From an uncultured Prevotellaceae bacterium (GTDB lineage: Bacteria > Bacteroidota > Bacteroidia > Bacteroidales > Muribaculaceae), in the NCBI GenBank assembly GCA_900318205.1, contig ONJS01000016.1, positions 1 to 64,000 of the forward strand: 64,000 bases of DNA, given 5' to 3'. Under the pieces are notes generated by a model. That model made no database searches, was not told the origin of the DNA, and was given only the letters and a program-made list of their open reading frames with translations. The translations under genes and the position numbers were made by a program. Below, piece by piece: positions 1 to 64,000 of this stretch (position 1 is the first letter of the stretch; each line of letters begins with the position of its first letter).

Positions 1-1
1 G

Positions 2-901
2 AACGAGGGTGTTTACACCGCCAACATCACCACCGCTGGTGAGAATGACGGCAAGAGCTACTTCAGCTTCACCAAGATGCTCGCCGAGGGTAACGAGGAG
101 GCTGACTGGAATGCCATCGCTCCCTATCGCTTCGGCGCTGCCAGCGAGGGCGACTTCTGGATGGCCGAGGAACTCCTGGGTGTACAGTGCGACCTGGCTA
201 CCGACGGCAGCTACAACGCCATCGCTATCCCCGCCGGTGAGTGGACCGTTACCGTTGACCTGGTGAGCAACAAGTTCACCATCGACGGCACCTGGCCCGC
301 CATTGAGCCCGAGCACTATGATGGTGACGTTTATATCCTGGGTGATGTAAACGACAATGGTGGCTGGTTCACCAATAAGGGCGTCAAGATGACTCGCGAT
401 GCCGAGAACAACGTTTACACCGCTACCATCACCACCACTGGTGAGGCCTACTTTAATCCCGAGACCAACACTGGTTATAGCTACTTCTCCTTCACCAAGC
501 AGTTGGCTGAAGGTGCTGACGACTGGAATGCTATCGCTCCTTACCGCTTCGGTGCTGTGAGCGAGGGTGACTTCTGGGTAACCGATGAGACCCTCGGAGT
601 TGATATCAACCTGGCAAACAACGGTTCAACCTTCCAGATTCCCGCTGGTGAGTGGAACTTCACGCTGAGCGTTGACAACATGACCCTTGTCATCAACAAG
701 GTAGAATTCCCGCGTGGCGACGTTGACAAGAGCGGCGACGTGAAGATTGCTGACGTTACTGCACTGATTAACTATCTGCTCAGTGGCGATGCTTCGCTGG
801 TTGACCTCCAGGCTGCTGACTGCGACAAGAGCGGCGACGTGAAGATCGGTGACGTTACTGTACTGATCAACTACCTGCTGAGTGGCGTTTGGCCCGAGTA
901 A
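2..901 (+). CDS. C-terminal part of a secreted modular protein with dockerin (5' end outside window)
   Basis: The reading frame is open from base 2, so the gene begins upstream of the window. Two similar modules of about 100 residues are visible, each containing a YT-x-IT-T-x-GE stretch, YFSFTK, DWNAIAPYRFGA and a GDFW motif. They resemble SusE/SusF-type starch-binding modules, so glycan binding is plausible but inferred. The C-terminus (about the last 60 residues) is a type I dockerin-like pair: GDVDKSGDVKIADVTALIN and a second DKSGDVKIGDVTVLIN copy, with calcium-loop aspartates. No cohesin gene is visible in the window. The same kind of dockerin ends the DUF4091 protein at 33960-36101. Confidence 0.75.
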   Translation, partial: NEGVYTANITTAGENDGKSYFSFTKMLAEGNEEADWNAIAPYRFGAASEGDFWMAEELLGVQCDLATDGSYNAIAIPAGEWTVTVDLVSNKFTIDGTWPAIEPEHYDGDVYILGDVNDNGGWFTNKGVKMTRDAENNVYTATITTTGEAYFNPETNTGYSYFSFTKQLAEGADDWNAIAPYRFGAVSEGDFWVTDETLGVDINLANNGSTFQIPAGEWNFTLSVDNMTLVINKVEFPRGDVDKSGDVKIADVTALINYLLSGDASLVDLQAADCDKSGDVKIGDVTVLINYLLSGVWPE

Positions 902-919
902 TCGGTAGTATCCATCCAT

Positions 920-959
920 AAAAAGGACAGGACCCCGCAATGGGATCCTGCCCTTTTTA
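920..959 (+). terminator. Rho-independent terminator of the dockerin protein gene
   Basis: Arms GGACAGGACCCC and GGGATCCTGCCC pair with two mismatches around a short GCAA-type loop and are followed by TTTTT. The hairpin starts 19 bases after the stop codon. Confidence 0.85.
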
Positions 960-1103
960 TATTGTATGCATGATGAAAATTATTAGCCGGGGAAAATCTG
1001 TTTTCTTATTGTAACGTTCTCGGTATAAGCTAATTGGATGAAATGATGAGATAAGGGGCTTACTTTAAGGGCATTTCAAAAGCCACCTAAGGGTGGCTGC
1101 TTT

Positions 1104-1161
1104 GGGGACGGTTTCTATGTATGAAAAACGCTTGTGTTTTTCGTACTTAGGAACCGTCCCC
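1104..1161 (-). repeat. GGGGACGGTT long-hairpin element, copy 1
   Basis: Outer arms GGGGACGGTTTCT and AGGAACCGTCCCC enclose a second inner inverted repeat (ATGAAAAAC/GTTTTTCGTA). The mismatch between the arms gives the element a polarity. Read on the minus strand it matches the copy at 32708-32763. Homology continues outside the arms (AGTTACTTCYGGTC and TTTTCCTCGGRCGYC motifs are shared). Confidence 0.75.
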
Positions 1162-1235
1162 CTGTAATAGGCGAGAGTTACTTCTGGTCTATTTTCCTCG
1201 GGCGTCAATAATAAACATTACCTAATGCTGCACGG

Positions 1236-1257
1236 GAGACGCAAAATTTTGCGTCTC
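1236..1257. repeat. GAGACGCAA palindrome, copy 1
   Basis: Perfect 22-bp palindrome with arms GAGACGCAAAA and TTTTGCGTCTC. It is one of seven copies in the window. Confidence 0.85.
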
Positions 1258-1327
1258 TACATGATTGAGCAGCAACGCACAAAGATCTACTCTAATGAAA
1301 TATCAACGCCCCCCAATCTTCGGTAAC

Positions 1328-1377
1328 ATCAACGCCCCCGGCCCCCTCTAATCTTAGAAGGGGAGTGGGGATACATG
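1328..1377 (+). repeat. GGCCCCCTCTAATCTTAGA repeat, copy 1
   Basis: Contains ATCAACGCCCCC, then GGCCCCCTCTAATC, then TTAGAAGGGGAGTGGGG, forming an imperfect hairpin. Related copies lie at 36251-36304 and 41754-41796, always next to gene ends. Confidence 0.75.
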
Positions 1378-1395
1378 GTTTTTCTCGTCCGGATG

Positions 1396-1689
1396 TCAGC
1401 AGTTGTAGTCCACACAGGCGCGCAACTGCTTCACGTCCTTGATGATGGCAGCGGCAGCGACATGGGCGGGATGCTTGGCATAGACAGCGACATCGTCCAT
1501 GGTGGGAACGATGGCGGTGAGGACGATGTCCCAGTCCTCGCCGGGATTCTCGTTAAGGGCAACCTCGATGCTCTGGAGAACATCGATCTGCTCGGGAAGC
1601 GCATCGAGAGCGGCCTTGAATCGCAGGGCGGTCTCGCGACGCAGTTCGTCACTGCCCTGAAGTTTGAACATTACGATATGCTTGGTCAT
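1396..1689 (-). CDS. Dabb-family (stress-responsive A/B barrel) protein
   Basis: A 97-residue protein of the Dabb family, which forms a dimeric ferredoxin-like alpha/beta barrel. The N-terminal beta strand with the family's histidine (KHIVMFKL), the central ALPEQI-type helix and the C-terminal HPAHVAAAAIIKDV segment are all present and the length is typical. The start ATG follows directly on a small GCAGGC/GCCTGC hairpin (1699-1714). Family members include stress-induced proteins and a few enzymes, so the exact function here is unknown. It stands alone between repeat-rich gaps. Confidence 0.85.
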   Translation of the reverse strand: MTKHIVMFKLQGSDELRRETALRFKAALDALPEQIDVLQSIEVALNENPGEDWDIVLTAIVPTMDDVAVYAKHPAHVAAAAIIKDVKQLRACVDYNC

Positions 1690-1715
1690 TGTTGATAGGC
1701 AGGCATTCGCCTGCA

Positions 1716-1750
1716 GATTAGTGATTAGTGGTTAGAGATTAGTGATAAAA
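1716..1750. repeat. Degenerate ATTAGTG/GTTAGAG simple repeat
   Basis: Iterated units such as GATTAGTGATTAGTGG and TTAGAGATTAGTG lie between the Dabb gene and rplI. Similar low-complexity tracts occur at 14522-14567, 17852-17929, 28307-28383, 31537-31612, 40308-40370 and 55438-55460. Confidence 0.6.
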
Positions 1751-1834
1751 TATAGTCATGATATAGCAGTTGACTCAAGCCCAGCGGGGCTAATGCGAAA
1801 TCGGCATTTTATAACGATATGGTCAACTGCAGAT

Positions 1835-1873
1835 AAAAAAAGGCACCGGCCATGTGGAGAGGGCCGGTGTCTT
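1835..1873 (-). terminator. Terminator of the rpsF-rpsR-rplI operon
   Basis: On the minus strand the arms GACACCGGCC and GGCCGGTGCC form a strong stem followed by TTTTTTT, about 20 bases after the rplI stop codon. Confidence 0.9.
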
Positions 1874-1894
1874 CATCGTTATCATGTTGTTTTA

Positions 1895-2494
1895 TTACTC
1901 TGCAGCGGGAGCCTCCTCGGCGGGAGCCTCACCCTCCTCAACGGGAGCCTCTTCGGCGCCTTCCTCAGCAGCCTTAGCGGCGGCGAGTGCAGCCTGGTGA
2001 GCAGCCTCCTCGGCCTTGCGAGCTGCGCGCTCAGCGGCGAGCTCCTCAGCGTTCTCGGCGATCACCTCAAAGGGGATCTCGACAGCCACTTCCTTGTGCA
2101 GGCGAACGATACCGGTGTACTTACCGGGGGTCTTGATGCTCTCGTGAACGCTCACGATCTTGCGGTCAACATTGTGACCAGCGGCGAGCAGAGCCTCGTG
2201 TACCTGAGCGGCGCCAACCGAACCGTAAATGGTGCCCGTGGGGCTAACCTTAACGGGGATGGTGAGTGATACGCCCTCAAACTGCTTGGCAGCCTCTTCG
2301 GCATCAGCCTTCACCTTAGCGAGCTTGTGAGCCTGCTGACGCAGGTTCTCGGCGTGCTGCTTGAGTGCGCTGGGGGTAGCCAGGACAGCCTTGCCCTGAG
2401 GAATGAGATAGTTGCGGCCATAGCCGTTCTTCACTTCCACAACGTCGTTCTTGAAACCAAGATTGACGATATCTTCTTTCAAAATAATCTTCAT
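1895..2494 (-). CDS. rplI: 50S ribosomal protein L9
   Basis: A 199-residue L9. The N-terminal RNA-binding domain is clear (MKIILKEDIVNLG, then GYGRNYLIPQGKA), followed by the long connecting helix and the C-terminal domain (GTIYGSVGA, HESIKTPGKYTGIVRLH). Bacterial L9 is usually about 150 residues. Here about 50 extra residues form an Ala/Glu/Pro-rich tail after EVIAENAEEL. It is the last gene of the rpsF-rpsR-rplI operon, the standard bacterial arrangement, and lies just upstream of a strong terminator. L9 binds 23S rRNA near the base of the L1 stalk and affects frame maintenance. Confidence 0.98.
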   Translation of the reverse strand: MKIILKEDIVNLGFKNDVVEVKNGYGRNYLIPQGKAVLATPSALKQHAENLRQQAHKLAKVKADAEEAAKQFEGVSLTIPVKVSPTGTIYGSVGAAQVHEALLAAGHNVDRKIVSVHESIKTPGKYTGIVRLHKEVAVEIPFEVIAENAEELAAERAARKAEEAAHQAALAAAKAAEEGAEEAPVEEGEAPAEEAPAAE

Positions 2495-2526
2495 AGTTGT
2501 TTCCTCCTTTGTGTAATCGTTGTTGT

Positions 2527-2814
2527 TTATTTCATCAAGTCGGTCACATAGGGCAGCAATGCCAGATGACGGGCACGCTTAACGGCCTTAGCCACGCGGC
2601 GCTGGAACTTCAGCGAAGTACCGGTGATGCGGCGGGGCAGGATCTTGCCTTGCTCGTTGAGGAACTTCTTCAAGAATTCGGGATCCTTGTAGTCGATGTA
2701 CTTGATACCACTGCGTTTGAAACGGCAGTATTTCTTCTTGCGATTGTCCACTGACAGGGGAGTCAGGTAACGGATTTCGCCCTGGTTGTAGGGCCTCTGT
2801 TGTTCTTGTGCCAT
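2527..2814 (-). CDS. rpsR: 30S ribosomal protein S18
   Basis: A 95-residue S18. The family signature [18 protein letters not shown] is followed by [17 protein letters not shown] and the basic helix [21 protein letters not shown]18 forms a heterodimer with S6 on the platform of the 30S subunit, and rpsF lies immediately upstream. The gaps to its neighbours are 24 and 32 bases, so the three genes are almost certainly cotranscribed. The length and motifs are normal for Bacteroidales. Confidence 0.98.
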
Positions 2815-2838
2815 TGTTTTTACTTCCTTAATTAAGTT

Positions 2839-3288
2839 TTACTCTTTGGTTTCTTCATTAGCCTCGGCTACGGGAGCAGCTTGAGGAGCCTCCTCAACAA
2901 CGGGAGCTACGGGAGCCTCTTTCTCAGCGGCTTCCTGAGCAGCGCGCTCCTCCAACTTGGCCTGACGCACGGCGCGACGCTTGATAGCGTACTCAGCAGC
3001 ATACTTGTCCAAGCGGAAGGTGAGGAATCGGATGACCTTCTCGTCACGACGGAAAGCGGTTTCCAGCTTGTTGACGATGGTGGGCTCACCCTCAAACTCA
3101 ATCAGGGTGTAAAAACCAGTGTTCTTGTTCTCGATGGGATATGCGAGCTTGCGCAGTCCCCAGTTCTCTTCGTTCTCGATGTTGCCACCGTTGTCGGTGA
3201 GCACCTTCTTGAACTTTTCTACCGTTTCCTTCATCTGATCATCAGACAAAACGGGAGTCAAAATGAAAACGGTTTCGTACTTGTTCAT
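2839..3288 (-). CDS. rpsF: 30S ribosomal protein S6
   Basis: A 149-residue S6, first gene of the operon. The core ([18 protein letters not shown], then [24 protein letters not shown], then [17 protein letters not shown]) is canonical and about 105 residues long. It is followed by a roughly 45-residue Ala/Glu/Pro-rich tail, similar in style to the L9 tail in the same operon. In many bacteria S6 and S18 bind the leader of their own mRNA. The 5' leader here is about 45 bases, but no conserved structure was recognised in it. Confidence 0.98.
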
Positions 3289-3337
3289 AAATCGTTAAAA
3301 ATAAGTTGATTAATAAATGTTGTGCTAAAAAGCGGGG

Positions 3338-3367
3338 CAAAGTTACAACAATTTTCCCAATTGGCAA
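3338..3367 (-). promoter_or_regulatory. Promoter of the rpsF-rpsR-rplI operon
   Basis: On the minus strand TTG (3365-3367) and TAACTTTG (3338-3345) are separated by exactly 19 bases. This matches the Bacteroidota housekeeping promoter (TTG at -33, TAnnTTTG at -7), and the rpsF start lies about 50 bases downstream. Confidence 0.85.
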
Positions 3368-3586
3368 TACCCTTTGCGATTTTTTTTGCATTTATGCGAT
3401 TTATCGGGCATCCGCGATACGACTAAAAGGAAAACAAGAAATACTATGGCATCCGCATTCCTTTTTAAAACAACTCAAACAACTTAAACAACTTTTTGGG
3501 GGCTCACGCGCCTCTATAACCTCACGCTAAGCCGCAAAGACGCTAAGTTTTTTTGGACATCCGCACACTAACTTTTTTAAAATAGG
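3368..3586. other. Gene-free gap with an ACGCTAAGCCGCAAAG repeat
   Basis: No open frame with recognisable features. 3521-3548 contains CTCACGCTAAGCCGCAAAG followed by ACGCTAAG, a repeat that recurs after cbiH-cbiC at 21479-21500. CAACTCAAACAACTTAAACA-type iterations lie at about 3471-3492. Confidence 0.5.
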
Positions 3587-3636
3587 AATGACCACGAATC
3601 ATTCATGAATTATATTGATGATGATTCGTGGTCATT
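3587..3636 (-). terminator. Long hairpin between the thioredoxin gene and the ribosomal operon
   Basis: Arms AATGACCACGAATCAT and ATGATTCGTGGTCATT (16 bp, perfect) enclose an 18-base AT-rich loop, starting 19 bases after the thioredoxin stop codon. The T-run that follows on the minus strand is weak, so it may be a repeat-derived structure rather than an efficient terminator. Confidence 0.55.
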
Positions 3637-3654
3637 TGTGTTTTTGGTGGGCAG

Positions 3655-4098
3655 CTAACGGCCGAGGGCTTGGTTGATGACGCGGATGAATTCCTGCTGG
3701 GGGTAGAGGCCGATGACGCTCTTGGGGTCGCCATCGAGCGGACAAATGAGCAGGAAGGGGATGCTGCGTATCTGGAAGACGTCGGCGATGTCGCTGTTCT
3801 TATCGACATTGATACGGTAGAAGTCCACCTCTCCATTGTAATGCTGGGCAATCTGCCTCAACATGGGTTCCAAGCGCCTGCACGGCATACACCAATCGGC
3901 ATAGAAATCCACAACGACAGGTCGCGGACTGAGCATTTTCCAGTCGGCGGCGCGATAGTCAGCAATGAATTCCATGAACTGGTCCTGAGTGATGGAGTGG
4001 ACCGTATAGACGGTATCCTGATCGGCACTATAGCGCTGGGCGCTGGCACCGAAGGCCAGTGACAACGCCACCAACGCGAAAAGCAGTATTCTCTTCAT
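3655..4098 (-). CDS. Periplasmic thioredoxin-family protein
   Basis: A 147-residue protein with a classic signal peptide (MKRILLFALVALSLAFGASAQ). The single thioredoxin domain has the active site W-C70-M-P-C73 after VVDFYADW, and a cis-proline in the SIPFLL segment. The CMPC dipeptide differs from thioredoxin's CGPC. A role in periplasmic disulfide reduction or in delivering electrons to other exported proteins is likely, with partners unknown. It shares the minus strand with the upstream DUF4301 gene but is separated from it by a 78-base gap holding a GAGACGCAA palindrome. Confidence 0.9.
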   Translation of the reverse strand: MKRILLFALVALSLAFGASAQRYSADQDTVYTVHSITQDQFMEFIADYRAADWKMLSPRPVVVDFYADWCMPCRRLEPMLRQIAQHYNGEVDFYRINVDKNSDIADVFQIRSIPFLLICPLDGDPKSVIGLYPQQEFIRVINQALGR

Positions 4099-4136
4099 TC
4101 TTCTTGTAAATCGATTTATTCAGTCCTAACGCAGGG

Positions 4137-4158
4137 GAGACGCAAAATATTGCGTCTC
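4137..4158. repeat. GAGACGCAA palindrome, copy 2
   Basis: Perfect palindrome with centre AAATATTT-type sequence, between the thioredoxin and DUF4301 genes. Confidence 0.85.
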
Positions 4159-4176
4159 TACACGTTACACAAGCAG

Positions 4177-5700
4177 TTACTGGTGCGTCTTGCGCAGGAG
4201 GTCGTTGACAGTCTTGACGGGGTTGAAGGTGTCGATGGGCACCTCGATGAAGACGGTGTTCCAGTTGCTCATCGAGCCGTTCCACAAGCCGGGGAGCTCA
4301 AGGGCCTTGATGTCCACGCCGTCCTTGCTCTTGACGCTGATGAAGCCGGTCTCGGGGTCAACGAACTTGCGGAGGTCAAACTTGATGCCCTTATAATCCT
4401 TAATATAGCAAACCAGGTCCACGGGGTTAAAGTGGGTGCCACCCTTCATCATCTCAACCGCAGCAGAGTCGTCGGGGTTGATCTGGGCCGACTCGAGGAT
4501 CTGGGGTGAAGCCGAGCCATCGGCATTATAGGCCAGATAGGGTCCACCACCGGGCTCACCCTCATTGGGCACGACGCCACAAATGCGGATGGGACGGTTG
4601 AACTTGTCACGCAGCCATGCAGCGAGAGCGGCATCGTCCATGTCGTCGGTCGCCTTGTCCAGGATGCACAAGGTCTGGCGGGCATAGCGCAACATGCTCT
4701 TGAGGTCTGCACTCTTGACGTTGCCCTTATCGAGCATCTCGAGATATTTCTTCAACTGGCGTTGTACCATCACAAGGTAACCACCGATGATTTTCTTGTA
4801 ACGCGTCGTAACGCTGCGCAGGCGCAAGGGCACCACGTTGTCCACATTCTTGATGAACACGACGTCGGCATCACGCTCATTGAGGTTCTCAAGCAGCGCA
4901 CCGTGTCCAGCGGGGCGAAAGAGCAGGTTGCCCTTGCCATCGCGGTAGGGCGTATTGTCCATATTGACAGCGATTGTGTCGGTGGAAGCCTTCTGCTCGC
5001 TCAGCGATATGTCATACTTCACGCCCCACACCTTCTCCATCAGGGGCACCTTGGCCTTGATGAGACGCTCAAAGCCGGAACGGTGCTCAGGCGATACGGT
5101 GAAGTGGATGCTCACACGGCGCTGGCTGTCGGCAGCATACTGGGCGCCCTCCTCGAGATGCTCCTCGAGCGGAGTGTGCACCGAGCCTGCGGCTGCGCGG
5201 TGGAACTTGAGCAGGGCCTTGGGCAGAGCGCCGTAATTCATCCCCTCGGGCAGGAGAAGCGCCTTGAGCACGTCGGCATAGCGTCCAGCCTCGATGAGCT
5301 CATTGACATTATGCTGATACAGGTTCACACAGGTCTTGTTCAACTGGGGGAAGAACGCGAACAGGGTAATCCCCTCAAAGAACTGCTTCTCGAAGTCGGT
5401 CTCAGGAGCCGACTTGCCCTCGTTGATGAAGGCGAACAGGTTTTTAAACATGCGGCTGGCAGCACCCGAAGCGGGCTGGAACTTCTCTATCGTCGCTCCC
5501 CCACCCTGGAATTCTTTCCAAACCTTGATGCACTGGGTCTGCTGCTTGGCATCCAGTCGGGTTATACCGTGGCCAACGGTTGCCGCAGCCTCAATATTGA
5601 GCCAGGGGAAACCCGTCTCAAAACGCTTGATCTGAGCCTCTACTACAGGCTCGGTGATGCCCTTGGAGGCCATCATTTTCTTATCGTTGTCGTTGAACAT
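4177..5700 (-). CDS. DUF4301 family protein
   Basis: A 507-residue soluble protein without a signal peptide. It matches the DUF4301 family, which is common in Bacteroidota and has no assigned reaction. Recognisable stretches are QPASGAASRMFKNLFAF near residues 75-90, HFTVSPEH, NLLFRPAGHGALLENLN, DVVFIKNVDNV and NEGEPGGGPY. The GHGALLENL and FIKNVDN segments recall sugar-nucleotidyltransferase folds, a suggestion rather than a demonstrated function. The start is the ATG at 5700, 26 bases after a good -7 box, and the gene is divergent from the RelA/SpoT gene. Confidence 0.85.
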   Translation of the reverse strand: MFNDNDKKMMASKGITEPVVEAQIKRFETGFPWLNIEAAATVGHGITRLDAKQQTQCIKVWKEFQGGGATIEKFQPASGAASRMFKNLFAFINEGKSAPETDFEKQFFEGITLFAFFPQLNKTCVNLYQHNVNELIEAGRYADVLKALLLPEGMNYGALPKALLKFHRAAAGSVHTPLEEHLEEGAQYAADSQRRVSIHFTVSPEHRSGFERLIKAKVPLMEKVWGVKYDISLSEQKASTDTIAVNMDNTPYRDGKGNLLFRPAGHGALLENLNERDADVVFIKNVDNVVPLRLRSVTTRYKKIIGGYLVMVQRQLKKYLEMLDKGNVKSADLKSMLRYARQTLCILDKATDDMDDAALAAWLRDKFNRPIRICGVVPNEGEPGGGPYLAYNADGSASPQILESAQINPDDSAAVEMMKGGTHFNPVDLVCYIKDYKGIKFDLRKFVDPETGFISVKSKDGVDIKALELPGLWNGSMSNWNTVFIEVPIDTFNPVKTVNDLLRKTHQ

Positions 5701-5726
5701 ATCTATTAGATTTTTAAATTTTTCCC

Positions 5727-5757
5727 CAAAATTACATTTTTACTGACGTTCTTGCAA
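5727..5757 (-). promoter_or_regulatory. Promoter of the DUF4301 gene
   Basis: Minus-strand TTG (5755-5757) and TAATTTTG (5727-5734) are spaced 20 bases apart. The element lies back to back with the -7 box of the divergent RelA/SpoT gene. Confidence 0.7.
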
Positions 5758-5777
5758 GCATTTCGTCACAAAATGAC

Positions 5778-5785
5778 TAAATTTG
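5778..5785 (+). promoter_or_regulatory. -7 box of the RelA/SpoT-type gene
   Basis: TAAATTTG followed by C, 14 bases before the chosen ATG at 5800. It places the transcription start downstream of the in-frame codons at 5752 and 5773, which supports the later start. Confidence 0.6.
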
Positions 5786-5799
5786 CCGAAAAAAGTGGG

Positions 5800-8016
5800 A
5801 TGGAGATTGCTCAAGAATACTTCACGGCCGAAGAACGGTCACAACTGTTACACCTAGTCAAGGACTTGAACCGCCGACTGGGTGGCCAGTTGTCGCGCCA
5901 TGACATCGACACCGTTCACTCGCTGGTCAAAGGGGGCATCGTCAAGGCGGGCCTCTTTCGCCGCGACCAGTACGGGCTGAACCCCGTGTTGCGCCACCTG
6001 AACACCGCCGTGACGCTGTGTGAAACCATTGCTCCCGACCGCACGATGGTTATCGCCACGATGATCTATAACCTGTGCCGTGGTGACTACCTCGATGTGC
6101 CGCGAGTAAGGTCATACTTCGGCGACGACATTGCGCGTGTGGTCCACGGTCTGCTGCATGTGGCACCGCTGTACAAAAAGCAGGCTGCCGTGGAAAACGA
6201 GAATTTCCACAAACTGCTGCTGACGTTTGCCGAGGACGTTCGCGTCATCCTCATCATGACCGCCGACCGCCTTGCGCTCATGCGCGCCATCAACCACCAC
6301 CCCAACGAGAGGTTCGTGCACGAGATAGCCAGTGAGTCACGCTACCTGTATGCGCCGCTGGCCCACAAACTGGGACTTTACCACATCAAGACCGAGCTGG
6401 AAGACACCTCGCTCAAATACCTGAACCGCAAGGTTTTCTCACAGATTGCCAAACGCCTAAACGAGACCAAAGAGGAGCGCGACAATTACGTGCGTGACTT
6501 CATCAAGCCTATCGACGAGCGGCTCAAGGCCGAAGGGCTGAAATATGAGCTGAAAGGGCGCACCAAGTCCATCAACTCCATCTGGCAGAAGATGCAGAAG
6601 CAGGGGGTGGACCTGAGCGGCATCTATGACCTGTTTGCCATCCGCATCATCCTGGACACGTCTCCCAAGGACGAGAAGCGTGCCTGCTGGCTCGCCTACT
6701 CCATCGTCACCGATATCTACAAGGCCAATCCGTCGCGTTTCAAGGACTGGATCTCCATACCCAAGAGCAATGGCTATGAGTCGTTGCACATCACCGTATA
6801 TGGTCCAGGAGAGAAATGGGTGGAGGTGCAGATACGCTCCCGCCGCATGGACGAGACCGCCGAGCGCGGTGTCGCCGCCCACTGGCGCTACAAGGGCATC
6901 AAGAGCGACGGTGACGTGGACAAGTGGATGAATGAGGTGCGCGAGATGCTGGAGGCCAGCGGTCAGGAAGGCCAGATGAGCCTGATGCGCAACATGGACA
7001 CCAACCTGTATAACGACGAGGTGTTTGTGTTCACGCCCAAGGGCGACCTCATCCGTCTGCCTCAAGGCGCTACCCTACTGGACTTTGCCTACCACATCCA
7101 CACGCGCGTGGGGAGTTCCTGCATGGGTGGCAAGGTGGACGGCAAGAACCAAAAAATCAACTACCGCCTCAAGAGCGGTGACACCGTCGAGATCATCACC
7201 TCGGCGACCCAGTCGCCCCGCCTCGACTGGCTCAAGATCGCCGTCACGAGCAAGGCTCGCAACAAAATCAAGAACGCCATCAATGAGCGACGCGCCAATC
7301 AGGCCCTGTTGGCCCGCGAAACACTGCAACGACGCTTCAAGAACCGCAAAATCGAGCTTGAAGACGCCTTGCTGGCCCGCGTCGTCAAGAAAATGGGCTA
7401 CAAAACGACCACCGAATTCTATGCCGCCATCCAAGAGGATATCATCGACGTGAATGATGTCGTAGAGCAGTATGAGGATATCCTCGCCAAGCAGAACGAG
7501 GAAACCTCCCGCGGAACCGCCGAGGAATTCGTACTGCAACAGCCCACACCACAAGAAGAGAGGATGAGTGACGACATCCTTACCATCGGTGAGGATGTAA
7601 AGGGCGTGAACTATAAACTGGCCCGTTGCTGCAACCCCATCTACGGCGACCGCATCCAGGGATTCATCGCCAGCGACGGAGCCATCAAGATTCACCGAAC
7701 CGACTGCAAGAACCTGCGCCACCTCAAGGAGCGTTACCCTTACCGCATCATCCGCACCCGCTGGACCGGGAAGACCGGCAGCCAGTTCATCGCCACGCTC
7801 AAAGTGCTGGGCCGCGACGACATCGGCATCGTCTCGTCCATCACCTCGGTCATCAACAAGACAGACAACTGCCTGCTGCGCAGCATCAACATCCAGTCGC
7901 AGGGAGGCCTGTTTGAGGGCATGCTGACCATCAGCGTGAACAACATCACCCTGCTTGACGAACTCATCAAGAAGATACTGAATGTCAAGGGCGTCAAGCA
8001 AGTGGAGCGCATGTAG
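5800..8016 (+). CDS. RelA/SpoT-type (p)ppGpp synthetase with degenerate hydrolase site
   Basis: A 738-residue long RSH protein. The order is HD hydrolase-like domain (about 40-190), synthetase domain (about 230-360, with GRTKSINSIWQKMQ, IYDLFAIRIILD and SIPKSNGYESLHITV), TGS domain (EVFVFTPKGDLIRLP), a zinc-finger-like helical region (ARCCNPIYGD) and a C-terminal ACT domain. The synthetase motifs look intact. In the HD domain the family's His-Asp pair (usually L-H-D) reads I-Y-N at about residues 89-91, so hydrolysis is probably lost, as in E. coli RelA. The ADR aspartate is kept. The ATG at 5800 is preferred because a -7 box overlaps the earlier possible starts at 5752 (TTG) and 5773 (ATG). 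Confidence 0.93.
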   Translation: MEIAQEYFTAEERSQLLHLVKDLNRRLGGQLSRHDIDTVHSLVKGGIVKAGLFRRDQYGLNPVLRHLNTAVTLCETIAPDRTMVIATMIYNLCRGDYLDVPRVRSYFGDDIARVVHGLLHVAPLYKKQAAVENENFHKLLLTFAEDVRVILIMTADRLALMRAINHHPNERFVHEIASESRYLYAPLAHKLGLYHIKTELEDTSLKYLNRKVFSQIAKRLNETKEERDNYVRDFIKPIDERLKAEGLKYELKGRTKSINSIWQKMQKQGVDLSGIYDLFAIRIILDTSPKDEKRACWLAYSIVTDIYKANPSRFKDWISIPKSNGYESLHITVYGPGEKWVEVQIRSRRMDETAERGVAAHWRYKGIKSDGDVDKWMNEVREMLEASGQEGQMSLMRNMDTNLYNDEVFVFTPKGDLIRLPQGATLLDFAYHIHTRVGSSCMGGKVDGKNQKINYRLKSGDTVEIITSATQSPRLDWLKIAVTSKARNKIKNAINERRANQALLARETLQRRFKNRKIELEDALLARVVKKMGYKTTTEFYAAIQEDIIDVNDVVEQYEDILAKQNEETSRGTAEEFVLQQPTPQEERMSDDILTIGEDVKGVNYKLARCCNPIYGDRIQGFIASDGAIKIHRTDCKNLRHLKERYPYRIIRTRWTGKTGSQFIATLKVLGRDDIGIVSSITSVINKTDNCLLRSINIQSQGGLFEGMLTISVNNITLLDELIKKILNVKGVKQVERM

Positions 8017-8097
8017 TGAGGAGTTGAGGCGCAAAGAATTCGCCGTTAAATGACAAACTATTCTCCTTTCCCTATGCGCTATTAACTGAAAAAGTAT

Positions 8098-8105
8098 TAC
8101 CTTTG
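8098..8105 (+). promoter_or_regulatory. -7 box of the exonuclease gene
   Basis: TACCTTTG followed by C, ending 8 bases before the ATG at 8114. The mRNA leader would be only a few bases long. No good TTG is found at the expected -33 position. Confidence 0.6.
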
Positions 8106-8113
8106 CAGGCATC

Positions 8114-8737
8114 ATGCATATCGTTTCGATAGACAAGCAGACCATCAACGAGATGCCTCGGGTAACCTTCCCGGGACAAATCCACATCATCGCCGACGTT
8201 TCACAGATCCAACGCGCCGTCACTGTACTGCGCTCAACACACATCGTTGGCTTTGATACCGAAACCCGTCCCAGCTTTCGCCGCGGCGAGCACCACAACA
8301 TCGCCCTGCTGCAAATCTCGACCCTGAGCGATGCTTTCCTGTTCCGCCTCAACAAGACGGGAGTCACTGCACCATTGCGGGACTATCTCGAGGACGACAG
8401 CATCACCAAGGTCGGCCTCTCGACCTGCGACGATTTCCACCAGCTCACCAGGGTGTGCGACTGCCATCCCGCCGGATTCATTGAACTGCAACAGCTCGTC
8501 AAGCAATATCAGATTGCCGACATGAGCCTGCAGAAGATCTATGCCATCCTGTTCCAGCAGAAAATCAGCAAGGGGCAGCAACTCACCAACTGGGAAGCAC
8601 CCCAACTCACTGACAGCCAACAGCAATATGCCGCTATTGACGCATGGGCGTGTCTGCGCATCTACAACTACCTGCAAGACGGGAATTTCCTCCCCGAGCA
8701 CTCCCCCTATTGGCACGAACTTGTCGAGCAAGATTAG
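8114..8737 (+). CDS. 3'-5' exonuclease domain protein (DEDDy family)
   Basis: A 207-residue protein consisting of one ribonuclease D/WRN-like exonuclease domain. The DEDD residues are visible: D and E in GFDTET (exo I), D in GLSTCDDFHQL (exo II) and D in QQYAAIDAWACLRIYNYL (exo III), with a tyrosine four residues before the last D as in the DEDDy class. Proteins of this size in Bacteroidota are stand-alone exonucleases whose substrate (structured RNA or DNA ends) is not established. The start ATG lies 8 bases behind a -7 box. Confidence 0.88.
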   Translation: MHIVSIDKQTINEMPRVTFPGQIHIIADVSQIQRAVTVLRSTHIVGFDTETRPSFRRGEHHNIALLQISTLSDAFLFRLNKTGVTAPLRDYLEDDSITKVGLSTCDDFHQLTRVCDCHPAGFIELQQLVKQYQIADMSLQKIYAILFQQKISKGQQLTNWEAPQLTDSQQQYAAIDAWACLRIYNYLQDGNFLPEHSPYWHELVEQD

Positions 8738-8778
8738 CCATCATCAAGATTTTTTTGAAAAAAAAAGCGCCAAACGCA

Positions 8779-8808
8779 TTGTCTGGCACGGAATTTGTAG
8801 TACCTTTG
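8779..8808 (+). promoter_or_regulatory. Promoter of ssrA
   Basis: TTG (8779-8781), 19-base spacer, TACCTTTG (8801-8808): an ideal Bacteroidota housekeeping promoter, about 30 bases upstream of the mature tmRNA 5' end. Confidence 0.85.
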
Positions 8809-8837
8809 TAGCCCGTTTGCTACGGACACATACTATT

Positions 8838-9237
8838 GGGGCTGACTGGCTTTGACAGCGTGTAGAGGTGGTAAGCAAGCATGCAGAGCGATAATGGCAA
8901 GGCTCTTAAATCTCAGTCATTGACACAATTAAATGGCGAAAACAACTACGCTCTCGCTGCCTAACCGAAGCACAGTAAGTTCGGCTTTATCACTGCCCAA
9001 GGGGCTGTGACGAGACATCACCCAACTGCCCTCGCGCCGAGGCGGGTTGATCAGGTGGTGCAGGAATATCGGCGATAGGACAAGGTAAGCCTCGGGCCGC
9101 GTCCGAAATTTAGAGGATAAGCCACCGGTTGGTCGTCTTGGGCCTGCCAGCGGTCGAAAACCAAGCCAAGACTAAGCATGTAGAAACCTTATTAGTTCCA
9201 CGTTTGGACGAGGGTTCAAACCCCTCCAGCTCCACCG
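8838..9237 (+). ncRNA. ssrA: Transfer-messenger RNA (tmRNA)
   Basis: The 5' end GGGGCTGACTGGCTTTGACAG is the conserved tmRNA start and pairs with the 3' acceptor CAGCTCC. The tag reading frame is AAT GGC GAA AAC AAC TAC GCT CTC GCT GCC TAA, giving NGENNYALAA, typical for Bacteroidales. The T-arm GAGGGTTCAAACCCCTC precedes the acceptor. The gene reads CCG rather than CCA after the discriminator A, so CCA completion is expected. tmRNA with SmpB rescues stalled ribosomes. The last 14 or so bases are repeated at 14150-14163, marking the gene as an integration site. Confidence 0.97.
9222..9235 (+). repeat. attL-like direct repeat in the 3' end of ssrA
   Basis: CCCTCCAGCTCCAC within the T-arm and acceptor stem. 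An identical 14-mer lies at 14150-14163, 4928 bases away in the same orientation, and both copies are preceded by AAAC. Confidence 0.75.
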
Positions 9238-9240
9238 AAC

Positions 9241-9283
9241 ACGAGTAACCACCTGATCCACAGATGGTTACTCGTTGTTTTTG
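9241..9283 (+). terminator. Terminator downstream of ssrA
   Basis: Arms ACGAGTAACCA and TGGTTACTCGT are perfect over 11 bp and are followed by TGTTTTTGTT. It lies just inside the left end of the island, so it would have been brought by the element. Confidence 0.88.
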
Positions 9284-9284
9284 T

Positions 9285-9540
9285 TGGAGCACTTGGCTCC
9301 AATAGGTTTGTTTTCAAATCATTGATTTTCAGTAATTTATGATTTCTTATTACCACTTTATTCCCCCGTTTTATTCCCCCTTTTTTTCCTGACATTGAAT
9401 GATGGCTTTAAGCATCTGTGCTCAACTCACCATATCTCGTTTTGTTTTGGACTTCTTTGCTCCAAAAGCTATTAATAACATCAAAAAGGCAAAATTTGAA
9501 ATGATGATGTTTGGGGAGCACAAATGATATAAATCTCAAT
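9285..9540. other. Non-coding left end of the island
   Basis: No gene is seen. It contains a small hairpin TTGGAGC/GCTCCAA at about 9284-9302 and T- and C-rich tracts (about 9360-9390), but nothing resembling an integrase fragment. Confidence 0.5.
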
Positions 9541-9591
9541 GAGTTTCAGCTAAAACAAAGATTATTTGCGAGTTTTAGCTAAAACTCATTG
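9537..9591. promoter_or_regulatory. Paired palindromic operator-like sites before the ATPase gene
   Basis: Two related palindromes lie 29 bases apart: GAGTTTCAGCTAAAAC (9541-9556) and GAGTTTTAGCTAAAACTC (9571-9588, perfect). Together they form a 20-bp inverted repeat with one mismatch (9537-9556 against 9572-9591). The second site overlaps the TTG of the promoter, a position suited to a repressor. Confidence 0.6.
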
Positions 9592-9619
9592 TCAGTTTAA
9601 AATAATAATAATACCTTTG
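9589..9619 (+). promoter_or_regulatory. Promoter of the island operon
   Basis: TTG (9589-9591), 20-base spacer, TACCTTTG (9612-9619), followed by the ATG at 9644. The only other promoter-like element in the island was not found, so both island genes are probably transcribed from here. Confidence 0.75.
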
Positions 9620-9643
9620 CATCAACCAAATTCACCTTTCATT

Positions 9644-11068
9644 ATGGATAAGCTTATTGGCAGAGAAAAAGAGATACAACTGTTGACAGAATACACATCT
9701 TCAGACCGTCCTGAATTTGTTGCCATTTATGGTCGCAGACGTGTGGGAAAAACATTCTTGGTCAATCATTTGTTTCATGGCAAAATGGCTTTTGCCATGA
9801 CTGGGGTACTTGACGGTACTTCAGAGGAACAAATGGAGGCGTTTATAGATGCACTCCAAGAATATAGCAAGAAAACCGTCAAACGTCCTGAAAACTGGAT
9901 GGAAGCATTTAGGTTATTGAAGGAGCACCTAAAACGAAAGGTCACATTGAAACGACGTTGCATCGTATTCCTGGATGAACTTCCATCCATGGACACACAA
10001 CGCTCAGGTTTTGTGCGGGCCTTGGGATACTTTTGGAACTCATGGGCATCAATGCAAGACAACCTCACATTAATTGTTTGCGGCAGTGCCACGTCTTGGA
10101 TGATTAAAAATGTTGTTAATGATAAAGGCGGGCTCCATGACCGCATCACTCACGAAATACACCTGCATCCTTTCACACTTCATGAAACCGAAACATATTT
10201 GAAAAGTCGGAATTTCAAGTGGGAGCGTCTTTCTGTTCTACAGGCATACATGGCTCTTGGCGGAGTACCCTATTATTTGAGCCTGTTGCATCATAATGAG
10301 AGTTTTGCAACAAATATAGACCGACTTTTCTTTGGAGAAGAGGAAGAATTGCGCAGGGAATACAAACGACTTTATTCAACGTTATTTCAATCACCTGAGT
10401 CTTATATGTCTGTCGTCAACGCACTGTCAAAGGTGAAACATGGTATGACCCGCAAAGAGTTAAGTTCTGCCCTTGGAACTGCCCCAAATGGGACGCTCAG
10501 CCAGAAGTTAGAAGACCTGGTTAACTGTGATATAATCCGAAAGTACGTGGTGAGGGAGAAACGCATCAGCAATCGTTCCGCTATATACCAACTCACCGAT
10601 TTCTATTCTCAGTTTTATCTGACATTCGTTCCGCGTGCAGAGGCCGAAACCAACTATTGGACGAATCATATCGGTACACCTGAAATCAACACATGGTTGG
10701 GGCTGTGCTTTGAGAGGGTCTGCATGACTCATGTAACACAAATCAAGAAAGCTCTGGGCATCGATCGGATTTCGACAAAATTCTATTCGTGGCAAAGTAA
10801 GCAATCGCAACCGAAAGCTCAAATAGACATGATTCTTGATCGCGCAGACGGAATCATCAACCTTTGCGAAATGAAATACAGCGAAGCTGAGTTTTCCATG
10901 AACAACACCGAAACGATTAAATTACGCAATCGTGCCGCAGCCTTTAAACAGGAGACAGGTGCGAAAGGCGCATTATGGCCCACGTTGATAACAACCTATG
11001 GTTTGAAGGACGGAATGCATTCATCCACATTTGTTGAAACGCTGACCATGGATGATTTGTTCAAGTAG
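9644..11068 (+). CDS. ATPase with C-terminal DUF234 nuclease-like domain
   Basis: A 474-residue protein of the archaeal-type ATPase family (ATPase_2 plus DUF234). The start ATG gives MDKLIGREKEI. The P-loop is GRRRVGKT (K36) and Walker B is RCIVFLDELPS. The middle third is helical and contains a winged-helix-like segment (MTRKELSSALG...GTLSQKLEDL). The C-terminal domain keeps a D...E-x-K arrangement (QIDMILDR, then INLCEMKYSE) typical of restriction-endonuclease folds. Such proteins are frequent on mobile elements and are suspected in defence or selfish functions, without a proven mechanism. It is 23 bases upstream of the primase-helicase gene and presumably in one operon with it. Confidence 0.85.
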   Translation: MDKLIGREKEIQLLTEYTSSDRPEFVAIYGRRRVGKTFLVNHLFHGKMAFAMTGVLDGTSEEQMEAFIDALQEYSKKTVKRPENWMEAFRLLKEHLKRKVTLKRRCIVFLDELPSMDTQRSGFVRALGYFWNSWASMQDNLTLIVCGSATSWMIKNVVNDKGGLHDRITHEIHLHPFTLHETETYLKSRNFKWERLSVLQAYMALGGVPYYLSLLHHNESFATNIDRLFFGEEEELRREYKRLYSTLFQSPESYMSVVNALSKVKHGMTRKELSSALGTAPNGTLSQKLEDLVNCDIIRKYVVREKRISNRSAIYQLTDFYSQFYLTFVPRAEAETNYWTNHIGTPEINTWLGLCFERVCMTHVTQIKKALGIDRISTKFYSWQSKQSQPKAQIDMILDRADGIINLCEMKYSEAEFSMNNTETIKLRNRAAAFKQETGAKGALWPTLITTYGLKDGMHSSTFVETLTMDDLFK

Positions 11069-11091
11069 TTGTCACCAATGGAAAGCATTTC

Positions 11092-13956
11092 ATGAATGAT
11101 TCGATGTCATATCAGGAACTCAAGCGCGAACGGGATGCTCTTCAAGTGCGAATAAAGCAACTTGAAGATGAGATTTCGTCACTTCGTGAGCGACTGATGC
11201 AGTATGAGCCACAAAGGTCAGGCCACGAAAAGTCCCTGCCTCCTCTTGCAAAGACCCGTTTGTCGTTGGATGAAAAGGTTGCCTTGTTTCGTAGTTTGTT
11301 TCGTGGACGGGAAGATGTATTTGCCCGGCGATGGCAGAACCGTTCAAATGGCAAAAGTGGATATCAACCAGTCTGTGAAAACGAGTGGAACCCGCAACTG
11401 TGCTACAAGCGACAATACAAATGCAGTGAATGCCCTAACCGGAAATTCTCCAGGCTCACTGACAATGACATCTATCGTCATCTTGAAGGGAAAGCGCCTG
11501 ATTGCCGTGATGTGATTGGGTTGTATGTCATCAATGAAGATGACACCTGCCATCTGCTTTGCGCCGACTTTGACGACAAGAACTGCGAGCATGGCTATAA
11601 AGGAGATGTGTTGACATTTGTCAATGTCTGCAAAAGTTGGAATATCCCCAGCTATGTAGAGCGATCGCGGTCTGGAAATGGGGCACATGTCTGGATATTT
11701 TTTGATGCTCCAATCTCGGCCGCCAAAGCACGACGGTTAGGATATGCTATTCTAACTGAAGCCACAAATCGTGACGGTTGTATTTCATTCAAATCTTATG
11801 ACCGTTTCTTTCCAAACCAGGATTATCTGCTACAAGGAGGCCTAGGCAACCTCGTGGCTCTGCCGTTACAAGGGCAAGCAAGAAAACAAGGAAACAGCGT
11901 ATTTGTGAATGAGCATTTTGAGCCCTATCCTGACCAATGGGAATACTTGCTCAAAATTAAGAGACTGGTTGAGGCAGATGTTGACATCTTGCTTCACTCA
12001 AAGGCTAGTGCCCAGCCCCTCGGTGCACTTGCCACAACCAGCGAGAACAATCCTTGGGAAGCTCCTGTGGCATCAACGATTGATAAAAGAGATTTTGCAG
12101 CCAAGCTGACCATTGTAAAAGCGAACATGCTTTACTTTCCTATTGGGGCCTTATCAGCAAAAGTCATCAATTACTTCAAGCGCATCGCCTCATTCAGGAA
12201 TCCAGAATTTTATAGCCGACAGGCTATGCGTCTAACGACCTATAACATTCCTCGCATCATCTCTTGCGCTGAAATCATTGATGACTACCTGGCATTACCT
12301 CGTGGTTGTGAAGATGCTGTCATCCAATTCCTTGAAGACAATGAGGTGAACTACGAAATCATAGACAAAACGAATCATGGGAAACCCATTCATATCACTT
12401 TCACTGGAGAGTTGCACAACGACCAGGCAGAAGCGGTTTCACTATTATGTGAAAACACAAATGGCGTGTTGTCGGCTACTACGGCTTTTGGCAAGACTGT
12501 TGCCGCAATCGGACTTATTGCAAGACACGGAGTTAATACGCTAATTCTAACGCATACTAAAGCGCTCCTTGAACAATGGAAAAAGGAATTAGGCAAGTTT
12601 CTATCAATCGAATACATACCTGAAGAGACCAAACCCAAACGTGGCAGGCCAAAGAAATCCTCCCCTATAGGCACACTTAGTTCTAACGGAAACTCTTTGC
12701 ATGGTATCATTGATATCGCCCTTATCCAGTCTTGCATAACCAATGGAGAGGTAAAACCACTTGTCAAGGAATACGGCATGGTAATTGTCGATGAGTGCCA
12801 TCACGTGTCTGCGGTAAATTTCGAACACGTTTTGAAAGAAACAAATGCACATCGGGTCTATGGCCTGACCGCAACTCCAATAAGGAAAGACGGACATCAG
12901 CCCATCATATTCATGCAATGCGGCCCGATTAGATACACGGCTGACGCCAAGCATCAGATGCAAATGCAGTCTTTTAGCAGATTGCTTATACCTCGTTTCA
13001 CACATTACCATGATGTTATTGACAAGAATTTGCCCTACATGCAAATCATTCACCAACTTGCCGAGGATGAATACCGTAACCGTCTCATCGTGGATGACGT
13101 TTGCATAGCATTGAAAGAAGGGCGAACGCCATTAGTTCTTTCTAGCCTAACAACACATGTTGATTCACTTGCTAATCTCCTGAAACCTCATTGCACAAAT
13201 GTGATTGTACTCATTGGCTCAGAAAGCACCAAAGATAAGAGGATGAAAATGGGACGATTAAATCAACTCTCAGCCAATGACTCTCTCGTCATCATAGCCA
13301 CAGGAAAGTACATCGGCGAGGGATTTGACTGTCCCAGGCTCGACACATTGTTTCTCGCTCTGCCAGTTTCATGGAAAGGTATCATTGCTCAATATGCAGG
13401 TCGCCTTCATCGCGATCACGTCGGGAAACAAGAGGTGCGCATTTATGACTATATCGACTTTAGTATTCCTGTATGTGAGGCTATGTATCGACGCAGGCTT
13501 AAAGGCTATGCATCCATCGGATACTCGCTCATGCCAGATGGCCTATTCGCCGATGTCCAAGAACCAGAAAACCAGATTTTCAATGGCTCCAATTTCATAA
13601 CTCATTACATTTCATCTCTTGGTTCAGCCAAAAGTTCCATCATAATCATTTGTCCCAAAGTAAAGTTTAGCCACCGTTCATTAGTCGCAACACGACTTGC
13701 TGACCTCATTCCCAAAGGCATCAAGATTGCAGTAGCTACCAGAGAGAAGAACGAGCATACCGAACACTTGGCAAGGCATGGAATAAGAGTCATCATTAAT
13801 GAGAGCCTATCATTCTCAGCCACCATCATCGACCGCTCCCGTCTATGGTACGGCAACGTTAACCCCCTAGGCTTCTACAAGCAAGATGACAATATCATCA
13901 CGTTCCGCCATCCTGAGGTTGCTACTACTCTTATTGACTCGTTAAGTAGCATATAA
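11092..13956 (+). CDS. TOTE-type AEP primase fused to a DEAD/DEAH-like helicase
   Basis: A 954-residue protein. It starts with a short coiled coil (about 1-40), then an archaeo-eukaryotic primase domain of the TOTE conflict-system type (about 55-290) with GREDVFARRWQNR, a zinc-binding C-x-x-C near KCSECPNR, catalytic D-x-D in CADFDDK, histidine in SGNGAHVWIFF and SYDRFFPNQD. A superfamily 2 helicase follows: Walker A TAFGKT (K468), Walker B DECH (567-570), GLTATPIRKD and QYAGRLHRDH. The last 120 residues resemble a phospholipase D-like domain, but its HKD histidine and lysine appear replaced (SATIIDRSRLWYGNVNPLG). TOTE systems are predicted anti-invader or selfish elements. The role as primer or nucleic-acid processor is inferred. 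Confidence 0.9.
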   Translation: MNDSMSYQELKRERDALQVRIKQLEDEISSLRERLMQYEPQRSGHEKSLPPLAKTRLSLDEKVALFRSLFRGREDVFARRWQNRSNGKSGYQPVCENEWNPQLCYKRQYKCSECPNRKFSRLTDNDIYRHLEGKAPDCRDVIGLYVINEDDTCHLLCADFDDKNCEHGYKGDVLTFVNVCKSWNIPSYVERSRSGNGAHVWIFFDAPISAAKARRLGYAILTEATNRDGCISFKSYDRFFPNQDYLLQGGLGNLVALPLQGQARKQGNSVFVNEHFEPYPDQWEYLLKIKRLVEADVDILLHSKASAQPLGALATTSENNPWEAPVASTIDKRDFAAKLTIVKANMLYFPIGALSAKVINYFKRIASFRNPEFYSRQAMRLTTYNIPRIISCAEIIDDYLALPRGCEDAVIQFLEDNEVNYEIIDKTNHGKPIHITFTGELHNDQAEAVSLLCENTNGVLSATTAFGKTVAAIGLIARHGVNTLILTHTKALLEQWKKELGKFLSIEYIPEETKPKRGRPKKSSPIGTLSSNGNSLHGIIDIALIQSCITNGEVKPLVKEYGMVIVDECHHVSAVNFEHVLKETNAHRVYGLTATPIRKDGHQPIIFMQCGPIRYTADAKHQMQMQSFSRLLIPRFTHYHDVIDKNLPYMQIIHQLAEDEYRNRLIVDDVCIALKEGRTPLVLSSLTTHVDSLANLLKPHCTNVIVLIGSESTKDKRMKMGRLNQLSANDSLVIIATGKYIGEGFDCPRLDTLFLALPVSWKGIIAQYAGRLHRDHVGKQEVRIYDYIDFSIPVCEAMYRRRLKGYASIGYSLMPDGLFADVQEPENQIFNGSNFITHYISSLGSAKSSIIIICPKVKFSHRSLVATRLADLIPKGIKIAVATREKNEHTEHLARHGIRVIINESLSFSATIIDRSRLWYGNVNPLGFYKQDDNIITFRHPEVATTLIDSLSSI

Positions 13957-13992
13957 ATTGACCTATTTCTATTGCATTACGATAGTTATCAG

Positions 13993-14029
13993 AGGGGGAA
14001 TCGGGCTGTTTTGTATTCCCCCCTTTTGT
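13993..14029 (+). terminator. Terminator after the primase-helicase gene
   Basis: Arms GGGGGAAT and ATTCCCCC with a 13-base loop, followed by C and TTTT. It starts 37 bases after the stop codon. Confidence 0.8.
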
Positions 14030-14149
14030 GATATAACATCCTAATCGTTTGATATGACAAATAAATCATCAGGCCGCAATTACCTGATAACCAAATAGTT
14101 TCATTAGTTTATACTATCACATGATTAGTATGTAATATCATTCGATAAA

Positions 14150-14163
14150 CCCTCCAGCTCCAC
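14150..14163 (+). repeat. attR-like direct repeat
   Basis: CCCTCCAGCTCCAC, identical to the end of ssrA at 9222-9235. The context AAAC before it is shared. After it the sequence diverges (AAAACC against CGAACA). Confidence 0.75.
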
Positions 14164-14171
14164 AAAACCCC

Positions 14172-14206
14172 AAAATAAGTCGCTGAAAATCAGCGACTTA
14201 TTTTTA
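14172..14206. terminator. Hairpin terminator, possibly the original ssrA terminator
   Basis: AAATAAGTCGCTG and CAGCGACTTATTT form a perfect stem with an AAAAT-type loop and T-runs on both strands. It sits 9 bases after the right-hand repeat, the distance expected for a tmRNA terminator before the island inserted. Confidence 0.75.
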
Positions 14207-14300
14207 ATTATACTTATTTGTTTAGAGGTTATTAGGCGGTGGATGAGGGGGGGGGACGGGGAAGGGATTGTTTAATTATGCTATTTTTTTGGGGGGATTG

Positions 14301-14331
14301 TTGGTGGGTGGGGGAAAAAGTAGTACCTTTG
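14301..14331 (+). promoter_or_regulatory. Promoter of the riboswitch-btuB operon
   Basis: TTG (14301-14303), 20-base spacer, TACCTTTG (14324-14331), immediately ahead of the cobalamin riboswitch. Confidence 0.75.
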
Positions 14332-14341
14332 CGGCGAAATT

Positions 14342-14520
14342 TGATGGTAATCGGGGGGGGCCATGGGCTACCTCGATGCAAGGGAATCCGGTGAGAGTCC
14401 GGAACTGTACCTGCAGCTGTAATCCCCTCAAACACGGGGTCTGCTTACTGAATGTCACTGGCCTGGAGTAAGGCTGGGAAGGCAAAGCGGACTGGGGAAA
14501 AGTCAGAAGACCTGCCATTA
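14342..14520 (+). promoter_or_regulatory. Cobalamin riboswitch
   Basis: Contains the conserved core GGGAATCCGGTGAGAGTCC, then GGAACTGTACCTGCAGCTGTAA, and the 3' box AGTCAGAAGACCTGCC. ATGGT (14344-14348) pairs with GCCAT (14514-14518) as the closing stem. It lies 100 bases upstream of the first TonB receptor gene, so vitamin B12 binding should repress the receptor-cbiK-receptor operon. No other copy was seen in the window. Confidence 0.95.
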
Positions 14521-14521
14521 T

Positions 14522-14567
14522 TTAGCTTTTAGCGATTAGCTGTTAGCTGCAGCTGATGCTGGGAGCT
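14522..14567. repeat. Degenerate TTAGC simple repeat
   Basis: TAGCTTTTAGCGATTAGCTG continued by TTAGCTGCAGCTG, between the riboswitch and the receptor gene. Related in style to the other short iterated tracts of this genome. Confidence 0.45.
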
Positions 14568-14619
14568 GAATATATTAACTTTAGTACGTTCACTCAGGAA
14601 CAGGTGTGACGGAAAGCAA

Positions 14620-16764
14620 ATGAAGAAAAGAAAAAGACTGGCGGCTGCGTTGCTGTCTTTATGCGCGTTTGTAGCTGTCAATGGACAGAATGACATCTGG
14701 CGGCAGGATAGTCTGCCCGAGGTGGTTGTAACGGGTACTGGCACTCAGCACCTGCTGAAGGATGCGCCCGTGCAGACCGAGGTAATCACGAGCAAGATGC
14801 TGCGCAACTATGCGGGCAAGAGTATCGAGGACATCCTGGGTGGCCTGACGGCGTCGTTTGCCTTCAACCAGGATGACATGGGTTCGCAGATGCAACTGAA
14901 TGGACTGGGCAACAGTTACATTCTAGTCCTGATTGACGGCAAACGCATCCATGGCGACGTGGGTGGCCAGAACGACCTGTCGCTGATCGACCCGCAGAAC
15001 ATCGAGAAAATCGAAATCGTGAAGGGTGCGTCGAGTGCACTCTACGGCTCGGATGCCATCGCCGGTGTGGTGAATATCATCACCAAGAAGCACCGCGAGG
15101 AGGGCCTGCTGATAGAGAACACCACACGCCTGGGCAGCTATGGTGACGTGCGCCAGCACAATGGTCTGGCCTTGAATTACGGCAAGTTCAGCAGCTACAC
15201 CAACTTCCAGTTGCAGCACAGCGACGGCTGGCAGAACACCACGGTTGAGCATACTGAAGGCTCTGAAGAGCCCATCACCGACTCCCGCAACAAGACCGTG
15301 AACCGCCACACCAACTGGCAAATCGCCGAGCGGTTGACCTATCAGCCTGTCAAGAATGTGGAACTCTATGCCGACGGCAGCACCTACTGGAAACGCATCT
15401 ACCGCGTGAGCGGCCGTCATCCCCACTATGACGTGAAGACCTGGGACATGGAGTACCACAATGGTTCGGCATCCATCGGCGGCAAGTGGAGCCGTTCAAA
15501 GACAGACTACATCTCGCTGGACGTGGACTGGCACCGCCATGCCTACTATTACTATTACACCGCCACGACGCTCGTCGAGGACTACGAGAAGAGCGCGGGC
15601 ACTCCCTACTACCCTTACTTCCCGTATCTTCCTGACCAGAAGGAGCTACAGAGCGACCAGCAACGCACGATGGCTGCGCTGAAGGGGGTCTTCACTTTGC
15701 CCTACGAGAACATCCTGAGTACCGGCATGGAATTCCGCTATGACTGGCTCCACGCCCCTACCCGAGTCAAGGGCGGCAAGGCCAGCGACTGGACCGCTGC
15801 CGTGTATGTGCAGGACGAATTCAACCTCATCCACAACGTGAACATCACCGCCGGCCTGCGCCTGAACCAAAACGAGCAGTTCGGCACCAAACTGACGCCC
15901 AAGGTGTCGGCGATGTGGAAACCCGGCAACGCCTGGCGATTGCGCGCCACCTGGAGCCAAGGCTTCAAGACGCCCGCCATCCGCGAACTGTTCTACCGCT
16001 ATGTGCGCCAGATGAGCGGCACCTACCTGTATCTGGGCAACACCGACCTCAAGCCTCAGTCGAGCAACTATTTCTCGCTGAGCGGCGAATATGGCTGGCG
16101 CGGCCTGAACGTGACCGTCACGGGTTATTATAATAAGGTCAAGGACATGATAGCGCTGGTAACCATCCCCAACTATCAGGCCCCCGACGAATACATCATC
16201 CAGTATGATCCCGTCAAGACCCGCCAATACCAGAACATCGAGGACGCCAAGACCTATGGCGTTGACGTGAACGTCAATTACCAGTGGCGTGAGTTTGCCT
16301 TCGGCCTGGGCTACAGTTATCTGGACACCGATGCCAACCAATATGATACCAACCATGACAAGATGCGTAAAGTCACCATCGACGGCATGGCCCACCACAA
16401 GGGCAACTGGTTTGCCACTTGGGGGCACCGCTTCTCGGCCGACTACCGCTTGAGCGTGGGCATCTATGGCCGCATGTCGAGCACCCGCTATTATCAGGAC
16501 GACGGCAACGGCAAGGGCTACCAGACGTGGCGCCTGTCCACCACCCATGACCTGGGACACTTCAAGGCGACCACCTGGCGCATCGAGGCCGGTGTGGACA
16601 ACATCTTCAACTACTGTGACCGCACGCCTCACGGGCTGCACTTGGGCACGACAACCCCTGGCCGCACCGGCTATGTGTCGCTGACCATCCGCTTCAATCA
16701 AGGAAAGAAACTTTCTAATAAGTATAAGTCTAACTATAAACAACAAAACAATGATGAAGATTAA
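14620..16764 (+). CDS. btuB: TonB-dependent outer-membrane receptor, BtuB-like, first copy
   Basis: A 714-residue receptor with a signal peptide (cleavage near VAVNGQ). A TonB-box-like segment LPEVVVTGTG is followed by the plug domain (QMQLNGLGNSYILVLIDGKRIHGD, EKIEIVKGASSALYGSDAIAGVVNIITKK) and a beta barrel ending in YVSLTIRF. The cobalamin riboswitch directly upstream identifies its cargo as a corrinoid. It overlaps the start of cbiK by 14 bases, so the two are translationally linked. A second, diverged receptor follows cbiK. Bacteroidetes often encode several B12 receptors with different corrinoid preferences, which may explain the pair. Confidence 0.93.
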   Translation: MKKRKRLAAALLSLCAFVAVNGQNDIWRQDSLPEVVVTGTGTQHLLKDAPVQTEVITSKMLRNYAGKSIEDILGGLTASFAFNQDDMGSQMQLNGLGNSYILVLIDGKRIHGDVGGQNDLSLIDPQNIEKIEIVKGASSALYGSDAIAGVVNIITKKHREEGLLIENTTRLGSYGDVRQHNGLALNYGKFSSYTNFQLQHSDGWQNTTVEHTEGSEEPITDSRNKTVNRHTNWQIAERLTYQPVKNVELYADGSTYWKRIYRVSGRHPHYDVKTWDMEYHNGSASIGGKWSRSKTDYISLDVDWHRHAYYYYYTATTLVEDYEKSAGTPYYPYFPYLPDQKELQSDQQRTMAALKGVFTLPYENILSTGMEFRYDWLHAPTRVKGGKASDWTAAVYVQDEFNLIHNVNITAGLRLNQNEQFGTKLTPKVSAMWKPGNAWRLRATWSQGFKTPAIRELFYRYVRQMSGTYLYLGNTDLKPQSSNYFSLSGEYGWRGLNVTVTGYYNKVKDMIALVTIPNYQAPDEYIIQYDPVKTRQYQNIEDAKTYGVDVNVNYQWREFAFGLGYSYLDTDANQYDTNHDKMRKVTIDGMAHHKGNWFATWGHRFSADYRLSVGIYGRMSSTRYYQDDGNGKGYQTWRLSTTHDLGHFKATTWRIEAGVDNIFNYCDRTPHGLHLGTTTPGRTGYVSLTIRFNQGKKLSNKYKSNYKQQNNDED

Positions 16765-17845
16765 ATCTTTATTGATTGCCATGCTGGCAATCTGTCTGAC
16801 AATGGGCTTCACATCTTGCAAAGATGACAAGGACGATCCCATCGAGAACAACTACACCATTTACCAGAAAGCCGTAACACAGACCGTTAAGTCTCAGAAG
16901 AAGAGCGACAAGGTCATCCTGCTGGTTGCCTTCGGTTCGACATGGGAGCAGGCTTACAACGCATTTGATGCCACTGTTGAAGCCTACAAGAAGGAATTCC
17001 CCGGTTATGACGTGTTCCTGTCCTTCTCCTCAGCCATCTGCATCAACCGTGCAGCAGCCGGTGAGAACGTAGATCCCCGCAACTTCTATGCACCTCCCTT
17101 CTGGCTCAACGCCTTTGCCGAGGTTGAGTACATGGAAATCGTCGTACAATCGCTGCAGGTCATTCCCGGTGAGGAATACACCCGCGTGATCAGCTACATC
17201 AAGGACTTTGCCAACAACGCCAACGGTGACATCAACGACAAGTATCTGTCGATTGTTGACCTCAAGTTGGGTGTGCCCCTGCTGCAGGATGCCGAGAGCG
17301 ATGTGAACCTCGTTGCCAGCGAGCTGAACAAGCTCTACAAGGACAAAGCCAATGAGGGCGTTGTTGCCTTCATGGGTCACGGTAACCCCGACAGCTATGA
17401 TACCTATAAGGCCAACGTACGCTACACTCAGCTCGAGGAGGCCTTGCAGTACTTCAGCAAGAATTACTTTGTGGGTACTGTTGACATGATGGATAACTTC
17501 AAGACCGACGTGTATGAGCGTATGGTTGCTGCCGGTATCACCAGCGGTAAGGTATATTGCCACCCCCTGATGTCGATTGACGGTGACCACGGCCACAACG
17601 ACATGGCTGGTGACGATGATGACAACTGGGACGGCACCAAGTTCACCCCCAACGATGAGGGCGAGGTTGAGGACACCTCCTGGAAGATGTACTTCCAGCA
17701 CCTGGGTTATGAGTGCAACAACTCGACCATGATCGAGAAGGGCCTGTTGGAACTCCCCACCATCCGTCAAGTGTGGATGAACCACACCCGTGACGCCATC
17801 AACGGCGATCCCCTCGATTTCTATCACAGCAAGAATCCCGAGTAA
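16751..17845 (+). CDS. cbiK: Lipoprotein CbiK-type cobaltochelatase
   Basis: A 364-residue member of the CbiK family (sirohydrochlorin cobalt chelatase). Family stretches are VILLVAFGSTWEQAY, FLSFSSAICINR, SLQVIPGEEY, FMGHGNP (H210) and CHPLMSIDGDHGHNDMAGDD (H271, H280), so metal-binding histidines are kept. The N-terminus is a lipoprotein signal (hydrophobic run, then TSC with C23), which sends the enzyme to the cell envelope rather than the cytoplasm. Periplasmic CbiK forms are known in Desulfovibrio. Location between two B12 receptors suggests envelope handling of tetrapyrrole or cobalt, but it may also be the only chelatase for biosynthesis. Confidence 0.9.
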   Translation: MMKIKSLLIAMLAICLTMGFTSCKDDKDDPIENNYTIYQKAVTQTVKSQKKSDKVILLVAFGSTWEQAYNAFDATVEAYKKEFPGYDVFLSFSSAICINRAAAGENVDPRNFYAPPFWLNAFAEVEYMEIVVQSLQVIPGEEYTRVISYIKDFANNANGDINDKYLSIVDLKLGVPLLQDAESDVNLVASELNKLYKDKANEGVVAFMGHGNPDSYDTYKANVRYTQLEEALQYFSKNYFVGTVDMMDNFKTDVYERMVAAGITSGKVYCHPLMSIDGDHGHNDMAGDDDDNWDGTKFTPNDEGEVEDTSWKMYFQHLGYECNNSTMIEKGLLELPTIRQVWMNHTRDAINGDPLDFYHSKNPE

Positions 17846-17851
17846 ATGAGT

Positions 17852-17929
17852 TTTGCAGTTTTCAGTTGTCAGTTTTCAGCGGCATCCGCAAATAACTGAC
17901 AACTGAAAACTAATAACTAAAAACTGATA
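17852..17929. repeat. TTTTCAGTTGTCAG simple repeat with inverted half
   Basis: CAGTTTTCAGTTGTCAG is followed after about 20 bases by CTGACAACTGAAAAC and ACTAAAAACTGA, so the tract can fold into a long stem between cbiK and the second receptor gene. Confidence 0.55.
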
Positions 17930-19996
17930 ATGAACAAAAGGCTATTGATTATAGCTGTGACACTTCTCACGGGGAGTGCCACATTTTCCCAAATCCACAA
18001 GATGGAACGTAGCGATTCGTCGATGACGGACCGCTCTTATACCTTAAATCCCGTGGTTGTCACCGGTTCGGGGCACCACCAACGCCTGAAATCCACCGCC
18101 ACACCCGTCCATGTGCTCAGCCGCCAGGAAATCAAGGAGCAAGGCATCACCACCTTTGACGGCGCCTTGACGCGCATGATGCCGCAGGTGTCGATGGCGC
18201 CCAACTCGATGGGCACCTTCCTGAGGCTCAACGGACTGGGCAACAAGTACATCCTTATCCTGATTAACGGTCAGAAGTTGACGGGCGACATCTCTAACAA
18301 TGTTGACCTGAACCGCATCAACATGGCACGCGTGAAGCGCATCGAGGTGCTTGACGGTGCTGCCTCGTCGCTCTATGGCTCGGATGCCATTGCCGGCGTC
18401 ATCAACATTATCACCGACCAACCCACCCAGCAACTGGTATCCCTCGGCAGCGACACGCGCGTGTCGGGTCACGGCCAACTGACCGAGAACATCACGCTGG
18501 ACATCTTCAAGAACGGCTTCGGCTCCTATACCTCATTCTCACGAGACCGCGCCGACAGTTACCGCATCAACGATGTGGAATATGTCAAGGGCTCGGAAAC
18601 CGAGACGCAGCCGACCATTGCGCCCTTCTTCACGGGCTACCGTGCTAACCTCGTGGGCCAAAAGTTCACCTATGCCCCCAACGAGCACTTGGCGTTGAAT
18701 GCCGGCATCGACTATTCCTACAAGATTACCGACCGTCCCGAGACCCGCAAGGACATCACGGGCGGTACCGACTACGAGATGCGCTACAAGGGCCTGCGCT
18801 GGAACGTGGGCGGCATCTACAAGTTCACGAGCCGCAACTCGCTGCAGGCCGACTTTACTGTTGACCGTTTCCGCTACGGTAAGCAGTATGATGTCATCAC
18901 CAAGGACTATAGCATCGGCGACTATGTGCAGTCCAAAAAGCAACGCTCAATGGAAGGTCAACTGAAGGCTATCCTTGGCCTGATGAAGCACTCCACGACT
19001 ATCTTTGGTGCCGATTGGCGCAAGGACTACCTGACCGCCACCTCGGGCAACATCAACCAGAACGCCTATACGGCAGCCGCCTTTGCCCAGCACGAGATGC
19101 TGTTCTTTGAGCGTCTGACCGCCACAGTTGGCCTGCGTCTGACCTATCATGAGACCTTCAACTGGCACCTCACGCCCAAGGCCACGCTGATGTATGCCCC
19201 AGGTAACTTCCGCCTGCGCGCCACCTATTCGGCGGGCTTCCGTGCGCCAGGTCTCGACGAACTGTACTATCACTACTTCTCGGTCAACCGCGGCAAGGCA
19301 CAAATTATATTCGGCAACAAGGATCTCAAGCCCGAGAAGAGCAACTATTTCTCGCTCAATGCCGAATACCGCAGCAATATCCTTGCCGTGAGCGTGACGG
19401 GATATTTGAACCGCATCAATGACATGGTCATCAGGGAGAACATCGACATAGATGCCACCTCACTGGCCATGCTACAAGCCGAATTTCCCGAAATGACCGA
19501 TGACCAGGCCCAGAAACTCGAGCGTTACTCGCTGTATAAGAACAGCGACAAGGGTGACGTCAAGGGCGTACAGGTCAACGTCTCGGCCAATCTGTTCAGG
19601 GGTTTCAACCTGTCGGCCAACTACGTTTACACCTATGCCCGCACCTGTAGCGGTGACCAATGGACACCGCTGGAGCGCAGCATCCGCCATGCCGCCACCG
19701 TTGCCGCCAACTATTACCATAGTTGGGGCAACTACGGCCTGAACGTGAACGTCAACGGCAGGTTGCAGTCCAAGACCTACTATCCCGACTATGAGGACGC
19801 GCCAGGCTACGGAGTCTGGAACCTGAACACGTCCCACTCAATCGACGGGTTGAAACATTTGTATCTGGAGCCGAGCATCGGTATTGACAACATCTTTAAC
19901 AAGGTGGACCGCCGCATCGACTCATCCAACCGCAAGTATGCCCTGTATTCCCCGGGACGCATGCTCGTGATTGGCCTGAAATTGAAAATCAAGTAA
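17930..19996 (+). CDS. TonB-dependent outer-membrane receptor, BtuB-like, second copy
   Basis: A 688-residue receptor with a signal peptide (MNKRLLIIAVTLLTGSATFSQ). YTLNPVVVTGSG is the TonB-box region. The plug has FLRLNGLGNKYILILINGQKLTGD and KRIEVLDGAASSLYGSDAIAGVINIIT, and the C-terminal strand is MLVIGLKLKIK. Its layout parallels the first receptor but the sequence is clearly diverged, in line with an old duplication or separate origin. It is probably cotranscribed from the riboswitch promoter and ends at a terminator (20014-20050). Corrinoid or metal-tetrapyrrole uptake is inferred from context. Confidence 0.88.
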   Translation: MNKRLLIIAVTLLTGSATFSQIHKMERSDSSMTDRSYTLNPVVVTGSGHHQRLKSTATPVHVLSRQEIKEQGITTFDGALTRMMPQVSMAPNSMGTFLRLNGLGNKYILILINGQKLTGDISNNVDLNRINMARVKRIEVLDGAASSLYGSDAIAGVINIITDQPTQQLVSLGSDTRVSGHGQLTENITLDIFKNGFGSYTSFSRDRADSYRINDVEYVKGSETETQPTIAPFFTGYRANLVGQKFTYAPNEHLALNAGIDYSYKITDRPETRKDITGGTDYEMRYKGLRWNVGGIYKFTSRNSLQADFTVDRFRYGKQYDVITKDYSIGDYVQSKKQRSMEGQLKAILGLMKHSTTIFGADWRKDYLTATSGNINQNAYTAAAFAQHEMLFFERLTATVGLRLTYHETFNWHLTPKATLMYAPGNFRLRATYSAGFRAPGLDELYYHYFSVNRGKAQIIFGNKDLKPEKSNYFSLNAEYRSNILAVSVTGYLNRINDMVIRENIDIDATSLAMLQAEFPEMTDDQAQKLERYSLYKNSDKGDVKGVQVNVSANLFRGFNLSANYVYTYARTCSGDQWTPLERSIRHAATVAANYYHSWGNYGLNVNVNGRLQSKTYYPDYEDAPGYGVWNLNTSHSIDGLKHLYLEPSIGIDNIFNKVDRRIDSSNRKYALYSPGRMLVIGLKLKIK

Positions 19997-20013
19997 CCTT
20001 ATATTGTAATCAT

Positions 20014-20050
20014 AATGGAGGTTTGTCGTGAGACAGTACCTCCATTTTTA
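20014..20050 (+). terminator. Terminator of the riboswitch-receptor operon
   Basis: AATGGAGGT and ACCTCCATT flank a 15-base loop and are followed by TTTT. It separates the receptor operon from the corrin-ring operon. Confidence 0.85.
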
Positions 20051-20060
20051 CTATTTTTGC

Positions 20061-20068
20061 TAAATTTG
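20061..20068 (+). promoter_or_regulatory. -7 box of the corrin-ring operon
   Basis: TAAATTTG followed by C, ending 8 bases before the ATG at 20077. It overlaps the tail of the preceding terminator. No TTG is seen at the ideal distance. Confidence 0.6.
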
Positions 20069-20076
20069 CGACTGAT

Positions 20077-21477
20077 ATGGGTAAGATAATCGTAGCAGGC
20101 ATCGGGCCTGGCAGTAAAGAAGACATCACGCCTGCCGTACTTGAAGCAGTACGGTCGGCAGATGCTATTGTGGGATATAAATACTATTTCCAGTTTATCG
20201 AACTGTATGTCCAGGATGGGTGCGAATGCATCGACACGGGCATGAAGAAGGAACGCGAACGTGCTGAGCAGGCCTTTGAACTGGCCGAGCAAGGCAAGAC
20301 CGTCGTGGTTATCTCATCGGGCGATGCCGGCATCTACGGTATGACACCGCTCGTCTATGAAATGAAACGAGAACGCAATTCTGATGTGGAGATTGAATCC
20401 ATGCCCGGCATCTCGGCCTTCCAGAAAGCCGCCTCGCTGTTGGGCGCTCCCATCGGTCATGACTTGTGCATCATCTCACTGAGCGACCTGATGACCCCGT
20501 GGGAAGTGATTGAGCGCCGCATCAAGGCTGCCGCCGTGGGCGATTTTGTCACCGCCATCTATAATCCCAAGTCCAACGGCCGCTACTGGCAACTCTATCG
20601 CTTGGTGGAATTGTTCCTGCAGCAACGGTCGGCCGATACGCCTGTGGGGTACGTCAGGCAAGCAGGGCGTGATGAGCAGGAAATCAGAGTCACTACACTT
20701 GGCGAGTTTGACCCCGAGGACGTGGATATGTTTACCGTGATTCTTATCGGCAATTCGCAGTCCTACATACATGACGGACTCATTGTCACGCCACGCGGCT
20801 ACTACCGTGAACGCAATGATGAAGCCATCAAGCCTGGCCAGCAGATTATGATAGCGTCGTTCCGTACCATTGAGAGCGAACTCCGCAATAAAGACATCCC
20901 GCTTGACCACAAGTGGGCACTGCTGCATGCCATCCACACGACCGCCGACTTTGAGATGGAACGTATCCTCTATACCGACGAGGGCGCTGTTGAGACCCTT
21001 TACCATAAGGTTGCAAACGGAGAGTTAAAGACCATTGTGACTGATGTGACGATGGTGACCAGCGGCATCCGCAAGGGGGCATTGGCACGATTAGGCATGG
21101 AAGCCAAGTGCTACCTGAGCGACCCGAGAGTTGCCGAGATGGCTGCGGCACAAGGCATCACGCGGACCCAGGCGGGCATCCGCCTCGCCGTTGAGGAGCA
21201 TCCCGATGCGCTTTTCGCCTTCGGCAACGCACCAACGGCATTGATGGAGTTGTGTGACCTCATCCGCAAGGGCAAGGCCCATCCTGCCGGCATCATCGCC
21301 GCGCCCGTGGGTTTTGTGCATGTGCGCGAGTCCAAGCACATGGTCAAGCCGTTCAAAGCCATTCCCAAAATCATCGTCGAGGGGCGCAAGGGCGGCAGCA
21401 ACTTGGCAGCAACCCTGTGCAACGCCATCTTGACCTTTGACGATGCCGAGCAACTCAAGCCGGGGCGAGACCTGTAA
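20077..21477 (+). CDS. CbiH-CbiC fusion (C17-methyltransferase and cobalt-precorrin-8 methylmutase)
   Basis: A 466-residue two-domain protein. Residues 1 to about 240 are a tetrapyrrole methylase of the CbiH/CobJ type: GKIIVAGIGPGS at the N-terminus, VVVISSGDAGIYGM and FVTAIYNPKSNGR. Residues from about 265 to 460 are CbiC/CobH precorrin-8X methylmutase: GALARLGMEAKCYLSD, FAFGNAPTALMEL, IIAAPVGFVHVRESK and GRKGGSNLAATLCNAIL. It would perform ring contraction at C17 and later the methyl shift giving cobyrinate. It is first in a four-gene operon of fused corrin enzymes. Confidence 0.92.
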   Translation: MGKIIVAGIGPGSKEDITPAVLEAVRSADAIVGYKYYFQFIELYVQDGCECIDTGMKKERERAEQAFELAEQGKTVVVISSGDAGIYGMTPLVYEMKRERNSDVEIESMPGISAFQKAASLLGAPIGHDLCIISLSDLMTPWEVIERRIKAAAVGDFVTAIYNPKSNGRYWQLYRLVELFLQQRSADTPVGYVRQAGRDEQEIRVTTLGEFDPEDVDMFTVILIGNSQSYIHDGLIVTPRGYYRERNDEAIKPGQQIMIASFRTIESELRNKDIPLDHKWALLHAIHTTADFEMERILYTDEGAVETLYHKVANGELKTIVTDVTMVTSGIRKGALARLGMEAKCYLSDPRVAEMAAAQGITRTQAGIRLAVEEHPDALFAFGNAPTALMELCDLIRKGKAHPAGIIAAPVGFVHVRESKHMVKPFKAIPKIIVEGRKGGSNLAATLCNAILTFDDAEQLKPGRDL

Positions 21478-21478
21478 T

Positions 21479-21500
21479 CCTCACGCTAAGCCGCAAAGTT
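21479..21500. repeat. TCACGCTAAGCCGCAAAG repeat
   Basis: Second copy of the sequence at 3521-3539, placed in the 42-base gap between cbiH-cbiC and cbiE-cbiT. Confidence 0.55.
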
Positions 21501-21519
21501 TTAATCAACAGAAATCGAA

Positions 21520-22707
21520 ATGAAGTTTTACGTTATAGGCATCAGTGACGCGCCACGGCCATATTTTCCGCCAGAGGTAATCAGTCTCATCTGCAAAGGG
21601 CGCATTTTCTCGGGTGGCAAGCGTCACTACGGGCTCGTCGCACATTATCTGCCCGAAGGTTCCAAGTGGATTGACATTACTGTGCCGCTGGATGCGGTCT
21701 TTGAGCAATACCACGACGAGGTGATTGTATTTGCCAGCGGTGACCCGTTGTTTTTCGGGTTTGCCAATACCATCAAGCGCAAGATGCCAGATGCCGAGAT
21801 TGTGCTTTTCCCGTCCTTCAACTCGCTGCAACTGCTGGCGCACCGCCTGGTGATGCCCTATCACGATATGCGCATCGTCTCGTTGACGGGACGCCCCTGG
21901 CCCGAGTTTGACCGGGCACTGATTGAGCGGGTTGGAAAAATCGGCGTGCTGACCGACCGGGAGCATACGCCCGCCGCCATCGCCCGCAGGATGCTGGAAT
22001 ACGGCTATGACGGGTATCAAATGCATGTAGGCGAGCATTTGGGCAATCCCGAAGGGGAACGTGTCACAACCTTGACACTTGAGGAGGCTGCCAAACATGA
22101 GTTTGAGTATCCCAATTGTTTGATTCTGTGCGGCCACGCCAAGGCAAGACCCTACGGAATTCCTGAGAGTGAATTTGCCTTGCTTGATGGCAGGGAGAAG
22201 ATGATTACCAAGGCGCCAATACGCCTATTGACGTTGCAAGCGCTGGACCTGCCGCAGAAGAGCGTCCTATGGGACATCGGTTTCTGCACCGGTAGCGTGT
22301 CGATTGAGGCGCGGTTGCAGTTCCCGCACCTGCACGTCGAAGCCTTTGAAATCAGGCCCGAGTGTGAAGCCTTGATACAGGAGAACAGCCGACGTTTCGG
22401 CGCTCCCGGCATCAATTGGCACATCGGGGATTTCCTTGAAGCCGATCTCGATGCCCTACCCCGCCCTGATGCCGTATTCATCGGTGGCCATGGCGGTCAC
22501 CTCAAGGAAATCATGGCACGCGTGCTGACCGTCCTGACTGATGACGGTTGCATCGTGATGAACAGCGTCACCTCGCCCATGGTGCAAACCGACAGCCATC
22601 AACTGTTTAACGAGGCGTGTGCCGAGTTGGGCTTGACACAAGAGCCACCCACACGCATTATCCTGAACGACAACAACCCAATCGAAATACTGAAATGCAA
22701 AAGATAG
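21520..22707 (+). CDS. cobL: CbiE-CbiT fusion (precorrin-6Y C5,15-methyltransferase, decarboxylating; CobL type)
   Basis: A 395-residue protein. The N-terminal half is a tetrapyrrole methylase (CbiE), with EVIVFASGDPLFFGFANTI and SFNSLQLLAHRL. The C-terminal half (from about 215) is CbiT, a class I SAM-dependent methyltransferase with LWDIGFCTGSVSIEA as motif I and PDAVFIGGHGGHL. Together they methylate C5 and C15 and remove the acetate carboxyl at C12. The fused form is the usual CobL arrangement. Its last bases overlap the start of cbiG-cbiF by 13 nt. Confidence 0.93.
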   Translation: MKFYVIGISDAPRPYFPPEVISLICKGRIFSGGKRHYGLVAHYLPEGSKWIDITVPLDAVFEQYHDEVIVFASGDPLFFGFANTIKRKMPDAEIVLFPSFNSLQLLAHRLVMPYHDMRIVSLTGRPWPEFDRALIERVGKIGVLTDREHTPAAIARRMLEYGYDGYQMHVGEHLGNPEGERVTTLTLEEAAKHEFEYPNCLILCGHAKARPYGIPESEFALLDGREKMITKAPIRLLTLQALDLPQKSVLWDIGFCTGSVSIEARLQFPHLHVEAFEIRPECEALIQENSRRFGAPGINWHIGDFLEADLDALPRPDAVFIGGHGGHLKEIMARVLTVLTDDGCIVMNSVTSPMVQTDSHQLFNEACAELGLTQEPPTRIILNDNNPIEILKCKR

Positions 22708-24467
22708 CCATCATCCCGATAAGTGACGAGGGTCGCCATCTGGCCGACACCCTCCAGCAAGAGTTCCAAGCCCTGATCATCAGGCGCGCCGATGTTGCCA
22801 AACGATGGAAGGACTTTGATGCCTTCATCTTCATTGGCGCGATGGGCATCTGTGTGCGCACGATAGCATCTCTCATCGAAGACAAGCATACCGACCCGGC
22901 TGTCATCTGCGTCGATAGTATGGGCAACCATGTCATTTCGGTTCTATCGGGCCATGTGGGCGGTGCCAATGAGTTGACACGCCGTGTGGCATCGGCCTTG
23001 GGAGCCGATCCCGTGATTACCACCCAAAGCGATAATGCAGGGCTGTGGGCGCTGGATACGCTGGAAGAACGCTTCAACTGGCCGGTGGCCAGCGAAGATG
23101 ACATGAACGCCTGCATCTTCACCTTTGTCAACCGCAAGCCCACCGCCCTGCTGATGGAGGTCCGCGACGAGGGTACAGACTATTTGGAGAAGACCCTTCC
23201 CGACCATGTCACCATCATCAACGACATCAGCGAGGCCGACCCCAAGAAATACCGACTCATTATCATGGTCACGCCATTCCGCCGCTATGCACCTGAGGGC
23301 ATGTTGTCATTGCACTTTGTACCGATGGTCGGGACGATCGGCTTCGGGCTGGCGCATCATCCCGAGGATTACAAATTCATCTATGACCAGATGGACGAGG
23401 TGCTTGCCCAATGGGGCATCCTGCCGTGTGCCTGCCGTTACTGCACGATAGACGTCAAAGCCGACGAACCGTTTGTCAGGCTGTTGAAAGAAGGGTATAA
23501 CGAGGAGGTTGTGTTCTTCACCGCCGAGCAGTTGGCTGCCGTTGAGGTGCCCAACCCCAGTGACACGGTGGCTAAACATGTGGGCACGCCAAGCGTCTGT
23601 GAGGCTGCTGCCATCCTTGGCTCCAACCACGGCAAACTGATAGTGCCGAAGATCAAAGGCAAGAATTTCACGGTGGCATTGGCCATCGACCATCAATACC
23701 TGCGTCATCAGCAAGGCCACATCGAGATAGTAGGCGCCGGCCCAGGTGACCCCGATTTGGTATCAGTAAGAGGACGCAAAATGCTGGAACGTGCCGACCT
23801 GATTCTGTATGCGGGTTCGTTGGTGCCGCGGGAATTGACCTTGTGTGCTAAGCCCGGTGCCGTTGTCCGCAGTTCGGCAAGCATGAATTTGGACGAGCAA
23901 TGCGCGTTGATGAAGGAATTCTATGATAAGGGAAAATTCATCGTACGCCTGCACACGGGCGACCCGTGCATCTTCGGGGCGATACAGGAGCAGATGGCAT
24001 TCTTTGACCAGCACGGGATGCACTACCACATCACACCGGGCATCTCGTCATTCCTTGCTGCCGCTGCCGAACTGAGGAGCCAGTTCACCATCCCTGAGCG
24101 TACCCAGACCATCATCCTGACCCGTGGCGAGGGCCGCACCCCCATGCCCGAGAAAGAGCAGTTGCATCTGCTGGCCCGCAGCCAGAGCACGATGTGCATC
24201 TTCCTGAGTGCCGCTATCGTGGATGACGTGCAGCGGGAACTGCTCAAGGAATATCCCGAGGATACCCCCGTTGCTGCCTGCTACCACCTCACCTGGCCCG
24301 ACCAACGCATCTACCGCGGTGTGCTGAAGGACCTTGCCCAGATTGTCCACGACAATAACCTCACGCTGACCACGATGCTCGTCGTGGGCGAGGCCATCGA
24401 CAACCGCAAGGGCCTGTCGGAATTGTATAACAAACACTTCACCCACCTCTTCCGCAAAGGGAGTTGA
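22695..24467 (+). CDS. CbiG-CbiF fusion (cobalt-precorrin-5A hydrolase and C11-methyltransferase)
   Basis: A 590-residue protein starting at the ATG giving MQKIAIIPISDEG. Residues 1 to about 345 are CbiG: FIFIGAMGICVRTIA, VLSGHVGGANELTRRVA and GTPSVCEAAAIL. Residues from about 358 to 590 are CbiF/CobM: EIVGAGPGDPDLVSVRG, ADLILYAGSLVPRE and FIVRLHTGDPCIFGAIQEQM. CbiF methylates C11 and CbiG opens the delta-lactone with loss of the C20 fragment, so these are consecutive anaerobic-pathway steps in one chain. CbiG shows the oxygen-independent route is used. A pair of GAGACGCAA palindromes follows the stop codon. Confidence 0.93.
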   Translation: MQKIAIIPISDEGRHLADTLQQEFQALIIRRADVAKRWKDFDAFIFIGAMGICVRTIASLIEDKHTDPAVICVDSMGNHVISVLSGHVGGANELTRRVASALGADPVITTQSDNAGLWALDTLEERFNWPVASEDDMNACIFTFVNRKPTALLMEVRDEGTDYLEKTLPDHVTIINDISEADPKKYRLIIMVTPFRRYAPEGMLSLHFVPMVGTIGFGLAHHPEDYKFIYDQMDEVLAQWGILPCACRYCTIDVKADEPFVRLLKEGYNEEVVFFTAEQLAAVEVPNPSDTVAKHVGTPSVCEAAAILGSNHGKLIVPKIKGKNFTVALAIDHQYLRHQQGHIEIVGAGPGDPDLVSVRGRKMLERADLILYAGSLVPRELTLCAKPGAVVRSSASMNLDEQCALMKEFYDKGKFIVRLHTGDPCIFGAIQEQMAFFDQHGMHYHITPGISSFLAAAAELRSQFTIPERTQTIILTRGEGRTPMPEKEQLHLLARSQSTMCIFLSAAIVDDVQRELLKEYPEDTPVAACYHLTWPDQRIYRGVLKDLAQIVHDNNLTLTTMLVVGEAIDNRKGLSELYNKHFTHLFRKGS

Positions 24468-24475
24468 TGAATGTA

Positions 24476-24497
24476 GAGACGCAAAATCTTGCGTCTC
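24476..24497. repeat. GAGACGCAA palindrome, copy 3
   Basis: Perfect palindrome except for the central base pair (AATCTT). It lies 9 bases after cbiG-cbiF. Confidence 0.85.
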
Positions 24498-24519
24498 CAT
24501 GAAATAGGCGATACATTTT

Positions 24520-24541
24520 GAGACGCAAAATCTTGCGTCTC
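24520..24541. repeat. GAGACGCAA palindrome, copy 4
   Basis: Identical to copy 3, and 22 bases downstream of it. The pair sits in the 94-base gap ahead of cbiJ-cbiD. Confidence 0.85.
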
Positions 24542-24561
24542 TACAGATAGGAAACTGAAAA

Positions 24562-26316
24562 ATGATTCTGGTATTCGGTGGAACGACAGAGGGCCGCATG
24601 GCGGCTAAGGTGCTCGAAGAATCGGGCGCCACTTACTGCTATTCCACGCGTAGCGATACACAGGATATCCAACTCGTGCACGGCCAGCACGTCACTGGTG
24701 CGATGGAAGTACCCGAGATGGTCGCATTTTGCCAGGAGCATGACATTAGGCTTATTGTTGACGCTGCCCATCCGTTTGCCGTCAATCTGCACCGCAATGT
24801 CGTTGACCTTGCCGGGCAAATCGGAGTGCCGATTATTCGTTATGACCGCATCTACCCGCCCCATGACGAGGAACTCGTCTGGTGCAAAGACTATGACGAT
24901 GCCATCAGGCAATTAAACGAGCAGGGTATCACCAGGTTGCTTGCCCTTACAGGCGTTAACACCATCAGCCGCCTACGGGCATATTGGCAGGAACACGAAT
25001 GTTGGTTCCGCATCCTTAAGCGTGATGAATCGCTGGCAGGAGCACAAAAGGCAGGCTTTCCTGCCGACCACCTCGTTTACTACGAGAAAGACGATACGGC
25101 ATCGTTGATTGAGCGACTGCATCCGCAAGCCATTATCACCAAGGAAAGCGGCATGAGCGGCGGCTTTGATGAGAAAGTCCAGGCTGCACGACAAGCAAGC
25201 ATCGAGGTCTTTGTCGTCAATCGGCCAGATTATCCCACGGCAGAGGGCGTGACCGTTAGTCACGTCAATGGTCCTCATGGCCTGCGGCGGATGGTGGAAA
25301 AACTGTTGCCCGAGTTTTACCCGTTGCACAGCGGACTGACAACCGGCACCTGCGCCACAGCAGCAGCCATCGCAGCGACACAACAATTATTGACCGGTGA
25401 GAGACCAACGGCTGTGCCCGTCATCCTGCCCAACGGCGAGACGATTGATGTTGAAGTGACCTATGGTGACGGTTATGCGTCGGTTTACAAAGAGGCGGGA
25501 GACGATCCCGATGTGACCAACGGCATAGAGATACGCGCCAGCGTTAAGCCCAGCGACCATTTTGAGATTTTGGGTGGAGAAGGAGTCGGCAGGTTCACCG
25601 TGCCAGGCTTTGATTTTCCGCCAGGCGAGCCTGCCATCAACAAGGCGCCGCGCCAGATGCTGCGGGACAATATCAAGGAAAACGTCAGTATCACCATCAG
25701 TGTGCCACAAGGTGCAGAGATTGCCCGCCGCACCTTCAATCCGCGCTTGGGCATCGAGGGTGGCATCAGCATCATCGGCGTTTCGGGCATCGTCAAGCCA
25801 TTCAGTGAGGAGGCATTTGTGGCAAGCATCCGCAAGTGTATGCAGGTCGCTAAGGCATCGGGCAGCGACCGGGTGGTCATCAACAGCGGCGGCAAGAGTG
25901 AGCGCTTTGTAAAAGCGCAATACACCGACCTGCCACAGCAGGCCTTTGTGGAATACGGGAACTATATCGGAGAGACGTTGGCCATCGCCAATGAACTCGA
26001 CATCAAGAACGTCACGATGGGCGTGATGCTGGGCAAGGCAGTGAAACTTGCAGCGGGCAACCTCGACACCCACAGCCGTCACGTCACGATGGACAAGGAA
26101 TTCGTCATGGAAATGCTTCACGAGGCAGGCATCGACATCGACATCAGTAACCTCACCCTCGCCCGCGAGTTGTGGGACAGGATTCCTGCCGACAAGTTGC
26201 AGGACTTCGCCACCGTCGTCATCAACCACTGCACCCGCTACTGTGCTCCCCTACTCCCCGACGGCAATCTCACCCTCCTGCTCATCACCGACACCGGCAC
26301 CATCTACAATTCATAA
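24562..26316 (+). CDS. CbiJ-CbiD fusion (cobalt-precorrin-6A reductase and C1-methyltransferase)
   Basis: A 584-residue protein. Residues 1 to about 250 are CbiJ/CobK: MILVFGGTTEGRMAAKVL, LIVDAAHPFAVNLHRN and LALTGVNTISRL. From about 255 the CbiD domain begins (HSGLTTGTCATAAAIAA, then FPPGEPAINKAPRQML and NSGGKSERFVKAQY). CbiD adds the C1 methyl group and occurs only in the anaerobic pathway. CbiJ reduces the macrocycle at the 6A stage. Fusion of these two non-consecutive steps may be structural. It is the last gene of the four-gene corrin operon. Confidence 0.93.
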   Translation: MILVFGGTTEGRMAAKVLEESGATYCYSTRSDTQDIQLVHGQHVTGAMEVPEMVAFCQEHDIRLIVDAAHPFAVNLHRNVVDLAGQIGVPIIRYDRIYPPHDEELVWCKDYDDAIRQLNEQGITRLLALTGVNTISRLRAYWQEHECWFRILKRDESLAGAQKAGFPADHLVYYEKDDTASLIERLHPQAIITKESGMSGGFDEKVQAARQASIEVFVVNRPDYPTAEGVTVSHVNGPHGLRRMVEKLLPEFYPLHSGLTTGTCATAAAIAATQQLLTGERPTAVPVILPNGETIDVEVTYGDGYASVYKEAGDDPDVTNGIEIRASVKPSDHFEILGGEGVGRFTVPGFDFPPGEPAINKAPRQMLRDNIKENVSITISVPQGAEIARRTFNPRLGIEGGISIIGVSGIVKPFSEEAFVASIRKCMQVAKASGSDRVVINSGGKSERFVKAQYTDLPQQAFVEYGNYIGETLAIANELDIKNVTMGVMLGKAVKLAAGNLDTHSRHVTMDKEFVMEMLHEAGIDIDISNLTLARELWDRIPADKLQDFATVVINHCTRYCAPLLPDGNLTLLLITDTGTIYNS

Positions 26317-26428
26317 CAGAAAAACAAAACGGTGAAGAGGGAAATCAAAATGCTTCAGTTGATGGGCAATCTAGTCAGACCGAGCACAAACTCCCATAAT
26401 CAAGTGTTGTATTCCCATTTCGAGAACC

Positions 26429-26452
26429 CGAGGGCGCAACTATGCGTCCTCG
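26429..26452. repeat. Small hairpin in the cbiJ-cbiD/CPBP gap
   Basis: CGAGGGCGCA and TGCGTCCTCG pair with one mismatch around ACTA. No T-run follows. The rest of the 26317-26548 gap holds only the promoter below. Confidence 0.5.
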
Positions 26453-26518
26453 AGATTAACGTCATTTCTGTTTTCCTCAAATTCTCGCATAGTGAATGCC
26501 TATTATTGAAAATAGTAG

Positions 26519-26526
26519 TACCTTTG
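26519..26526 (+). promoter_or_regulatory. -7 box of the CPBP protein gene
   Basis: TACCTTTG followed by C, 22 bases before the ATG at 26549. Confidence 0.65.
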
Positions 26527-26548
26527 CAATAACAAATCTATTATTATT

Positions 26549-27247
26549 ATGGCTTTTATTCTTGATCGAACCGATGACAGGGCGAGAATGCCCAAGAAGA
26601 AAATCATTGCAACAGCAATCATCTGGTACGTTATCTTCCTTCTGATTAATTTCTCCGTTATTATCGTTGTGACCATAATATACAACAAGATGGGTGTGGA
26701 ACCAGGTCAACTGACAAAATTTGCAGGTGACCGTAGTCTTTTTATGGATAGACCGCTTTGGTTTATTGCCCAAATACTTCTCATTGCCCCAATCGTCGAA
26801 GAAATCATTTTCAGACTAGAACTGTCGTTCAAGCGTCAGACCGTGGCACTGTGGGCAGGGCTGTTGCCCGTCTCCATCGTGGGATACTTATTGGATTGCT
26901 CCGATAATTGGATACTGATGGCAAGTATGCTATTGACAGGAGGCGTACTTTATTGGCTGGTTATGCGCCACACCACCGACGAGCAGTGGACACAGTGGCG
27001 TTCACGTTATCTACATCATGCGATTTGGTTATCGGCCTTAGCCTTCTGCTTAATGCATCTCAGATTCACTGTCCTTACTTGGGGGCTGCTGCCCTATTGC
27101 CTGGCCATTATCCTGCGTCCCGGCCTAGTAGGGTGTATATTAACCTATGTCCGAGTCAATCTTGGATACTGGTGGGGAGTGCTTTTCCACGTAGCCAACA
27201 ATACGCCCGCAGCTATCATGATGCTGCTTGCATTGTATGGACAGTAA
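26549..27247 (+). CDS. CPBP-family intramembrane protease-like protein
   Basis: A 232-residue membrane protein with about six hydrophobic segments, the first at about residues 20-45. The CPBP (CAAX protease and bacteriocin-processing, Abi) signature is partly present: IVEEIIFRLEL (motif 1, EE-x3-R) and LFHVANNTPA near the C-terminus (the third motif histidine). The second histidine motif may be LMHLRF. Substrates of such proteins in Bacteroidota are unknown. It has its own promoter and lies between two cobalamin blocks, but nothing in the sequence ties it to cobalamin. It converges with the BtuC gene. Confidence 0.8.
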   Translation: MAFILDRTDDRARMPKKKIIATAIIWYVIFLLINFSVIIVVTIIYNKMGVEPGQLTKFAGDRSLFMDRPLWFIAQILLIAPIVEEIIFRLELSFKRQTVALWAGLLPVSIVGYLLDCSDNWILMASMLLTGGVLYWLVMRHTTDEQWTQWRSRYLHHAIWLSALAFCLMHLRFTVLTWGLLPYCLAIILRPGLVGCILTYVRVNLGYWWGVLFHVANNTPAAIMMLLALYGQ

Positions 27248-27272
27248 GTCTAAGCTGAAAACAAAAAAACGA

Positions 27273-28304
27273 TTACTCGTAAGAGGTTTTGCGGCGGTGG
27301 TAGAGGACGTAGATGATGATGGGGGCACCGACGAGGGCGGTGACGCTGTTGACGGGCATGGCGCCTTCGAAACCGGGAGCACGGGCAATCAAGTTACAGA
27401 TTAACGCTAAGGCTGCGCCACATAAGGCGGTGGCTGGCATGAGTTTCCAGTGGTCGCTGGTGCGGAAGATGCCGCGGGCCAGATGGGGCACTGCCATACC
27501 GATGAACATGATGGGGCCGCAATAGGCGGTGACGATAGCGACCAGTGTGCCTGAGCAAATGATGATCCAGGTGCGGGCACGCTTGACGTTGACACCCAGG
27601 TTGGCGGCATAACGGTCGCCGAGCAACATGGCGTTCAGGGGTTTTACCAGCAGGAAACTCAAGGGCAGCAAGATGCACATGAGTACGACAAAAAGTATCA
27701 TCTGGTCGCCCGACACGCGGGAAAATGAACCGAGTCCCCACACCACAAAGGCTTTGACATCCTCCTCAGGGCTGAGGAATTTCAAGACACCGATGATGGC
27801 AGTGGCGAGGTAACCAATCATCACACCGATAATCAGCAACGTGACATTGCCCCGCACCTTGCCCGAAATCCACACAATCAGCATCATCACAGCAATGGCA
27901 CCGATGATAGCGGCAACCGATACCGCTGCATCACCCAGATAGCCCAACGAACTCAACGCTACCCCACCCAACTGTCCTGACAACAGCACGACAAAAGCGA
28001 CGCCCAGGCTGGCACCGTTGGAGATACCCAAAATGGACGGGCCTGCCAGCGGGTTGTGGAAGATGGTCTGCATCATCAGGCCGCTCACGGCAAGGCCAGC
28101 ACCCGCCACGATGGCGGTGAGCACCTGCGGCAGTCGGGAACTGAGGATGATATTGGTCCAAATCTCGGAATCACTGCCCTGGCCGACAAGGATGCGGCAG
28201 ATGTCGCCCACTGGTATCTCAACAGAACCAATGAACAGGTTGACAATCACCAGGACGACAATTGCTACCAAGAGAGCCAGCATCAAGGGAAGCGTTCTTC
28301 TCAT
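27273..28304 (-). CDS. btuC: FecCD/BtuC-family ABC transporter permease
   Basis: A 343-residue permease with about ten transmembrane segments. Family stretches are SSRLPQVLTAIVAGAGLAVSG, QTIFHNPLAGPSILGISNGA, GANLGVNV-like ryaanlgv and GPIMFIGMAVPHLAR. The neighbour upstream on the same strand is a periplasmic binding protein, so this is the importer core. Context within the cobalamin region makes corrinoid import likely, although iron-chelate transport belongs to the same family. No ATPase gene follows: the next gene is on the opposite strand, 25 bases away. Confidence 0.87.
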   Translation of the reverse strand: MRRTLPLMLALLVAIVVLVIVNLFIGSVEIPVGDICRILVGQGSDSEIWTNIILSSRLPQVLTAIVAGAGLAVSGLMMQTIFHNPLAGPSILGISNGASLGVAFVVLLSGQLGGVALSSLGYLGDAAVSVAAIIGAIAVMMLIVWISGKVRGNVTLLIIGVMIGYLATAIIGVLKFLSPEEDVKAFVVWGLGSFSRVSGDQMILFVVLMCILLPLSFLLVKPLNAMLLGDRYAANLGVNVKRARTWIIICSGTLVAIVTAYCGPIMFIGMAVPHLARGIFRTSDHWKLMPATALCGAALALICNLIARAPGFEGAMPVNSVTALVGAPIIIYVLYHRRKTSYE

Positions 28305-28306
28305 TT

Positions 28307-28383
28307 TCTCTAGTTTTTAGTCTCTAGAATCTCTAGATTATCTAGATGCTCTAGAACTCCTAACTTCTAACTCCTAACTATTA
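28307..28383 (-). repeat. CTAGA/CTTCTAACTCC iterated tract
   Basis: TCTAGATTATCTAGATGCTC followed by TAGAACTCCTAACTTC units between btuC and btuF genes. On the opposite strand the same kind of sequence occurs at 31537-31612 after cobU, so the two tracts are inverted copies. Confidence 0.65.
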
Positions 28384-29493
28384 CTGCAGGAGGCGGTAGA
28401 AGGTGGGTTGATAGTCTTTCTCGATCAGTTCGGGATGGAAGATGGCGACAAAGTCCTTCAGGAGCACGTCGGGTTTGACGGGAGCAATCTCGTAGTAAGG
28501 CGTCTGCTTCATGTTGCAGTAGATGACCTTTTTCTCCTTGAAGGCCTTGAACATCTCGTTGCGGGGCTCACTGGCCTTCAGTGCCTCGTAGGAGAAGTCG
28601 CCCTGATAACTGTTGAGGATGCGCCAATAGTCGGCGTTGGCCGACAGGGCATACATTTTTTCAAACTCCAGGTCCTCGCCAGATGTCTCGTCGTCGTTGA
28701 TGACATAGTCGGCACCCGCATCGCGGAAAATCTGAGCCAGGTAGTTCTTGCCACCCACGGCATGCCAGTTGCCGTAGTGCATCTCGCCGCTGGTAACGGT
28801 GGGGCGTTGCTCGACCTTGGCGGCCTTTTCTTTCAGTTCGTTGTAGCGGCTCTCGATGCCAGCGAAGATCTCGGCTGCCTCTTTCTCCTTGCCAATAAAC
28901 ATGCCGATGAATTTAATCCACTCAGCCTGTCCCAGCGGGTCAAGTTCCTTGTAGCCCAAGTGAGGCACCAGCGTGATGCCGATTTCCTTGATGGCATCAT
29001 AGCCACCGCGCTTGGACGGGGAGATGAAGATGACGTCGGGATTGGCGGCCATGACCACCTCGGGGTCAAACTCCCCTTCCATACCGATCTTGACGATGCG
29101 GCCGTCCTTAACGCGTGCCTTGATGTCCTCGTTGAAGAGGTTCTTGGTGCCGGTGATGCCCTTGACCACATCGTGGGCATCAAGAATGGTGAAATTGGAC
29201 AGTTGCAATGACGTCATGCAGATGGTGCGCTCAATAGGCACCTTGACCTTGACATAGCCCTCGGGCACTGCCACGTCGGCATCATGCACCAGTGCAAAAT
29301 GGTCTTTTTTGCCCACGTCAACCAGCCGGATGTCGGCCGAGTCACGGACACTGAATCCTGTAGCATACTTCACGGTTACTTCTTCCATCGAGTCAGCACC
29401 CGACTTTGACTGCTTGCCACCCTGTGAAGAGCAGGCACAAAACAGCACCAGAACTGCGATTAATCCTAAAAATTTCTTCATTACTCTGTTCAT
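28381..29493 (-). CDS. btuF: Periplasmic corrinoid-binding lipoprotein, BtuF-like
   Basis: A 370-residue substrate-binding lipoprotein (hydrophobic run, then LFCAC with C21). The helical-backbone binding-protein fold of the BtuF/FepB class is indicated by FDPEVVMAANPDVIFISPSKRGG, LDPLGQAEWIKFIGMFIGKEKEA and GNWHAVGGKNYLAQIFRDAGADY. It is divergent from cobS and shares a 62-base intergenic region with its own -7 box at 29507-29514. It is paired with the BtuC permease. An in-frame ATG four codons later is an equally good start. Confidence 0.87.
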   Translation of the reverse strand: MNRVMKKFLGLIAVLVLFCACSSQGGKQSKSGADSMEEVTVKYATGFSVRDSADIRLVDVGKKDHFALVHDADVAVPEGYVKVKVPIERTICMTSLQLSNFTILDAHDVVKGITGTKNLFNEDIKARVKDGRIVKIGMEGEFDPEVVMAANPDVIFISPSKRGGYDAIKEIGITLVPHLGYKELDPLGQAEWIKFIGMFIGKEKEAAEIFAGIESRYNELKEKAAKVEQRPTVTSGEMHYGNWHAVGGKNYLAQIFRDAGADYVINDDETSGEDLEFEKMYALSANADYWRILNSYQGDFSYEALKASEPRNEMFKAFKEKKVIYCNMKQTPYYEIAPVKPDVLLKDFVAIFHPELIEKDYQPTFYRLLQ

Positions 29494-29506
29494 CTCATTT
29501 ATGCTA

Positions 29507-29514
29507 CAAAAGTA
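29507..29514 (-). promoter_or_regulatory. -7 box of btuF
   Basis: Minus-strand TACTTTTG, ending 13 bases before the btuF ATG and back to back with the cobS promoter. Confidence 0.55.
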
Positions 29515-29558
29515 CTACTTTTTTAGGGAACAGATGGCAGTAAACAACGATTATTTTG

Positions 29559-29566
29559 TACCTTTG
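29559..29566 (+). promoter_or_regulatory. -7 box of cobS
   Basis: TACCTTTG, with only CGCT between it and the ATG at 29571. Transcription would start at or next to the A of the ATG, which predicts a leaderless mRNA. Confidence 0.6.
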
Positions 29567-29570
29567 CGCT

Positions 29571-30356
29571 ATGGAAAATACAGCAGTAAAAACCAAGTGG
29601 TATGACAACTTGTGGGCAGCGTTGATTTTTTTCACGAGGCTGCCGTTCTGGAGGATTTATCAGCCTCCACAAACGAGTTACAAGACAGTCGTTGAGTTTT
29701 GGCCATTGGCGGGCTGGCTCACTGGCGGAGCCATGGCAGCGACACTCTACTTCGGCAGCATGGTTTTGCCCCATGCCGTCGCCGTGATTGCCGCGATTGC
29801 CGTGCGGTTGCTAATTACCGGAGCGCTGCACGAGGACGGCCTCGCCGACTTCCTGGACGGATTTGGCGGTGGTGGCGACCGCAACCGCATCCTTGCCATC
29901 ATGAAGGATTCGCACATCGGCACCTATGGCGTGCTGGGGCTTATCGTCTATATGCTACTCTTGGGGACAGCACTCTACAGCATGCCTGTGGCAATGGGGG
30001 CACTCACCATCCTGGCTGCCGACCCGTTCTCCAAGATGGTCACGAGCCAACTGATATCGATACTCCCTTACGCGCGCCGCGAGGACGAAGCCAAGAACAA
30101 GACCATTTACCGCAAACCCTCACTTGCTGCCGGCTTGTTCATGTCGGTGCAAGGTCTGTTGCCGATGGTGTTATTGATTTGGATGACTGGCATCAGTTGG
30201 TACCTTGTCCTGTGTATTCCGGTTGTGGTGATGTATTTCCTGTACCTGCTCATCCTGAATAAGATACGCGGTTACACGGGTGACTGTTGCGGTGCCGTGT
30301 GCCTGCTGGTAGAGTTAACGGTGTATCTGGTGGTGTGCTCACAACAACTGCTGTAA
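29571..30356 (+). CDS. cobS: Adenosylcobinamide-GDP ribazoletransferase (cobalamin synthase)
   Basis: A 261-residue integral membrane protein that joins adenosylcobinamide-GDP with alpha-ribazole (phosphate). The family motif ALHEDGLADFLDGFGGGGDRNRILAIMKD... is present, preceded by LIFFTRLPFW near the N-terminus, and TGDCCGAVC near the C-terminus. Hydrophobic segments account for most of the last 130 residues. The ATG at 29571 is chosen because the only promoter box overlaps the region upstream of it. It begins the cobS-cobC-cobU-cobT cluster for nucleotide-loop assembly. Confidence 0.94.
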   Translation: MENTAVKTKWYDNLWAALIFFTRLPFWRIYQPPQTSYKTVVEFWPLAGWLTGGAMAATLYFGSMVLPHAVAVIAAIAVRLLITGALHEDGLADFLDGFGGGGDRNRILAIMKDSHIGTYGVLGLIVYMLLLGTALYSMPVAMGALTILAADPFSKMVTSQLISILPYARREDEAKNKTIYRKPSLAAGLFMSVQGLLPMVLLIWMTGISWYLVLCIPVVVMYFLYLLILNKIRGYTGDCCGAVCLLVELTVYLVVCSQQLL

Positions 30357-30429
30357 CGGCAACAAACACAATGAATTAGCAGCAACAGTCAATGTTGTAT
30401 TTATTGCACTTATCGTTTTCTTTTCAAAT

Positions 30430-30990
30430 ATGGAAGTGGTCTTGATTAGACATACAAGCGTCGATGTGCCCAAGGGTACTTGCTATGGATGGACCGATGT
30501 GCCCGTCAGGGAGACCTTTGAGCAGGAGGCTGAGGCGACCCGTCAGTCGCTGGAGAAGTTCCTGCCGTTTGACAAGGTGTATTCGTCGCCATTGACTCGC
30601 GCCCGCAAACTCGCCGCCTATTGCGGTTATCCCGATGCGGAGACCGACGACCGCCTCAAGGAGATGAACATGGGCGAGTGGGAAATGCAACTGTATGACG
30701 AAATCCAAGACCCGCACCTGCAGGAGTGGTACGACGACTATATCTACCAGCCCACGACAGGCGGCGAGAGTTTCCTGCAACAATACCAGCGCGTTGCGGC
30801 GTTTCTTGACGAACTCAAGAACAAGCCTTACCAGCGAGTGGCCATCTTTGCACATGCGGGAGTGCTTATCAGCGCGGGCATTCATGCGGGACTCTATTTT
30901 TGGGATAATGCTTGGAGTAACCTGCCCGATTACGGGAATTATATTGTTGTAGAGACGCAAAATTTTGCGTCTCCCAAACTAGGCGAATGA
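30430..30990 (+). CDS. cobC: Alpha-ribazole phosphatase-like histidine phosphatase
   Basis: A 186-residue histidine phosphatase. The catalytic motif is LIRHT (H8), with the second histidine in IFAHAGVL. Family members often read RHG. Position between cobS and cobU fits the CobC role, removing phosphate from alpha-ribazole 5'-phosphate or from cobalamin 5'-phosphate. The C-terminus is unusual: the last 13 or so codons (VETQNFASPKLGE) are read through a GAGACGCAA palindrome at 30952-30973, so a repeat insertion has replaced or extended the original end. The fold's core is complete before that point. Confidence 0.87.
   Translation: MEVVLIRHTSVDVPKGTCYGWTDVPVRETFEQEAEATRQSLEKFLPFDKVYSSPLTRARKLAAYCGYPDAETDDRLKEMNMGEWEMQLYDEIQDPHLQEWYDDYIYQPTTGGESFLQQYQRVAAFLDELKNKPYQRVAIFAHAGVLISAGIHAGLYFWDNAWSNLPDYGNYIVVETQNFASPKLGE
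30952..30973. repeat. GAGACGCAA palindrome, copy 5, inside the cobC reading frame
   Basis: The repeat is translated as E-T-Q-N-F-A-S at the end of CobC, and the stop codon lies 14 bases downstream of it. Confidence 0.85.
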
Positions 30991-30994
30991 AATT

Positions 30995-31016
30995 GAGACG
31001 CAAGATGTTGCGTCTC
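30995..31016. repeat. GAGACGCAA palindrome, copy 6
   Basis: Variant with arms GAGACGCAA and TTGCGTCTC around GATG, 21 bases after copy 5 and just before cobU. The in-frame ATG at 30987 reads through it, which argues against that start for cobU. Confidence 0.8.
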
Positions 31017-31034
31017 TACAAACAAGAAACTCTA

Positions 31035-31550
31035 ATGAAAAAAATCATATTGATTACAGGGGGACAACGGTCGGGCAAGAGCAGACATGCCGAGGAACTG
31101 GCATTGAGCCTTGCCGAGCATCCGGTCTATGTAGCGACTGCACACATTTGGGACGAGGAATTCCGTGAACGGGTGCGCCGCCATCAAGAACGCCGGGGTC
31201 CGCAGTGGACCAACATCGAGGAAGAGAAATACCTGAGTCGCCATGACCTGACGGGACGCGTGGCAGTCATCGACTGCGTCACGCTGTGGCTGACCAACTA
31301 CTTTTTTGAGGGTCAAGATCAAGACACACAGCAGGTTTTAGAAATTGTCAAAGAGGAGTTTGACCGTTTCACGGCACAAGACGCGACCTTTATCTTTGTT
31401 ACCAACGAAATCGGGAGTGGCGGTGTGAGCGTGGATGCCGTACAACGACGGTTCACCGACCTGCAAGGCTGGATGAACCAGTATATCGCCAGCCGAGCCG
31501 ACGAAGTCATCCTCATGGTATCGGGAATCCCTTTAAAAGTTAGGAGTTAG
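31035..31550 (+). CDS. cobU: Bifunctional adenosylcobinamide kinase/guanylyltransferase
   Basis: A 171-residue protein starting with MKKIILITGGQRSGKSRHAE, whose P-loop (residues 9-16) is diagnostic for CobU. VYVATAHIWDEEFRERVRRH holds the histidine (about H50) that is guanylylated in the Salmonella enzyme. AVIDCVTLWLTNYF and FVTNEIGSGGVS are also conserved, and the end reads GIPLKVRS. The enzyme phosphorylates adenosylcobinamide and transfers GMP to it. The ATG at 31035 is chosen over 30987 because the extra residues come from a palindromic repeat. The stop codon itself is supplied by the following TTAGGAG tract. Confidence 0.94.
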   Translation: MKKIILITGGQRSGKSRHAEELALSLAEHPVYVATAHIWDEEFRERVRRHQERRGPQWTNIEEEKYLSRHDLTGRVAVIDCVTLWLTNYFFEGQDQDTQQVLEIVKEEFDRFTAQDATFIFVTNEIGSGGVSVDAVQRRFTDLQGWMNQYIASRADEVILMVSGIPLKVRS

Positions 31551-31612
31551 AAGTTAGAAGTTAGGAGTTAGGAGTTAGGAGTTCTAGAACGTCTAGAGCA
31601 TCTAGAAACTAA
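31537..31612 (+). repeat. GTTAGGAGTTAG and CTAGAACGTCTAGA iterated tract
   Basis: Repeated GTTAGGA and GTTAGAA units followed by TCTAGAACGTCTAGAGC and ATCTAGAAACT. It is an inverted counterpart of 28307-28383 and forms the end of cobU and the cobU-cobT gap. Confidence 0.65.
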
Positions 31613-31627
31613 AAGCAGAGACTTAAA

Positions 31628-32671
31628 ATGAGAGAATTCAAAATACAACACACTGATAAGTCGATGGCAGATGCCATCCAACAGAAAATCGACCACCTGA
31701 ATAAACCTAAAGGGTCGCTGGGTCGCCTAGAAGAACTGGCATTGCAGATTTGCCTCATCCAGCAGACCTTGACACCCAGCCTGAACCATCCCTGCCACCT
31801 GTTGCTGGGCGGCGACCATGGCATCGAGCGCGAGGGCGTGAGCGTATCGCCTCGCGAGGTCACCTGGCAGCAGATGATCAATTTCACACGTGGCGGTGGC
31901 GGCGTGAACATGTTCTGCCGCCAGCATGGTTTCAAGCTGCGCATCGTGGACACAGGTGTGGACTACGATTTGACGAATGTGGAGGGCATCATCGACCGCA
32001 AGATAGCCCGTGGCACCCGCAATTTCCTGCATGAGCCCGCCATGAGCGAGGAGGAATTTGACCACGCTATCCAAGTGGGTTGTGACCTGGTGGATGAATG
32101 CGTCGCCGAGGGATGCCAGGTGCTGTGCGTCGGCGAAATGGGTATTGCCAACACTTCGCCATCGAGCATCTGGATGAGCCTGTTCGGCAACATTCCGCTT
32201 GACGAGTGCATCGGTGCAGGGGCGGGTCTTGACCATCCGGGCATCCAGCACAAGCGCGAAGTACTTGCCCAGGCATTGAAGCATTACCACGAGACGATGC
32301 AGAACACGACCGAAAATGCCATTCGCTACTTCGGCGGTTTTGAAATGGTGACGGCCATCGGCGCCATGCTACGGGGAGCCGAGAAGCACCTTGTTGTGCT
32401 GGTTGACGGCTTTATCATGACGGCCTGTGCTATCGCCGCCATCCGCCTCTACCCTGCTGCTCAAGACTATATGATCTTCACCCATTGCGGTGACGAGAGC
32501 GGCCACCGCCGCATGCTCGACATCGTGGATGCCAAGCCCATCCTCAACCTGGGTCTGCGCCTCGGCGAGGGAACGGGCGCCCTATGTGCCTTCCCCATCA
32601 TCGCCTCCTCGGTCCACATGATCAACGAGATGAACAACTTCGATACTGCCCACATCACCAAATATTTCTAG
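31628..32671 (+). CDS. cobT: Nicotinate-nucleotide-dimethylbenzimidazole phosphoribosyltransferase
   Basis: A 347-residue CobT of normal length. Conserved parts are LNKPKGSLGRLEELA near the N-terminus, LLLGGDHGIEREGVS, NFTRGGGGVNMFC, CVGEMGIANTS, ECIGAGAGLD and LRLGEGTGAL, where E314 corresponds to the catalytic glutamate. It converts nicotinate mononucleotide and the lower-ligand base to alpha-ribazole phosphate. It closes the plus-strand cobS-cobC-cobU-cobT group. No bluB or bza genes for making dimethylbenzimidazole were seen, so the lower base may be scavenged or made from other loci. Confidence 0.95.
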   Translation: MREFKIQHTDKSMADAIQQKIDHLNKPKGSLGRLEELALQICLIQQTLTPSLNHPCHLLLGGDHGIEREGVSVSPREVTWQQMINFTRGGGGVNMFCRQHGFKLRIVDTGVDYDLTNVEGIIDRKIARGTRNFLHEPAMSEEEFDHAIQVGCDLVDECVAEGCQVLCVGEMGIANTSPSSIWMSLFGNIPLDECIGAGAGLDHPGIQHKREVLAQALKHYHETMQNTTENAIRYFGGFEMVTAIGAMLRGAEKHLVVLVDGFIMTACAIAAIRLYPAAQDYMIFTHCGDESGHRRMLDIVDAKPILNLGLRLGEGTGALCAFPIIASSVHMINEMNNFDTAHITKYF

Positions 32672-33037
32672 AGTGGAAGGTGCTTAGTTACTTCCGGTCG
32701 GATCCGAGGGGACGGTTCCTGAGTCCAAAATGCAAGGCATTTTGTTACACAGAAACCGTCCCCGAGTAGTTGCCCAAAGGGCAACTTTTGGACACTCACA
32801 TTAATCCTACTTGTTTTCCTCGGACGCCAAAAAAGAGAGCAAATGGCTACTGGCTCTAGCTTTTTATGCTAGCTTTGCAAAACTATGACTTCGATTTTCA
32901 AAAATGACAAAAGCCAAGAAGCATAATATTCTCAGATTTACTATAAATGCGATTTGTTTATTATTCGCATCATGGAGTTCTATTGATTATGGTTACAGAA
33001 CAAGGATTATGAGTGATTTTGCACAGCGGTCCGAATG
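32672..33037. other. Gene-free gap with the second GGGGACGGTT element
   Basis: Holds the long-hairpin element (32708-32763), a nearby GTTGCCC/GGGCAAC hairpin (about 32768-32784) and AT-rich sequence. No gene was recognised. Confidence 0.55.
32708..32763 (+). repeat. GGGGACGGTT long-hairpin element, copy 2
   Basis: Arms GGGGACGGTTCCTGAGT and ACACAGAAACCGTCCCC with an inner CAAAATGC/GCATTTTG stem. The arms match the reverse complement of copy 1, while the inner stem differs in sequence but keeps pairing. Confidence 0.75.
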
Positions 33038-33409
33038 TTATTGATTCAAAAGTTGACGGTGGGTTTTGGTGCCAGCGATATATCTATTATGATACCAATT
33101 CTTGAAGCCTTGGGTATATTCATCTTTCGAGCCACCCATAAAGCCACCAGCCCAATGGTCATAGCGATTGAATAGCAATGCTTTTAATCCTAAGGGGGTG
33201 CCGTCATTTTCAGGAAGGAGATTTGGCAAATCAAATTCTTTGGTAAAGCGATCGATGTATTGTTGAGGCCTATCATCTCCTTCAAGGACCCAACCCACCC
33301 ACACTCGTTCATAGTCCCAATAGATGTCTTTTCCTTCTGGTAAGGATTCTGGCACATCGTCTTCGCCATTGTAATAACGGCAATCCAATATCAATTCTTC
33401 TCTTGTCAT
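33038..33409 (-). CDS. Small hypothetical protein
   Basis: A 123-residue acidic, aromatic-rich soluble protein that I do not recognise. Visible features are MTREELILDCRYYNGEDD at the start, DIYWDYERVWVGWVLEGDD, a GLKALLFNRYDHWAGGF segment and a basic C-terminus. The ATG at 33409 is chosen because a -7 box (33418-33425) ends 8 bases upstream. Starting earlier (up to 33505) would translate through the promoter. It is isolated between repeat-rich gaps. An immunity-type or phage-related role cannot be excluded or supported. Confidence 0.65.
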   Translation of the reverse strand: MTREELILDCRYYNGEDDVPESLPEGKDIYWDYERVWVGWVLEGDDRPQQYIDRFTKEFDLPNLLPENDGTPLGLKALLFNRYDHWAGGFMGGSKDEYTQGFKNWYHNRYIAGTKTHRQLLNQ

Positions 33410-33959
33410 AACAGGTGCAAATATAGTGCTTTTTCTTGAGATATCCCCAACAGGTGCCACCGAAAGAACCGGTTCTTTTTCTATTTGGTAACATCGGCGC
33501 CCCAAGGTGTGTCATCATTGCGACTCGGTAATATAACCGTGCTATCGCACGGGAAATTAAACAAATTTTTAAATTAATATTGATAATATTGTCATATAAA
33601 TAAATTTAATTAATTTGATTAATTTGGCTTCGCCGAGCTAAAGGTTCCCGCCCGCAAGGCGGTTATAGTCATAGCAGTTGAATTTTGGCACACCCTCTAA
33701 ATCCGCCTACCGATTTCGCCTATATTGATTTCTAATTCTCGATGTTTTCGGCAAATTACTTGCATATCCTAACTATTTTACCGTACTTTGTGACGAAATA
33801 GAACACGGCTAGGATGATAGATCTTAACCCATGTTTCACTAAACCCAAGAAACCGTGATGAGTTAAACTTTGGTTGCTTTGATAGTCGTCAGATTCAATT
33901 CAACCAAGGATTATAGTTACCTAATTTTTATTTTTATTAATTCTAAACAATCAAACAAA
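33410..33959. other. 550-base gap without a recognised gene
   Basis: Contains the promoter of the small minus-strand gene, a CCGTGC/GCACGG hairpin (33537-33552), a CCGCC/GGCGG hairpin near 33648-33662 and AT-rich sequence leading to the DUF4091 gene. No clear plus-strand promoter was identified (TAAACTTTG near 33863 is one base off the consensus spacing). Confidence 0.5.
33418..33425 (-). promoter_or_regulatory. -7 box of the small hypothetical gene
   Basis: Minus-strand TATATTTG followed by C, 8 bases before the ATG at 33409. Confidence 0.6.
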
Positions 33960-36101
33960 ATGGGAACCGTTATTTTACAACCAAAATGGGCACGTAAGTT
34001 TGTCCTGTTCGTCCTGCTGCTGAGTGTGGCTGGAGTGACCAATGTGTATGCACAAGATGAGCCTGACCCCGAACCTTATCTGTTTTATCTGTTATTCAAT
34101 GATTATCAGGCATGTGAGCAAAAGGTACCACTCAGGGAGTGGAATGGAATTGATGATATCTTATGTCAACAATTGTCCAAGGATGAGGCAGCATTCATGG
34201 CTTCCTCGTTTTACCTTAGCAGAACTGAAAGGCCCACAGGCTTCTTAGCCCTTGCCCAGAACGAGAAAGAGGGCTTCCATGTGTTCTTCCGTGAGCAGGA
34301 GAAAGAACGCAACCTCAGGGTTGAAGTCAGTCCGTTCACCAACGCTGAGAACGAGGTGCTGCCACACTCGATGTATTGGGAAGACTTCTTCTTTGCCCCA
34401 GGAGTTGGAATTCCCGATTCATTGGCCGAGGCCTTGATCCCTTATGTCGGTGAAATCCAAAAGAGCATGGTTGACCACAACAAAGTATTCTATGTTGAAT
34501 TGAAGTCAGCCATGAACCAAACTCCCGGAGAGTATTATTCAACCGTTTCGGTATTTGACGGAAATGAACTGGTTGTATCTAAAGAGGTCACAGTGAGAGT
34601 CTGGAACTTTGCCTTGCCCGAGAATCACTATTCAGAGGTGGTCATGGGACTCTATAACTGCAATTCGGGCTACCATGCCACCCGTAGCATCTTCTCCCTC
34701 AATGGCCTGGAAGTGGAAAGTAATGGCAACGTTGCCGAGGCTGACCTGCCTCGCGCCAAAGAAATCCTGAACGGCTATCAGGAATGCCTGCTCGAGCATG
34801 GAGTGAGCACCTACGAAATCCCCCGTTGGATATTAGGCGATGACCGCAAGGCTGCCGAATTGACCATGGCCGACCCTCGCCGCAAGGTGTTCTCGGTACC
34901 CGTCAACCGTGGTCACTTCAACATGAACACTGGAGATTTCACCGACGCTGCCAAAGAGACCATCAGCCAATATAAGGACATCGTCTATAACAATCCCTTC
35001 CTGAAGGACAAGGCCTTCTTCTATCCCATGGATGAACCGAAGGGCACAGAAGCCGAGGTGGCATTGCTGACGGCCATGACAGACAAATTGAAGGAACTGT
35101 GGCCCGGCTATCATGCCGTTGTTCCTTTCTACAGTAATCTTGAAGAGACGACTGCTCTATTTAATGGAAAGGTTGATATTATCTGTCCTAATCAAGGATT
35201 ATTTGATCCACGCAACTCCAATTATGACCTGAAACAAGCCAATTTCTTGAATTTCCAAGACCGTGAGAATCATCCTGAACGTTACCACACATGGCGCTAC
35301 CAGGGTGATACCAAATGTGGTGGCACATACTTCTGGATCTTTAATATCTCACAGCTTGGCGTCATGCGTCGCGTGCCCTTCTGGCAGCAGTGGTACATGA
35401 ACAGTGACGGTTGGCTGCAATGGAGTTGCGCCTACTTGCCCGTTAATTGGGTAAAGAAAACACTTCCTGCTTCTGGTGGCATACAGACAGGTAATGGTGA
35501 CGGCATCCTAGTCTATCCCGGAACGTTATGGGGCCAGAGTGCAGAAACGCCTATTGCCTCCCTGCGCTTGAAACAAGTGAACGACGGCATTGAAGACTAC
35601 GATTACCTGCGTCTGGGTATGGAGTTTGTTGACGAAACCACTTTTAAAACTGCCATCAGCCGTTTCTTGTGGAAGCAATATGCCTCTGACTGCAAATCCA
35701 TCAATAAGGAATATGAATTCTATGCCGCATACACTTGTACCTACCTGCAGCGCGCCCGCTATGAAATGGGCCAGCTGTTGAGTGCCGCCAACACCGAACA
35801 CAACTGGGGTGATTGGCAGGTTGCCGTATGGCCCGACAGGAACCACAATGGTTTGGAAATCAGAACCTGTACGGATTGTGGCGCACAGACCAGCCGAGTT
35901 AAACTGTGGGATGGTGAGCAACTGGGTGACGTCAATGGTGACGGCTTTGTTAATATCAATGATGTGTCAGCACTGATAGACATTCTGCTGGGCAATGATG
36001 GTTCCCAGGTCAATTCTCAGTATGCCGATGTAAGTGAGGACGGAATGGTCACTATCGCAGATATCTCGATACTCATCAACATTCTTCTTGGCATTAATTA
36101 A
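33960..36101 (+). CDS. Secreted DUF4091 glycoside-hydrolase-like protein with dockerin
   Basis: A 713-residue exported protein. The ATG at 33960 gives MGTVILQPKWARKFVLFVLL and a signal peptide ending near VYAQ. A long central region ends in a DUF4091-type segment (LRLKQVNDGIEDYDYLRLG), a family related to glycoside hydrolases. FYPMDEPKGTEAEVA carries acidic residues in a likely active-site loop. An EHNWGDWQV...RTCTDCGAQ module follows at about 625-665, a type common in surface proteins. The end is a dockerin (GDVNGDGFVNINDVSALID, then VSEDGMVTIADISILIN). The substrate is unknown. It is a single-gene unit. Confidence 0.82.
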   Translation: MGTVILQPKWARKFVLFVLLLSVAGVTNVYAQDEPDPEPYLFYLLFNDYQACEQKVPLREWNGIDDILCQQLSKDEAAFMASSFYLSRTERPTGFLALAQNEKEGFHVFFREQEKERNLRVEVSPFTNAENEVLPHSMYWEDFFFAPGVGIPDSLAEALIPYVGEIQKSMVDHNKVFYVELKSAMNQTPGEYYSTVSVFDGNELVVSKEVTVRVWNFALPENHYSEVVMGLYNCNSGYHATRSIFSLNGLEVESNGNVAEADLPRAKEILNGYQECLLEHGVSTYEIPRWILGDDRKAAELTMADPRRKVFSVPVNRGHFNMNTGDFTDAAKETISQYKDIVYNNPFLKDKAFFYPMDEPKGTEAEVALLTAMTDKLKELWPGYHAVVPFYSNLEETTALFNGKVDIICPNQGLFDPRNSNYDLKQANFLNFQDRENHPERYHTWRYQGDTKCGGTYFWIFNISQLGVMRRVPFWQQWYMNSDGWLQWSCAYLPVNWVKKTLPASGGIQTGNGDGILVYPGTLWGQSAETPIASLRLKQVNDGIEDYDYLRLGMEFVDETTFKTAISRFLWKQYASDCKSINKEYEFYAAYTCTYLQRARYEMGQLLSAANTEHNWGDWQVAVWPDRNHNGLEIRTCTDCGAQTSRVKLWDGEQLGDVNGDGFVNINDVSALIDILLGNDGSQVNSQYADVSEDGMVTIADISILINILLGIN

Positions 36102-36140
36102 CCCGCCTGCCAAAAAGCCAAGAAGCTTCTGAAACATTTC

Positions 36141-36175
36141 CCTCATGCCTTTACCAGCATGAGGGATTTCTTCAT
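36141..36175 (+). terminator. Terminator of the DUF4091 gene
   Basis: CCCTCATG and CATGAGGG around a 10-base loop, followed by ATTTCTTCATTT. It starts 39 bases after the stop codon. Confidence 0.8.
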
Positions 36176-36250
36176 TTAACGGGGGCGATGAAATGATGAG
36201 CAGAAGATGACCGAACTCCTCTTGGGGAATGCGATAAAAAACATCTTGAG

Positions 36251-36304
36251 TATCAACGCCCCCTGGCCCCCTCTAATCTTAGAGGGGGAATTGGATATAC
36301 ATTG
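36251..36304 (+). repeat. GGCCCCCTCTAATCTTAGA repeat, copy 2
   Basis: TATCAACGCCCCCTGGCCCC and CTCTAATCTTAGAGGGGG, sharing both the ATCAACGCCCCC lead and the hairpin with copy 1. It lies between two convergent genes. Confidence 0.75.
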
Positions 36305-36355
36305 AATTACAGTAAATTATTTTATTTGGTGCTCGCTAAACGAAAGAATCCTAAG

Positions 36356-37282
36356 TCACAACAAGAAAGCAGCGCCTATTACCAACAAGAGCATGAAGAT
36401 CTCGGAGAGGCGGTTGATGCGGACGGCGGTGTGCATGTCCTGGGTGGTCAATTCCCGATCGTTCTCACCGATGTAGGGTTTATCGAAGAGTTCGCCAAAG
36501 TAGTAGTGGGGACCGCCGAAGCGGCAGTTGAGTGCCCCAGCGAGGGCAGCCTCGGGGTAGCCGCTATTGGGGCTGGCATGGCGAGAGCCGTTTTTCCACA
36601 CGAATTTCAATAGAGAAAGTTTGCCCGATGCGATGACCATCAGCAGGGCGGTCAAGCGGGCGGGGATATAATTGGCCACATCATCGATGCGGGCGGCCCA
36701 ACAGCCAAAATCCTTGTAACGCTCGGTACGGTAACCAATCATCGAGTCCAAGGTATTGACCATTTTGTAGGCCAACATACCAGGAGTGCCCAGCAATGCC
36801 AACCAAAACAATGGGGCAATCACGCCGTCGCTCAGGTTCTCGGCAAGGGTCTCGAGGGCGGCGGTTCGCACTTCCTGGGCTGACAGTTGCGACGTGTCGC
36901 GCCCCACGATGCGGGCTACTTGCTGGCGTCCCTCGTCCAATGACCGGTCCAGTGCCAAGAAGACCTCGCGCACCTCACGGATGAGCGTCGTGCCTGCCAG
37001 GCAGTAGAAAATGATGATGGTATCCAGAATGAGCCACACAACCACGTTGGGTATCAGTCGCTTCAATCCCCAAACAACAAAAAACACCAACAAGATGAAA
37101 CATACCGCCATCACAGCACCTTTCGCCATGAGGTAATCGCCCTTGTTGAGGCGGTGCTCTCCCCAAGAGATCATCTTGCCGAACCACACGACGGGATGCG
37201 GCAACCATGACGGATCACCGAAAAAGAAATCCAGCAACCAGCCCAGCAACAAGGGTAATATGAGTAAAACAGCAACAGTCAT
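36356..37282 (-). CDS. cbiB: Adenosylcobinamide-phosphate synthase
   Basis: A 308-residue membrane protein of the CbiB family. LDFFFGDPSWLPHPVVWFGKMI at the N-terminus, ALETLAENLSDGVIAPLFW, YKMVNTLDSMIGYRTERYKDFG and PEAALAGALNCRFGG are the family signatures. It attaches the aminopropanol arm (or its phosphate) to adenosylcobyric acid. It lies downstream of the CobD-like aminotransferase gene, which supplies that arm, on the same strand. The 70-base gap between them holds a GAGACGCAA palindrome. Confidence 0.95.
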   Translation of the reverse strand: MTVAVLLILPLLLGWLLDFFFGDPSWLPHPVVWFGKMISWGEHRLNKGDYLMAKGAVMAVCFILLVFFVVWGLKRLIPNVVVWLILDTIIIFYCLAGTTLIREVREVFLALDRSLDEGRQQVARIVGRDTSQLSAQEVRTAALETLAENLSDGVIAPLFWLALLGTPGMLAYKMVNTLDSMIGYRTERYKDFGCWAARIDDVANYIPARLTALLMVIASGKLSLLKFVWKNGSRHASPNSGYPEAALAGALNCRFGGPHYYFGELFDKPYIGENDRELTTQDMHTAVRINRLSEIFMLLLVIGAAFLL

Positions 37283-37312
37283 TCCTTAGATTTCAGTTCT
37301 TTGTCTGACACT

Positions 37313-37334
37313 GAGACGCAAAATTTTGCGTCTC
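37313..37334. repeat. GAGACGCAA palindrome, copy 7
   Basis: Perfect palindrome in the cbiB-cobD gap. Confidence 0.85.
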
Positions 37335-37352
37335 TACAATGTGGATATCAAA

Positions 37353-38333
37353 TTAGTTTAATACATAGTTCATTATGGCTGCAACGAGGGCATCGTTTTC
37401 GGCAGGGGACTGCGTGGCGATTCGGAAATGATGCGGCGTGAGGCCCGTGAAATTGGAGGCGTCGCGGATGAGGATGCCATGCTCATGCGCCAAATATTCC
37501 TTCAACTGGGCAGCCGTCGTTTGACGGATGGTGCACAGGAAAAAATTGGTCAGCGTGTCTTGAGCCTCTATGCCTTCTACCTCGTTGAGCATGGCGCGCA
37601 GGCGCTGGGTCTCTGCCAAATAAGATGGCAAGTCCGGGATAGCGGTCACTCCTCGTTGCACAAGCCACTTGCCTGCCTCGAGCGACAACGCATTGATGGC
37701 CCAAGGACGGTATTGTTCCCGCAGGAGGCTGATTATCGCGGGAGAGGCGGTGGCATAACCCAAGCGCAGCCCTGGCACCGCATAGCTTTTGGTCATCGAG
37801 TGCAATAGGATGACATTGTCACGACTGATCATGTCGGCAGGGCGCAGCAAGGGCGCCATCGTATAGTCCTCGTAGGACTGGTCAACGATGAGCAAGCGGT
37901 GGCGCTCAGCAAGGGCCAACACGTCCTCGGCTGCCAACACATCGCCCGTGGGATTGTTGGGATTGCAGAGCCAGCACAGGGCGCCATCCTCGCTCTCCTG
38001 ATAGCCGAACACACGGCAGGCGTCCTCATATTCCCGAAACGTGGGTTGCAGGATGTGACAAGTGCCCTCATGGCGATAAGTCTGGGCTATCAAGTAGATG
38101 GCATCGACAGCCCCACTGGTCACCAACACCTCGTCGGGACTGATGCCACACTCGAGCGCTATCATCTGCTCCAGCGATGCTGCCGAGGGCTCGGGATATG
38201 TGCGAATGGCGTCCAGCCGTGTACACAGATAGGCATTCAGTGCACTCAGGTCAGTTCCGTTGTAGATGTTGGAACTGAAATTCATCTTGATATTATCGTA
38301 ACGATACAAGTCGTCGCCGTGTCCTTCAATCAT
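37353..38333 (-). CDS. cobD: Threonine-phosphate decarboxylase-like PLP enzyme
   Basis: A 326-residue class I/II aminotransferase-fold enzyme. MIEGHGDDLYRYDNIKMNFSSNI at the start is the CobD-type opening, LCNPNNPTGDVL binds cofactor phosphate, and the PLP lysine is in HSMTKSYAVPGLRLGYA. CobD decarboxylates threonine O-3-phosphate to aminopropanol phosphate for the nucleotide loop. The length is a little short of Salmonella CobD (364). Its start overlaps the end of cbiP by 8 bases, which supports tight coupling. A histidinol-phosphate aminotransferase role is the alternative, less likely in this context. Confidence 0.9.
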   Translation of the reverse strand: MIEGHGDDLYRYDNIKMNFSSNIYNGTDLSALNAYLCTRLDAIRTYPEPSAASLEQMIALECGISPDEVLVTSGAVDAIYLIAQTYRHEGTCHILQPTFREYEDACRVFGYQESEDGALCWLCNPNNPTGDVLAAEDVLALAERHRLLIVDQSYEDYTMAPLLRPADMISRDNVILLHSMTKSYAVPGLRLGYATASPAIISLLREQYRPWAINALSLEAGKWLVQRGVTAIPDLPSYLAETQRLRAMLNEVEGIEAQDTLTNFFLCTIRQTTAAQLKEYLAHEHGILIRDASNFTGLTPHHFRIATQSPAENDALVAAIMNYVLN

Positions 38334-39810
38334 GGTCAGTCAGGATATTGTAAATCTGTTCCATATCGACGTATTGGCGCACATGGGCAGCCAAGCGGTC
38401 ATATTGTTCTTCCTTGAAAGCCGCGTAGTCAAACGGGGTATTGCCCTCAGAGATTTTGTCATGGAACGGCTCCAATAGGAAATCGACAAAGGGCGTGTTG
38501 TCGAGGATGCCGTGGACGTAGGTTCCCATGCACTTGCCGTCAACGATGTAACCGTCGTCGCGACCGTCATTGAGGTGGAGCAAGGGAGATGGCTTGGCAT
38601 CGCCCATGGGATGCGTTTCGCCCTGATGGATTTCATAGCCTTGCCCGTACTGGCAGGAGACTTGGCGCGTGTGCTTATCGCCGTTCATCGTGGTGGTCGT
38701 GGGCAACAAGCCCAGACCCGGCAAACGCTCGATGTCACCCTCAACGTGGTCGGGATCAAGCACTTCCATACCCATCATCTGGTAACCACCACAGATGCCC
38801 AACACTGCCGCACCCTCGCGATGAGCCCTAACAATGGCCTGGGCGCAACCGTTGCGACGCAGTTCATACAGGTCGTGCAGGGTCGATTTGGTGCCCGGCA
38901 GGATGATGATGTCGGCTTTCTTGATATCCTCGGTATTGTTGGTATAGAACAAGTGAACCCGCGGGTCCCGTTCCAGCGCATCAAAGTCGGTGTAATTGGA
39001 CAGGTGACACAACATGATGACCGCCACATTCACCTTGTCACGCTCGGCCTGCATTGACTTCTGAGCCAACGCCACGCTGTCCTCTTCCTCGATATAAATA
39101 TCCTTGTAGTAAGGGATGACACCCAACACGGGAACGCCACAGATGTCCTCCAGCATCTTGCGTCCCTCGTCAAACAGGCGCATGTCGCCACGGAACTTAT
39201 TGATAATAATGCCCTTGATGAGGCGGCGGTCTTCGGGCGTCTGCAAGGCGATGCTGCCATAGACCGAAGCAAACACGCCACCGCGGTCGATGTCGCCCAC
39301 GAGGATGACGTCGGCATGGGCATGACGTGCCATGGGCAGGTTCACCAAATCGGTGTCACGCAGGTTGATTTCCGAGATGCTGCCCGCACCCTCCATCACA
39401 ATGGGATTGTAACGGGACGCCAAACGGTCAAAGGCGGTGCACACCTCACGGCGATAGTCAATGTCGGATGTGCCTCGGCGCCAATAGTCATAGGCGTTCT
39501 TGTTGCCGATGGGTTTGCCGTGCAGGATGACCTGTGAAGTGTGATCGGACTGTGGCTTCAGCAGCAGCGGATTCATATCGGTGTGGCAGGGGATGCCGGC
39601 AGCCTCGGCTTGGACAGCCTGGGCACGGCCGATTTCAAAACCCTCGGGCGTAGCATAGGAATTCAGCGCCATATTCTGCGCCTTGAACGGGGCTGGCGTA
39701 TAGCCGTCCTGCTTGAAAATACGACAGAAGGCAGCAGCCACGACACTCTTGCCCACGTCGCTGCCCGTACCGGCAAACATCACTGGATGCAATCGTCGAT
39801 TGTTACTCAT
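38326..39810 (-). CDS. cbiP: Cobyric acid synthase
   Basis: A 494-residue glutamine-dependent amidotransferase. The N-terminal ATPase-like domain begins MFAGTGSDVGKSVVAAAFCRIF and includes YTPAPFKAQNMALNS, and DIDRGGVFASVYGS. The C-terminal GATase domain has the nucleophile cysteine in VLGICGGYQMMG and the late histidine in YVHGILD. It amidates side chains b, d, e and g of adenosylcobyrinate a,c-diamide. Its ATG overlaps the stop of the adenosyltransferase gene (ATGA overlap). Confidence 0.96.
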   Translation of the reverse strand: MSNNRRLHPVMFAGTGSDVGKSVVAAAFCRIFKQDGYTPAPFKAQNMALNSYATPEGFEIGRAQAVQAEAAGIPCHTDMNPLLLKPQSDHTSQVILHGKPIGNKNAYDYWRRGTSDIDYRREVCTAFDRLASRYNPIVMEGAGSISEINLRDTDLVNLPMARHAHADVILVGDIDRGGVFASVYGSIALQTPEDRRLIKGIIINKFRGDMRLFDEGRKMLEDICGVPVLGVIPYYKDIYIEEEDSVALAQKSMQAERDKVNVAVIMLCHLSNYTDFDALERDPRVHLFYTNNTEDIKKADIIILPGTKSTLHDLYELRRNGCAQAIVRAHREGAAVLGICGGYQMMGMEVLDPDHVEGDIERLPGLGLLPTTTTMNGDKHTRQVSCQYGQGYEIHQGETHPMGDAKPSPLLHLNDGRDDGYIVDGKCMGTYVHGILDNTPFVDFLLEPFHDKISEGNTPFDYAAFKEEQYDRLAAHVRQYVDMEQIYNILTDHD

Positions 39811-40307
39811 TCTTTCTCGTTGGCTAAGACAAACAGATAATCAGACAGGCGGTTCATCATCACCAAGATGGTACTGTCAACCGGATGTTGGCGATGCAGG
39901 GACCACAAGCAGCGCTCCACTGTGCGAGCCTGAGTGCGCGCCAAATGGATGAAAGCGGCCAACTGTGAGCCACCGCCGGGAACGACAAAACCGCCTTGAA
40001 AATCGGCTTGGTCAATGGCTCGCTCTAATTCGCTTGTGATTTTAGCAGCATGGAGTTCACGGGGATTGACGCTGCCTTCGGGGGTGGCGATATGGCTCAT
40101 GACCGTCATCAATTCACGTTGGACGGAATGAATGATATCGCGGTTCGCATCGTCATCACCGAGCATCGAGCGCACGATGCCCAAATGGGCATTTAACTGG
40201 TCGATCTGGCCATTGGTCTCAATGCGAGGGTAATCCTTCGGGACCCTCACCCCATCGCGCAGGCTAGTCATGCCCTCGTCACCGGTCTTGGTATATATCT
40301 GTTTCAT
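39807..40307 (-). CDS. pduO: PduO-type cob(I)alamin adenosyltransferase
   Basis: A 166-residue ATP:corrinoid adenosyltransferase. IYTKTGDEGMTSL at the N-terminus binds ATP, ETNGQIDQLNAHLGIVRS and FVVPGGGSQLAAFIHLARTQARTVER are family signatures. It adds the 5'-deoxyadenosyl ligand to cob(I)alamin or an earlier intermediate. It is unrelated to the CobA/BtuR type. It sits between cbiA and cbiP in the minus-strand operon, where adenosylation is required before cobyric acid formation. Confidence 0.94.
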   Translation of the reverse strand: MKQIYTKTGDEGMTSLRDGVRVPKDYPRIETNGQIDQLNAHLGIVRSMLGDDDANRDIIHSVQRELMTVMSHIATPEGSVNPRELHAAKITSELERAIDQADFQGGFVVPGGGSQLAAFIHLARTQARTVERCLWSLHRQHPVDSTILVMMNRLSDYLFVLANEKE

Positions 40308-40370
40308 TTTCAGTTTTCAGTTGGCATTGGAACTCCCTCTAAACTCTAAACCCTAAACTCTAAACTCAAG
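40308..40370. repeat. CTCTAAACCCTAAACTC simple repeat
   Basis: TTTTCAGTTTTCAGTTGGC, then CTCTAAACTCTAAACCC and TAAACTCTAAACTC, in the gap between the second cbiA frame and pduO. The same AACCCTAAACTCTAAAC unit recurs at 55438-55460. Confidence 0.6.
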
Positions 40371-40941
40371 TTTTGAACGTGTTCAAAACTTGATAAAGAT
40401 GTGTGTAACTGGCTAATACGTTTTTATAGCGGATAACGGGCGTTGGCACGGGTTCTCCCTTGGCATTGAAAACCTGGGTGACCGATGGCGGCACCTCGCC
40501 CAGGAACTGCGTGTAGTGGAATTCATGCCCGCGGTATTCCTTGCCATCGAGGGTGAAACGGCGATAGCCCAGCGAGAGTTTTCGGTCCTGCTTACGAGCC
40601 GTGATACTGTAGGGCAGCACGCCGCACATGGGAAATTCTCCCTCGTCGGTAACGATGCTCTCGCACAGGTACATCATACCACCGCACTCGGCGACGATGT
40701 GTCCGCCACGTTCGGCATATTCCTTGATGGCTTGCCGTGTCGCCTCGGCTCGCACTAATGCGTCAAGATGCTTTTCGGGATAGCCGCCGGGCAGGTAGAG
40801 CAACGTCACGTCGTCAAGGCTGGGCACATCACGCTCGGGATCAAAGAATGACACATTCTCCAACCGATCGATATTCTCCTGATAGATAAAGGAGAAGGAC
40901 TCATCGTTGCGAGCAATCAAAGTCTTAAAAGCCGTTGCCAT
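40366..40941 (-). CDS. cbiA: CbiA, C-terminal glutamine amidotransferase half (separate frame)
   Basis: A 191-residue frame holding the end of cobyrinate a,c-diamide synthase. IARNDESFSFIYQENIDRLE is the typical mid-protein CbiA junction, LLYLPGGYPEKHL and the catalytic cysteine in VAECGGMMYLCESI follow, then YRRFTLDGKEYRGHEFHYTQF. It begins in the -1 frame relative to the upstream half and overlaps it by 25 bases. Its ATG (40941) would give MATAFKTLIARND. A single missing base in the T-run at about 40925-40928 would account for the split. Separate translation of the two halves is the alternative. Confidence 0.85.
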   Translation of the reverse strand: MATAFKTLIARNDESFSFIYQENIDRLENVSFFDPERDVPSLDDVTLLYLPGGYPEKHLDALVRAEATRQAIKEYAERGGHIVAECGGMMYLCESIVTDEGEFPMCGVLPYSITARKQDRKLSLGYRRFTLDGKEYRGHEFHYTQFLGEVPPSVTQVFNAKGEPVPTPVIRYKNVLASYTHLYQVLNTFKT

Positions 40942-41570
40942 TGTACATTATGTTCCAAAAGTTCTACCAAGAGTTTGCTTTCGGGCTTCTCGCTGAAATC
41001 TAGCCCCAAGTAGCGTGAGCCCTGTTCCAGTTCCGCTTTCTTGGGCAGATAGCCATAACACGCCACACCCAAGTCATCGCACACCTGCTGCAGCATGGCG
41101 AAATGCCTTGCCGAACCCACACGATTGAAAATCACACCACTGATGCGTACATCCTCACGGAAGTTGATGAAGCCCGAAATGAGTGCTGCCATCGAATAGG
41201 CCGCCGACTTGGCATCCACCACCAGCACGACAGGCAGGTCCAGCACACGGGCAATTTCAGCCGATGAGCCCTTGTCGCGGTCATAGCCGTCAAACAGGCC
41301 CATCATGCCCTCGACAACGCACACATCGGCATCCGCTCCATAGCGGTGAAACAATTCCCGCACATGCTCAGGCGTGGCCATAAAGGTATCCAGATTGATA
41401 CTCGGCCTGCCACACATCGCAGCATGAAACTTGGTGTCGATATAGTCAGGTCCGCACTTAAACGGCTGAACCTTATACCCCTTGCGGGTCAACAACGCCA
41501 TCAGCCCCCGGGCAATCGTTGTCTTGCCCGAGCCACTGTTAGGCGCCGCTATCAAAAATCCATGTCCCAT
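40917..41570 (-). CDS. cbiA: CbiA, N-terminal ATP-dependent synthase half
   Basis: A 217-residue frame containing the ATPase-like half of cobyrinate a,c-diamide synthase: MGHGFLIAAPNSGSGKTTIARG, VQPFKCGPDYIDTKFH, VVEGMMGLFDGYD and VLVVDAKSAAYSMAALI. The ATG at 41570 follows a -7 box by 8 bases. The frame ends soon after HNVQWQRLLRL, where intact CbiA proteins continue into the amidotransferase domain. Together the halves cover about 410 residues, near the usual 430-460. It is the first gene of the minus-strand cobalamin operon. Confidence 0.88.
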   Translation of the reverse strand: MGHGFLIAAPNSGSGKTTIARGLMALLTRKGYKVQPFKCGPDYIDTKFHAAMCGRPSINLDTFMATPEHVRELFHRYGADADVCVVEGMMGLFDGYDRDKGSSAEIARVLDLPVVLVVDAKSAAYSMAALISGFINFREDVRISGVIFNRVGSARHFAMLQQVCDDLGVACYGYLPKKAELEQGSRYLGLDFSEKPESKLLVELLEHNVQWQRLLRL

Positions 41571-41578
41571 TCCACCCA

Positions 41579-41586
41579 CAAAATTA
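41579..41586 (-). promoter_or_regulatory. -7 box of the minus-strand cobalamin operon
   Basis: Minus-strand TAATTTTG, 8 bases before the cbiA ATG. The operon cbiA-pduO-cbiP-cobD-cbiB would have almost no leader and no riboswitch. Confidence 0.6.
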
Positions 41587-41753
41587 GTGAAAAAAAACGA
41601 ATCCACCCCTCCCCCACCCAAAGAACGCCACCAAAATCCAGTAACAAAGAGAAAATCCCTCATGCTGATTTGGGAGCATGAGATGTGTACCCCAAAAAGA
41701 TTTGAGTTTAACTTTTGGGGGGATTCTCTGATTCTTTATGGCCTAAGGTAGGG

Positions 41754-41796
41754 TCAATACCCCCTGGCCCCCTCTAATCTTAGAGGGGGAACTGAT
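41754..41796 (+). repeat. GGCCCCCTCTAATCTTAGA repeat, copy 3
   Basis: TCAATACCCCCTGGCCCC and CTCTAATCTTAGAGGGGG, between the cbiA promoter and the end of the aldo/keto reductase gene. Confidence 0.75.
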
Positions 41797-41839
41797 TTGC
41801 TAGGGGGATGTTGATGATGTGGATTTGGGGCGCTAGAGG

Positions 41840-43198
41840 TTAGCGCTTTCTTAGGGTCTCGACGATGCGGGCCATCTGGTTGGGGATGCGAATCTGCTGA
41901 GGGCATTTCTTCAGGCAGGTTTCGCAGTCGGTGCATTGGGTGGCCCAAGTGGATACGTCGGGCAAAGCCTGGCGCATGCCGTCAATGAACTGCTGCTTGC
42001 GATCCATATAGTCTGCCGCCTGCTTGTCGGGCAACGGGAGTACCTGCTGAGCAACAGCCTCATTGTAATAGGTAAAGTTGCCAGGGATATCAACCCCGTA
42101 GGGGCAAGGCATGCAGTAGCGGCATGTCGTGCAGGGAATGATGGGGAAACCTGCCATCACGTCGGCAATCTCTTCCAACAGTTTGTTTTCAGCCTCGGTG
42201 CACGGTTCCAGGGGCGAGAAGGTGCGGATGTTCTCCTCCAAGTGGCTCATCTGATTCATTCCGCTCAGCGTGGTGAGGATATTGGGGTGTGAACCCACCC
42301 AACGGAAGGCCCATGAGGCAACGCTGTCATTAGGACGCAGAGCGGTCAGACGTTGACTGAGGTCTTCTCCCATATTTGCCAACGAACCGCCTCGCAGGGG
42401 CTCCATCACAACGGTCTGCACACCGGTTTTTTCCAACTTGTCATAAAGGTATTCGGCATCGGCATCCCGTTTCCTACCCGTCTTGTTGAGCGAGGCATGG
42501 CGCCAATCGAGGAAGTTCATCTGGATCTGGGCAAAGTCCCAATGGTATTCATCCTGATGGTCCAACAGGAAATCAAACACGCTGACATCACCGTGATAGG
42601 AGAAGCCAAGATGGCGAATGCGTCCGGCTTCGCGTTCCTTCAACAGAAATTCGAGCAGGCCGTTATCAAGAAATCGGGCTTTGAGGGTGTCGATGCCACC
42701 GCCACCGACGCTGTGAAGCAGATAGTAATCGATATAATCCACTTGAAGATCCCGGAATGACTTCTCGTACATCTTGCGTGAATCATCAAATTGCCACAGT
42801 TTCTCATTTTGGTTCGACATTTTGGTCGCCACGTAATACTTTTCACGCGGATGCCTACTCAGCGCTTGTCCCGTCATGGTCTCGCTGTTTCCACCCTTGT
42901 ACATCGGGGCGGTATCAAAATAGTTCACGCCGTGGGCAATGGCATAGTCCACAAGGCGGTTCACTTCTTCCTGATTGTCGGGCAGGCGCATCATGCCGAA
43001 GCCCAGCAGCGAGATTTTCTCACCCGAGCCATGCTGCACCCGATAGGTCATCTGATTCTGTGTATCAGAGCCGCCCGTTTGCGGCTTACTCGTTTCACCC
43101 GCCAACACACCTAACGGATTTACAGCCATGACGGCGGCACCCAGTCCCAGTTTATGCAGGAACTGACGGCGATTCATATCTGATTGCTTGTTTCCCAT
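41840..43198 (-). CDS. Aldo/keto reductase with two C-terminal 4Fe-4S motifs and a Tat-like signal
   Basis: A 452-residue protein. MNRRQFLHKLGLGAAVM is a twin-arginine-type signal (RR-x-F-L). The aldo/keto reductase barrel follows: GFGMMRLPDN, NYFDTAPMYKGGNSE, KYYVATKM and YYLLHSV. The C-terminus has CTTCRYCMPCPYGVDIP and CTDCETCLKKCPQQI, clusters of the 4Fe-4S type seen in a Bacteroidota subfamily. It would reduce or oxidise small carbonyl substrates using electrons passed by the clusters. The substrate is unknown. It lies downstream of the exonuclease and GH3 genes on the same strand, with 51 bases separating it from the former. Confidence 0.87.
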   Translation of the reverse strand: MGNKQSDMNRRQFLHKLGLGAAVMAVNPLGVLAGETSKPQTGGSDTQNQMTYRVQHGSGEKISLLGFGMMRLPDNQEEVNRLVDYAIAHGVNYFDTAPMYKGGNSETMTGQALSRHPREKYYVATKMSNQNEKLWQFDDSRKMYEKSFRDLQVDYIDYYLLHSVGGGGIDTLKARFLDNGLLEFLLKEREAGRIRHLGFSYHGDVSVFDFLLDHQDEYHWDFAQIQMNFLDWRHASLNKTGRKRDADAEYLYDKLEKTGVQTVVMEPLRGGSLANMGEDLSQRLTALRPNDSVASWAFRWVGSHPNILTTLSGMNQMSHLEENIRTFSPLEPCTEAENKLLEEIADVMAGFPIIPCTTCRYCMPCPYGVDIPGNFTYYNEAVAQQVLPLPDKQAADYMDRKQQFIDGMRQALPDVSTWATQCTDCETCLKKCPQQIRIPNQMARIVETLRKR

Positions 43199-43249
43199 AT
43201 TATCAATTCTTTTTATTGTTGTTACAATATTAATTAACAGACGATTGGC

Positions 43250-43741
43250 TCACAACAGCTTAATGGCGATGTGGGCGCATGCCTCGGCATCGGCGAGTGC
43301 ATGGTGGTGATGCTCCATCGGGTAGCCGCAGGCTGCCGCTACGGTATCTAGCTGGTGATTCTCCAGGTCGGGGAGCAGGCGCCGTGATGCCGCAAGGGTG
43401 TCGTAGAACTCGTAGTCGGGGTAGTCCATCTGATAACAGCGGAATACCGCCTTGAGGCAGCCCTCGTCAAAGGGCCGATTGTGGGCGACCAACGGCAGTC
43501 CCTCAATCTGCGGCTCAATCTTTGCCCACACGTCAGGAAAAACCGGGGCATTCTCGGTATCTTCACGGCAGAGGCCATGCACCTGGGTGCACCAGTATTT
43601 ATAGTAATTGGGCTCGGGCTGAATGAGCGAATAGAAGGAGTCAACAATCATTCCGTCACGCACGATGACAATGCCAACCGAGCACACTGAAGTGCGCTCA
43701 TAGTTGGCTGTCTCAAAGTCAATTGCAGCAAAATCCTTCAT
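43250..43741 (-). CDS. DEDDh 3'-5' exonuclease (DnaQ-like)
   Basis: A 163-residue exonuclease. Catalytic residues are visible: D and E in AAIDFETAN (exo I), D in VAHNRPFDEGCLK (exo II), and H and D in HHALADAEACAHIAIKL (exo III, DEDDh type). The size suits a stand-alone enzyme related to DNA polymerase III epsilon or RNase T. It begins 22 bases before the GH3 stop, on the same strand, but has no obvious link to glycan use, so it may simply be cotranscribed by read-through. Confidence 0.9.
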   Translation of the reverse strand: MKDFAAIDFETANYERTSVCSVGIVIVRDGMIVDSFYSLIQPEPNYYKYWCTQVHGLCREDTENAPVFPDVWAKIEPQIEGLPLVAHNRPFDEGCLKAVFRCYQMDYPDYEFYDTLAASRRLLPDLENHQLDTVAAACGYPMEHHHHALADAEACAHIAIKLL

Positions 43742-43762
43742 TTCTATGCAATGGTTGTATAA

Positions 43763-46033
43763 CTACTTCAAGGTGAAGGTCTGGTGCTGGACGTCGCGGC
43801 TGTTGGTACCCACCATGACATCAAAGTCGCCCGGCTCGCAGACGTAGTTGAGGTCCTTATCGTAGAATTTCAGCAATTCGGCGTTGATAGTAAAGGAAAC
43901 CTGACGGCTCTCGCCGGGCTTGAGTGTAATGCGTTCAAAGCCCTTGAGTTCCTGTACGGGACGAGCGATGCTGCCCACCATGTCGCGGATGTAGAGTTGG
44001 ACAACCTCGGTACCCTCAACAGCTCCCGTGTTGGTCACGGTGACCGAAGCGGTGATGTTGCCGCCAGTGGTCATCGTGTTGCTGCTCAGCGTGAGGGGGC
44101 TGTACTTGAAGGTGGTGTAACTCAAGCCATAGCCGAAGGGGAACAGCGGGTCGTTGGGGACATCCAGATAGTTGCTGGTGAACTTGGTGAACCAGCGGGG
44201 ATTGGGACGGCCCGTGTTCAGGTGGTTGTAATAGATGGGCACCTGTCCCACGTTGCGGGGCATGGTGACGGTGAGTTTGCCGCTGGGTGCCACATCACCG
44301 AATACCACGTCACAGATGGCGTCAGCAGCCTCGCTGCCACCGAACCACACATTGAGGATGGTGGGGAAATTCTCTACCTCCCAATCCATCACCGTAGCAC
44401 GTCCCGAGAAATTGAGCAGGACGATGGGCTTGCCCGTGGCCTTGAGAGCCGAGAGCAGGTCCTTCTGGGCATCGAGGATGGAAATGTCGCTGCGAGAACT
44501 GCTCTCACCCGACATCTCGCTGGGCTCGCCCATTGCGGCGACAATCACGTCACACTCGCGGGCGATGCGCAGGGCCTCGTCGCGCATCACGTCAACAGGA
44601 CGCTCGTCGCGCATCTCGCGGCCAAACATGGTCGAGTTCTTCTCCAACTCAGCATCATAGCACACGTTGCAGCCCTTGGCATACATCACCTCGGCCTTAT
44701 CGCCAACGGCACGGCGCATCGCCTCGAGCAGCGTGCTATAGCGGTCACTGGCAGCGGCTACACTCCATGTGCCCGGCATGTTGGCACGGGTGTTGGCGAG
44801 CGGTCCGACAAGCGCGATTTTGCCCGTACGCTTGAGCGGCAACACATTGTCGTTGTTCTGCAGCAAGACGAAAGTCTCGGTCGCCAGTTGGCGAGCGGCT
44901 GCACGGTGCTCAGCGGTATAGATATCCTTTTTGGCACGCTTGGCATCGAGATAGCGGTAAGGATCGTCAAACAGGCCCAGTTTGTACTTGGCCTCTAGGA
45001 TGCGACGGCAGGCCTTGTCGATGTCGGCCATGGTCACCTTGCCCTCGCTGAGCGACTTCTCGAGCGTTCCCAGGAAGCCGTCGGCCACCATATCCATGTC
45101 GGTACCAGCCTTGAGCGCCAGTGCCGAAACGGTCTGAAGGTCACCCATGCCGTGATTGATCATCTCGCTGATAGCCGTGTAGTCGGTCACCACAAAGCCA
45201 TCAAATCCCCAGCGGTCGCGCAGCACCTCGGTCATCAGCCAGCGGTTGCCCGTGGCAGGGATATAGTCAATGACGTTGAACGACGTCATGAAACTGCCCG
45301 CGCCAGCATCAACACCAGCCTTGTAGGGCGGGAAATACTCGTTGAACATACGCACGCGGCTCATGTCCACCGTGTTGTAGTCACGACCAGCTTCGGGAGC
45401 GCCATAGAGGGCAAAGTGCTTGACGCAAGCCATCATGGTAGCCTTATCAGCCAGGTCAGCGCCCTGGTAACCCTCAATCATCGCGCGGCAGATGGCGGAG
45501 CCCAGGAAGGGATCCTCGCCATTACCCTCACTCATGCGTCCCCAACGGGGCTCACGGCAGATGTCCACCATGGGGCTGAAGGTCCAGCAGATGCCGTCGG
45601 CCGTTGCCTCGATGGAGGCGATGCGTGCCGAGTTGCGGATGGCATCCATGTCCCAACTCATTGACATGGCAAAGGGGATGGGGAATACCGTCTCATAGCC
45701 ATGGATTACATCCATACCGAAAATCAGCGGGATGCCCAAACGGCTCTGCTTGACGGCTACTTCCTGCAACGCGCGGATGCTCTGCACACCCTTCATGTTA
45801 AACAGTCCGCCCACCTGGCCAGCCTTGATCTTGTCGACCACGTCACCGCTGACCGTTGAACCGGTGATGATGTCGCCGGTCACAGGCAGGTTGAGTTGTC
45901 CGATTTTTTCCTGCAGGGTCATCTTACCCATCAGGTCATCGATGAACTGGTTCATCTTCACCTGGTCCACAGCCTGGGCTGTCAAGGCAGCTAATGCCAG
46001 GGCCAACGCAATCAAAAAGCTCTTGATTTTCAT
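43763..46033 (-). CDS. bglX: Glycoside hydrolase family 3 beta-glucosidase
   Basis: A 756-residue exported GH3 enzyme. A signal peptide (cleavage after TAQA) is followed by the (beta/alpha)8 domain with IPLIFGMDVIHGYETVFPIP, CVKHFALYG, and the nucleophile D284 in GFDGFVVTDYTA. The second alpha/beta domain and the C-terminal fibronectin-like domain (GTEVVQLYIRDMVGSIARPVQELKGFERI) complete the family architecture. The gene lies 26 bases after the GH144-like gene in the PUL. GH3 partners of GH144 glucanases hydrolyse sophoro-oligosaccharides, so release of glucose from beta-1,2-linked oligosaccharides is the likely role. Confidence 0.94.
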   Translation of the reverse strand: MKIKSFLIALALALAALTAQAVDQVKMNQFIDDLMGKMTLQEKIGQLNLPVTGDIITGSTVSGDVVDKIKAGQVGGLFNMKGVQSIRALQEVAVKQSRLGIPLIFGMDVIHGYETVFPIPFAMSMSWDMDAIRNSARIASIEATADGICWTFSPMVDICREPRWGRMSEGNGEDPFLGSAICRAMIEGYQGADLADKATMMACVKHFALYGAPEAGRDYNTVDMSRVRMFNEYFPPYKAGVDAGAGSFMTSFNVIDYIPATGNRWLMTEVLRDRWGFDGFVVTDYTAISEMINHGMGDLQTVSALALKAGTDMDMVADGFLGTLEKSLSEGKVTMADIDKACRRILEAKYKLGLFDDPYRYLDAKRAKKDIYTAEHRAAARQLATETFVLLQNNDNVLPLKRTGKIALVGPLANTRANMPGTWSVAAASDRYSTLLEAMRRAVGDKAEVMYAKGCNVCYDAELEKNSTMFGREMRDERPVDVMRDEALRIARECDVIVAAMGEPSEMSGESSSRSDISILDAQKDLLSALKATGKPIVLLNFSGRATVMDWEVENFPTILNVWFGGSEAADAICDVVFGDVAPSGKLTVTMPRNVGQVPIYYNHLNTGRPNPRWFTKFTSNYLDVPNDPLFPFGYGLSYTTFKYSPLTLSSNTMTTGGNITASVTVTNTGAVEGTEVVQLYIRDMVGSIARPVQELKGFERITLKPGESRQVSFTINAELLKFYDKDLNYVCEPGDFDVMVGTNSRDVQHQTFTLK

Positions 46034-46059
46034 GATCTGTTCAGTTATTGATTATTCTT

Positions 46060-47439
46060 TTAGTTGTTAATTGCCATACCTAATTTCTTCAGTCCCTGTT
46101 GCACCTCGGGGCAACTCATGAACAGGCGCCACAGCAACCCCGTGCGGTAGTTTTCAATCATCGGGGCAATGGTGCACTGGTCAATCGCGAGATAGCGCGG
46201 CAGCGTCCATCCGCTGGCTGGACTGAAGGCGTCATAGAAACCGTATTTGCCCCATATCGACTCGCCACGGCCATAGAAGCCCTTGAGGGCTGCCATCGAC
46301 TGCTCGGGCGTATAAGGGAACGAGGACAAGGCTGCCGTGGGCGTGATGACGCCCAAGTCGTTGCCGGGGCAATGCGCCGAATAGCCCTCGGTGGAATAGC
46401 TGGCGGTCAATCCCCAGCAGTCAGGGCCATAACCCGTATAGTGCTTGGGATTCTCGACACAATACTTGTAATTGCTCATGGCGTGGTTTCGCACCACATT
46501 CCAATAGTCGGCATACTGATCTTTCAGCCCCTTGGGATTCAGACCAATCCAACTGTAATGCGCCCAGAACAGGGGACCACCCGTCTGTTCTGCTCCGTTG
46601 TGCTTGAGTTCCAGCGGATAGCCATAGGGGGCTGCATCGGTCTTGATGCCGCCACTGCGTGCCCATCCCTTGTGATAGCATGAGGCCGGCACGGTGTGGG
46701 TGGGCGATGCTGCTGCCAGCACATAAACGATGAGGCACTCATTGTAGCCCTCAAGCGGGAAGTTCATCTCCCACTCATACTCGGGCGACCAGTGCCAATA
46801 GATGACGTCCTGACCACCACGCGTGTACCAATCGAACTCCATGCCATGCCACAGGTCATTGATGCGCTTGACGAGATTCTTCTCGACATCGGTATCACGG
46901 TTGAGATACTGGCGGGCACACAGCAGTCCTTGCATCAGGAAACTGCTCTCGACCAAGTCACCACCGTTGTCCTTTTGGCCAAACGGCTTCACTTTTCCCG
47001 TGGGGCCATACAGCCAGTGAGGCCATACCCCATGAAAACGGTCGGCACGTTCCAGAAAATCCACGATGCGCGTTAACCGCTCGATGCCCTGGTCGCGTGT
47101 GATGAAACCACGACCCATGGCAACGACGAGCCCGGCGATGCCAAATCCGCTACCGCCCGTAGTGACCACATCCTGGTCATGCTCGGGATAATCACCGTCG
47201 AGGTGGATGCGCTCGCGGGCAAGTCCCGAAGTGGGTTCAGCACCGTCCCACATGTAATTGAAATGAACACGCTCGATATAGTCGAGCATGGCATCATCGT
47301 CGCTAAAGGATGCGGGCCGTTGTTCGGCGGTTTGCCCATTTTGCGATTCAGGCTCTCCGCCTGTCGGATTTCCGCCGTCACTCTTGCAGGCGATGAACAC
47401 CAGCATGAGTGCTAAAACGATTGGTTTCATTATATTCAT
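46060..47439 (-). CDS. GH144-like glucanase lipoprotein (glucoamylase-like fold)
   Basis: A 459-residue lipoprotein (lipobox VFIAC, C18). The body matches the glycoamylase-like family that includes GH144 endo-beta-1,2-glucanases: YMWDGAEPTSGLARER near residue 62, VTTGGSGFGIAGLVVAMGRGFI, HWLYGPTGKVKPF, DLVESSFLMQGLLCAR, WHWSPEYEWEMNF, PLFWAHYSWIGLNPKGL and DCWGLTASY. The lipoprotein signal places it on the cell surface or in the periplasm. The family's specificity varies, so beta-1,2-glucan activity is an inference from the GH3 neighbour. Confidence 0.87.
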   Translation of the reverse strand: MNIMKPIVLALMLVFIACKSDGGNPTGGEPESQNGQTAEQRPASFSDDDAMLDYIERVHFNYMWDGAEPTSGLARERIHLDGDYPEHDQDVVTTGGSGFGIAGLVVAMGRGFITRDQGIERLTRIVDFLERADRFHGVWPHWLYGPTGKVKPFGQKDNGGDLVESSFLMQGLLCARQYLNRDTDVEKNLVKRINDLWHGMEFDWYTRGGQDVIYWHWSPEYEWEMNFPLEGYNECLIVYVLAAASPTHTVPASCYHKGWARSGGIKTDAAPYGYPLELKHNGAEQTGGPLFWAHYSWIGLNPKGLKDQYADYWNVVRNHAMSNYKYCVENPKHYTGYGPDCWGLTASYSTEGYSAHCPGNDLGVITPTAALSSFPYTPEQSMAALKGFYGRGESIWGKYGFYDAFSPASGWTLPRYLAIDQCTIAPMIENYRTGLLWRLFMSCPEVQQGLKKLGMAINN

Positions 47440-47454
47440 ATCCTAATATACTGT

Positions 47455-49557
47455 TTATTGGTTGATGTGAAGTGTCTTATAACGGGGGCTGCGTCCGGTC
47501 TCGGCAAGCGCCTCGATGGTAAGGTAATAGTCGGTTCCCAAATCCAGGCCCCGCATATCATACTGCGTGTCACCGTTGACGGTGATGCAGTGGTAGAGTT
47601 TGTCGGGCGCTGTGCCGTAATAGATGTTGTAGCCATAGGCGCCCTCTACCGGTGTCCAAGTAATCATCGCATTGCGCCTGTCGGTCTTGTCGCGCTTGAC
47701 GTTGAAACGCTTGACCACTGCGGGCAGGGCATCCTGAGCCAAGCCGAAGACACGCACCTCGCTCAGGCAGAAATGGCCACCTGAGGGCATGTGTATGTTC
47801 TCAACGCGCAGGTAACGCGTATTCAGCGGCTGGCGCAATTCTATATAGTCGTGCGGCACGTCACGGTCGTTATCGCTCTTGTCCACCACCAGCGTCCAAT
47901 GTTCACCGTCATCACTGGCAAGGATGCGGTACTGGTAGTAGATATCGTTGGCGCGGTTGTGCTGTACCGTCTTGTGGTCATAGTAGTTGAGTTGCAGGGC
48001 ACGCACTTCACGCGCGCCACCCAGGTCCATCTCCACCCATTCCTGGTTGCTGCCAGTGGCGGCGCTCCAGTAGGTGCGCAGGTTCTCGTCGGTGAGGCTT
48101 GCAGCGGTGAATGTACTGTCGCAACTCGACACGGTGCAAGGCTTGCCATAGGACAACAGCATCCAGCCCGTGAAACGGTCCGACGGATTCTTCACATCAT
48201 GCTCGGCATTCCAGCAGGGATAGTCGCCGAAAGCCGTGTTGCAATACATCACACCGTCATCGTCAAATGCTGTCGGGTACAGGCCGATGCGACGTTCAAA
48301 CTTGTACTTCAAGGAGAGCATACACGTGCCCACATGCCAATAGTTGCCGTTCAAGTCGCAGAACGTGCCACCGTGCCCCACACCCTGCACAAATCCGCCA
48401 GGCTTATAGCTCATGGGATTGTGCCGCTGATAGGTAAACGGTCCCAACGGGTTGTCACCCACATAGACGCCATCGGCATACACCTTGAACTCGGTGCCCG
48501 GGGCGCCATATTGGAAATAGTATTTGCCCTTGTGCTTGGTCATGAATGCCCCTTCCATAAAGGGCTTCAATGTCACTTCATCATCGTTGTTCATGCCGAA
48601 GCGTTCCCATCCGTGCTTGTCGGGCTGGAGAAGCACGAGGTCATGTATCTTACTGATCGGGGTAAAGTCTTCGCGGCTGATTTCAACACCCTTGACGGGG
48701 TATTCGTTGCTTGAGCCATAGTATTCATAAAGCCTGCCGTCATCGTCAAGGAAGACGTAGGGGTCCCACGTGGGCAAGGTGTTGCGTTCCACGGCACGGC
48801 GCCAGCGGCCGCTCTTGGGGTCGGTGCTGTACCAAATGGGCAAACCCTCATAGGTCGATCCCGTGTAAAACAGCGTGTCGCCCACGACCCAAGCAGCGGG
48901 TGCACACTCGTCATCATCAGCAGGAAAGCGCTGGAACGAGGCTTGGCAGAAGTCCCAGTCACTCAGGTTGCGGGAGTAGTGAAAGCCGCCCTGATTGGTC
49001 GAGAACAAGTAATACTCATTCTTATAGACAAGCCCCATAGGGTCGGCCGACGAACGGAACGAGCCACCCTGGCGGGTATTGTTGTTCCACGGTTCGTAAT
49101 TATAACTGATGTTGAGAGGATTGCAATAGGTGGAGGTAGCATTGTCCCGAGGGTCATACCAGGGGGTTGATTTTGCCTCACGACGCGGTTGGGCAATGCT
49201 GCCACTGGTCTTGACAGGCAAGACAATATTGACCTGCCGCTGGCCGCTGGTCCTCGCGACAGTCGTCATTTCCTTGCCGGGATAGTGGACACACAGCAGG
49301 CTGTCGTGGTCGGTAGCCGTGAGCGAGAAGCGCCCTTGTGCATCGGTATTGCAGTGAGCGGGGCTGTAAAGCCACATGACCGTGGCACCCTCCAGGGGAT
49401 GGCCCGAAGCGTCAGTCACCATGCCCGTCACATCATAGCTGGTGACAACGGGAATGTAGTAATCGCTCACCTGACCCTTGACAACCTTGACGGTGTCATT
49501 GCTTGCACTGGCCGTCAACGCGGCACAGATGGCTAAAGCGGCAAGAAAACGGTTCAT
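47455..49557 (-). CDS. GH43-like protein with F5/8C (CBM32-type) and fibronectin III domains
   Basis: A 700-residue exported protein. After the signal peptide an N-terminal carboxypeptidase-regulatory-like beta sandwich (VTGMVTDASGHPLEGATVMW) spans about 40-115. The five-bladed propeller (about 140-470) has GH43-type acidic residues: D172 in SADPMG, D265 in TWDPYVFLDDDGRLY and E335 in MEGAFM. A discoidin-like domain (about 480-620) and a fibronectin III domain follow. The exact activity is not evident. It is the first enzyme gene after the attenuator hairpin downstream of susD. Confidence 0.85.
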   Translation of the reverse strand: MNRFLAALAICAALTASASNDTVKVVKGQVSDYYIPVVTSYDVTGMVTDASGHPLEGATVMWLYSPAHCNTDAQGRFSLTATDHDSLLCVHYPGKEMTTVARTSGQRQVNIVLPVKTSGSIAQPRREAKSTPWYDPRDNATSTYCNPLNISYNYEPWNNNTRQGGSFRSSADPMGLVYKNEYYLFSTNQGGFHYSRNLSDWDFCQASFQRFPADDDECAPAAWVVGDTLFYTGSTYEGLPIWYSTDPKSGRWRRAVERNTLPTWDPYVFLDDDGRLYEYYGSSNEYPVKGVEISREDFTPISKIHDLVLLQPDKHGWERFGMNNDDEVTLKPFMEGAFMTKHKGKYYFQYGAPGTEFKVYADGVYVGDNPLGPFTYQRHNPMSYKPGGFVQGVGHGGTFCDLNGNYWHVGTCMLSLKYKFERRIGLYPTAFDDDGVMYCNTAFGDYPCWNAEHDVKNPSDRFTGWMLLSYGKPCTVSSCDSTFTAASLTDENLRTYWSAATGSNQEWVEMDLGGAREVRALQLNYYDHKTVQHNRANDIYYQYRILASDDGEHWTLVVDKSDNDRDVPHDYIELRQPLNTRYLRVENIHMPSGGHFCLSEVRVFGLAQDALPAVVKRFNVKRDKTDRRNAMITWTPVEGAYGYNIYYGTAPDKLYHCITVNGDTQYDMRGLDLGTDYYLTIEALAETGRSPRYKTLHINQ

Positions 49558-49574
49558 GTCAAGAAGTTCTTTAA

Positions 49575-49617
49575 AAAGACAGGCAGGGTGTCTCCTGAGG
49601 TGGTTTCACCCTGCCTG
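49575..49617 (-). terminator. Hairpin between susD and the glycosidase genes, possible attenuator
   Basis: CAGGCAGGGTG and CACCCTGCCTG (11 bp, perfect) around a 16-base loop, followed on the minus strand by TCTTTTT. It would terminate part of the transcripts from the susC promoter and give more susCD than enzyme mRNA. Confidence 0.75.
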
Positions 49618-49638
49618 AGATGAATTGTAAATACGGTT

Positions 49639-51087
49639 TTACTCGTTCTTGGGATCGTTGGCAAGCGTGGGAACGGTCTGCATCTGCGACAAGGGCAAGG
49701 GATAGTACTTGACACCTTCGCTCCAGCCGCTGAGGACACTGGCTGCCAAACCGGTACGGACGAGGTCATTGTAACGCTCACCCCACTCACAAACGAACTC
49801 CATGCGGCGCTCGTCGAGAATCTGTTCGGCGGTAACATTGGTCATGGTGGGCATCTGGGCACGAGTGCGAACCTGGTTGAAGGGCTGGTCGCCATTCTTG
49901 CCCTGACGCACCTTAGCCTCGGCATTGATGAGCAACACGTCGGCATAGCGCAAGATGCGGATGTTGTTGTTGGAACCGTACTTGCTGCGTCCGGGAGTCA
50001 ACTGGTTGGTCGGCGTGTAGGCCTTTCCGTTCCAGGTGTTGGTATTGTTGACATTGCCCATCACGTTAATCTCGTCACCGTCGCGGGTTGTCGTGCCACC
50101 AAACAGAACCGAGGTCTCCAAACGGATGGTCTCGCCACGGTTGCGAGCCCAGTTGATGAAGTTGTCGGTGATGCCCACAAAGTTCCATCCACCCAGGTTA
50201 CCGGGACCCTGGAACACAAACCACTGGTCGGCGTCAACTTCTTCGCCACTGCCTTGACCCAAGTCGGTGCACTGGCACTCCATGAGGCTCTCGTTGCACA
50301 ACTTGCCTGGAATCTTGAACAGGTTATAGAAGTCGCTGTAGAGCTGGAACTTGCCGCTGCCAATGATATCGTCGGTCAAAGCCTCGGCCTGTGCCCACTC
50401 ACCACGGTTCAAGCGGATCTTGGCGGCAAGGGCCTCGGCGGTATAAGCCGTCAGAGCGCCCAAGTGCGCAGCCTCGTTGGGACGCACCTTGGGACAATTC
50501 TCGATGGCATACTGCAAGTCCTCGAGCATGTAACGCTCAACGGCATCCCTGGTCGAACGGGTGAGGTCACTCTGGTTATTGTCACGCAGGATGGTCACGT
50601 CGCCAAAGGCTTGGGTGAGCCTGTAGTAGGCATAAGCACGCAAGATGCGCACCTCGCCGCAGTAGGCACGGTAGGTGGCCCGGTCGCCGTCATTGTTGAT
50701 ATACTCGGCATAGGAGTCGAGCGAAGTGAGGGCGCCATTGGCAACCTTAATCATTCCGTAATACTGGTTCCACATCTCGTTCAGTCCCCAGAACGAATTG
50801 TCATACCTGAAGTTACCGAAGTCCACGAGCAGGCCTTGGTCATCCACGCGGCCACTCCACACGTCGCCGTCACGCACGATGGTCAAGGGCCAAATCACCC
50901 AGTGCATACCGCCAGTGCGCAACTTGGCATACACACCCGAGACGGGCATGTACATCTCGCTGGTCTTGGTGTAGTCAACATCCGACTCGGGCAGCGTGTT
51001 CTCGGGCAGAATGTCCATCCAGTCATTGCAGGAGGTGGCTCCCACCATCAGCAGACCTGCAATCATAATATATTTGAAAAATTTCAT
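49639..51087 (-). CDS. susD: SusD/RagB-family glycan-binding lipoprotein
   Basis: A 482-residue outer-membrane lipoprotein with lipobox GATSC (C20). The SusD family pattern is clear: a helical N-terminal region with EMYMPVSGVYAKL, tetratricopeptide-like helices around RAYCGEVRILRAYAYYRLTQAFGDV, and a C-terminal FNQVRTRAQMP...ILDERRMEFVCEWGERYNDLVRTG. SusD caps the SusC transporter and captures oligosaccharides. Its gene follows susC after 39 bases. Confidence 0.95.
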   Translation of the reverse strand: MKFFKYIMIAGLLMVGATSCNDWMDILPENTLPESDVDYTKTSEMYMPVSGVYAKLRTGGMHWVIWPLTIVRDGDVWSGRVDDQGLLVDFGNFRYDNSFWGLNEMWNQYYGMIKVANGALTSLDSYAEYINNDGDRATYRAYCGEVRILRAYAYYRLTQAFGDVTILRDNNQSDLTRSTRDAVERYMLEDLQYAIENCPKVRPNEAAHLGALTAYTAEALAAKIRLNRGEWAQAEALTDDIIGSGKFQLYSDFYNLFKIPGKLCNESLMECQCTDLGQGSGEEVDADQWFVFQGPGNLGGWNFVGITDNFINWARNRGETIRLETSVLFGGTTTRDGDEINVMGNVNNTNTWNGKAYTPTNQLTPGRSKYGSNNNIRILRYADVLLINAEAKVRQGKNGDQPFNQVRTRAQMPTMTNVTAEQILDERRMEFVCEWGERYNDLVRTGLAASVLSGWSEGVKYYPLPLSQMQTVPTLANDPKNE

Positions 51088-51126
51088 TGTCGTTATCTTT
51101 TTAATGATTGTTGGTAATGTGCTAAT

Positions 51127-54100
51127 TTAGAAGTCGATGGTAACACCGAAGGTATAGGTCGAGGTGAGCGGATAAACCTCGGTGTCCCAGCCCTCGGGAT
51201 CATTCAACTCGGGAGTGAAACTGTTAGCCCCGAACAAGGTGAGAGGACGGTCGGCAGTAGCGCTCAGTCGCAACGAGGGCAGCGTGTAGTTGCCCATCTT
51301 GATGTTCTTGAAGGTGTAACCCAGGGTCACGTTCTGGATGCGGAAGAAGTCGGCTTTCTCAACAAAGAATGAGTTGACGCGCTGGTCGCTCACGTTCCAT
51401 GAGCGAATCCATCCCTCGGCCGAAGGATACTTGTTGGTCGAGCCGGCACCGGTCCAACGGTGAGCCACCTGGTCGTGGTCGAAGTTGTAGTTGGACTGGG
51501 CATAACGCAAGGCGCGCTTGCGGTTGTACATCTGTGCTCCGGCGTTGCCATAGGTGGTCAATGCGAAGTCCAGGTTCTTCCACTGGAAGCCCAGGTTGAT
51601 GCTGTAGATGAAGTTGGGCAGATAGGAACCCAAGGTGGTGCGGTCCTCACCGTCAACGATGCCGTCACCATTCAGATCCTTGTACTTGAAGTCGCCAGGC
51701 TTCAGGCCGTTGGCTTGAGCGGTCTTATCGCTTGCGCACTCCTGCTCGGTCTGGTAAATGCCGTCCACGACGTAGCCATAGAAGGAGTTCATCTCCTTGC
51801 CCACAAACTGATAGGTCTTGCCACCGGCGATGTAGGGGTTGCCGGCGAGGCTCTTCACCTCGTTCTTGAGGTAAGACAGGTTGGCGCCGATGTAGTACTT
51901 GAAGTCATTGCCCACACGGTCGGCCCAGTTGATGCTCACGTCAACACCAGTGTTGAGAATCTTACCGATGTTCTGCAGCAGGGTACCGTTCTCGAAGGGC
52001 AGACGCGGAGCAATCACCGCCTTGCGGGTCATGCGGTAGAACCAGTCAATGTCCACACTCAGGCGGTTGCGCAGGGTGGCAAACTCAACACCCACGTTGG
52101 TCTCGTCAACAACCTCCCACTTCAGGTTGGTGAAGTAGCTGTTGTTCTGGAAACCGGCGATGGTAGCGTTGCCAAACACACCCGACGACCATGTGCCGGT
52201 AGAAACCGAGCGGAAACCGTCGCTGGCGGGTACGGCATTGTTACCCAAGCGGCCCCAGCTGGCACGCCATTTCAGGTAGTCAACCACGTTCTGGTTGGCC
52301 ATGAAGTCTTCCTTGCTCATCACCCAAGCGACACCGAACGAGGGATAGTAGCCCCAGGTCTCCTGGTACTTGCTGGTACCGTCGGCACGGAAGGTTGCCA
52401 TGAGCAGATACTTGCCCATGTAGTCATAGTTGATACGGCCGAAGTAGCTGTTGCTGCGGTAGCGGGTACCACCGTCACTGGCGCGGCGGCTGTCGCTGTC
52501 GGTGCTGATGTCGATGTACTTGTAGGCGTCGTCACCGTCCACGATGCCGTAGCCGATGCCATAGAGGTAGTGGTACTTATCCTCACGCAGTGAGTGACCC
52601 AGCATAACGCCCACATTGTGGTCACCGAAGGTGTCCTTGTATGTCAACACATTGTCCCAAATCCAGTTGTTGAAGGTGGATTCGCTCTTGCTCACCCACG
52701 ACTTGTCGTTGCGCTGCACGCTGCCGACGTAGAACTCGGGCATATAAGTGCGGTTGTGGATTGCCGAGAAGTCATAGGCATAACTGGTCTTGATGTTCAA
52801 CTTGTTGGGGATGAAAGTAATCTGAGCATAGAAGTTGGTCAGATACTTGTTGATGTCGTTCACACTGTTCTGATAGTTGGCAGTAGCAACGGGGTTGTAG
52901 AAGTTGTTGGTAAAGCCAACCGACTCGGGTGAGCCGTAGTGGGTGGGGAACGTGTTGTCGTTCTTCTCATCCATCACGGGATAGATGCCGGGAGCGTTGA
53001 ACGCCTGCTGCCAAGCGGCATTGTTGGGAGTGCGCTGCTTGCCCTTGGAGAAGATGCCATTGAAACCGACCTTCAACCAACTGGTGGCCTCATAATCAAT
53101 GGCGGCACGGAAGTTCATGCGGTTGTAGAAGTTCTTCACGTTCATGACACCATCCTGGTGGAGGTAGTTGATGCCCAGCGAGTAGGTTGCCTTCTCGCCA
53201 CCGCCGGTGATGGTAAGGCTGTGGTCGGTGATGGCAGCAGTGCGCAGCAACTCCTTGTACCAGTCGGTGTTGGAGCCGAAGATCCAGCTGTGGAAGTCGC
53301 CATTGCTGTAACTGCCACCATAACGGTCGATCGAAGCCTTCATCGTCGAAACGTAAGCATCATAGTTGGCTTCAAGGAGCATCGTGGCATACTCGCTCGA
53401 TGACGCCATCTTCAAGACGTTGGTCGCCTTCTGGATACCAAAGTAGCCGTTGTAGGTGATCTTGGCAGGCTGGTTCTTGTTACCGTGCTTGGTGGTAATG
53501 AGAACGACACCGTTAGCAGCACGCACACCATAGATGGCGGCTGCCGATGCGTCCTTCAATACCGACATATCGGCAATGTCGTTGGCATTCAGGAAGTCGA
53601 TGTTGTCATAGAACATGCCATCAACAACATAGAGCGGACTGCCACCAGTGAACGAACCGTTACCACGGATTTGAACCTTGGGGCCCTCACCCGGTGTACC
53701 GCTGTTAACCACGTTCACACCAGCCACCTTGCCCTGCATGGCAGCCATGGGAGATGCGGTGGGAACGGCGAGCAGTTCCTCGCCCTTTACTACACTGATG
53801 GGCGATGTCAAGTCCTTGGCTTGGGCCGAGCCATAACCGATGACCACGACCTCGTCAAGGTTGCGCACATCGTCCAGCATCTGGACGTTCATCATCTCGC
53901 TGGCAACCATCTCCACGGCCTGCATGCCCATGAAGGTGAATTTCAGCGTTGCGCCGTCGGGCACATTGGCAATCTCGAAGTTGCCATCAAAGTCGGTGAC
54001 TGCACCCATTGTGGTCCCGAGGACCTTGACGGTGGCACCGATCACGGGCTCGTTGACCTGGTCAACGACCGTACCTCTTACAGTCAGTGCCTGTGCGCCT

Positions 54101-54150
54101 GCGATAGCACACATCACCGTCAGTAAAAGCATCAGAAATCTTTTTTTCAT
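51127..54150 (-). CDS. susC: SusC/RagA-family TonB-dependent glycan transporter
   Basis: A 1007-residue outer-membrane transporter. After the signal peptide (MKKRFLMLLLTVMCAIAGAQA) comes the carboxypeptidase-regulatory-like domain (VRGTVVDQVNEPVIGATVKVLGT), then the TonB box region (LDEVVVIGYGSAQ), the plug (IRGNGSFTGGSPLYVVDGMFYDNIDFLNANDIADMSVLKD...) and a 22-stranded barrel ending YTFGVTIDF. It imports oligosaccharides captured by SusD. It heads the PUL and has a perfect promoter at 54201-54230. No SusR, hybrid two-component or SusC-linked ECF sigma/anti-sigma pair lies next to it. Confidence 0.96.
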   Translation of the reverse strand: MKKRFLMLLLTVMCAIAGAQALTVRGTVVDQVNEPVIGATVKVLGTTMGAVTDFDGNFEIANVPDGATLKFTFMGMQAVEMVASEMMNVQMLDDVRNLDEVVVIGYGSAQAKDLTSPISVVKGEELLAVPTASPMAAMQGKVAGVNVVNSGTPGEGPKVQIRGNGSFTGGSPLYVVDGMFYDNIDFLNANDIADMSVLKDASAAAIYGVRAANGVVLITTKHGNKNQPAKITYNGYFGIQKATNVLKMASSSEYATMLLEANYDAYVSTMKASIDRYGGSYSNGDFHSWIFGSNTDWYKELLRTAAITDHSLTITGGGEKATYSLGINYLHQDGVMNVKNFYNRMNFRAAIDYEATSWLKVGFNGIFSKGKQRTPNNAAWQQAFNAPGIYPVMDEKNDNTFPTHYGSPESVGFTNNFYNPVATANYQNSVNDINKYLTNFYAQITFIPNKLNIKTSYAYDFSAIHNRTYMPEFYVGSVQRNDKSWVSKSESTFNNWIWDNVLTYKDTFGDHNVGVMLGHSLREDKYHYLYGIGYGIVDGDDAYKYIDISTDSDSRRASDGGTRYRSNSYFGRINYDYMGKYLLMATFRADGTSKYQETWGYYPSFGVAWVMSKEDFMANQNVVDYLKWRASWGRLGNNAVPASDGFRSVSTGTWSSGVFGNATIAGFQNNSYFTNLKWEVVDETNVGVEFATLRNRLSVDIDWFYRMTRKAVIAPRLPFENGTLLQNIGKILNTGVDVSINWADRVGNDFKYYIGANLSYLKNEVKSLAGNPYIAGGKTYQFVGKEMNSFYGYVVDGIYQTEQECASDKTAQANGLKPGDFKYKDLNGDGIVDGEDRTTLGSYLPNFIYSINLGFQWKNLDFALTTYGNAGAQMYNRKRALRYAQSNYNFDHDQVAHRWTGAGSTNKYPSAEGWIRSWNVSDQRVNSFFVEKADFFRIQNVTLGYTFKNIKMGNYTLPSLRLSATADRPLTLFGANSFTPELNDPEGWDTEVYPLTSTYTFGVTIDF

Positions 54151-54200
54151 TAGTTTCAGGTTTTTAATGCTAATAGTTAATTAAATCTACACATTTTCGG

Positions 54201-54230
54201 CAAATATATATAAATCTTTTGAATAAACAA
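54201..54230 (-). promoter_or_regulatory. Promoter of the PUL (susC)
   Basis: Minus-strand TTG (54228-54230), 19-base spacer, TATATTTG (54201-54208) followed by C. The leader to the susC ATG is about 45 bases. Confidence 0.8.
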
Positions 54231-54435
54231 CAATTTTGTTCAATAATTCCCATCCATTGTCCAATTATTCCACCTATTATAGTTGGTTTAACAGTTTTTG
54301 GAGTGCTTGTGGCCTTTGCTTCACCATATTGACCGAATGCTGCGAGAATTATCCTGCTGACTGTCTCTGGCCGTAGATGGGGACCAGTATTTTGATTTCA
54401 GATGAGCGGCAGGGACAAAGAAGTAGCTGATATAC

Positions 54436-54466
54436 TTGTCATTTTCAAGAAAAGTGATTAACTTTG
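54436..54466 (+). promoter_or_regulatory. Promoter of the M48 peptidase gene group
   Basis: TTG (54436-54438), 20-base spacer, TAACTTTG (54459-54466). The leader is about 80 bases. The same element type precedes the RCK/RyR-like gene at 57987-58017. Confidence 0.75.
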
Positions 54467-54547
54467 CGTCATCTTCCCGAGTGGGACGTGGAGTGTACTT
54501 GCCCGTTCCCTGATTGTTGAACCTTATAGAGACCTTACCAGAAGTTG

Positions 54548-55429
54548 ATGAAACCGTCTGATTTTATCCATCCTGAAGATGCAGCCGCCATGCGCCAACT
54601 GGAGAGCATTCCGGGCTTTGCCGCTTTCGCCAAGAAGTTGATGTCAATTGGCACCGAGCAGCAGCTCTATGGCGTGAACATGGCTTCGAGCATTCGCCTA
54701 TCTGAGAAACAACTGCCACACATCTACAAGCATCTGCCGCCCATCTGCCAGCGTTTGGGCATCGCCGAACCCGAGTTTTATCTGCAGATGAGCCCCATCC
54801 CCAACGCATGGACCATGGGCGATACCCGCATCTATATCACGGTGACGTCGGCCCTGCTAGAGATGATGAACGACGAAGAACTCGATGCCACCCTTGCCCA
54901 CGAGTGCGGACATATCCTGTGCCGCCACAGCCTGTATCACACGCTGGTCTATTGGATACGCAACGGTCTTGTAGAGCAAGGGCTAATGCCTAAGAAAATG
55001 ATGACACCGGTAGAGATAGCGCTGATGTACTGGAACCGTAAGAGCGAGCTGTCGGCCGACCGCGCGGCGTGCATCATCACCTCGCCCGAGGCAGTAGTAA
55101 GCACGATGGCACGCTTTGCAGGAGGCCCCAAGAGCATCACGTCACAGATCAACTACCAGGAGTGGGCTAAACAGGGCGACGAGTATGAGAAGATCCAACA
55201 GTCCGGGCTCTGGAACAAGGCCCTGCAGCTACAGGCCATCGCCGAACTGAGCCACCCGTTTGCCGCCGTGCGCGTGCGCGAGGTGATGAAGTGGAGCGAG
55301 AGTGAGCAATACAGGATGATCAAGAAGGGGCTCTTACAGATTGAAGCGCCCGACGGCTTCTGCCCGCAATGCGGCAACGCCATCGAGAAAGAATGGAAAT
55401 TCTGCCTGAATTGCGGTCATCAACTCTAA
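54548..55429 (+). CDS. M48-type zinc metallopeptidase with C-terminal zinc ribbon
   Basis: A 293-residue protein. The peptidase motif H118-E-C-G-H122 follows DEELDATLA, and the third zinc ligand lies in ELSADRAACI (about E174), so the catalytic site is complete. There are few hydrophobic segments, so it is probably cytoplasmic or peripherally attached, unlike HtpX. A C-terminal zinc ribbon (CPQCG...CLNCG) follows at about 270-290. The 169-residue protein two genes on has a similar ribbon. The start is the ATG at 54548. Its place at the head of the accessory cluster suggests a processing role, which is an inference. Confidence 0.87.
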   Translation: MKPSDFIHPEDAAAMRQLESIPGFAAFAKKLMSIGTEQQLYGVNMASSIRLSEKQLPHIYKHLPPICQRLGIAEPEFYLQMSPIPNAWTMGDTRIYITVTSALLEMMNDEELDATLAHECGHILCRHSLYHTLVYWIRNGLVEQGLMPKKMMTPVEIALMYWNRKSELSADRAACIITSPEAVVSTMARFAGGPKSITSQINYQEWAKQGDEYEKIQQSGLWNKALQLQAIAELSHPFAAVRVREVMKWSESEQYRMIKKGLLQIEAPDGFCPQCGNAIEKEWKFCLNCGHQL

Positions 55430-55437
55430 TCATCTAT

Positions 55438-55460
55438 AAACCCTAAACTCTAAACTTAAG
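55438..55460. repeat. AACCCTAAACTCTAAAC simple repeat
   Basis: Short copy of the tract also seen at 40308-40370, in the 34-base gap between the peptidase gene and the next small gene. Confidence 0.5.
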
Positions 55461-55463
55461 ATT

Positions 55464-55718
55464 ATGATATTCAACCAACAAGGCTTATTAGATATCGACG
55501 GGATGATTGCGGCAGCGCCTTCATTCCAGAAGATTATGGACGATGGCATCGTAACCGACGAGGAACTGAGCCAGCAGACCGACAAGGTCATCAACCTCAT
55601 GCGTGAGGCTGAACGACGTTTCAGCGAGGAAGACCAACTATTTATCAAGCGCCTGTTTGCCGAGACCAATGTCCTCTCGGCCATCTATCAGTATTATGAA
55701 CTTCAAGAATTGAAATAG
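55464..55718 (+). CDS. Small acidic hypothetical protein
   Basis: An 84-residue, mostly helical acidic protein, not assigned to a family. It begins MIFNQQGLLDIDGMIAAAPSFQKIM and has a run EELSQQTDKVINLMREAERRFSEED. Spacing to its neighbours is 34 and 2 bases, so it belongs to the same transcription unit and may be a partner or regulator of the adjacent proteins. Confidence 0.75.
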   Translation: MIFNQQGLLDIDGMIAAAPSFQKIMDDGIVTDEELSQQTDKVINLMREAERRFSEEDQLFIKRLFAETNVLSAIYQYYELQELK

Positions 55719-55720
55719 TC

Positions 55721-56230
55721 ATGGGACGCTATAACACCAAAAGACTGCTGAAGGCCGACGTGTCGCAGATCGACGCGATTGCCGATGCCATCCGTGAAGA
55801 GTTCGAGAACGACGGTTTTGATGTCATGGTCGATGACCTGCTGAGTTGCGGCAAGGACATCAGCATCACCAAGGGCGGCATGTTCAAGGCGGTCCTGGGC
55901 ATGAGGTCAGCCCTGAAGGTCACGCTCACACCACAGAGCGACGGCGTGCTGTTTGACGCCAACGTGGGCATCTTCGGGCAACAGGTGATACCGAGCGTCA
56001 TCACACTGTTCTTCTTCTGGCCCGTGCTGATTACCCAGATCTGGGGACTCGTCAAGCAGTCGAAGATCGACGACCGCGCCCTAGCCATCGCCCAAGCCGC
56101 CGCAAGGGAGAGCACCCCCGCTCCCACCGCCTCCACCCTACTCGACCACGACGTCAAGTTCTGCACCCACTGCGGCCACAAAATGTCCCGCACCGCCAAA
56201 TTCTGCCCCGAATGCGGCACCAAAATGTAA
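55721..56230 (+). CDS. Membrane-associated protein with C-terminal zinc ribbon
   Basis: A 169-residue protein of unknown function. An N-terminal alpha/beta part (about 1-80) is followed by one hydrophobic segment (PSVITLFFFWPVLITQIWGLV, about 87-108), a linker rich in Ala and Pro, and a zinc ribbon (CTHCGHKM...CPECGTKM). Two bases separate it from the preceding gene. The similar ribbon on the M48 peptidase suggests the two proteins may work together on a membrane or nucleic-acid surface. Confidence 0.78.
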   Translation: MGRYNTKRLLKADVSQIDAIADAIREEFENDGFDVMVDDLLSCGKDISITKGGMFKAVLGMRSALKVTLTPQSDGVLFDANVGIFGQQVIPSVITLFFFWPVLITQIWGLVKQSKIDDRALAIAQAAARESTPAPTASTLLDHDVKFCTHCGHKMSRTAKFCPECGTKM

Positions 56231-56253
56231 ACAAGAAATAAGAAGATCACGAT

Positions 56254-57957
56254 ATGGAAGATTATATATACGACGTCTATATATGTTACTCACAGAAAGA
56301 CTATTTCGATGTGCAGGGGAATGTTATTCCAGGTAATGAAATAACAAGAATCTTGCAAGCACTTGATGAGGCTGGGATTTCTTATTGGATTAACAAAGAG
56401 AGCATTTTTCTTGGTGATAATTTAGAAGAAACCGCACGGAGTATAGAATCCTCACGAATCTTTCTTTTCCTTTCTACACAAAATTCAAATCATAATTCAA
56501 TTTGGGCTCCCCATGAAATTGCTTTTGCGTGCAATTTGGAAAAAATCATTATTCCTGTGCGTATAGATCCGACAAAATATTCTAAAAAAATCAAATTTTC
56601 TATCGTAGATTTAAGATATATAAAGTATTATGAGAATCCTAGTCAAGGATGTGTTGATATAGTCAGAATCATACAACAACAACTTGAAATTATTAAAAAG
56701 AAAGAAGAGGGAGAAAGGATACAAGAGGAAAAACACAAAAGACGGAAAGAATTCTATAGAGAGAACGAGAGGATACGAGAGGAAGTAAGGATACAAGAGG
56801 AAGAATACAAAAGACGGGAAGAATTCTTTAGAGAAGAACAAAAAAGAAGAATACAGAATGAACTTGAAATAGTTAAGAAAAAATTAGAACACTTGGAGGA
56901 ACGAAGAACAATTTTGGAAGAAAGGCAACGACAATTAGAAGATAAACAATATCTGCCATGTGCGCACTCTCCAGGTTCTTCATCTCCTCAAAAAGAAGAC
57001 TCGAATCGGTCTATTCATAGTGGAATCAGCGCTATTGTCGGTGGAATCGGGGCTATTGTCGGTGGAATCGGCGGTAGCGCAGGTTTTATGGCTAAAAAGG
57101 TCAAAAAACTTATCGATAAAACAAACGTCTCATTTTCAGCACTGACAAACAACATCCCCACAACAGGTAATGTCCTTAGTTCTGTTTTTGCTCCTGCTGA
57201 GGTGAGGCGGGGGTCGCACATGCTGGTGCAGGTGTATTTGCATTTGCCGGAAGAAACTAATAAAGTGCAGACTCTTGCACAAGAGGCAGACAAGAATGCC
57301 AAGCGACGAGACTATATTCCACTACAATGCCAATTGAAGAACGGTGACAAGGTAGATGTTCACATGAGCATTTATGGAGAGAATTTACTAATGTCAGACA
57401 AGAAAAGCGTTGTTTGGCAAGGTTCGTTCACTAAATGCAGTTTTGACTATTTATTGCCCAAGGATATTGATGTTGAACAGTTGAGTTGCAAGGCAATGCT
57501 AAGTGTCAATGGAAATCCTGTAGGAGAAATGATATTCATCACTAAGGTTGTAGAAAAGCCGAGGCAACTAAATCCCGAGATTTTCTCAAAGCAATATCAG
57601 AAGATCTTTATCTCCTACGCTCATCAAGACGAACCAAAAGTTGAACAAATGGCTCGTGCCTATAAGGCTCAAGGTGTTGATTACTTCTTTGACCGTCACT
57701 ACCTTCAGCCGGGAGATGTCTTCCCCTTGAAAATACAGGAGTTTATCGATAGTGCCGATTTGTTCATCTTATGCTGGTCTGCCAATGCGGCTAATAGCGA
57801 CTACGTGGAGCTGGAGCGCAAACGCGCCCTTGAACGGGCATATCCAAAGATCAAGCCCATTGAGAAAGCACCACTCCGCATTTATCCGATGAGTATCGAG
57901 CCTCGGGCAGAATTACCTGCCGATATGCGTGATACCTATAACTTTGATATCATCTGA
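56254..57957 (+). CDS. Protein with an N-terminal and a C-terminal TIR domain
   Basis: A 567-residue protein. TIR 1 (about 1-145) reads YDVYICYSQKDYFDV, then WINKES, SRIFLFLST and WAPHEIAFA, where the glutamate fits the TIR NADase position. A highly charged coiled coil follows (about 145-245), then a short Gly-rich, possibly membrane-active segment (about 270-300) and a beta-rich domain (RRGSHMLVQVYLHLPEETNK, QLKNGDKVDVHMSIYGE). TIR 2 (about 450-567) has KIFISYAHQDEPKVEQ, DYFFDRHYLQPGD and DYVELERKRA. NAD+ cleavage or TIR-TIR assembly is expected. The AT-rich first half differs from its neighbours. Confidence 0.88.
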   Translation: MEDYIYDVYICYSQKDYFDVQGNVIPGNEITRILQALDEAGISYWINKESIFLGDNLEETARSIESSRIFLFLSTQNSNHNSIWAPHEIAFACNLEKIIIPVRIDPTKYSKKIKFSIVDLRYIKYYENPSQGCVDIVRIIQQQLEIIKKKEEGERIQEEKHKRRKEFYRENERIREEVRIQEEEYKRREEFFREEQKRRIQNELEIVKKKLEHLEERRTILEERQRQLEDKQYLPCAHSPGSSSPQKEDSNRSIHSGISAIVGGIGAIVGGIGGSAGFMAKKVKKLIDKTNVSFSALTNNIPTTGNVLSSVFAPAEVRRGSHMLVQVYLHLPEETNKVQTLAQEADKNAKRRDYIPLQCQLKNGDKVDVHMSIYGENLLMSDKKSVVWQGSFTKCSFDYLLPKDIDVEQLSCKAMLSVNGNPVGEMIFITKVVEKPRQLNPEIFSKQYQKIFISYAHQDEPKVEQMARAYKAQGVDYFFDRHYLQPGDVFPLKIQEFIDSADLFILCWSANAANSDYVELERKRALERAYPKIKPIEKAPLRIYPMSIEPRAELPADMRDTYNFDII

Positions 57958-57986
57958 TAAGGTTTAGTGGATTAGGACGATGCTTA

Positions 57987-58017
57987 TTGCCAGTTAGAGA
58001 AATATTGTTTAACTTTG
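57987..58017 (+). promoter_or_regulatory. Promoter of the RCK/RyR-like gene group
   Basis: TTG (57987-57989), 20-base spacer, TAACTTTG (58010-58017), 30 bases before the ATG at 58048. It would transcribe the downstream genes through at least the C39-RyR gene. Confidence 0.75.
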
Positions 58018-58047
58018 GGGGATTGTTTTTAGAGAACGGAGAGGATT

Positions 58048-60483
58048 ATGGTAGAGGATTTTGACATAGCAGGGGAGTTGAAGCCGGTTATTGAGAAGTT
58101 GCAGTCACTGCTTGACCAACTTGGGGACAAGGGACCATTTACTTTCCTGGATTATTCTGGGGTGTTGACGATAGATGGTGTGGTGTCGGCTCTGATCTTT
58201 ATGGGGCTGATGGTGGCACTGGCGTTCTTCTTCTACCGAAATAAGAGGGCGCTGGACTTTTGTGACCGCTATTTGACCTACGCCTTTGTTGCGGTGTGGA
58301 CGCTGGGCTTTGTGGTTTATGACGTGGGTATGTACCCTGACCACAGTCTGACTGGTTGGAGGGCGTTCTGGGCGATGCTGGGTGTGGCACCGATGGCGAT
58401 TATACATGCATTTGAGATGTTTATCTTGCAGAGCGACGTGAGTGCAATCCACGACGGATGCCACGACAGTGCGTGGTTCATGTTCTTCTTCTCTATTGCT
58501 CACCTGCTGGCAGCGTTCATCAGTATGGTGTTTGTCATCAAGCACTTCGGGTTCAACATCGTGGCGAACTTCATCAGGATCATCAAGACGCACTTCTGGC
58601 TAAGCAATGTGAAGGACCTGTATGTCTTCTGGGGCATGAATAATGCGACATACTATCTGGCCAAGGATATCATTAAGAATAAGCGTGATGTCAATGCCCG
58701 CACTATCATCATCCGTGTAAACAACGACAAGGAGGACTCAAATAAACGCATCGGCTGGGACCGCCTGTTCAGCTTCCTGTCATTGACGAACAACAATCTT
58801 GACAACCTGCAAGAGCTGCAGAAGAAAGGATGCCTGACGAGCAGCACCTTCGGCTCACTGACCGACGTTCAGGCAGGCAGCGACAATGACCTGATCAGGC
58901 GCGAACTGCGATTGAGCAGCCTTGTCAAACTGATGAGCCATACAACGGGAAAAGTGCACATGTTCTTCCTCAACGACGACGAGTCATTCAACATCCAGGC
59001 CGTCGGGAACCTCAAGCGCGATGTCTCCATCAACAATTTTGCCAGCCACGGAAAGATTAAGTTCTATTGCCGAGCACGTTACAACAGCGTTCACCGCGTC
59101 ATTGAGGATGAGCCGACGCACGAGAACATCGAGGTGAGGGTCATTGACTCGGCCCACCTGAGCGTGGAGATGTTGAAATTGAAAAAAAATATCCACCTGC
59201 AGCCTGTCAACTATGTGACCGTTGAAAAGGACGCCACTGTGTCGACACCATTCAATGCACTGGTAGTGGGCTTCAGCGAAGTAGGCATGGATATGGTGCG
59301 GTTCCTGTATGAGTACAGCGCTTTTGTCAAAAAGGGCAGCACCGACACTAATGTGATACCCTCGGATTTCCATTGCGATGTGGTAGACAAGGAGATTCCT
59401 GCTCTGGCAGGCCAGTTCGTCGCCAACGCACCAGCCATCCAACCATGCCTACATCTCAAGAGGGAGACCATTGATAACCCCTGCCGCTTGTCCACTATTG
59501 AACTCTACGAGATGGACTGCCAGAGTGTAAAGTTCTATGATTATCTCAAGGATTGGCTGCCCGAGGTCAACTATATCGTCCTTGCCACCGGTGACGACGA
59601 GTTGAACATGTCTCACGCCGTGCGGTTGTTCAAGTTGGCTATTCGCTACGGAACTGACATATCACGATTGCGCATCATGGTGCGCGTGCGCCATGACGAC
59701 AACGGTCACCTCAAGAAGATTGCCGAACATTACAACCGCCTATGGGCCGCTGAGTGCATGAGCACAGACAAGGACAGGCGGCACCAGCGCGTCATTGAAG
59801 CTACCAAGCTGATTGACGGTCCTATCACACCCTTTGGCTCAACCGAGAGTATCTATACCTTTGACCACATCGTCAACGAGTCGTTGAAGGAAAGCGCCAA
59901 AAAGTTCAAAGAGAAATATGACCTCTCACTCATTGAGCTGCAGAGGGTAGCGGGATATAAAACCGATACTTACGTGAACTGGGATGACGAACAGAATCAA
60001 TACATGCAACTGACCGGCGACTGCAAGGGTTACTCTCCCACCTACAGCGGCATGATGCGGTTAAGACGTGTCCAAAGCCAAAACACTGCCAACAGCATGC
60101 ACGCCGCCACAAAGGTTGAGTTGGCAAAACGGGCCCTCAAGGAGAAGTATGACCTCATCAAGATGCATGGCTTGTCACGCAAGGTGAACGAGATTGAGTA
60201 CCAATGGCGGGATCACTGCAACGAGCCCATCGAGGACATCCAACGAGTAATGGACGTGTTGGCTCAGACCGAACACCTGCGTTGGGTAGCATCACACGAA
60301 ATCCTGGGCTATCAGGAATACCAGCCACGCGATCCAGAAGACCCAGGCAAGAAGGATGAAGCAAGGCTACAGCATGGCTACATGTGTGACTGGAACATAC
60401 TGTCCACCGAGACAAAAAGCTATGACTACAACGCTGTTGACGTGTCAATCAGCGAATACGGTTTTGAAAAACAAGAATTATAA
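58048..60483 (+). CDS. Membrane protein with two Rossmann/RCK-like regions and a RyR-like C-terminus
   Basis: An 811-residue protein. About four transmembrane segments (roughly 46-66, 76-96, 106-126, 140-165) are followed by a first Rossmann-like region (DLYVFWGMNNATYYLAKDI) and a second (FNALVVGFSEVGMDMVRFLYEY), in the style of TrkA-N/RCK domains. The last 80 residues (TEHLRWVASHEILGYQEYQ... HGYMCDWNILST...YDYNAVD) look like a divergent RyR domain. No potassium-channel pore filter was seen, so it is more likely a sensor or signalling protein than a channel. It is a strong candidate for the membrane component of the cluster. Confidence 0.78.
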   Translation: MVEDFDIAGELKPVIEKLQSLLDQLGDKGPFTFLDYSGVLTIDGVVSALIFMGLMVALAFFFYRNKRALDFCDRYLTYAFVAVWTLGFVVYDVGMYPDHSLTGWRAFWAMLGVAPMAIIHAFEMFILQSDVSAIHDGCHDSAWFMFFFSIAHLLAAFISMVFVIKHFGFNIVANFIRIIKTHFWLSNVKDLYVFWGMNNATYYLAKDIIKNKRDVNARTIIIRVNNDKEDSNKRIGWDRLFSFLSLTNNNLDNLQELQKKGCLTSSTFGSLTDVQAGSDNDLIRRELRLSSLVKLMSHTTGKVHMFFLNDDESFNIQAVGNLKRDVSINNFASHGKIKFYCRARYNSVHRVIEDEPTHENIEVRVIDSAHLSVEMLKLKKNIHLQPVNYVTVEKDATVSTPFNALVVGFSEVGMDMVRFLYEYSAFVKKGSTDTNVIPSDFHCDVVDKEIPALAGQFVANAPAIQPCLHLKRETIDNPCRLSTIELYEMDCQSVKFYDYLKDWLPEVNYIVLATGDDELNMSHAVRLFKLAIRYGTDISRLRIMVRVRHDDNGHLKKIAEHYNRLWAAECMSTDKDRRHQRVIEATKLIDGPITPFGSTESIYTFDHIVNESLKESAKKFKEKYDLSLIELQRVAGYKTDTYVNWDDEQNQYMQLTGDCKGYSPTYSGMMRLRRVQSQNTANSMHAATKVELAKRALKEKYDLIKMHGLSRKVNEIEYQWRDHCNEPIEDIQRVMDVLAQTEHLRWVASHEILGYQEYQPRDPEDPGKKDEARLQHGYMCDWNILSTETKSYDYNAVDVSISEYGFEKQEL

Positions 60484-60500
60484 CTTAATACTTTAACAAT

Positions 60501-61016
60501 ATGAGAACTCTTTTATTTTTCACAATCAGCCCATTATTGGCCTGCCTAACTGGATGTACAGCAGCGTCCTCCGGATCTAGCAATTATTGCTGGGACAGTT
60601 CGGTATGGATCACTTTGTTCATCTGTATTACTATCATTGTTATAGCTCTAATCATTACGTGTGCCGTATATTCTTGGAAGAAAGGAAGCATTCAAAACAC
60701 TGTAAATGAAAGCGCTAGCGAACAGCAACCACCCCAAGATGAAAAGCAGAAAGAGGAGGAGGCCAAGGAGAAAAAGGCCTATCGAGAAAGACTCGTGAAT
60801 TTCTTGGAAAAACAAGCTATTCAGTCTGAGAAAAAAGAAAAAACATATGGTAACGGAAAAGAAACCGAAACCAAAACAATAGAATTTAATACCAATGTAG
60901 CTACCAAATACATCAATGAATTGAAAAAATTGGCTAAAGACTTGATTCCTACAGATCCAGAAGAACCAACCAGCCCTACCGAGACACCTCAAACTGAACA
61001 AGAAGAAGGCAAATGA
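60501..61016 (+). CDS. Small membrane lipoprotein, hypothetical
   Basis: A 171-residue protein. The N-terminus reads as a lipoprotein signal (LACLTGC, C19) followed by a second strongly hydrophobic segment (about 35-60, VWITLFICITIIVIALIITC). The rest is charged: a Gln/Glu/Lys-rich region and a helical part EFNTNVATKYINELKKLAKDLI. AT content is higher than in adjacent genes. Its end overlaps the sigma factor gene by 4 bases (ATGA). The function is unknown, but translational coupling suggests a regulatory link. Confidence 0.75.
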   Translation: MRTLLFFTISPLLACLTGCTAASSGSSNYCWDSSVWITLFICITIIVIALIITCAVYSWKKGSIQNTVNESASEQQPPQDEKQKEEEAKEKKAYRERLVNFLEKQAIQSEKKEKTYGNGKETETKTIEFNTNVATKYINELKKLAKDLIPTDPEEPTSPTETPQTEQEEGK

Positions 61017-61561
61017 CTGATCGGGAGATCATAGAGGGACTTATCGCGCGGGATGAGCGGGTGACCGGGGAGTTTTTCTTCGGGCAGTGCCGGCCGTTGC
61101 TGTGCAGCATCATCGCACTGGTGTTCAACGGCAGGGTGGACTATGACGAGCTGGTGAATGAACTCTACCTCTACCTGATGGAGAACGATGCGGCACGGCT
61201 ACGCGGCTTTGAATTCCGCAGCTCAGTGTATCAGTGGCTCAAGGTGCTCGCCATCCGTTACTTCATCAAGCGACGTGACCATGTAATCGATGACGTGAGC
61301 CACGAGCCTTCTTCTCATGCCGAGGAGAGTGCCGAGGACAGCCACGCCAGCGAGGACTTGGAACGCCTGTTCGGGCTGATGCCCAACAAGCGCTATGTGA
61401 TGGTCATCAGGCGGCTCGTGCTGGAGGACGAGGACCCCGAACGGTTGGCCCGAGAGATGAACATTACTGCTGCAAACCTGTATAACATCAAACGGCGCGC
61501 GATGGCTCAGCTGGCACGCGTCGCCCTAAACGACATCCAACAATATGGCATTCAACAATAA
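61013..61561 (+). CDS. ECF-like RNA polymerase sigma-70 family factor
   Basis: A 182-residue sigma factor. Region 2 is visible in FGQCRPLLCSIIALVFNGRVDYDELVNELYLYLMEN and SVYQWLKVLAIRYFIKRRD. Region 4 reads LFGLMPNKRYVMVIRRLVLEDEDPERLAREMNITAANLYNIKRRAMAQLARV, a helix-turn-helix. The linker is short, as in ECF factors. Its promoters could be other genes of the cluster. It overlaps the next gene by 17 bases, and that gene starts with a domain resembling anti-sigma N-termini, so it probably forms a sigma/anti-sigma pair. Confidence 0.85.
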   Translation: MTDREIIEGLIARDERVTGEFFFGQCRPLLCSIIALVFNGRVDYDELVNELYLYLMENDAARLRGFEFRSSVYQWLKVLAIRYFIKRRDHVIDDVSHEPSSHAEESAEDSHASEDLERLFGLMPNKRYVMVIRRLVLEDEDPERLAREMNITAANLYNIKRRAMAQLARVALNDIQQYGIQQ

Positions 61562-62480
61562 ACATATTTCAGATGAACTGGTCGCGGCTTTTCTTGACGG
61601 CAACACGACCGCCGAAGAAACCCGACGTGTAATTGAAGCGATGAGGACCGACGCGTCCCTGCGAGAGGTCATCAAAGTGGCACTGCAGGTGCATCGCGAC
61701 CCAGCGGCTGTCACCCTGCCAATGATGCAGATGGCTGCCGAGAGCGGCGAGAACCTGTGCGGGGTGATGTGCGAGGCCTACATCCTCAACCGGCGCGGCA
61801 TCTCATATCACGAGGACGAGCTCATCGCAACAGCACGCGAGAAACGGTGGCTCAAACCCGAAGGCTCCCCGCTGCACGCCATGGGACAGCTGCTGGCGCA
61901 CTACGGGCTGATGATCACCCACAGCTATGACGCCACCATTGCTGATATCTCTGCCGCACTTGAGCTCGACAATGACGTCATCGTGGCTGTGGATAACGGC
62001 AAACTCTATCCTGATACCATCGATAACGAGGATACTGCCAACCATGCCATCGTAGTCACCGCCATTGACTGCGAGAAGCAGACGGTCACCATCTATGACC
62101 CCGAGAAAAGTGCCATCCAGACGGTTGGTCTCGACCACTTCAATAATGCCTGGCAGACGTCGCTCAACTACATGGTGCGCGTGCTACAAGAGGCCGGCGA
62201 ATATGACCCGCGCCCCGTCAACCTGGATGACATTGAGATTACCGACGACCTGATGGAGCTGCGCGAAGCCATCGCCGAGAACGCCCACGACGTATGGGCC
62301 GTCGCCCGCATCAAGGACGGCTGGACCTTCGGCCCCGAACGCAACGACACCCTCAAGCACCACCCCGACCTGATCCCCTACTCCGCCCTGCCCGACGGAG
62401 AAAAAGAGTACGACCGCCTCATGGCCCTCAACACCATCAAACTGGTAAAAAAACTAGGCTTCGACCTCGTGAAAAGATAA
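61545..62480 (+). CDS. Anti-sigma-like, C39-type peptidase and RyR domain protein
   Basis: A 311-residue protein with three parts. Residues 8 to about 50 (ISDELVAAFLDGNTTAEETRRVIEA...SLREVI) resemble the N-terminus of anti-sigma factors that clamp ECF sigma factors. Residues about 60-215 are a papain-like C39 domain: C72 in GENLCGVMCEAYILNRRGI, H167 in NHAIVVTAID and D185 in TIYDPEKSA. Residues about 236-311 form a RyR domain: HDVWAVARIKDGWTFGPERN, then HHPDLIPYSALPDGEKEYDR. RyR domains are proposed to sense nucleotide-derived ligands. A ligand-controlled release of the sigma factor is a hypothesis. Confidence 0.82.
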   Translation: MAFNNKHISDELVAAFLDGNTTAEETRRVIEAMRTDASLREVIKVALQVHRDPAAVTLPMMQMAAESGENLCGVMCEAYILNRRGISYHEDELIATAREKRWLKPEGSPLHAMGQLLAHYGLMITHSYDATIADISAALELDNDVIVAVDNGKLYPDTIDNEDTANHAIVVTAIDCEKQTVTIYDPEKSAIQTVGLDHFNNAWQTSLNYMVRVLQEAGEYDPRPVNLDDIEITDDLMELREAIAENAHDVWAVARIKDGWTFGPERNDTLKHHPDLIPYSALPDGEKEYDRLMALNTIKLVKKLGFDLVKR

Positions 62481-62525
62481 GAAACAGAGGAATTAAGGCT
62501 CTATACTTTAATACAATATAGCAAT

Positions 62526-63839
62526 ATGGATAACGAAAGGATTTGGGGAATACTATTTGAAGCGATTGAGCAGAACAGAGTTGTTCCAATTATTGGAGAT
62601 GAATTCTTCTATGCTGAAGTTGGCGGTGAACTAGTCAACTACAAGAAGCATATACTTAATGAGCTCATCTCCAAATTTAATCCGCCTAAAGATATTATTC
62701 CTGATTTCAATATGATTTCGGGACTCATTGAGGCCCAAAATGTTTTATTGCGAGCAACAGGAAATTTCTCAAACGCGACAAGCATTTACTATGAAATCGG
62801 TGATATCGTGCGAAATACCCCCATCGTATGTGACCAATGCTTGACAGATTTCATACAGTCATTCAAATTCCCATTAATCCTTTCTACGTCTTATCTGCCT
62901 GGTATTGAGCAACTATTAGCAAATCAAGGCTTTGAGGTTAAAGCATATGACAAATCACCACGCATTGACATTCCATATGCTGACATGGTGGCGCCACCCA
63001 CGCTTTATTACCTTTTCGGTAAATGCGGCAAAGCAAACAAGACCTATATGGCTACCGAAGATGATTTGCTTGAATATATCCACTATTGGCATAATATTGA
63101 GACACGCCCAATGCGTCTCAGCGAGTATCTAAGTGACAAATTCTTGCTCATGTTAGGGTGTGACTATCCCAACTGGTTGTTCCGATTCTTCTGGCATTCC
63201 GTCAAAAACTTCAACTTGTTGTCGGGCAGCACCGAGGTTAAAGGAGTTGTCGCCGGTTCTATACTTGACACCGACAATGAGCTATCACGTTTCCTTGCCC
63301 GAATTCAGACCCATACCTATGCAAACGGGCGTGACTTCATGAAAGAACTGAGAGAAAAAAAGAAGACTATCACCAATTTCGCATCACCGAAGATTCATGA
63401 AATCAATCGTTATGATGATCGTCCTTGCGACATTTTCATATCTTACTCTCATAGAGATGATCAAGCCGCTAAAGCGATTTCCGACATCATCAAAGCCCAG
63501 GGAGCGAGCGTGTGGTTTGATAGTTCCAACTTGATTGGTTCTGATCACTATGATGACATCATACGCAACAAGATTACCGAGTGCCAGCGATTTGTTCCCA
63601 TCCTCTCAACGGCTACCGAAACTGAAAAAAGAGGATATTTCCGGAAAGAATGGAGTTTAGCTATAGAGGAGTCTACATTTCGTTTAGGCTCACCATACAT
63701 TGCTCCGATAGCCATCAATGAGATAGACTACAATTCTAAACTCATTCCTAAAGAGTTTAAGGACTCTCACATTTTGTCTTATAACAGTCAAGACTTTGAG
63801 AACGAAATCAAAAGATTAATACGCTCATTCAGACAATAA
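62526..63839 (+). CDS. SIR2-like and TIR fusion protein
   Basis: A 437-residue protein. The N-terminal region (about 10-265) is a SIR2-like NAD-binding fold: RVVPIIGDEFF, LILSTSYLPGIEQLL, YLFGKCGKANKTYMATEDDLLEYI and FLLMLGCDYPNWLFRFFW. The C-terminal TIR domain (about 300-437) has CDIFISYSHRDDQAAK, SVWFDSSNLIGSD, FVPILST and a glutamate at E375 in YFRKEWSLAIEES that fits the NADase position. SIR2 and TIR are both NAD-consuming folds in antiphage proteins, so combining them in one chain is notable. The gene is 45 bases after the C39-RyR gene and is AT-richer than it. Confidence 0.87.
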   Translation: MDNERIWGILFEAIEQNRVVPIIGDEFFYAEVGGELVNYKKHILNELISKFNPPKDIIPDFNMISGLIEAQNVLLRATGNFSNATSIYYEIGDIVRNTPIVCDQCLTDFIQSFKFPLILSTSYLPGIEQLLANQGFEVKAYDKSPRIDIPYADMVAPPTLYYLFGKCGKANKTYMATEDDLLEYIHYWHNIETRPMRLSEYLSDKFLLMLGCDYPNWLFRFFWHSVKNFNLLSGSTEVKGVVAGSILDTDNELSRFLARIQTHTYANGRDFMKELREKKKTITNFASPKIHEINRYDDRPCDIFISYSHRDDQAAKAISDIIKAQGASVWFDSSNLIGSDHYDDIIRNKITECQRFVPILSTATETEKRGYFRKEWSLAIEESTFRLGSPYIAPIAINEIDYNSKLIPKEFKDSHILSYNSQDFENEIKRLIRSFRQ

Positions 63840-63843
63840 TCCC

Positions 63844-64000
63844 ATGGAAAGAGACTTAAAAGAGAACCCCTGGAAAGGTTTAGCAAGTTACACCTATCAA
63901 GATGCCGACCATTTCTACGGCCGCGACAAGGAGTTAGATGAAATCGCATCTATTATTAAGCAGAATGCGTTCACAACCCTTTACGGCGTTTCTGGAGCGG
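63844..64000 (+). CDS. STAND-type NTPase, N-terminal fragment (runs off the window)
   Basis: Only 52 codons are visible, beginning MERDLKENPWKGLASYTYQDADHFYGRDKELDEI and ending just as a P-loop appears (LYGVSGA). The NPWKGL...FYGRDKE opening is typical of nSTAND NTPase proteins that accompany TIR and SIR2 effectors. The distance to the SIR2-TIR stop is 4 bases, which supports coexpression. The rest of the protein and any downstream genes lie beyond the window. Confidence 0.75.
   Translation, partial: MERDLKENPWKGLASYTYQDADHFYGRDKELDEIASIIKQNAFTTLYGVSGA

Follow-up and report, generated by a model that had tools for sequence, protein, structure and literature searches.

Among the closest described systems is Thoeris, in which a TIR enzyme (ThsB) works with a separate receptor (ThsA) that reads an ADPR-type signal and drives an effector; the chemistry of the TIR-made signal is taken here from PMC13232231 and from the abstracts of Thoeris papers. 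The RyR domain has been studied on the phage side. RyR-domain proteins of phages either bind 2'/3'-cyclic ADP-ribose (2'/3'cADPR) or cleave it, as reported in a preprint of 2026 (PMC13232231). The phage enzyme RyDEP (DyoEdafos gp78) cleaves this molecule and has the active-site residues H75, W78, H100 and D117; apart from it, the tested phage homologues were non-cleaving despite high sequence conservation, and 6/8 bound (PMC13232231). In Swarozyc, DUF4062 proteins, a family of TIR-like NADases of phage defence, are described as depleting NAD by themselves, and the words "RyR" and "ryanodine" are absent from the main text of that paper (PMC13174449). None of the titles and abstracts covered by the literature search describes a host RyR-TIR system; an article of 2015 about nucleotide-centred conflict networks (10.1093/nar/gkv1267) lies outside that search, and "RyR" is absent from the main text of the 2020 conflict-system paper (PMC7159879).

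The locus considered here lies at the end of the window, that is, the whole stretch of 64,000 nucleotides that was analysed (positions 1-64000 of contig C13). Its features are as follows.

54459..54466, + strand: candidate -7 element TAACTTTG, a match to TAnnTTTG ~80 bases 5' of gene A, which is no proof of function
54548..55429, + strand: A, M48 metallopeptidase (HExxH) with a C-terminal zinc ribbon (Peptidase_M48 3.6e-17, Zn_Ribbon_1 1.4e-7)
55464..55718, + strand: B, open reading frame for an 84-aa protein that travels with A and C (7/88 E loci)
55721..56230, + strand: C, zinc-ribbon protein (Zn_Ribbon_1 2e-8)
56254..57957, + strand: D, TIR domain, charged coiled-coil-like stretch, middle region and second TIR domain (TIR_2 1.1e-29, 2 stretches)
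58048..60483, + strand: E, N-terminal membrane helices, tandem RCK gating-ring domains and a C-terminal RyR domain (~729-805)
60501..61016, + strand: F, single-pass membrane protein with a charged tail (5/88 E loci)
61013..61561, + strand: G, sigma-70 family (ECF-like) sigma factor (TIGR02937 3.3e-10)
61545..62480, + strand: H, anti-sigma-like N-terminus (~1-50), C39 papain-like peptidase (60-218) and RyR domain (215-311)
62526..63839, + strand: I, SIR2-like-TIR fusion (TIR_2 1.3e-14, SIR2_2 2.2e-5)
63844..64000 in the window, + strand: J, start of an nSTAND1 NTPase protein (nSTAND1 6.6e-32)

All ten genes lie on the + strand, nine as complete open reading frames and the tenth, J, open at the window edge, and the successive gaps from A to J are 34, 2, 23, 90, 17, -4, -17, 45 and 4 bases. 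This confirms the one-direction run of nine complete genes and one partial gene proposed in an earlier note on this DNA (gaps from -17 to 90 bases). That note had also advised reading beyond position 64000; because the contig reaches 67877, J could be followed to its stop codon and is a 1299-aa nSTAND1 protein (contig 63844-67743). Its domain calls for TIR (TIR_2 in D and I), SIR2-TIR (SIR2_2 in I), STAND (nSTAND1 in J) and a C39-RyR protein (both domains matched in H) were likewise borne out. The exception is F, which had been called a small lipoprotein: the lipobox-like LTGC of the window protein is absent from the two relatives whose starts were read, and "single-pass membrane protein" is therefore the safer description. 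No obvious signal peptide was found in A, the domain search matched B to no known family, and C has one hydrophobic stretch, as judged by eye. TAnnTTTG is the Bacteroidetes primary-sigma -7 consensus; CTTTGC is invariant 5' of gene A in four aligned loci (window, L074, L076, L077). When the region was scanned for sigma-70 and terminator signals, the counts were not above those of shuffled sequence.

We read this cluster, with slightly more belief than doubt, as one configuration of a modular TIR-RyR signalling system in which an ADPR-type signal would be read by RyR domains. Gene order and recurrence, like the folds and conserved residues described below, come directly from the computation; the cluster is one version of a modular system that recurs in Bacteroidales. 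The hallmark of the system is E, a membrane protein that combines a TrkA/KtrA/CASTOR-like RCK gating ring with a C-terminal RyR domain. When partners were counted within 8 kb and on the same strand in 88 distinct E loci, a TIR gene was present in 49, another RyR gene in 46, both in 30 and neither in 23; this last number counts against the preferred reading. Of the 23 partnerless loci, 12 are flanked on either side by 8 kb of sequence or more; the other 11 are cut short, and in one of these, L086, the opposite strand carries one partner or, in a second reading of the locus, both. Together with the orphan E genes of three Bacteroides species (L120, L121, L131), these loci imply that E can act by itself or with partners encoded far away.

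The distribution of E is patchy, with 39/297 family genomes carrying it. A separate RyR gene accompanies it in 31/39 genomes, as against 23/258 genomes without E (Fisher 3e-20). By hand tally over 31 genomes, 22/89 TIR_2 matches lie at most 10 kb from an E gene, compared with ~0.7 expected under random placement (22.4 kb per genome, genome size assumed to be 2.9 Mb). The check for conserved neighbourhoods that the earlier note had called for showed the cluster genes co-occurring across many genera, also in further families of the order, which answers its concern that they might never co-occur elsewhere. A fixed unit of "exactly this composition", in the words of that note, is not supported, and we rejected a fixed ten-gene system, since the presence of the modules varies independently: the sigma factor and C39-RyR pair occurs in 11 of the 88 distinct E loci, the SIR2-TIR and STAND pair in 7, the M48 gene (A family) in 9 and the C family in 6. 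From these counts we conclude that the cluster is one combination among modules that can be exchanged around a core of RCK-RyR, TIR and RyR. The rarity of the sigma and H pair also counts against the preferred reading.

Like Thoeris, the cluster would join TIR enzymes to separate receptors of an ADPR-type signal, but here a RyR domain is proposed as the receptor, with an RCK membrane protein and a sigma factor as outputs. In searches of A-I and J neither a ThsA model nor a SLOG or Macro family matched, although ThsA variants with other receptors escape such searches; D and I matched ThsB models over short stretches only (E-values of 1e-8 and weaker), and with the ThsB_TIR Pfam family D scored below cut-off and I gave no match. 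Identity with Thoeris was rejected because a ThsA-type receptor is missing. The search against defence-system models, a further check proposed from the sequence, found no known anti-phage system that matched as a whole: no PADLOC (2023) model matched A, B, C, E, G or H at an E-value of 0.01, none matched J or the stand-alone RyR protein at 0.001, and D, F and I gave weak partial matches only. As for the TIR domains themselves, one glutamate column is invariant in 85/85 aligned rows, including both D domains and I, and in 73/73 distinct rows. We take this glutamate to be the catalytic residue, and D and I accordingly appear to carry the catalytic glutamate of TIR NADases. In I the SIR2_2 match is close to threshold (25.0 bits, cut-off 24.5) and the sirtuin catalytic motifs look degenerate by eye, with the TIR glutamate retained. 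J scores 112 bits against nSTAND1 (cut-off 27.1) and has hydrophobic stretches and a weak WG-repeat match.

The RyR domain of H matches PF02026 with 100.5 bits (cut-off 27.4; 6.6e-29) and shows 51-54% identity with the RyR protein of B. thetaiotaomicron (3nrt, 6uag). In an alignment of RyDEP with seven RyR domains of the system, six columns are invariant, four of which are H75, W78, H100 and D117, and all four residues are present in the E and H proteins of the window. Among 89 distinct E proteins these positions are kept in 89, 88, 88 and 88, where the median conservation of a column is 0.42. In the same order, they are kept in 42, 42, 39 and 42 of the 42 stand-alone RyR proteins and in 14, 14, 10 and 14 of the 14 H proteins. 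The H100 position is missing in 3/42 stand-alone proteins and in 4/14 H proteins, and its loss from the latter counts against the preferred reading. The cluster thus shares the four active-site residues with RyDEP, which is a phage counter-defence enzyme or sponge (PMC13232231), whereas in the cluster the host encodes the domain next to TIR genes, in fusion with RCK and C39 modules. The proposal of the earlier note that RyR domains sense NAD-derived signals fits that work, given the conservation of the four residues.

The same residues could be interpreted differently. The RyR domains may be signal terminators that hydrolyse or soak up cyclic ADPR and shield the host from its own TIR enzymes, E and H being localised or regulated forms of that off-switch. 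The catalytic dyad of RyDEP, H75/D117, is indeed retained (89 and 88 of 89 E, 42/42 stand-alone and 14/14 H proteins). However, conserved phage homologues of RyDEP mostly bind without cleaving (PMC13232231), so the dyad is no proof of catalysis, and a RyR domain joined to an RCK ring, or to a C39/anti-sigma-like protein, suits sensing more than disposal. We regard a terminator role as unlikely.

The architecture of E bears on a second alternative. In the model, E is predicted to have four long N-terminal helices, followed by two RCK Rossmann domains in tandem, the arrangement of an RCK gating ring. A Pfam search of E itself at an E-value of 0.1 gave no match, but the profile of its family hits RyR structures (1.4e-12), both Repeat12 of the animal ryanodine receptor and the B. 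thetaiotaomicron protein, and PF02026 scores above cut-off at the same C-terminus in four relatives, which upholds the earlier description of an RCK/RyR-like membrane protein. Unlike the animal receptor, the cluster proteins have no animal-type pore or solenoid. Unlike other tandem-RCK rings (KtrA, TrkA, GsuK, CASTOR/DMI1, Slo1), E has a different membrane part and an extra RyR domain. The K+ channel selectivity filter motif TVGYG occurs in 0/89 distinct E proteins, and a bare GYG within the first 200 residues in 3/89; this counts against the preferred reading and makes E at most a candidate channel. Among the RCK rings that most resemble that of E are those of GsuK, bound to ADP and NAD, and of TrkA, bound to ATP-gamma-S. 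Structures of human RyR3 Repeat12 carry ATP, ADP or AMP-PCP, so that an ordinary adenine nucleotide may be the ligand. RyR and RCK could sense adenine nucleotides or NAD status in a regulator of energy, redox or envelope stress, the TIR proteins being NADase effectors and not signal makers. Partners at the 88 E loci accord with this: TPR proteins with signal-peptide-like starts occur in 16 (counted with a hydrophobic start only, as the profile also catches TPR parts elsewhere, e.g. in J) and PrsW-like proteases in 9, two of them Pfam-confirmed. LRR-caspase and CHAT proteins with signal-peptide-like starts occur in 7 each. Such starts could mean an envelope-stress role, which counts against the preferred reading. 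On the other hand, the patchy occurrence and the swapped TIR types and STAND, caspase or CHAT partners resemble conflict systems, and RyR genes track TIR genes and, in a few loci, DUF4062 genes. A DUF4062-like gene, as in Swarozyc, lies near RyR or RCK-RyR genes in 5 distinct loci (L170 Pfam-confirmed, four by local search). We give the stress-regulator interpretation a low probability.

Least of all do we believe that separate systems (an abortive-infection pair of SIR2-TIR and nSTAND1, a TIR pair and an RCK/sigma operon unrelated to them) came to lie next to one another, for even though the modules are separable and the SIR2-TIR and STAND pair also occurs without E in L171, there ~1.4 kb from a RyR gene, the association of E, RyR and TIR is far above chance, the genes abut or overlap in one direction, and an 83% identical relative, L074, keeps A-TIR-E-F-G-H-TIR-TIR-RyR.

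Regarding the transcriptional branch, regulated anti-sigma proteolysis is exemplified by RseA and by RsiW/PrsW. G covers positions 6-163 of 165 of the TIGR02937 profile with 39.8 bits, below the curated cut-off of 42.9. All C39-RyR genes found (18/18 in the first 117 loci, duplicates included) adjoin a sigma gene, and the earlier inference of a sigma-factor-controlled response gains support from this adjacency. H has a papain-like fold with a Cys-His pair, as expected of a C39 peptidase. Its N-terminus gives weak anti-sigma matches below curated cut-offs (zf-HC2 in 5/13, best 0.0055; RseA_N in 4/13, best 0.0017); the window H scores 16.4 bits against zf-HC2 (cut-off 22.2), and against the PDB RseA/MucA reach an insignificant E-value of 0.43-0.44, a calmodulin-like protein ranking first at 0.32. 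An NCBIfam scan of the H family gave nothing useful. The pair resembles RseA and RsiW/PrsW in the sigma gene beside an anti-sigma-like N-terminus and in the PrsW-like proteases of some loci; it differs in that H itself contains both a C39 protease and a ligand-binding domain, and no membrane helix is seen in the H sequence.

For the TIR-RyR signalling system that we prefer, we infer a ligand and its maker, a membrane output, sigma release and an anti-phage role, as follows. D and the SIR2-TIR protein I would cleave NAD to an ADP-ribose-type signal, for which a cyclic ADPR isomer is the simplest candidate, and the nSTAND1 sensor J would probably switch on I. RyR domains would bind this signal in the same pocket with which phage RyDEP proteins capture or cleave 2'/3'cADPR, the cluster thus holding two putative receptors, E and H, and probably a third, the stand-alone RyR protein. 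E, whose gating ring resembles those of K+ channels and transporters, would convert the signal into a response at the membrane. In H, ligand on the RyR domain would release or activate the C39 protease, the anti-sigma-like N-terminus would be cut or loosened, and G would be freed. The stand-alone protein, probably encoded at the far end of the operon on contig C47, may buffer or share the signal; no direct overlap was found between the ends of C13 and C47. The likely purpose would be defence against phage or another invader. A bolder version, possible but doubtful, is a bacterial counterpart of the cyclic-ADP-ribose/ryanodine-receptor axis, in which TIR-made cADPR opens the RCK-ring protein by way of its RyR domain, a RyR-gated protease frees the sigma factor, and the phage RyR sponges and glycosidases are captured host receptors; one immune nucleotide would then evoke a membrane and a transcriptional response in the same cell.

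If the preferred reading is true, the RyR domain, whose tested roles in the sources covered are phage counter-defence and animal calcium channels, would gain a host-side partner. TIR-signal receptors would extend beyond the SLOG and Macro domains named for Thoeris in those sources, and a TIR-signal pathway would be wired to transcription through a ligand-controlled protease. What role ryanodine-receptor Repeat12 had before animals, an old question, becomes directly testable with small soluble bacterial proteins.

Finally, a search for E on plasmids gave no match. The phylum-wide search with the E profile gave matches in 25/395 genomes, the window's own included; beyond the latter all were partial and, by eye, are RCK proteins that end in a RyR-like stretch (L152 and L154) and, in L156, an AAA-RyR protein.

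The ORF reading bore out the claim of an earlier note that ten genes run in one direction from position 54548. Intergenic distances range from -17 to 90 bases, with eight of the nine at 45 or less, and a simple scan detected no terminator-like sites on the + strand between the genes. The contig, C13, extends past the window to 67877, and gene J, cut at the window edge, could therefore be read to its end; as the note had advised, the STAND gene was extended beyond 64000, which yielded an nSTAND1 NTPase of 1299 aa that has hydrophobic stretches and weakly matches WG repeats. The following box, common to the regions upstream in three relatives, precedes gene A (M48 peptidase):

54459-54466, TAnnTTTG-type box, about 80 bases upstream of gene A

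Elsewhere in the window, ORFs at 29556-41663 resemble by eye a cobalamin (B12) late-biosynthesis cluster.

The right end of contig C47 carries the second RyR gene of this genome, a stand-alone gene encoding 117 aa. It precedes dipeptidase-like and electron-transfer-flavoprotein-like genes (named by eye); these same genes come after the cluster and its RyR gene in the relative G193. Moreover, a TGTCCACTAAAAA-type repeat is found in opposite orientation at the ends of C13 (67877) and C47 (27090). From this synteny and these repeats, it is therefore probable that the two contigs are neighbours separated by an insertion element, and that the operon runs on into C47.

In the family, 39 of the 297 genomes sampled, spread over 12 of 30 genera, encode a relative of E, a protein with membrane helices, tandem RCK and a C-terminal RyR domain. 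The window, 39 stretches and 77 loci from a scan of GTDB species genomes (the best 80 of 157 relatives, kept as 77) made 117 loci; subtracting 23 duplicates and 6 loci that lacked an E of 600 aa or more left 88 distinct loci. Genes were called by a simple longest-ORF rule, which may hide small genes, TIR and RyR domains were detected with iterated profiles seeded by the window's own domains, and partners were counted on the same strand within 8 kb. Within these 88 loci, drawn in part from the best 80 of 157 relatives, a TIR gene is near E in 49, another RyR gene in 46, both in 30 and neither in 23 (12 with 8 kb of sequence on each side, 11 shorter); the sigma and C39-RyR pair is found in 11, the M48 gene in 9 and the SIR2-TIR and STAND pair in 7. 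The closest relative among the best 80 of 157 (L074, E 83% identical) has the order A-TIR-E-F-G-H-TIR-TIR-RyR, where F is a single-pass membrane protein, G an ECF-like sigma factor and H a C39-RyR protein. In an order-wide search, the E profile matched 30 of 344 genomes, many at the RyR end only. Fifteen stretches were fetched, and several from other families carry the same modules, showing that these genes recur together elsewhere; others have E by itself or with RyR only.

Gene order in fetched stretches (B, small protein; C, zinc ribbon)
L177: A-C-x-E-RyR
L183: C-TIR-E-RyR
L186: sigma-C39-A-B-C-E
L187: SIR2TIR-STAND-x-E-TIR-RyR

Of the 39 genomes with E, 31 have a separate RyR gene, versus 23 of the 258 that lack E (Fisher 3e-20, genome kinship ignored); G049, whose sole RyR is that of E, and G073, under the cut-off, did not count as RyR genomes. 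By hand tally, 22 of 89 TIR_2 matches lie at most 10 kb from E, in 17 genomes (31 of the 39 E genomes searched; two TIR genes counted twice, with two matches each), versus 0.7 expected by random placement assuming 2.9 Mb and ignoring genome kinship.

A 2026 preprint (PMC13232231) reports binding or cleavage of 2'/3'cADPR by phage proteins with a RyR domain, via H75, W78, H100 and D117. When the phage protein was aligned with seven RyR domains of the TIR-RyR system, six columns were invariant, four of them being these residues. These positions are conserved in 89, 88, 88 and 88 of 89 distinct E proteins, whose alignment has a median column conservation of 0.42, in 42, 42, 39 and 42 of 42 stand-alone RyR proteins, and in 14, 14, 10 and 14 of 14 H proteins. 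The sole fully invariant column among the TIR columns listed is the glutamate that serves as the TIR catalytic residue (85/85 rows; 73/73 with identical rows counted once). The DUF4062 family is reported to comprise TIR-like NADases (PMC13174449). A DUF4062 protein (Pfam; L170:8770-13401) lies beside RCK-RyR and RyR genes, and a local search found DUF4062-like starts in L127, immediately 3' of E, in L119 and L140/L056 (opposite strand in L119 and L140) and in L191, as if these proteins replaced or joined TIR. The recurring theme is therefore a predicted NAD-cleaving enzyme together with RyR.

Each of the 18 C39-RyR genes in the initial 117 loci (counting duplicates; best 80 of 157 relatives) adjoins a sigma gene, as do the C39 genes of L163, L164, L172, L173, L174, L184 and L186, that is, all those in stretches fetched later; the L186 gene has no called RyR part. 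The C39 catalytic Cys and His are invariant. The H N-terminus, 'ISDELLAAFLDGN', weakly matches zf-HC2 (5/13) and RseA_N (4/13), both anti-sigma domains; in the PDB, a calmodulin-like protein came first, RseA second and MucA third, all insignificant. PrsW is an anti-sigma protease, and PrsW-like proteases are near E in 9 of the 88 loci (best 80 of 157 relatives included; Pfam confirms two), also where there is no sigma gene:

L054:4397-5104, PrsW-like intramembrane protease beside E; also L055, L048, L068, L073 and others

The earlier idea that RyR domains sense NAD-derived signals in a sigma-controlled response is partly supported. Gene order, recurrence, folds and residues are shown by the analysis. 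Most likely, TIR proteins would make an ADPR-type signal received by RyR domains, E would convert it to a membrane response and H would set the sigma factor G free. The ligand, its producer, the cleavage step, the output and a role in phage defence are what we infer. Counting against this scheme are the 23 loci with neither partner (of 88, best 80 of 157 included), the orphan E genes of Bacteroides (L120, L121, L131) with no TIR or RyR gene nearby, and the TVGYG filter, not found in E. Those orphans have the same non-system neighbours in each locus. Also counting against it are partners with signal-peptide-like starts, namely TPR (16/88), LRR-caspase (7/88) and CHAT (7/88) proteins, in the same 88 loci (best 80 of 157); because of these starts, an envelope link is suggested, and they possibly form an envelope-side partner set.

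L041:6636-8900, L040:15447-16952, L036:16206-18404, L177 and L179: TPR, LRR-caspase and CHAT partners beside E

No PADLOC model fits the TIR-RyR system as a whole, and the literature searched, outside a 2015 comparative paper possibly covering RyR, gave no description of a host TIR-RyR system. We rate it as TIR-based nucleotide signalling, whose kind it shares, but with a receptor and outputs that are undescribed. The RyR domain has other uses: in a genome further removed within the phylum (L156), RyR-like domains are fused to an AAA-type ATPase-like part (by eye), and a PPDK_N protein lies beside RyR genes (L188:11695-14697). Finally, a human-faecal record labelled Bacteriophage and putatively of phage origin (L176, MT837259.1) encodes at 11070-11342 a RyR protein that shares 66% identity with the stand-alone RyR of the host.
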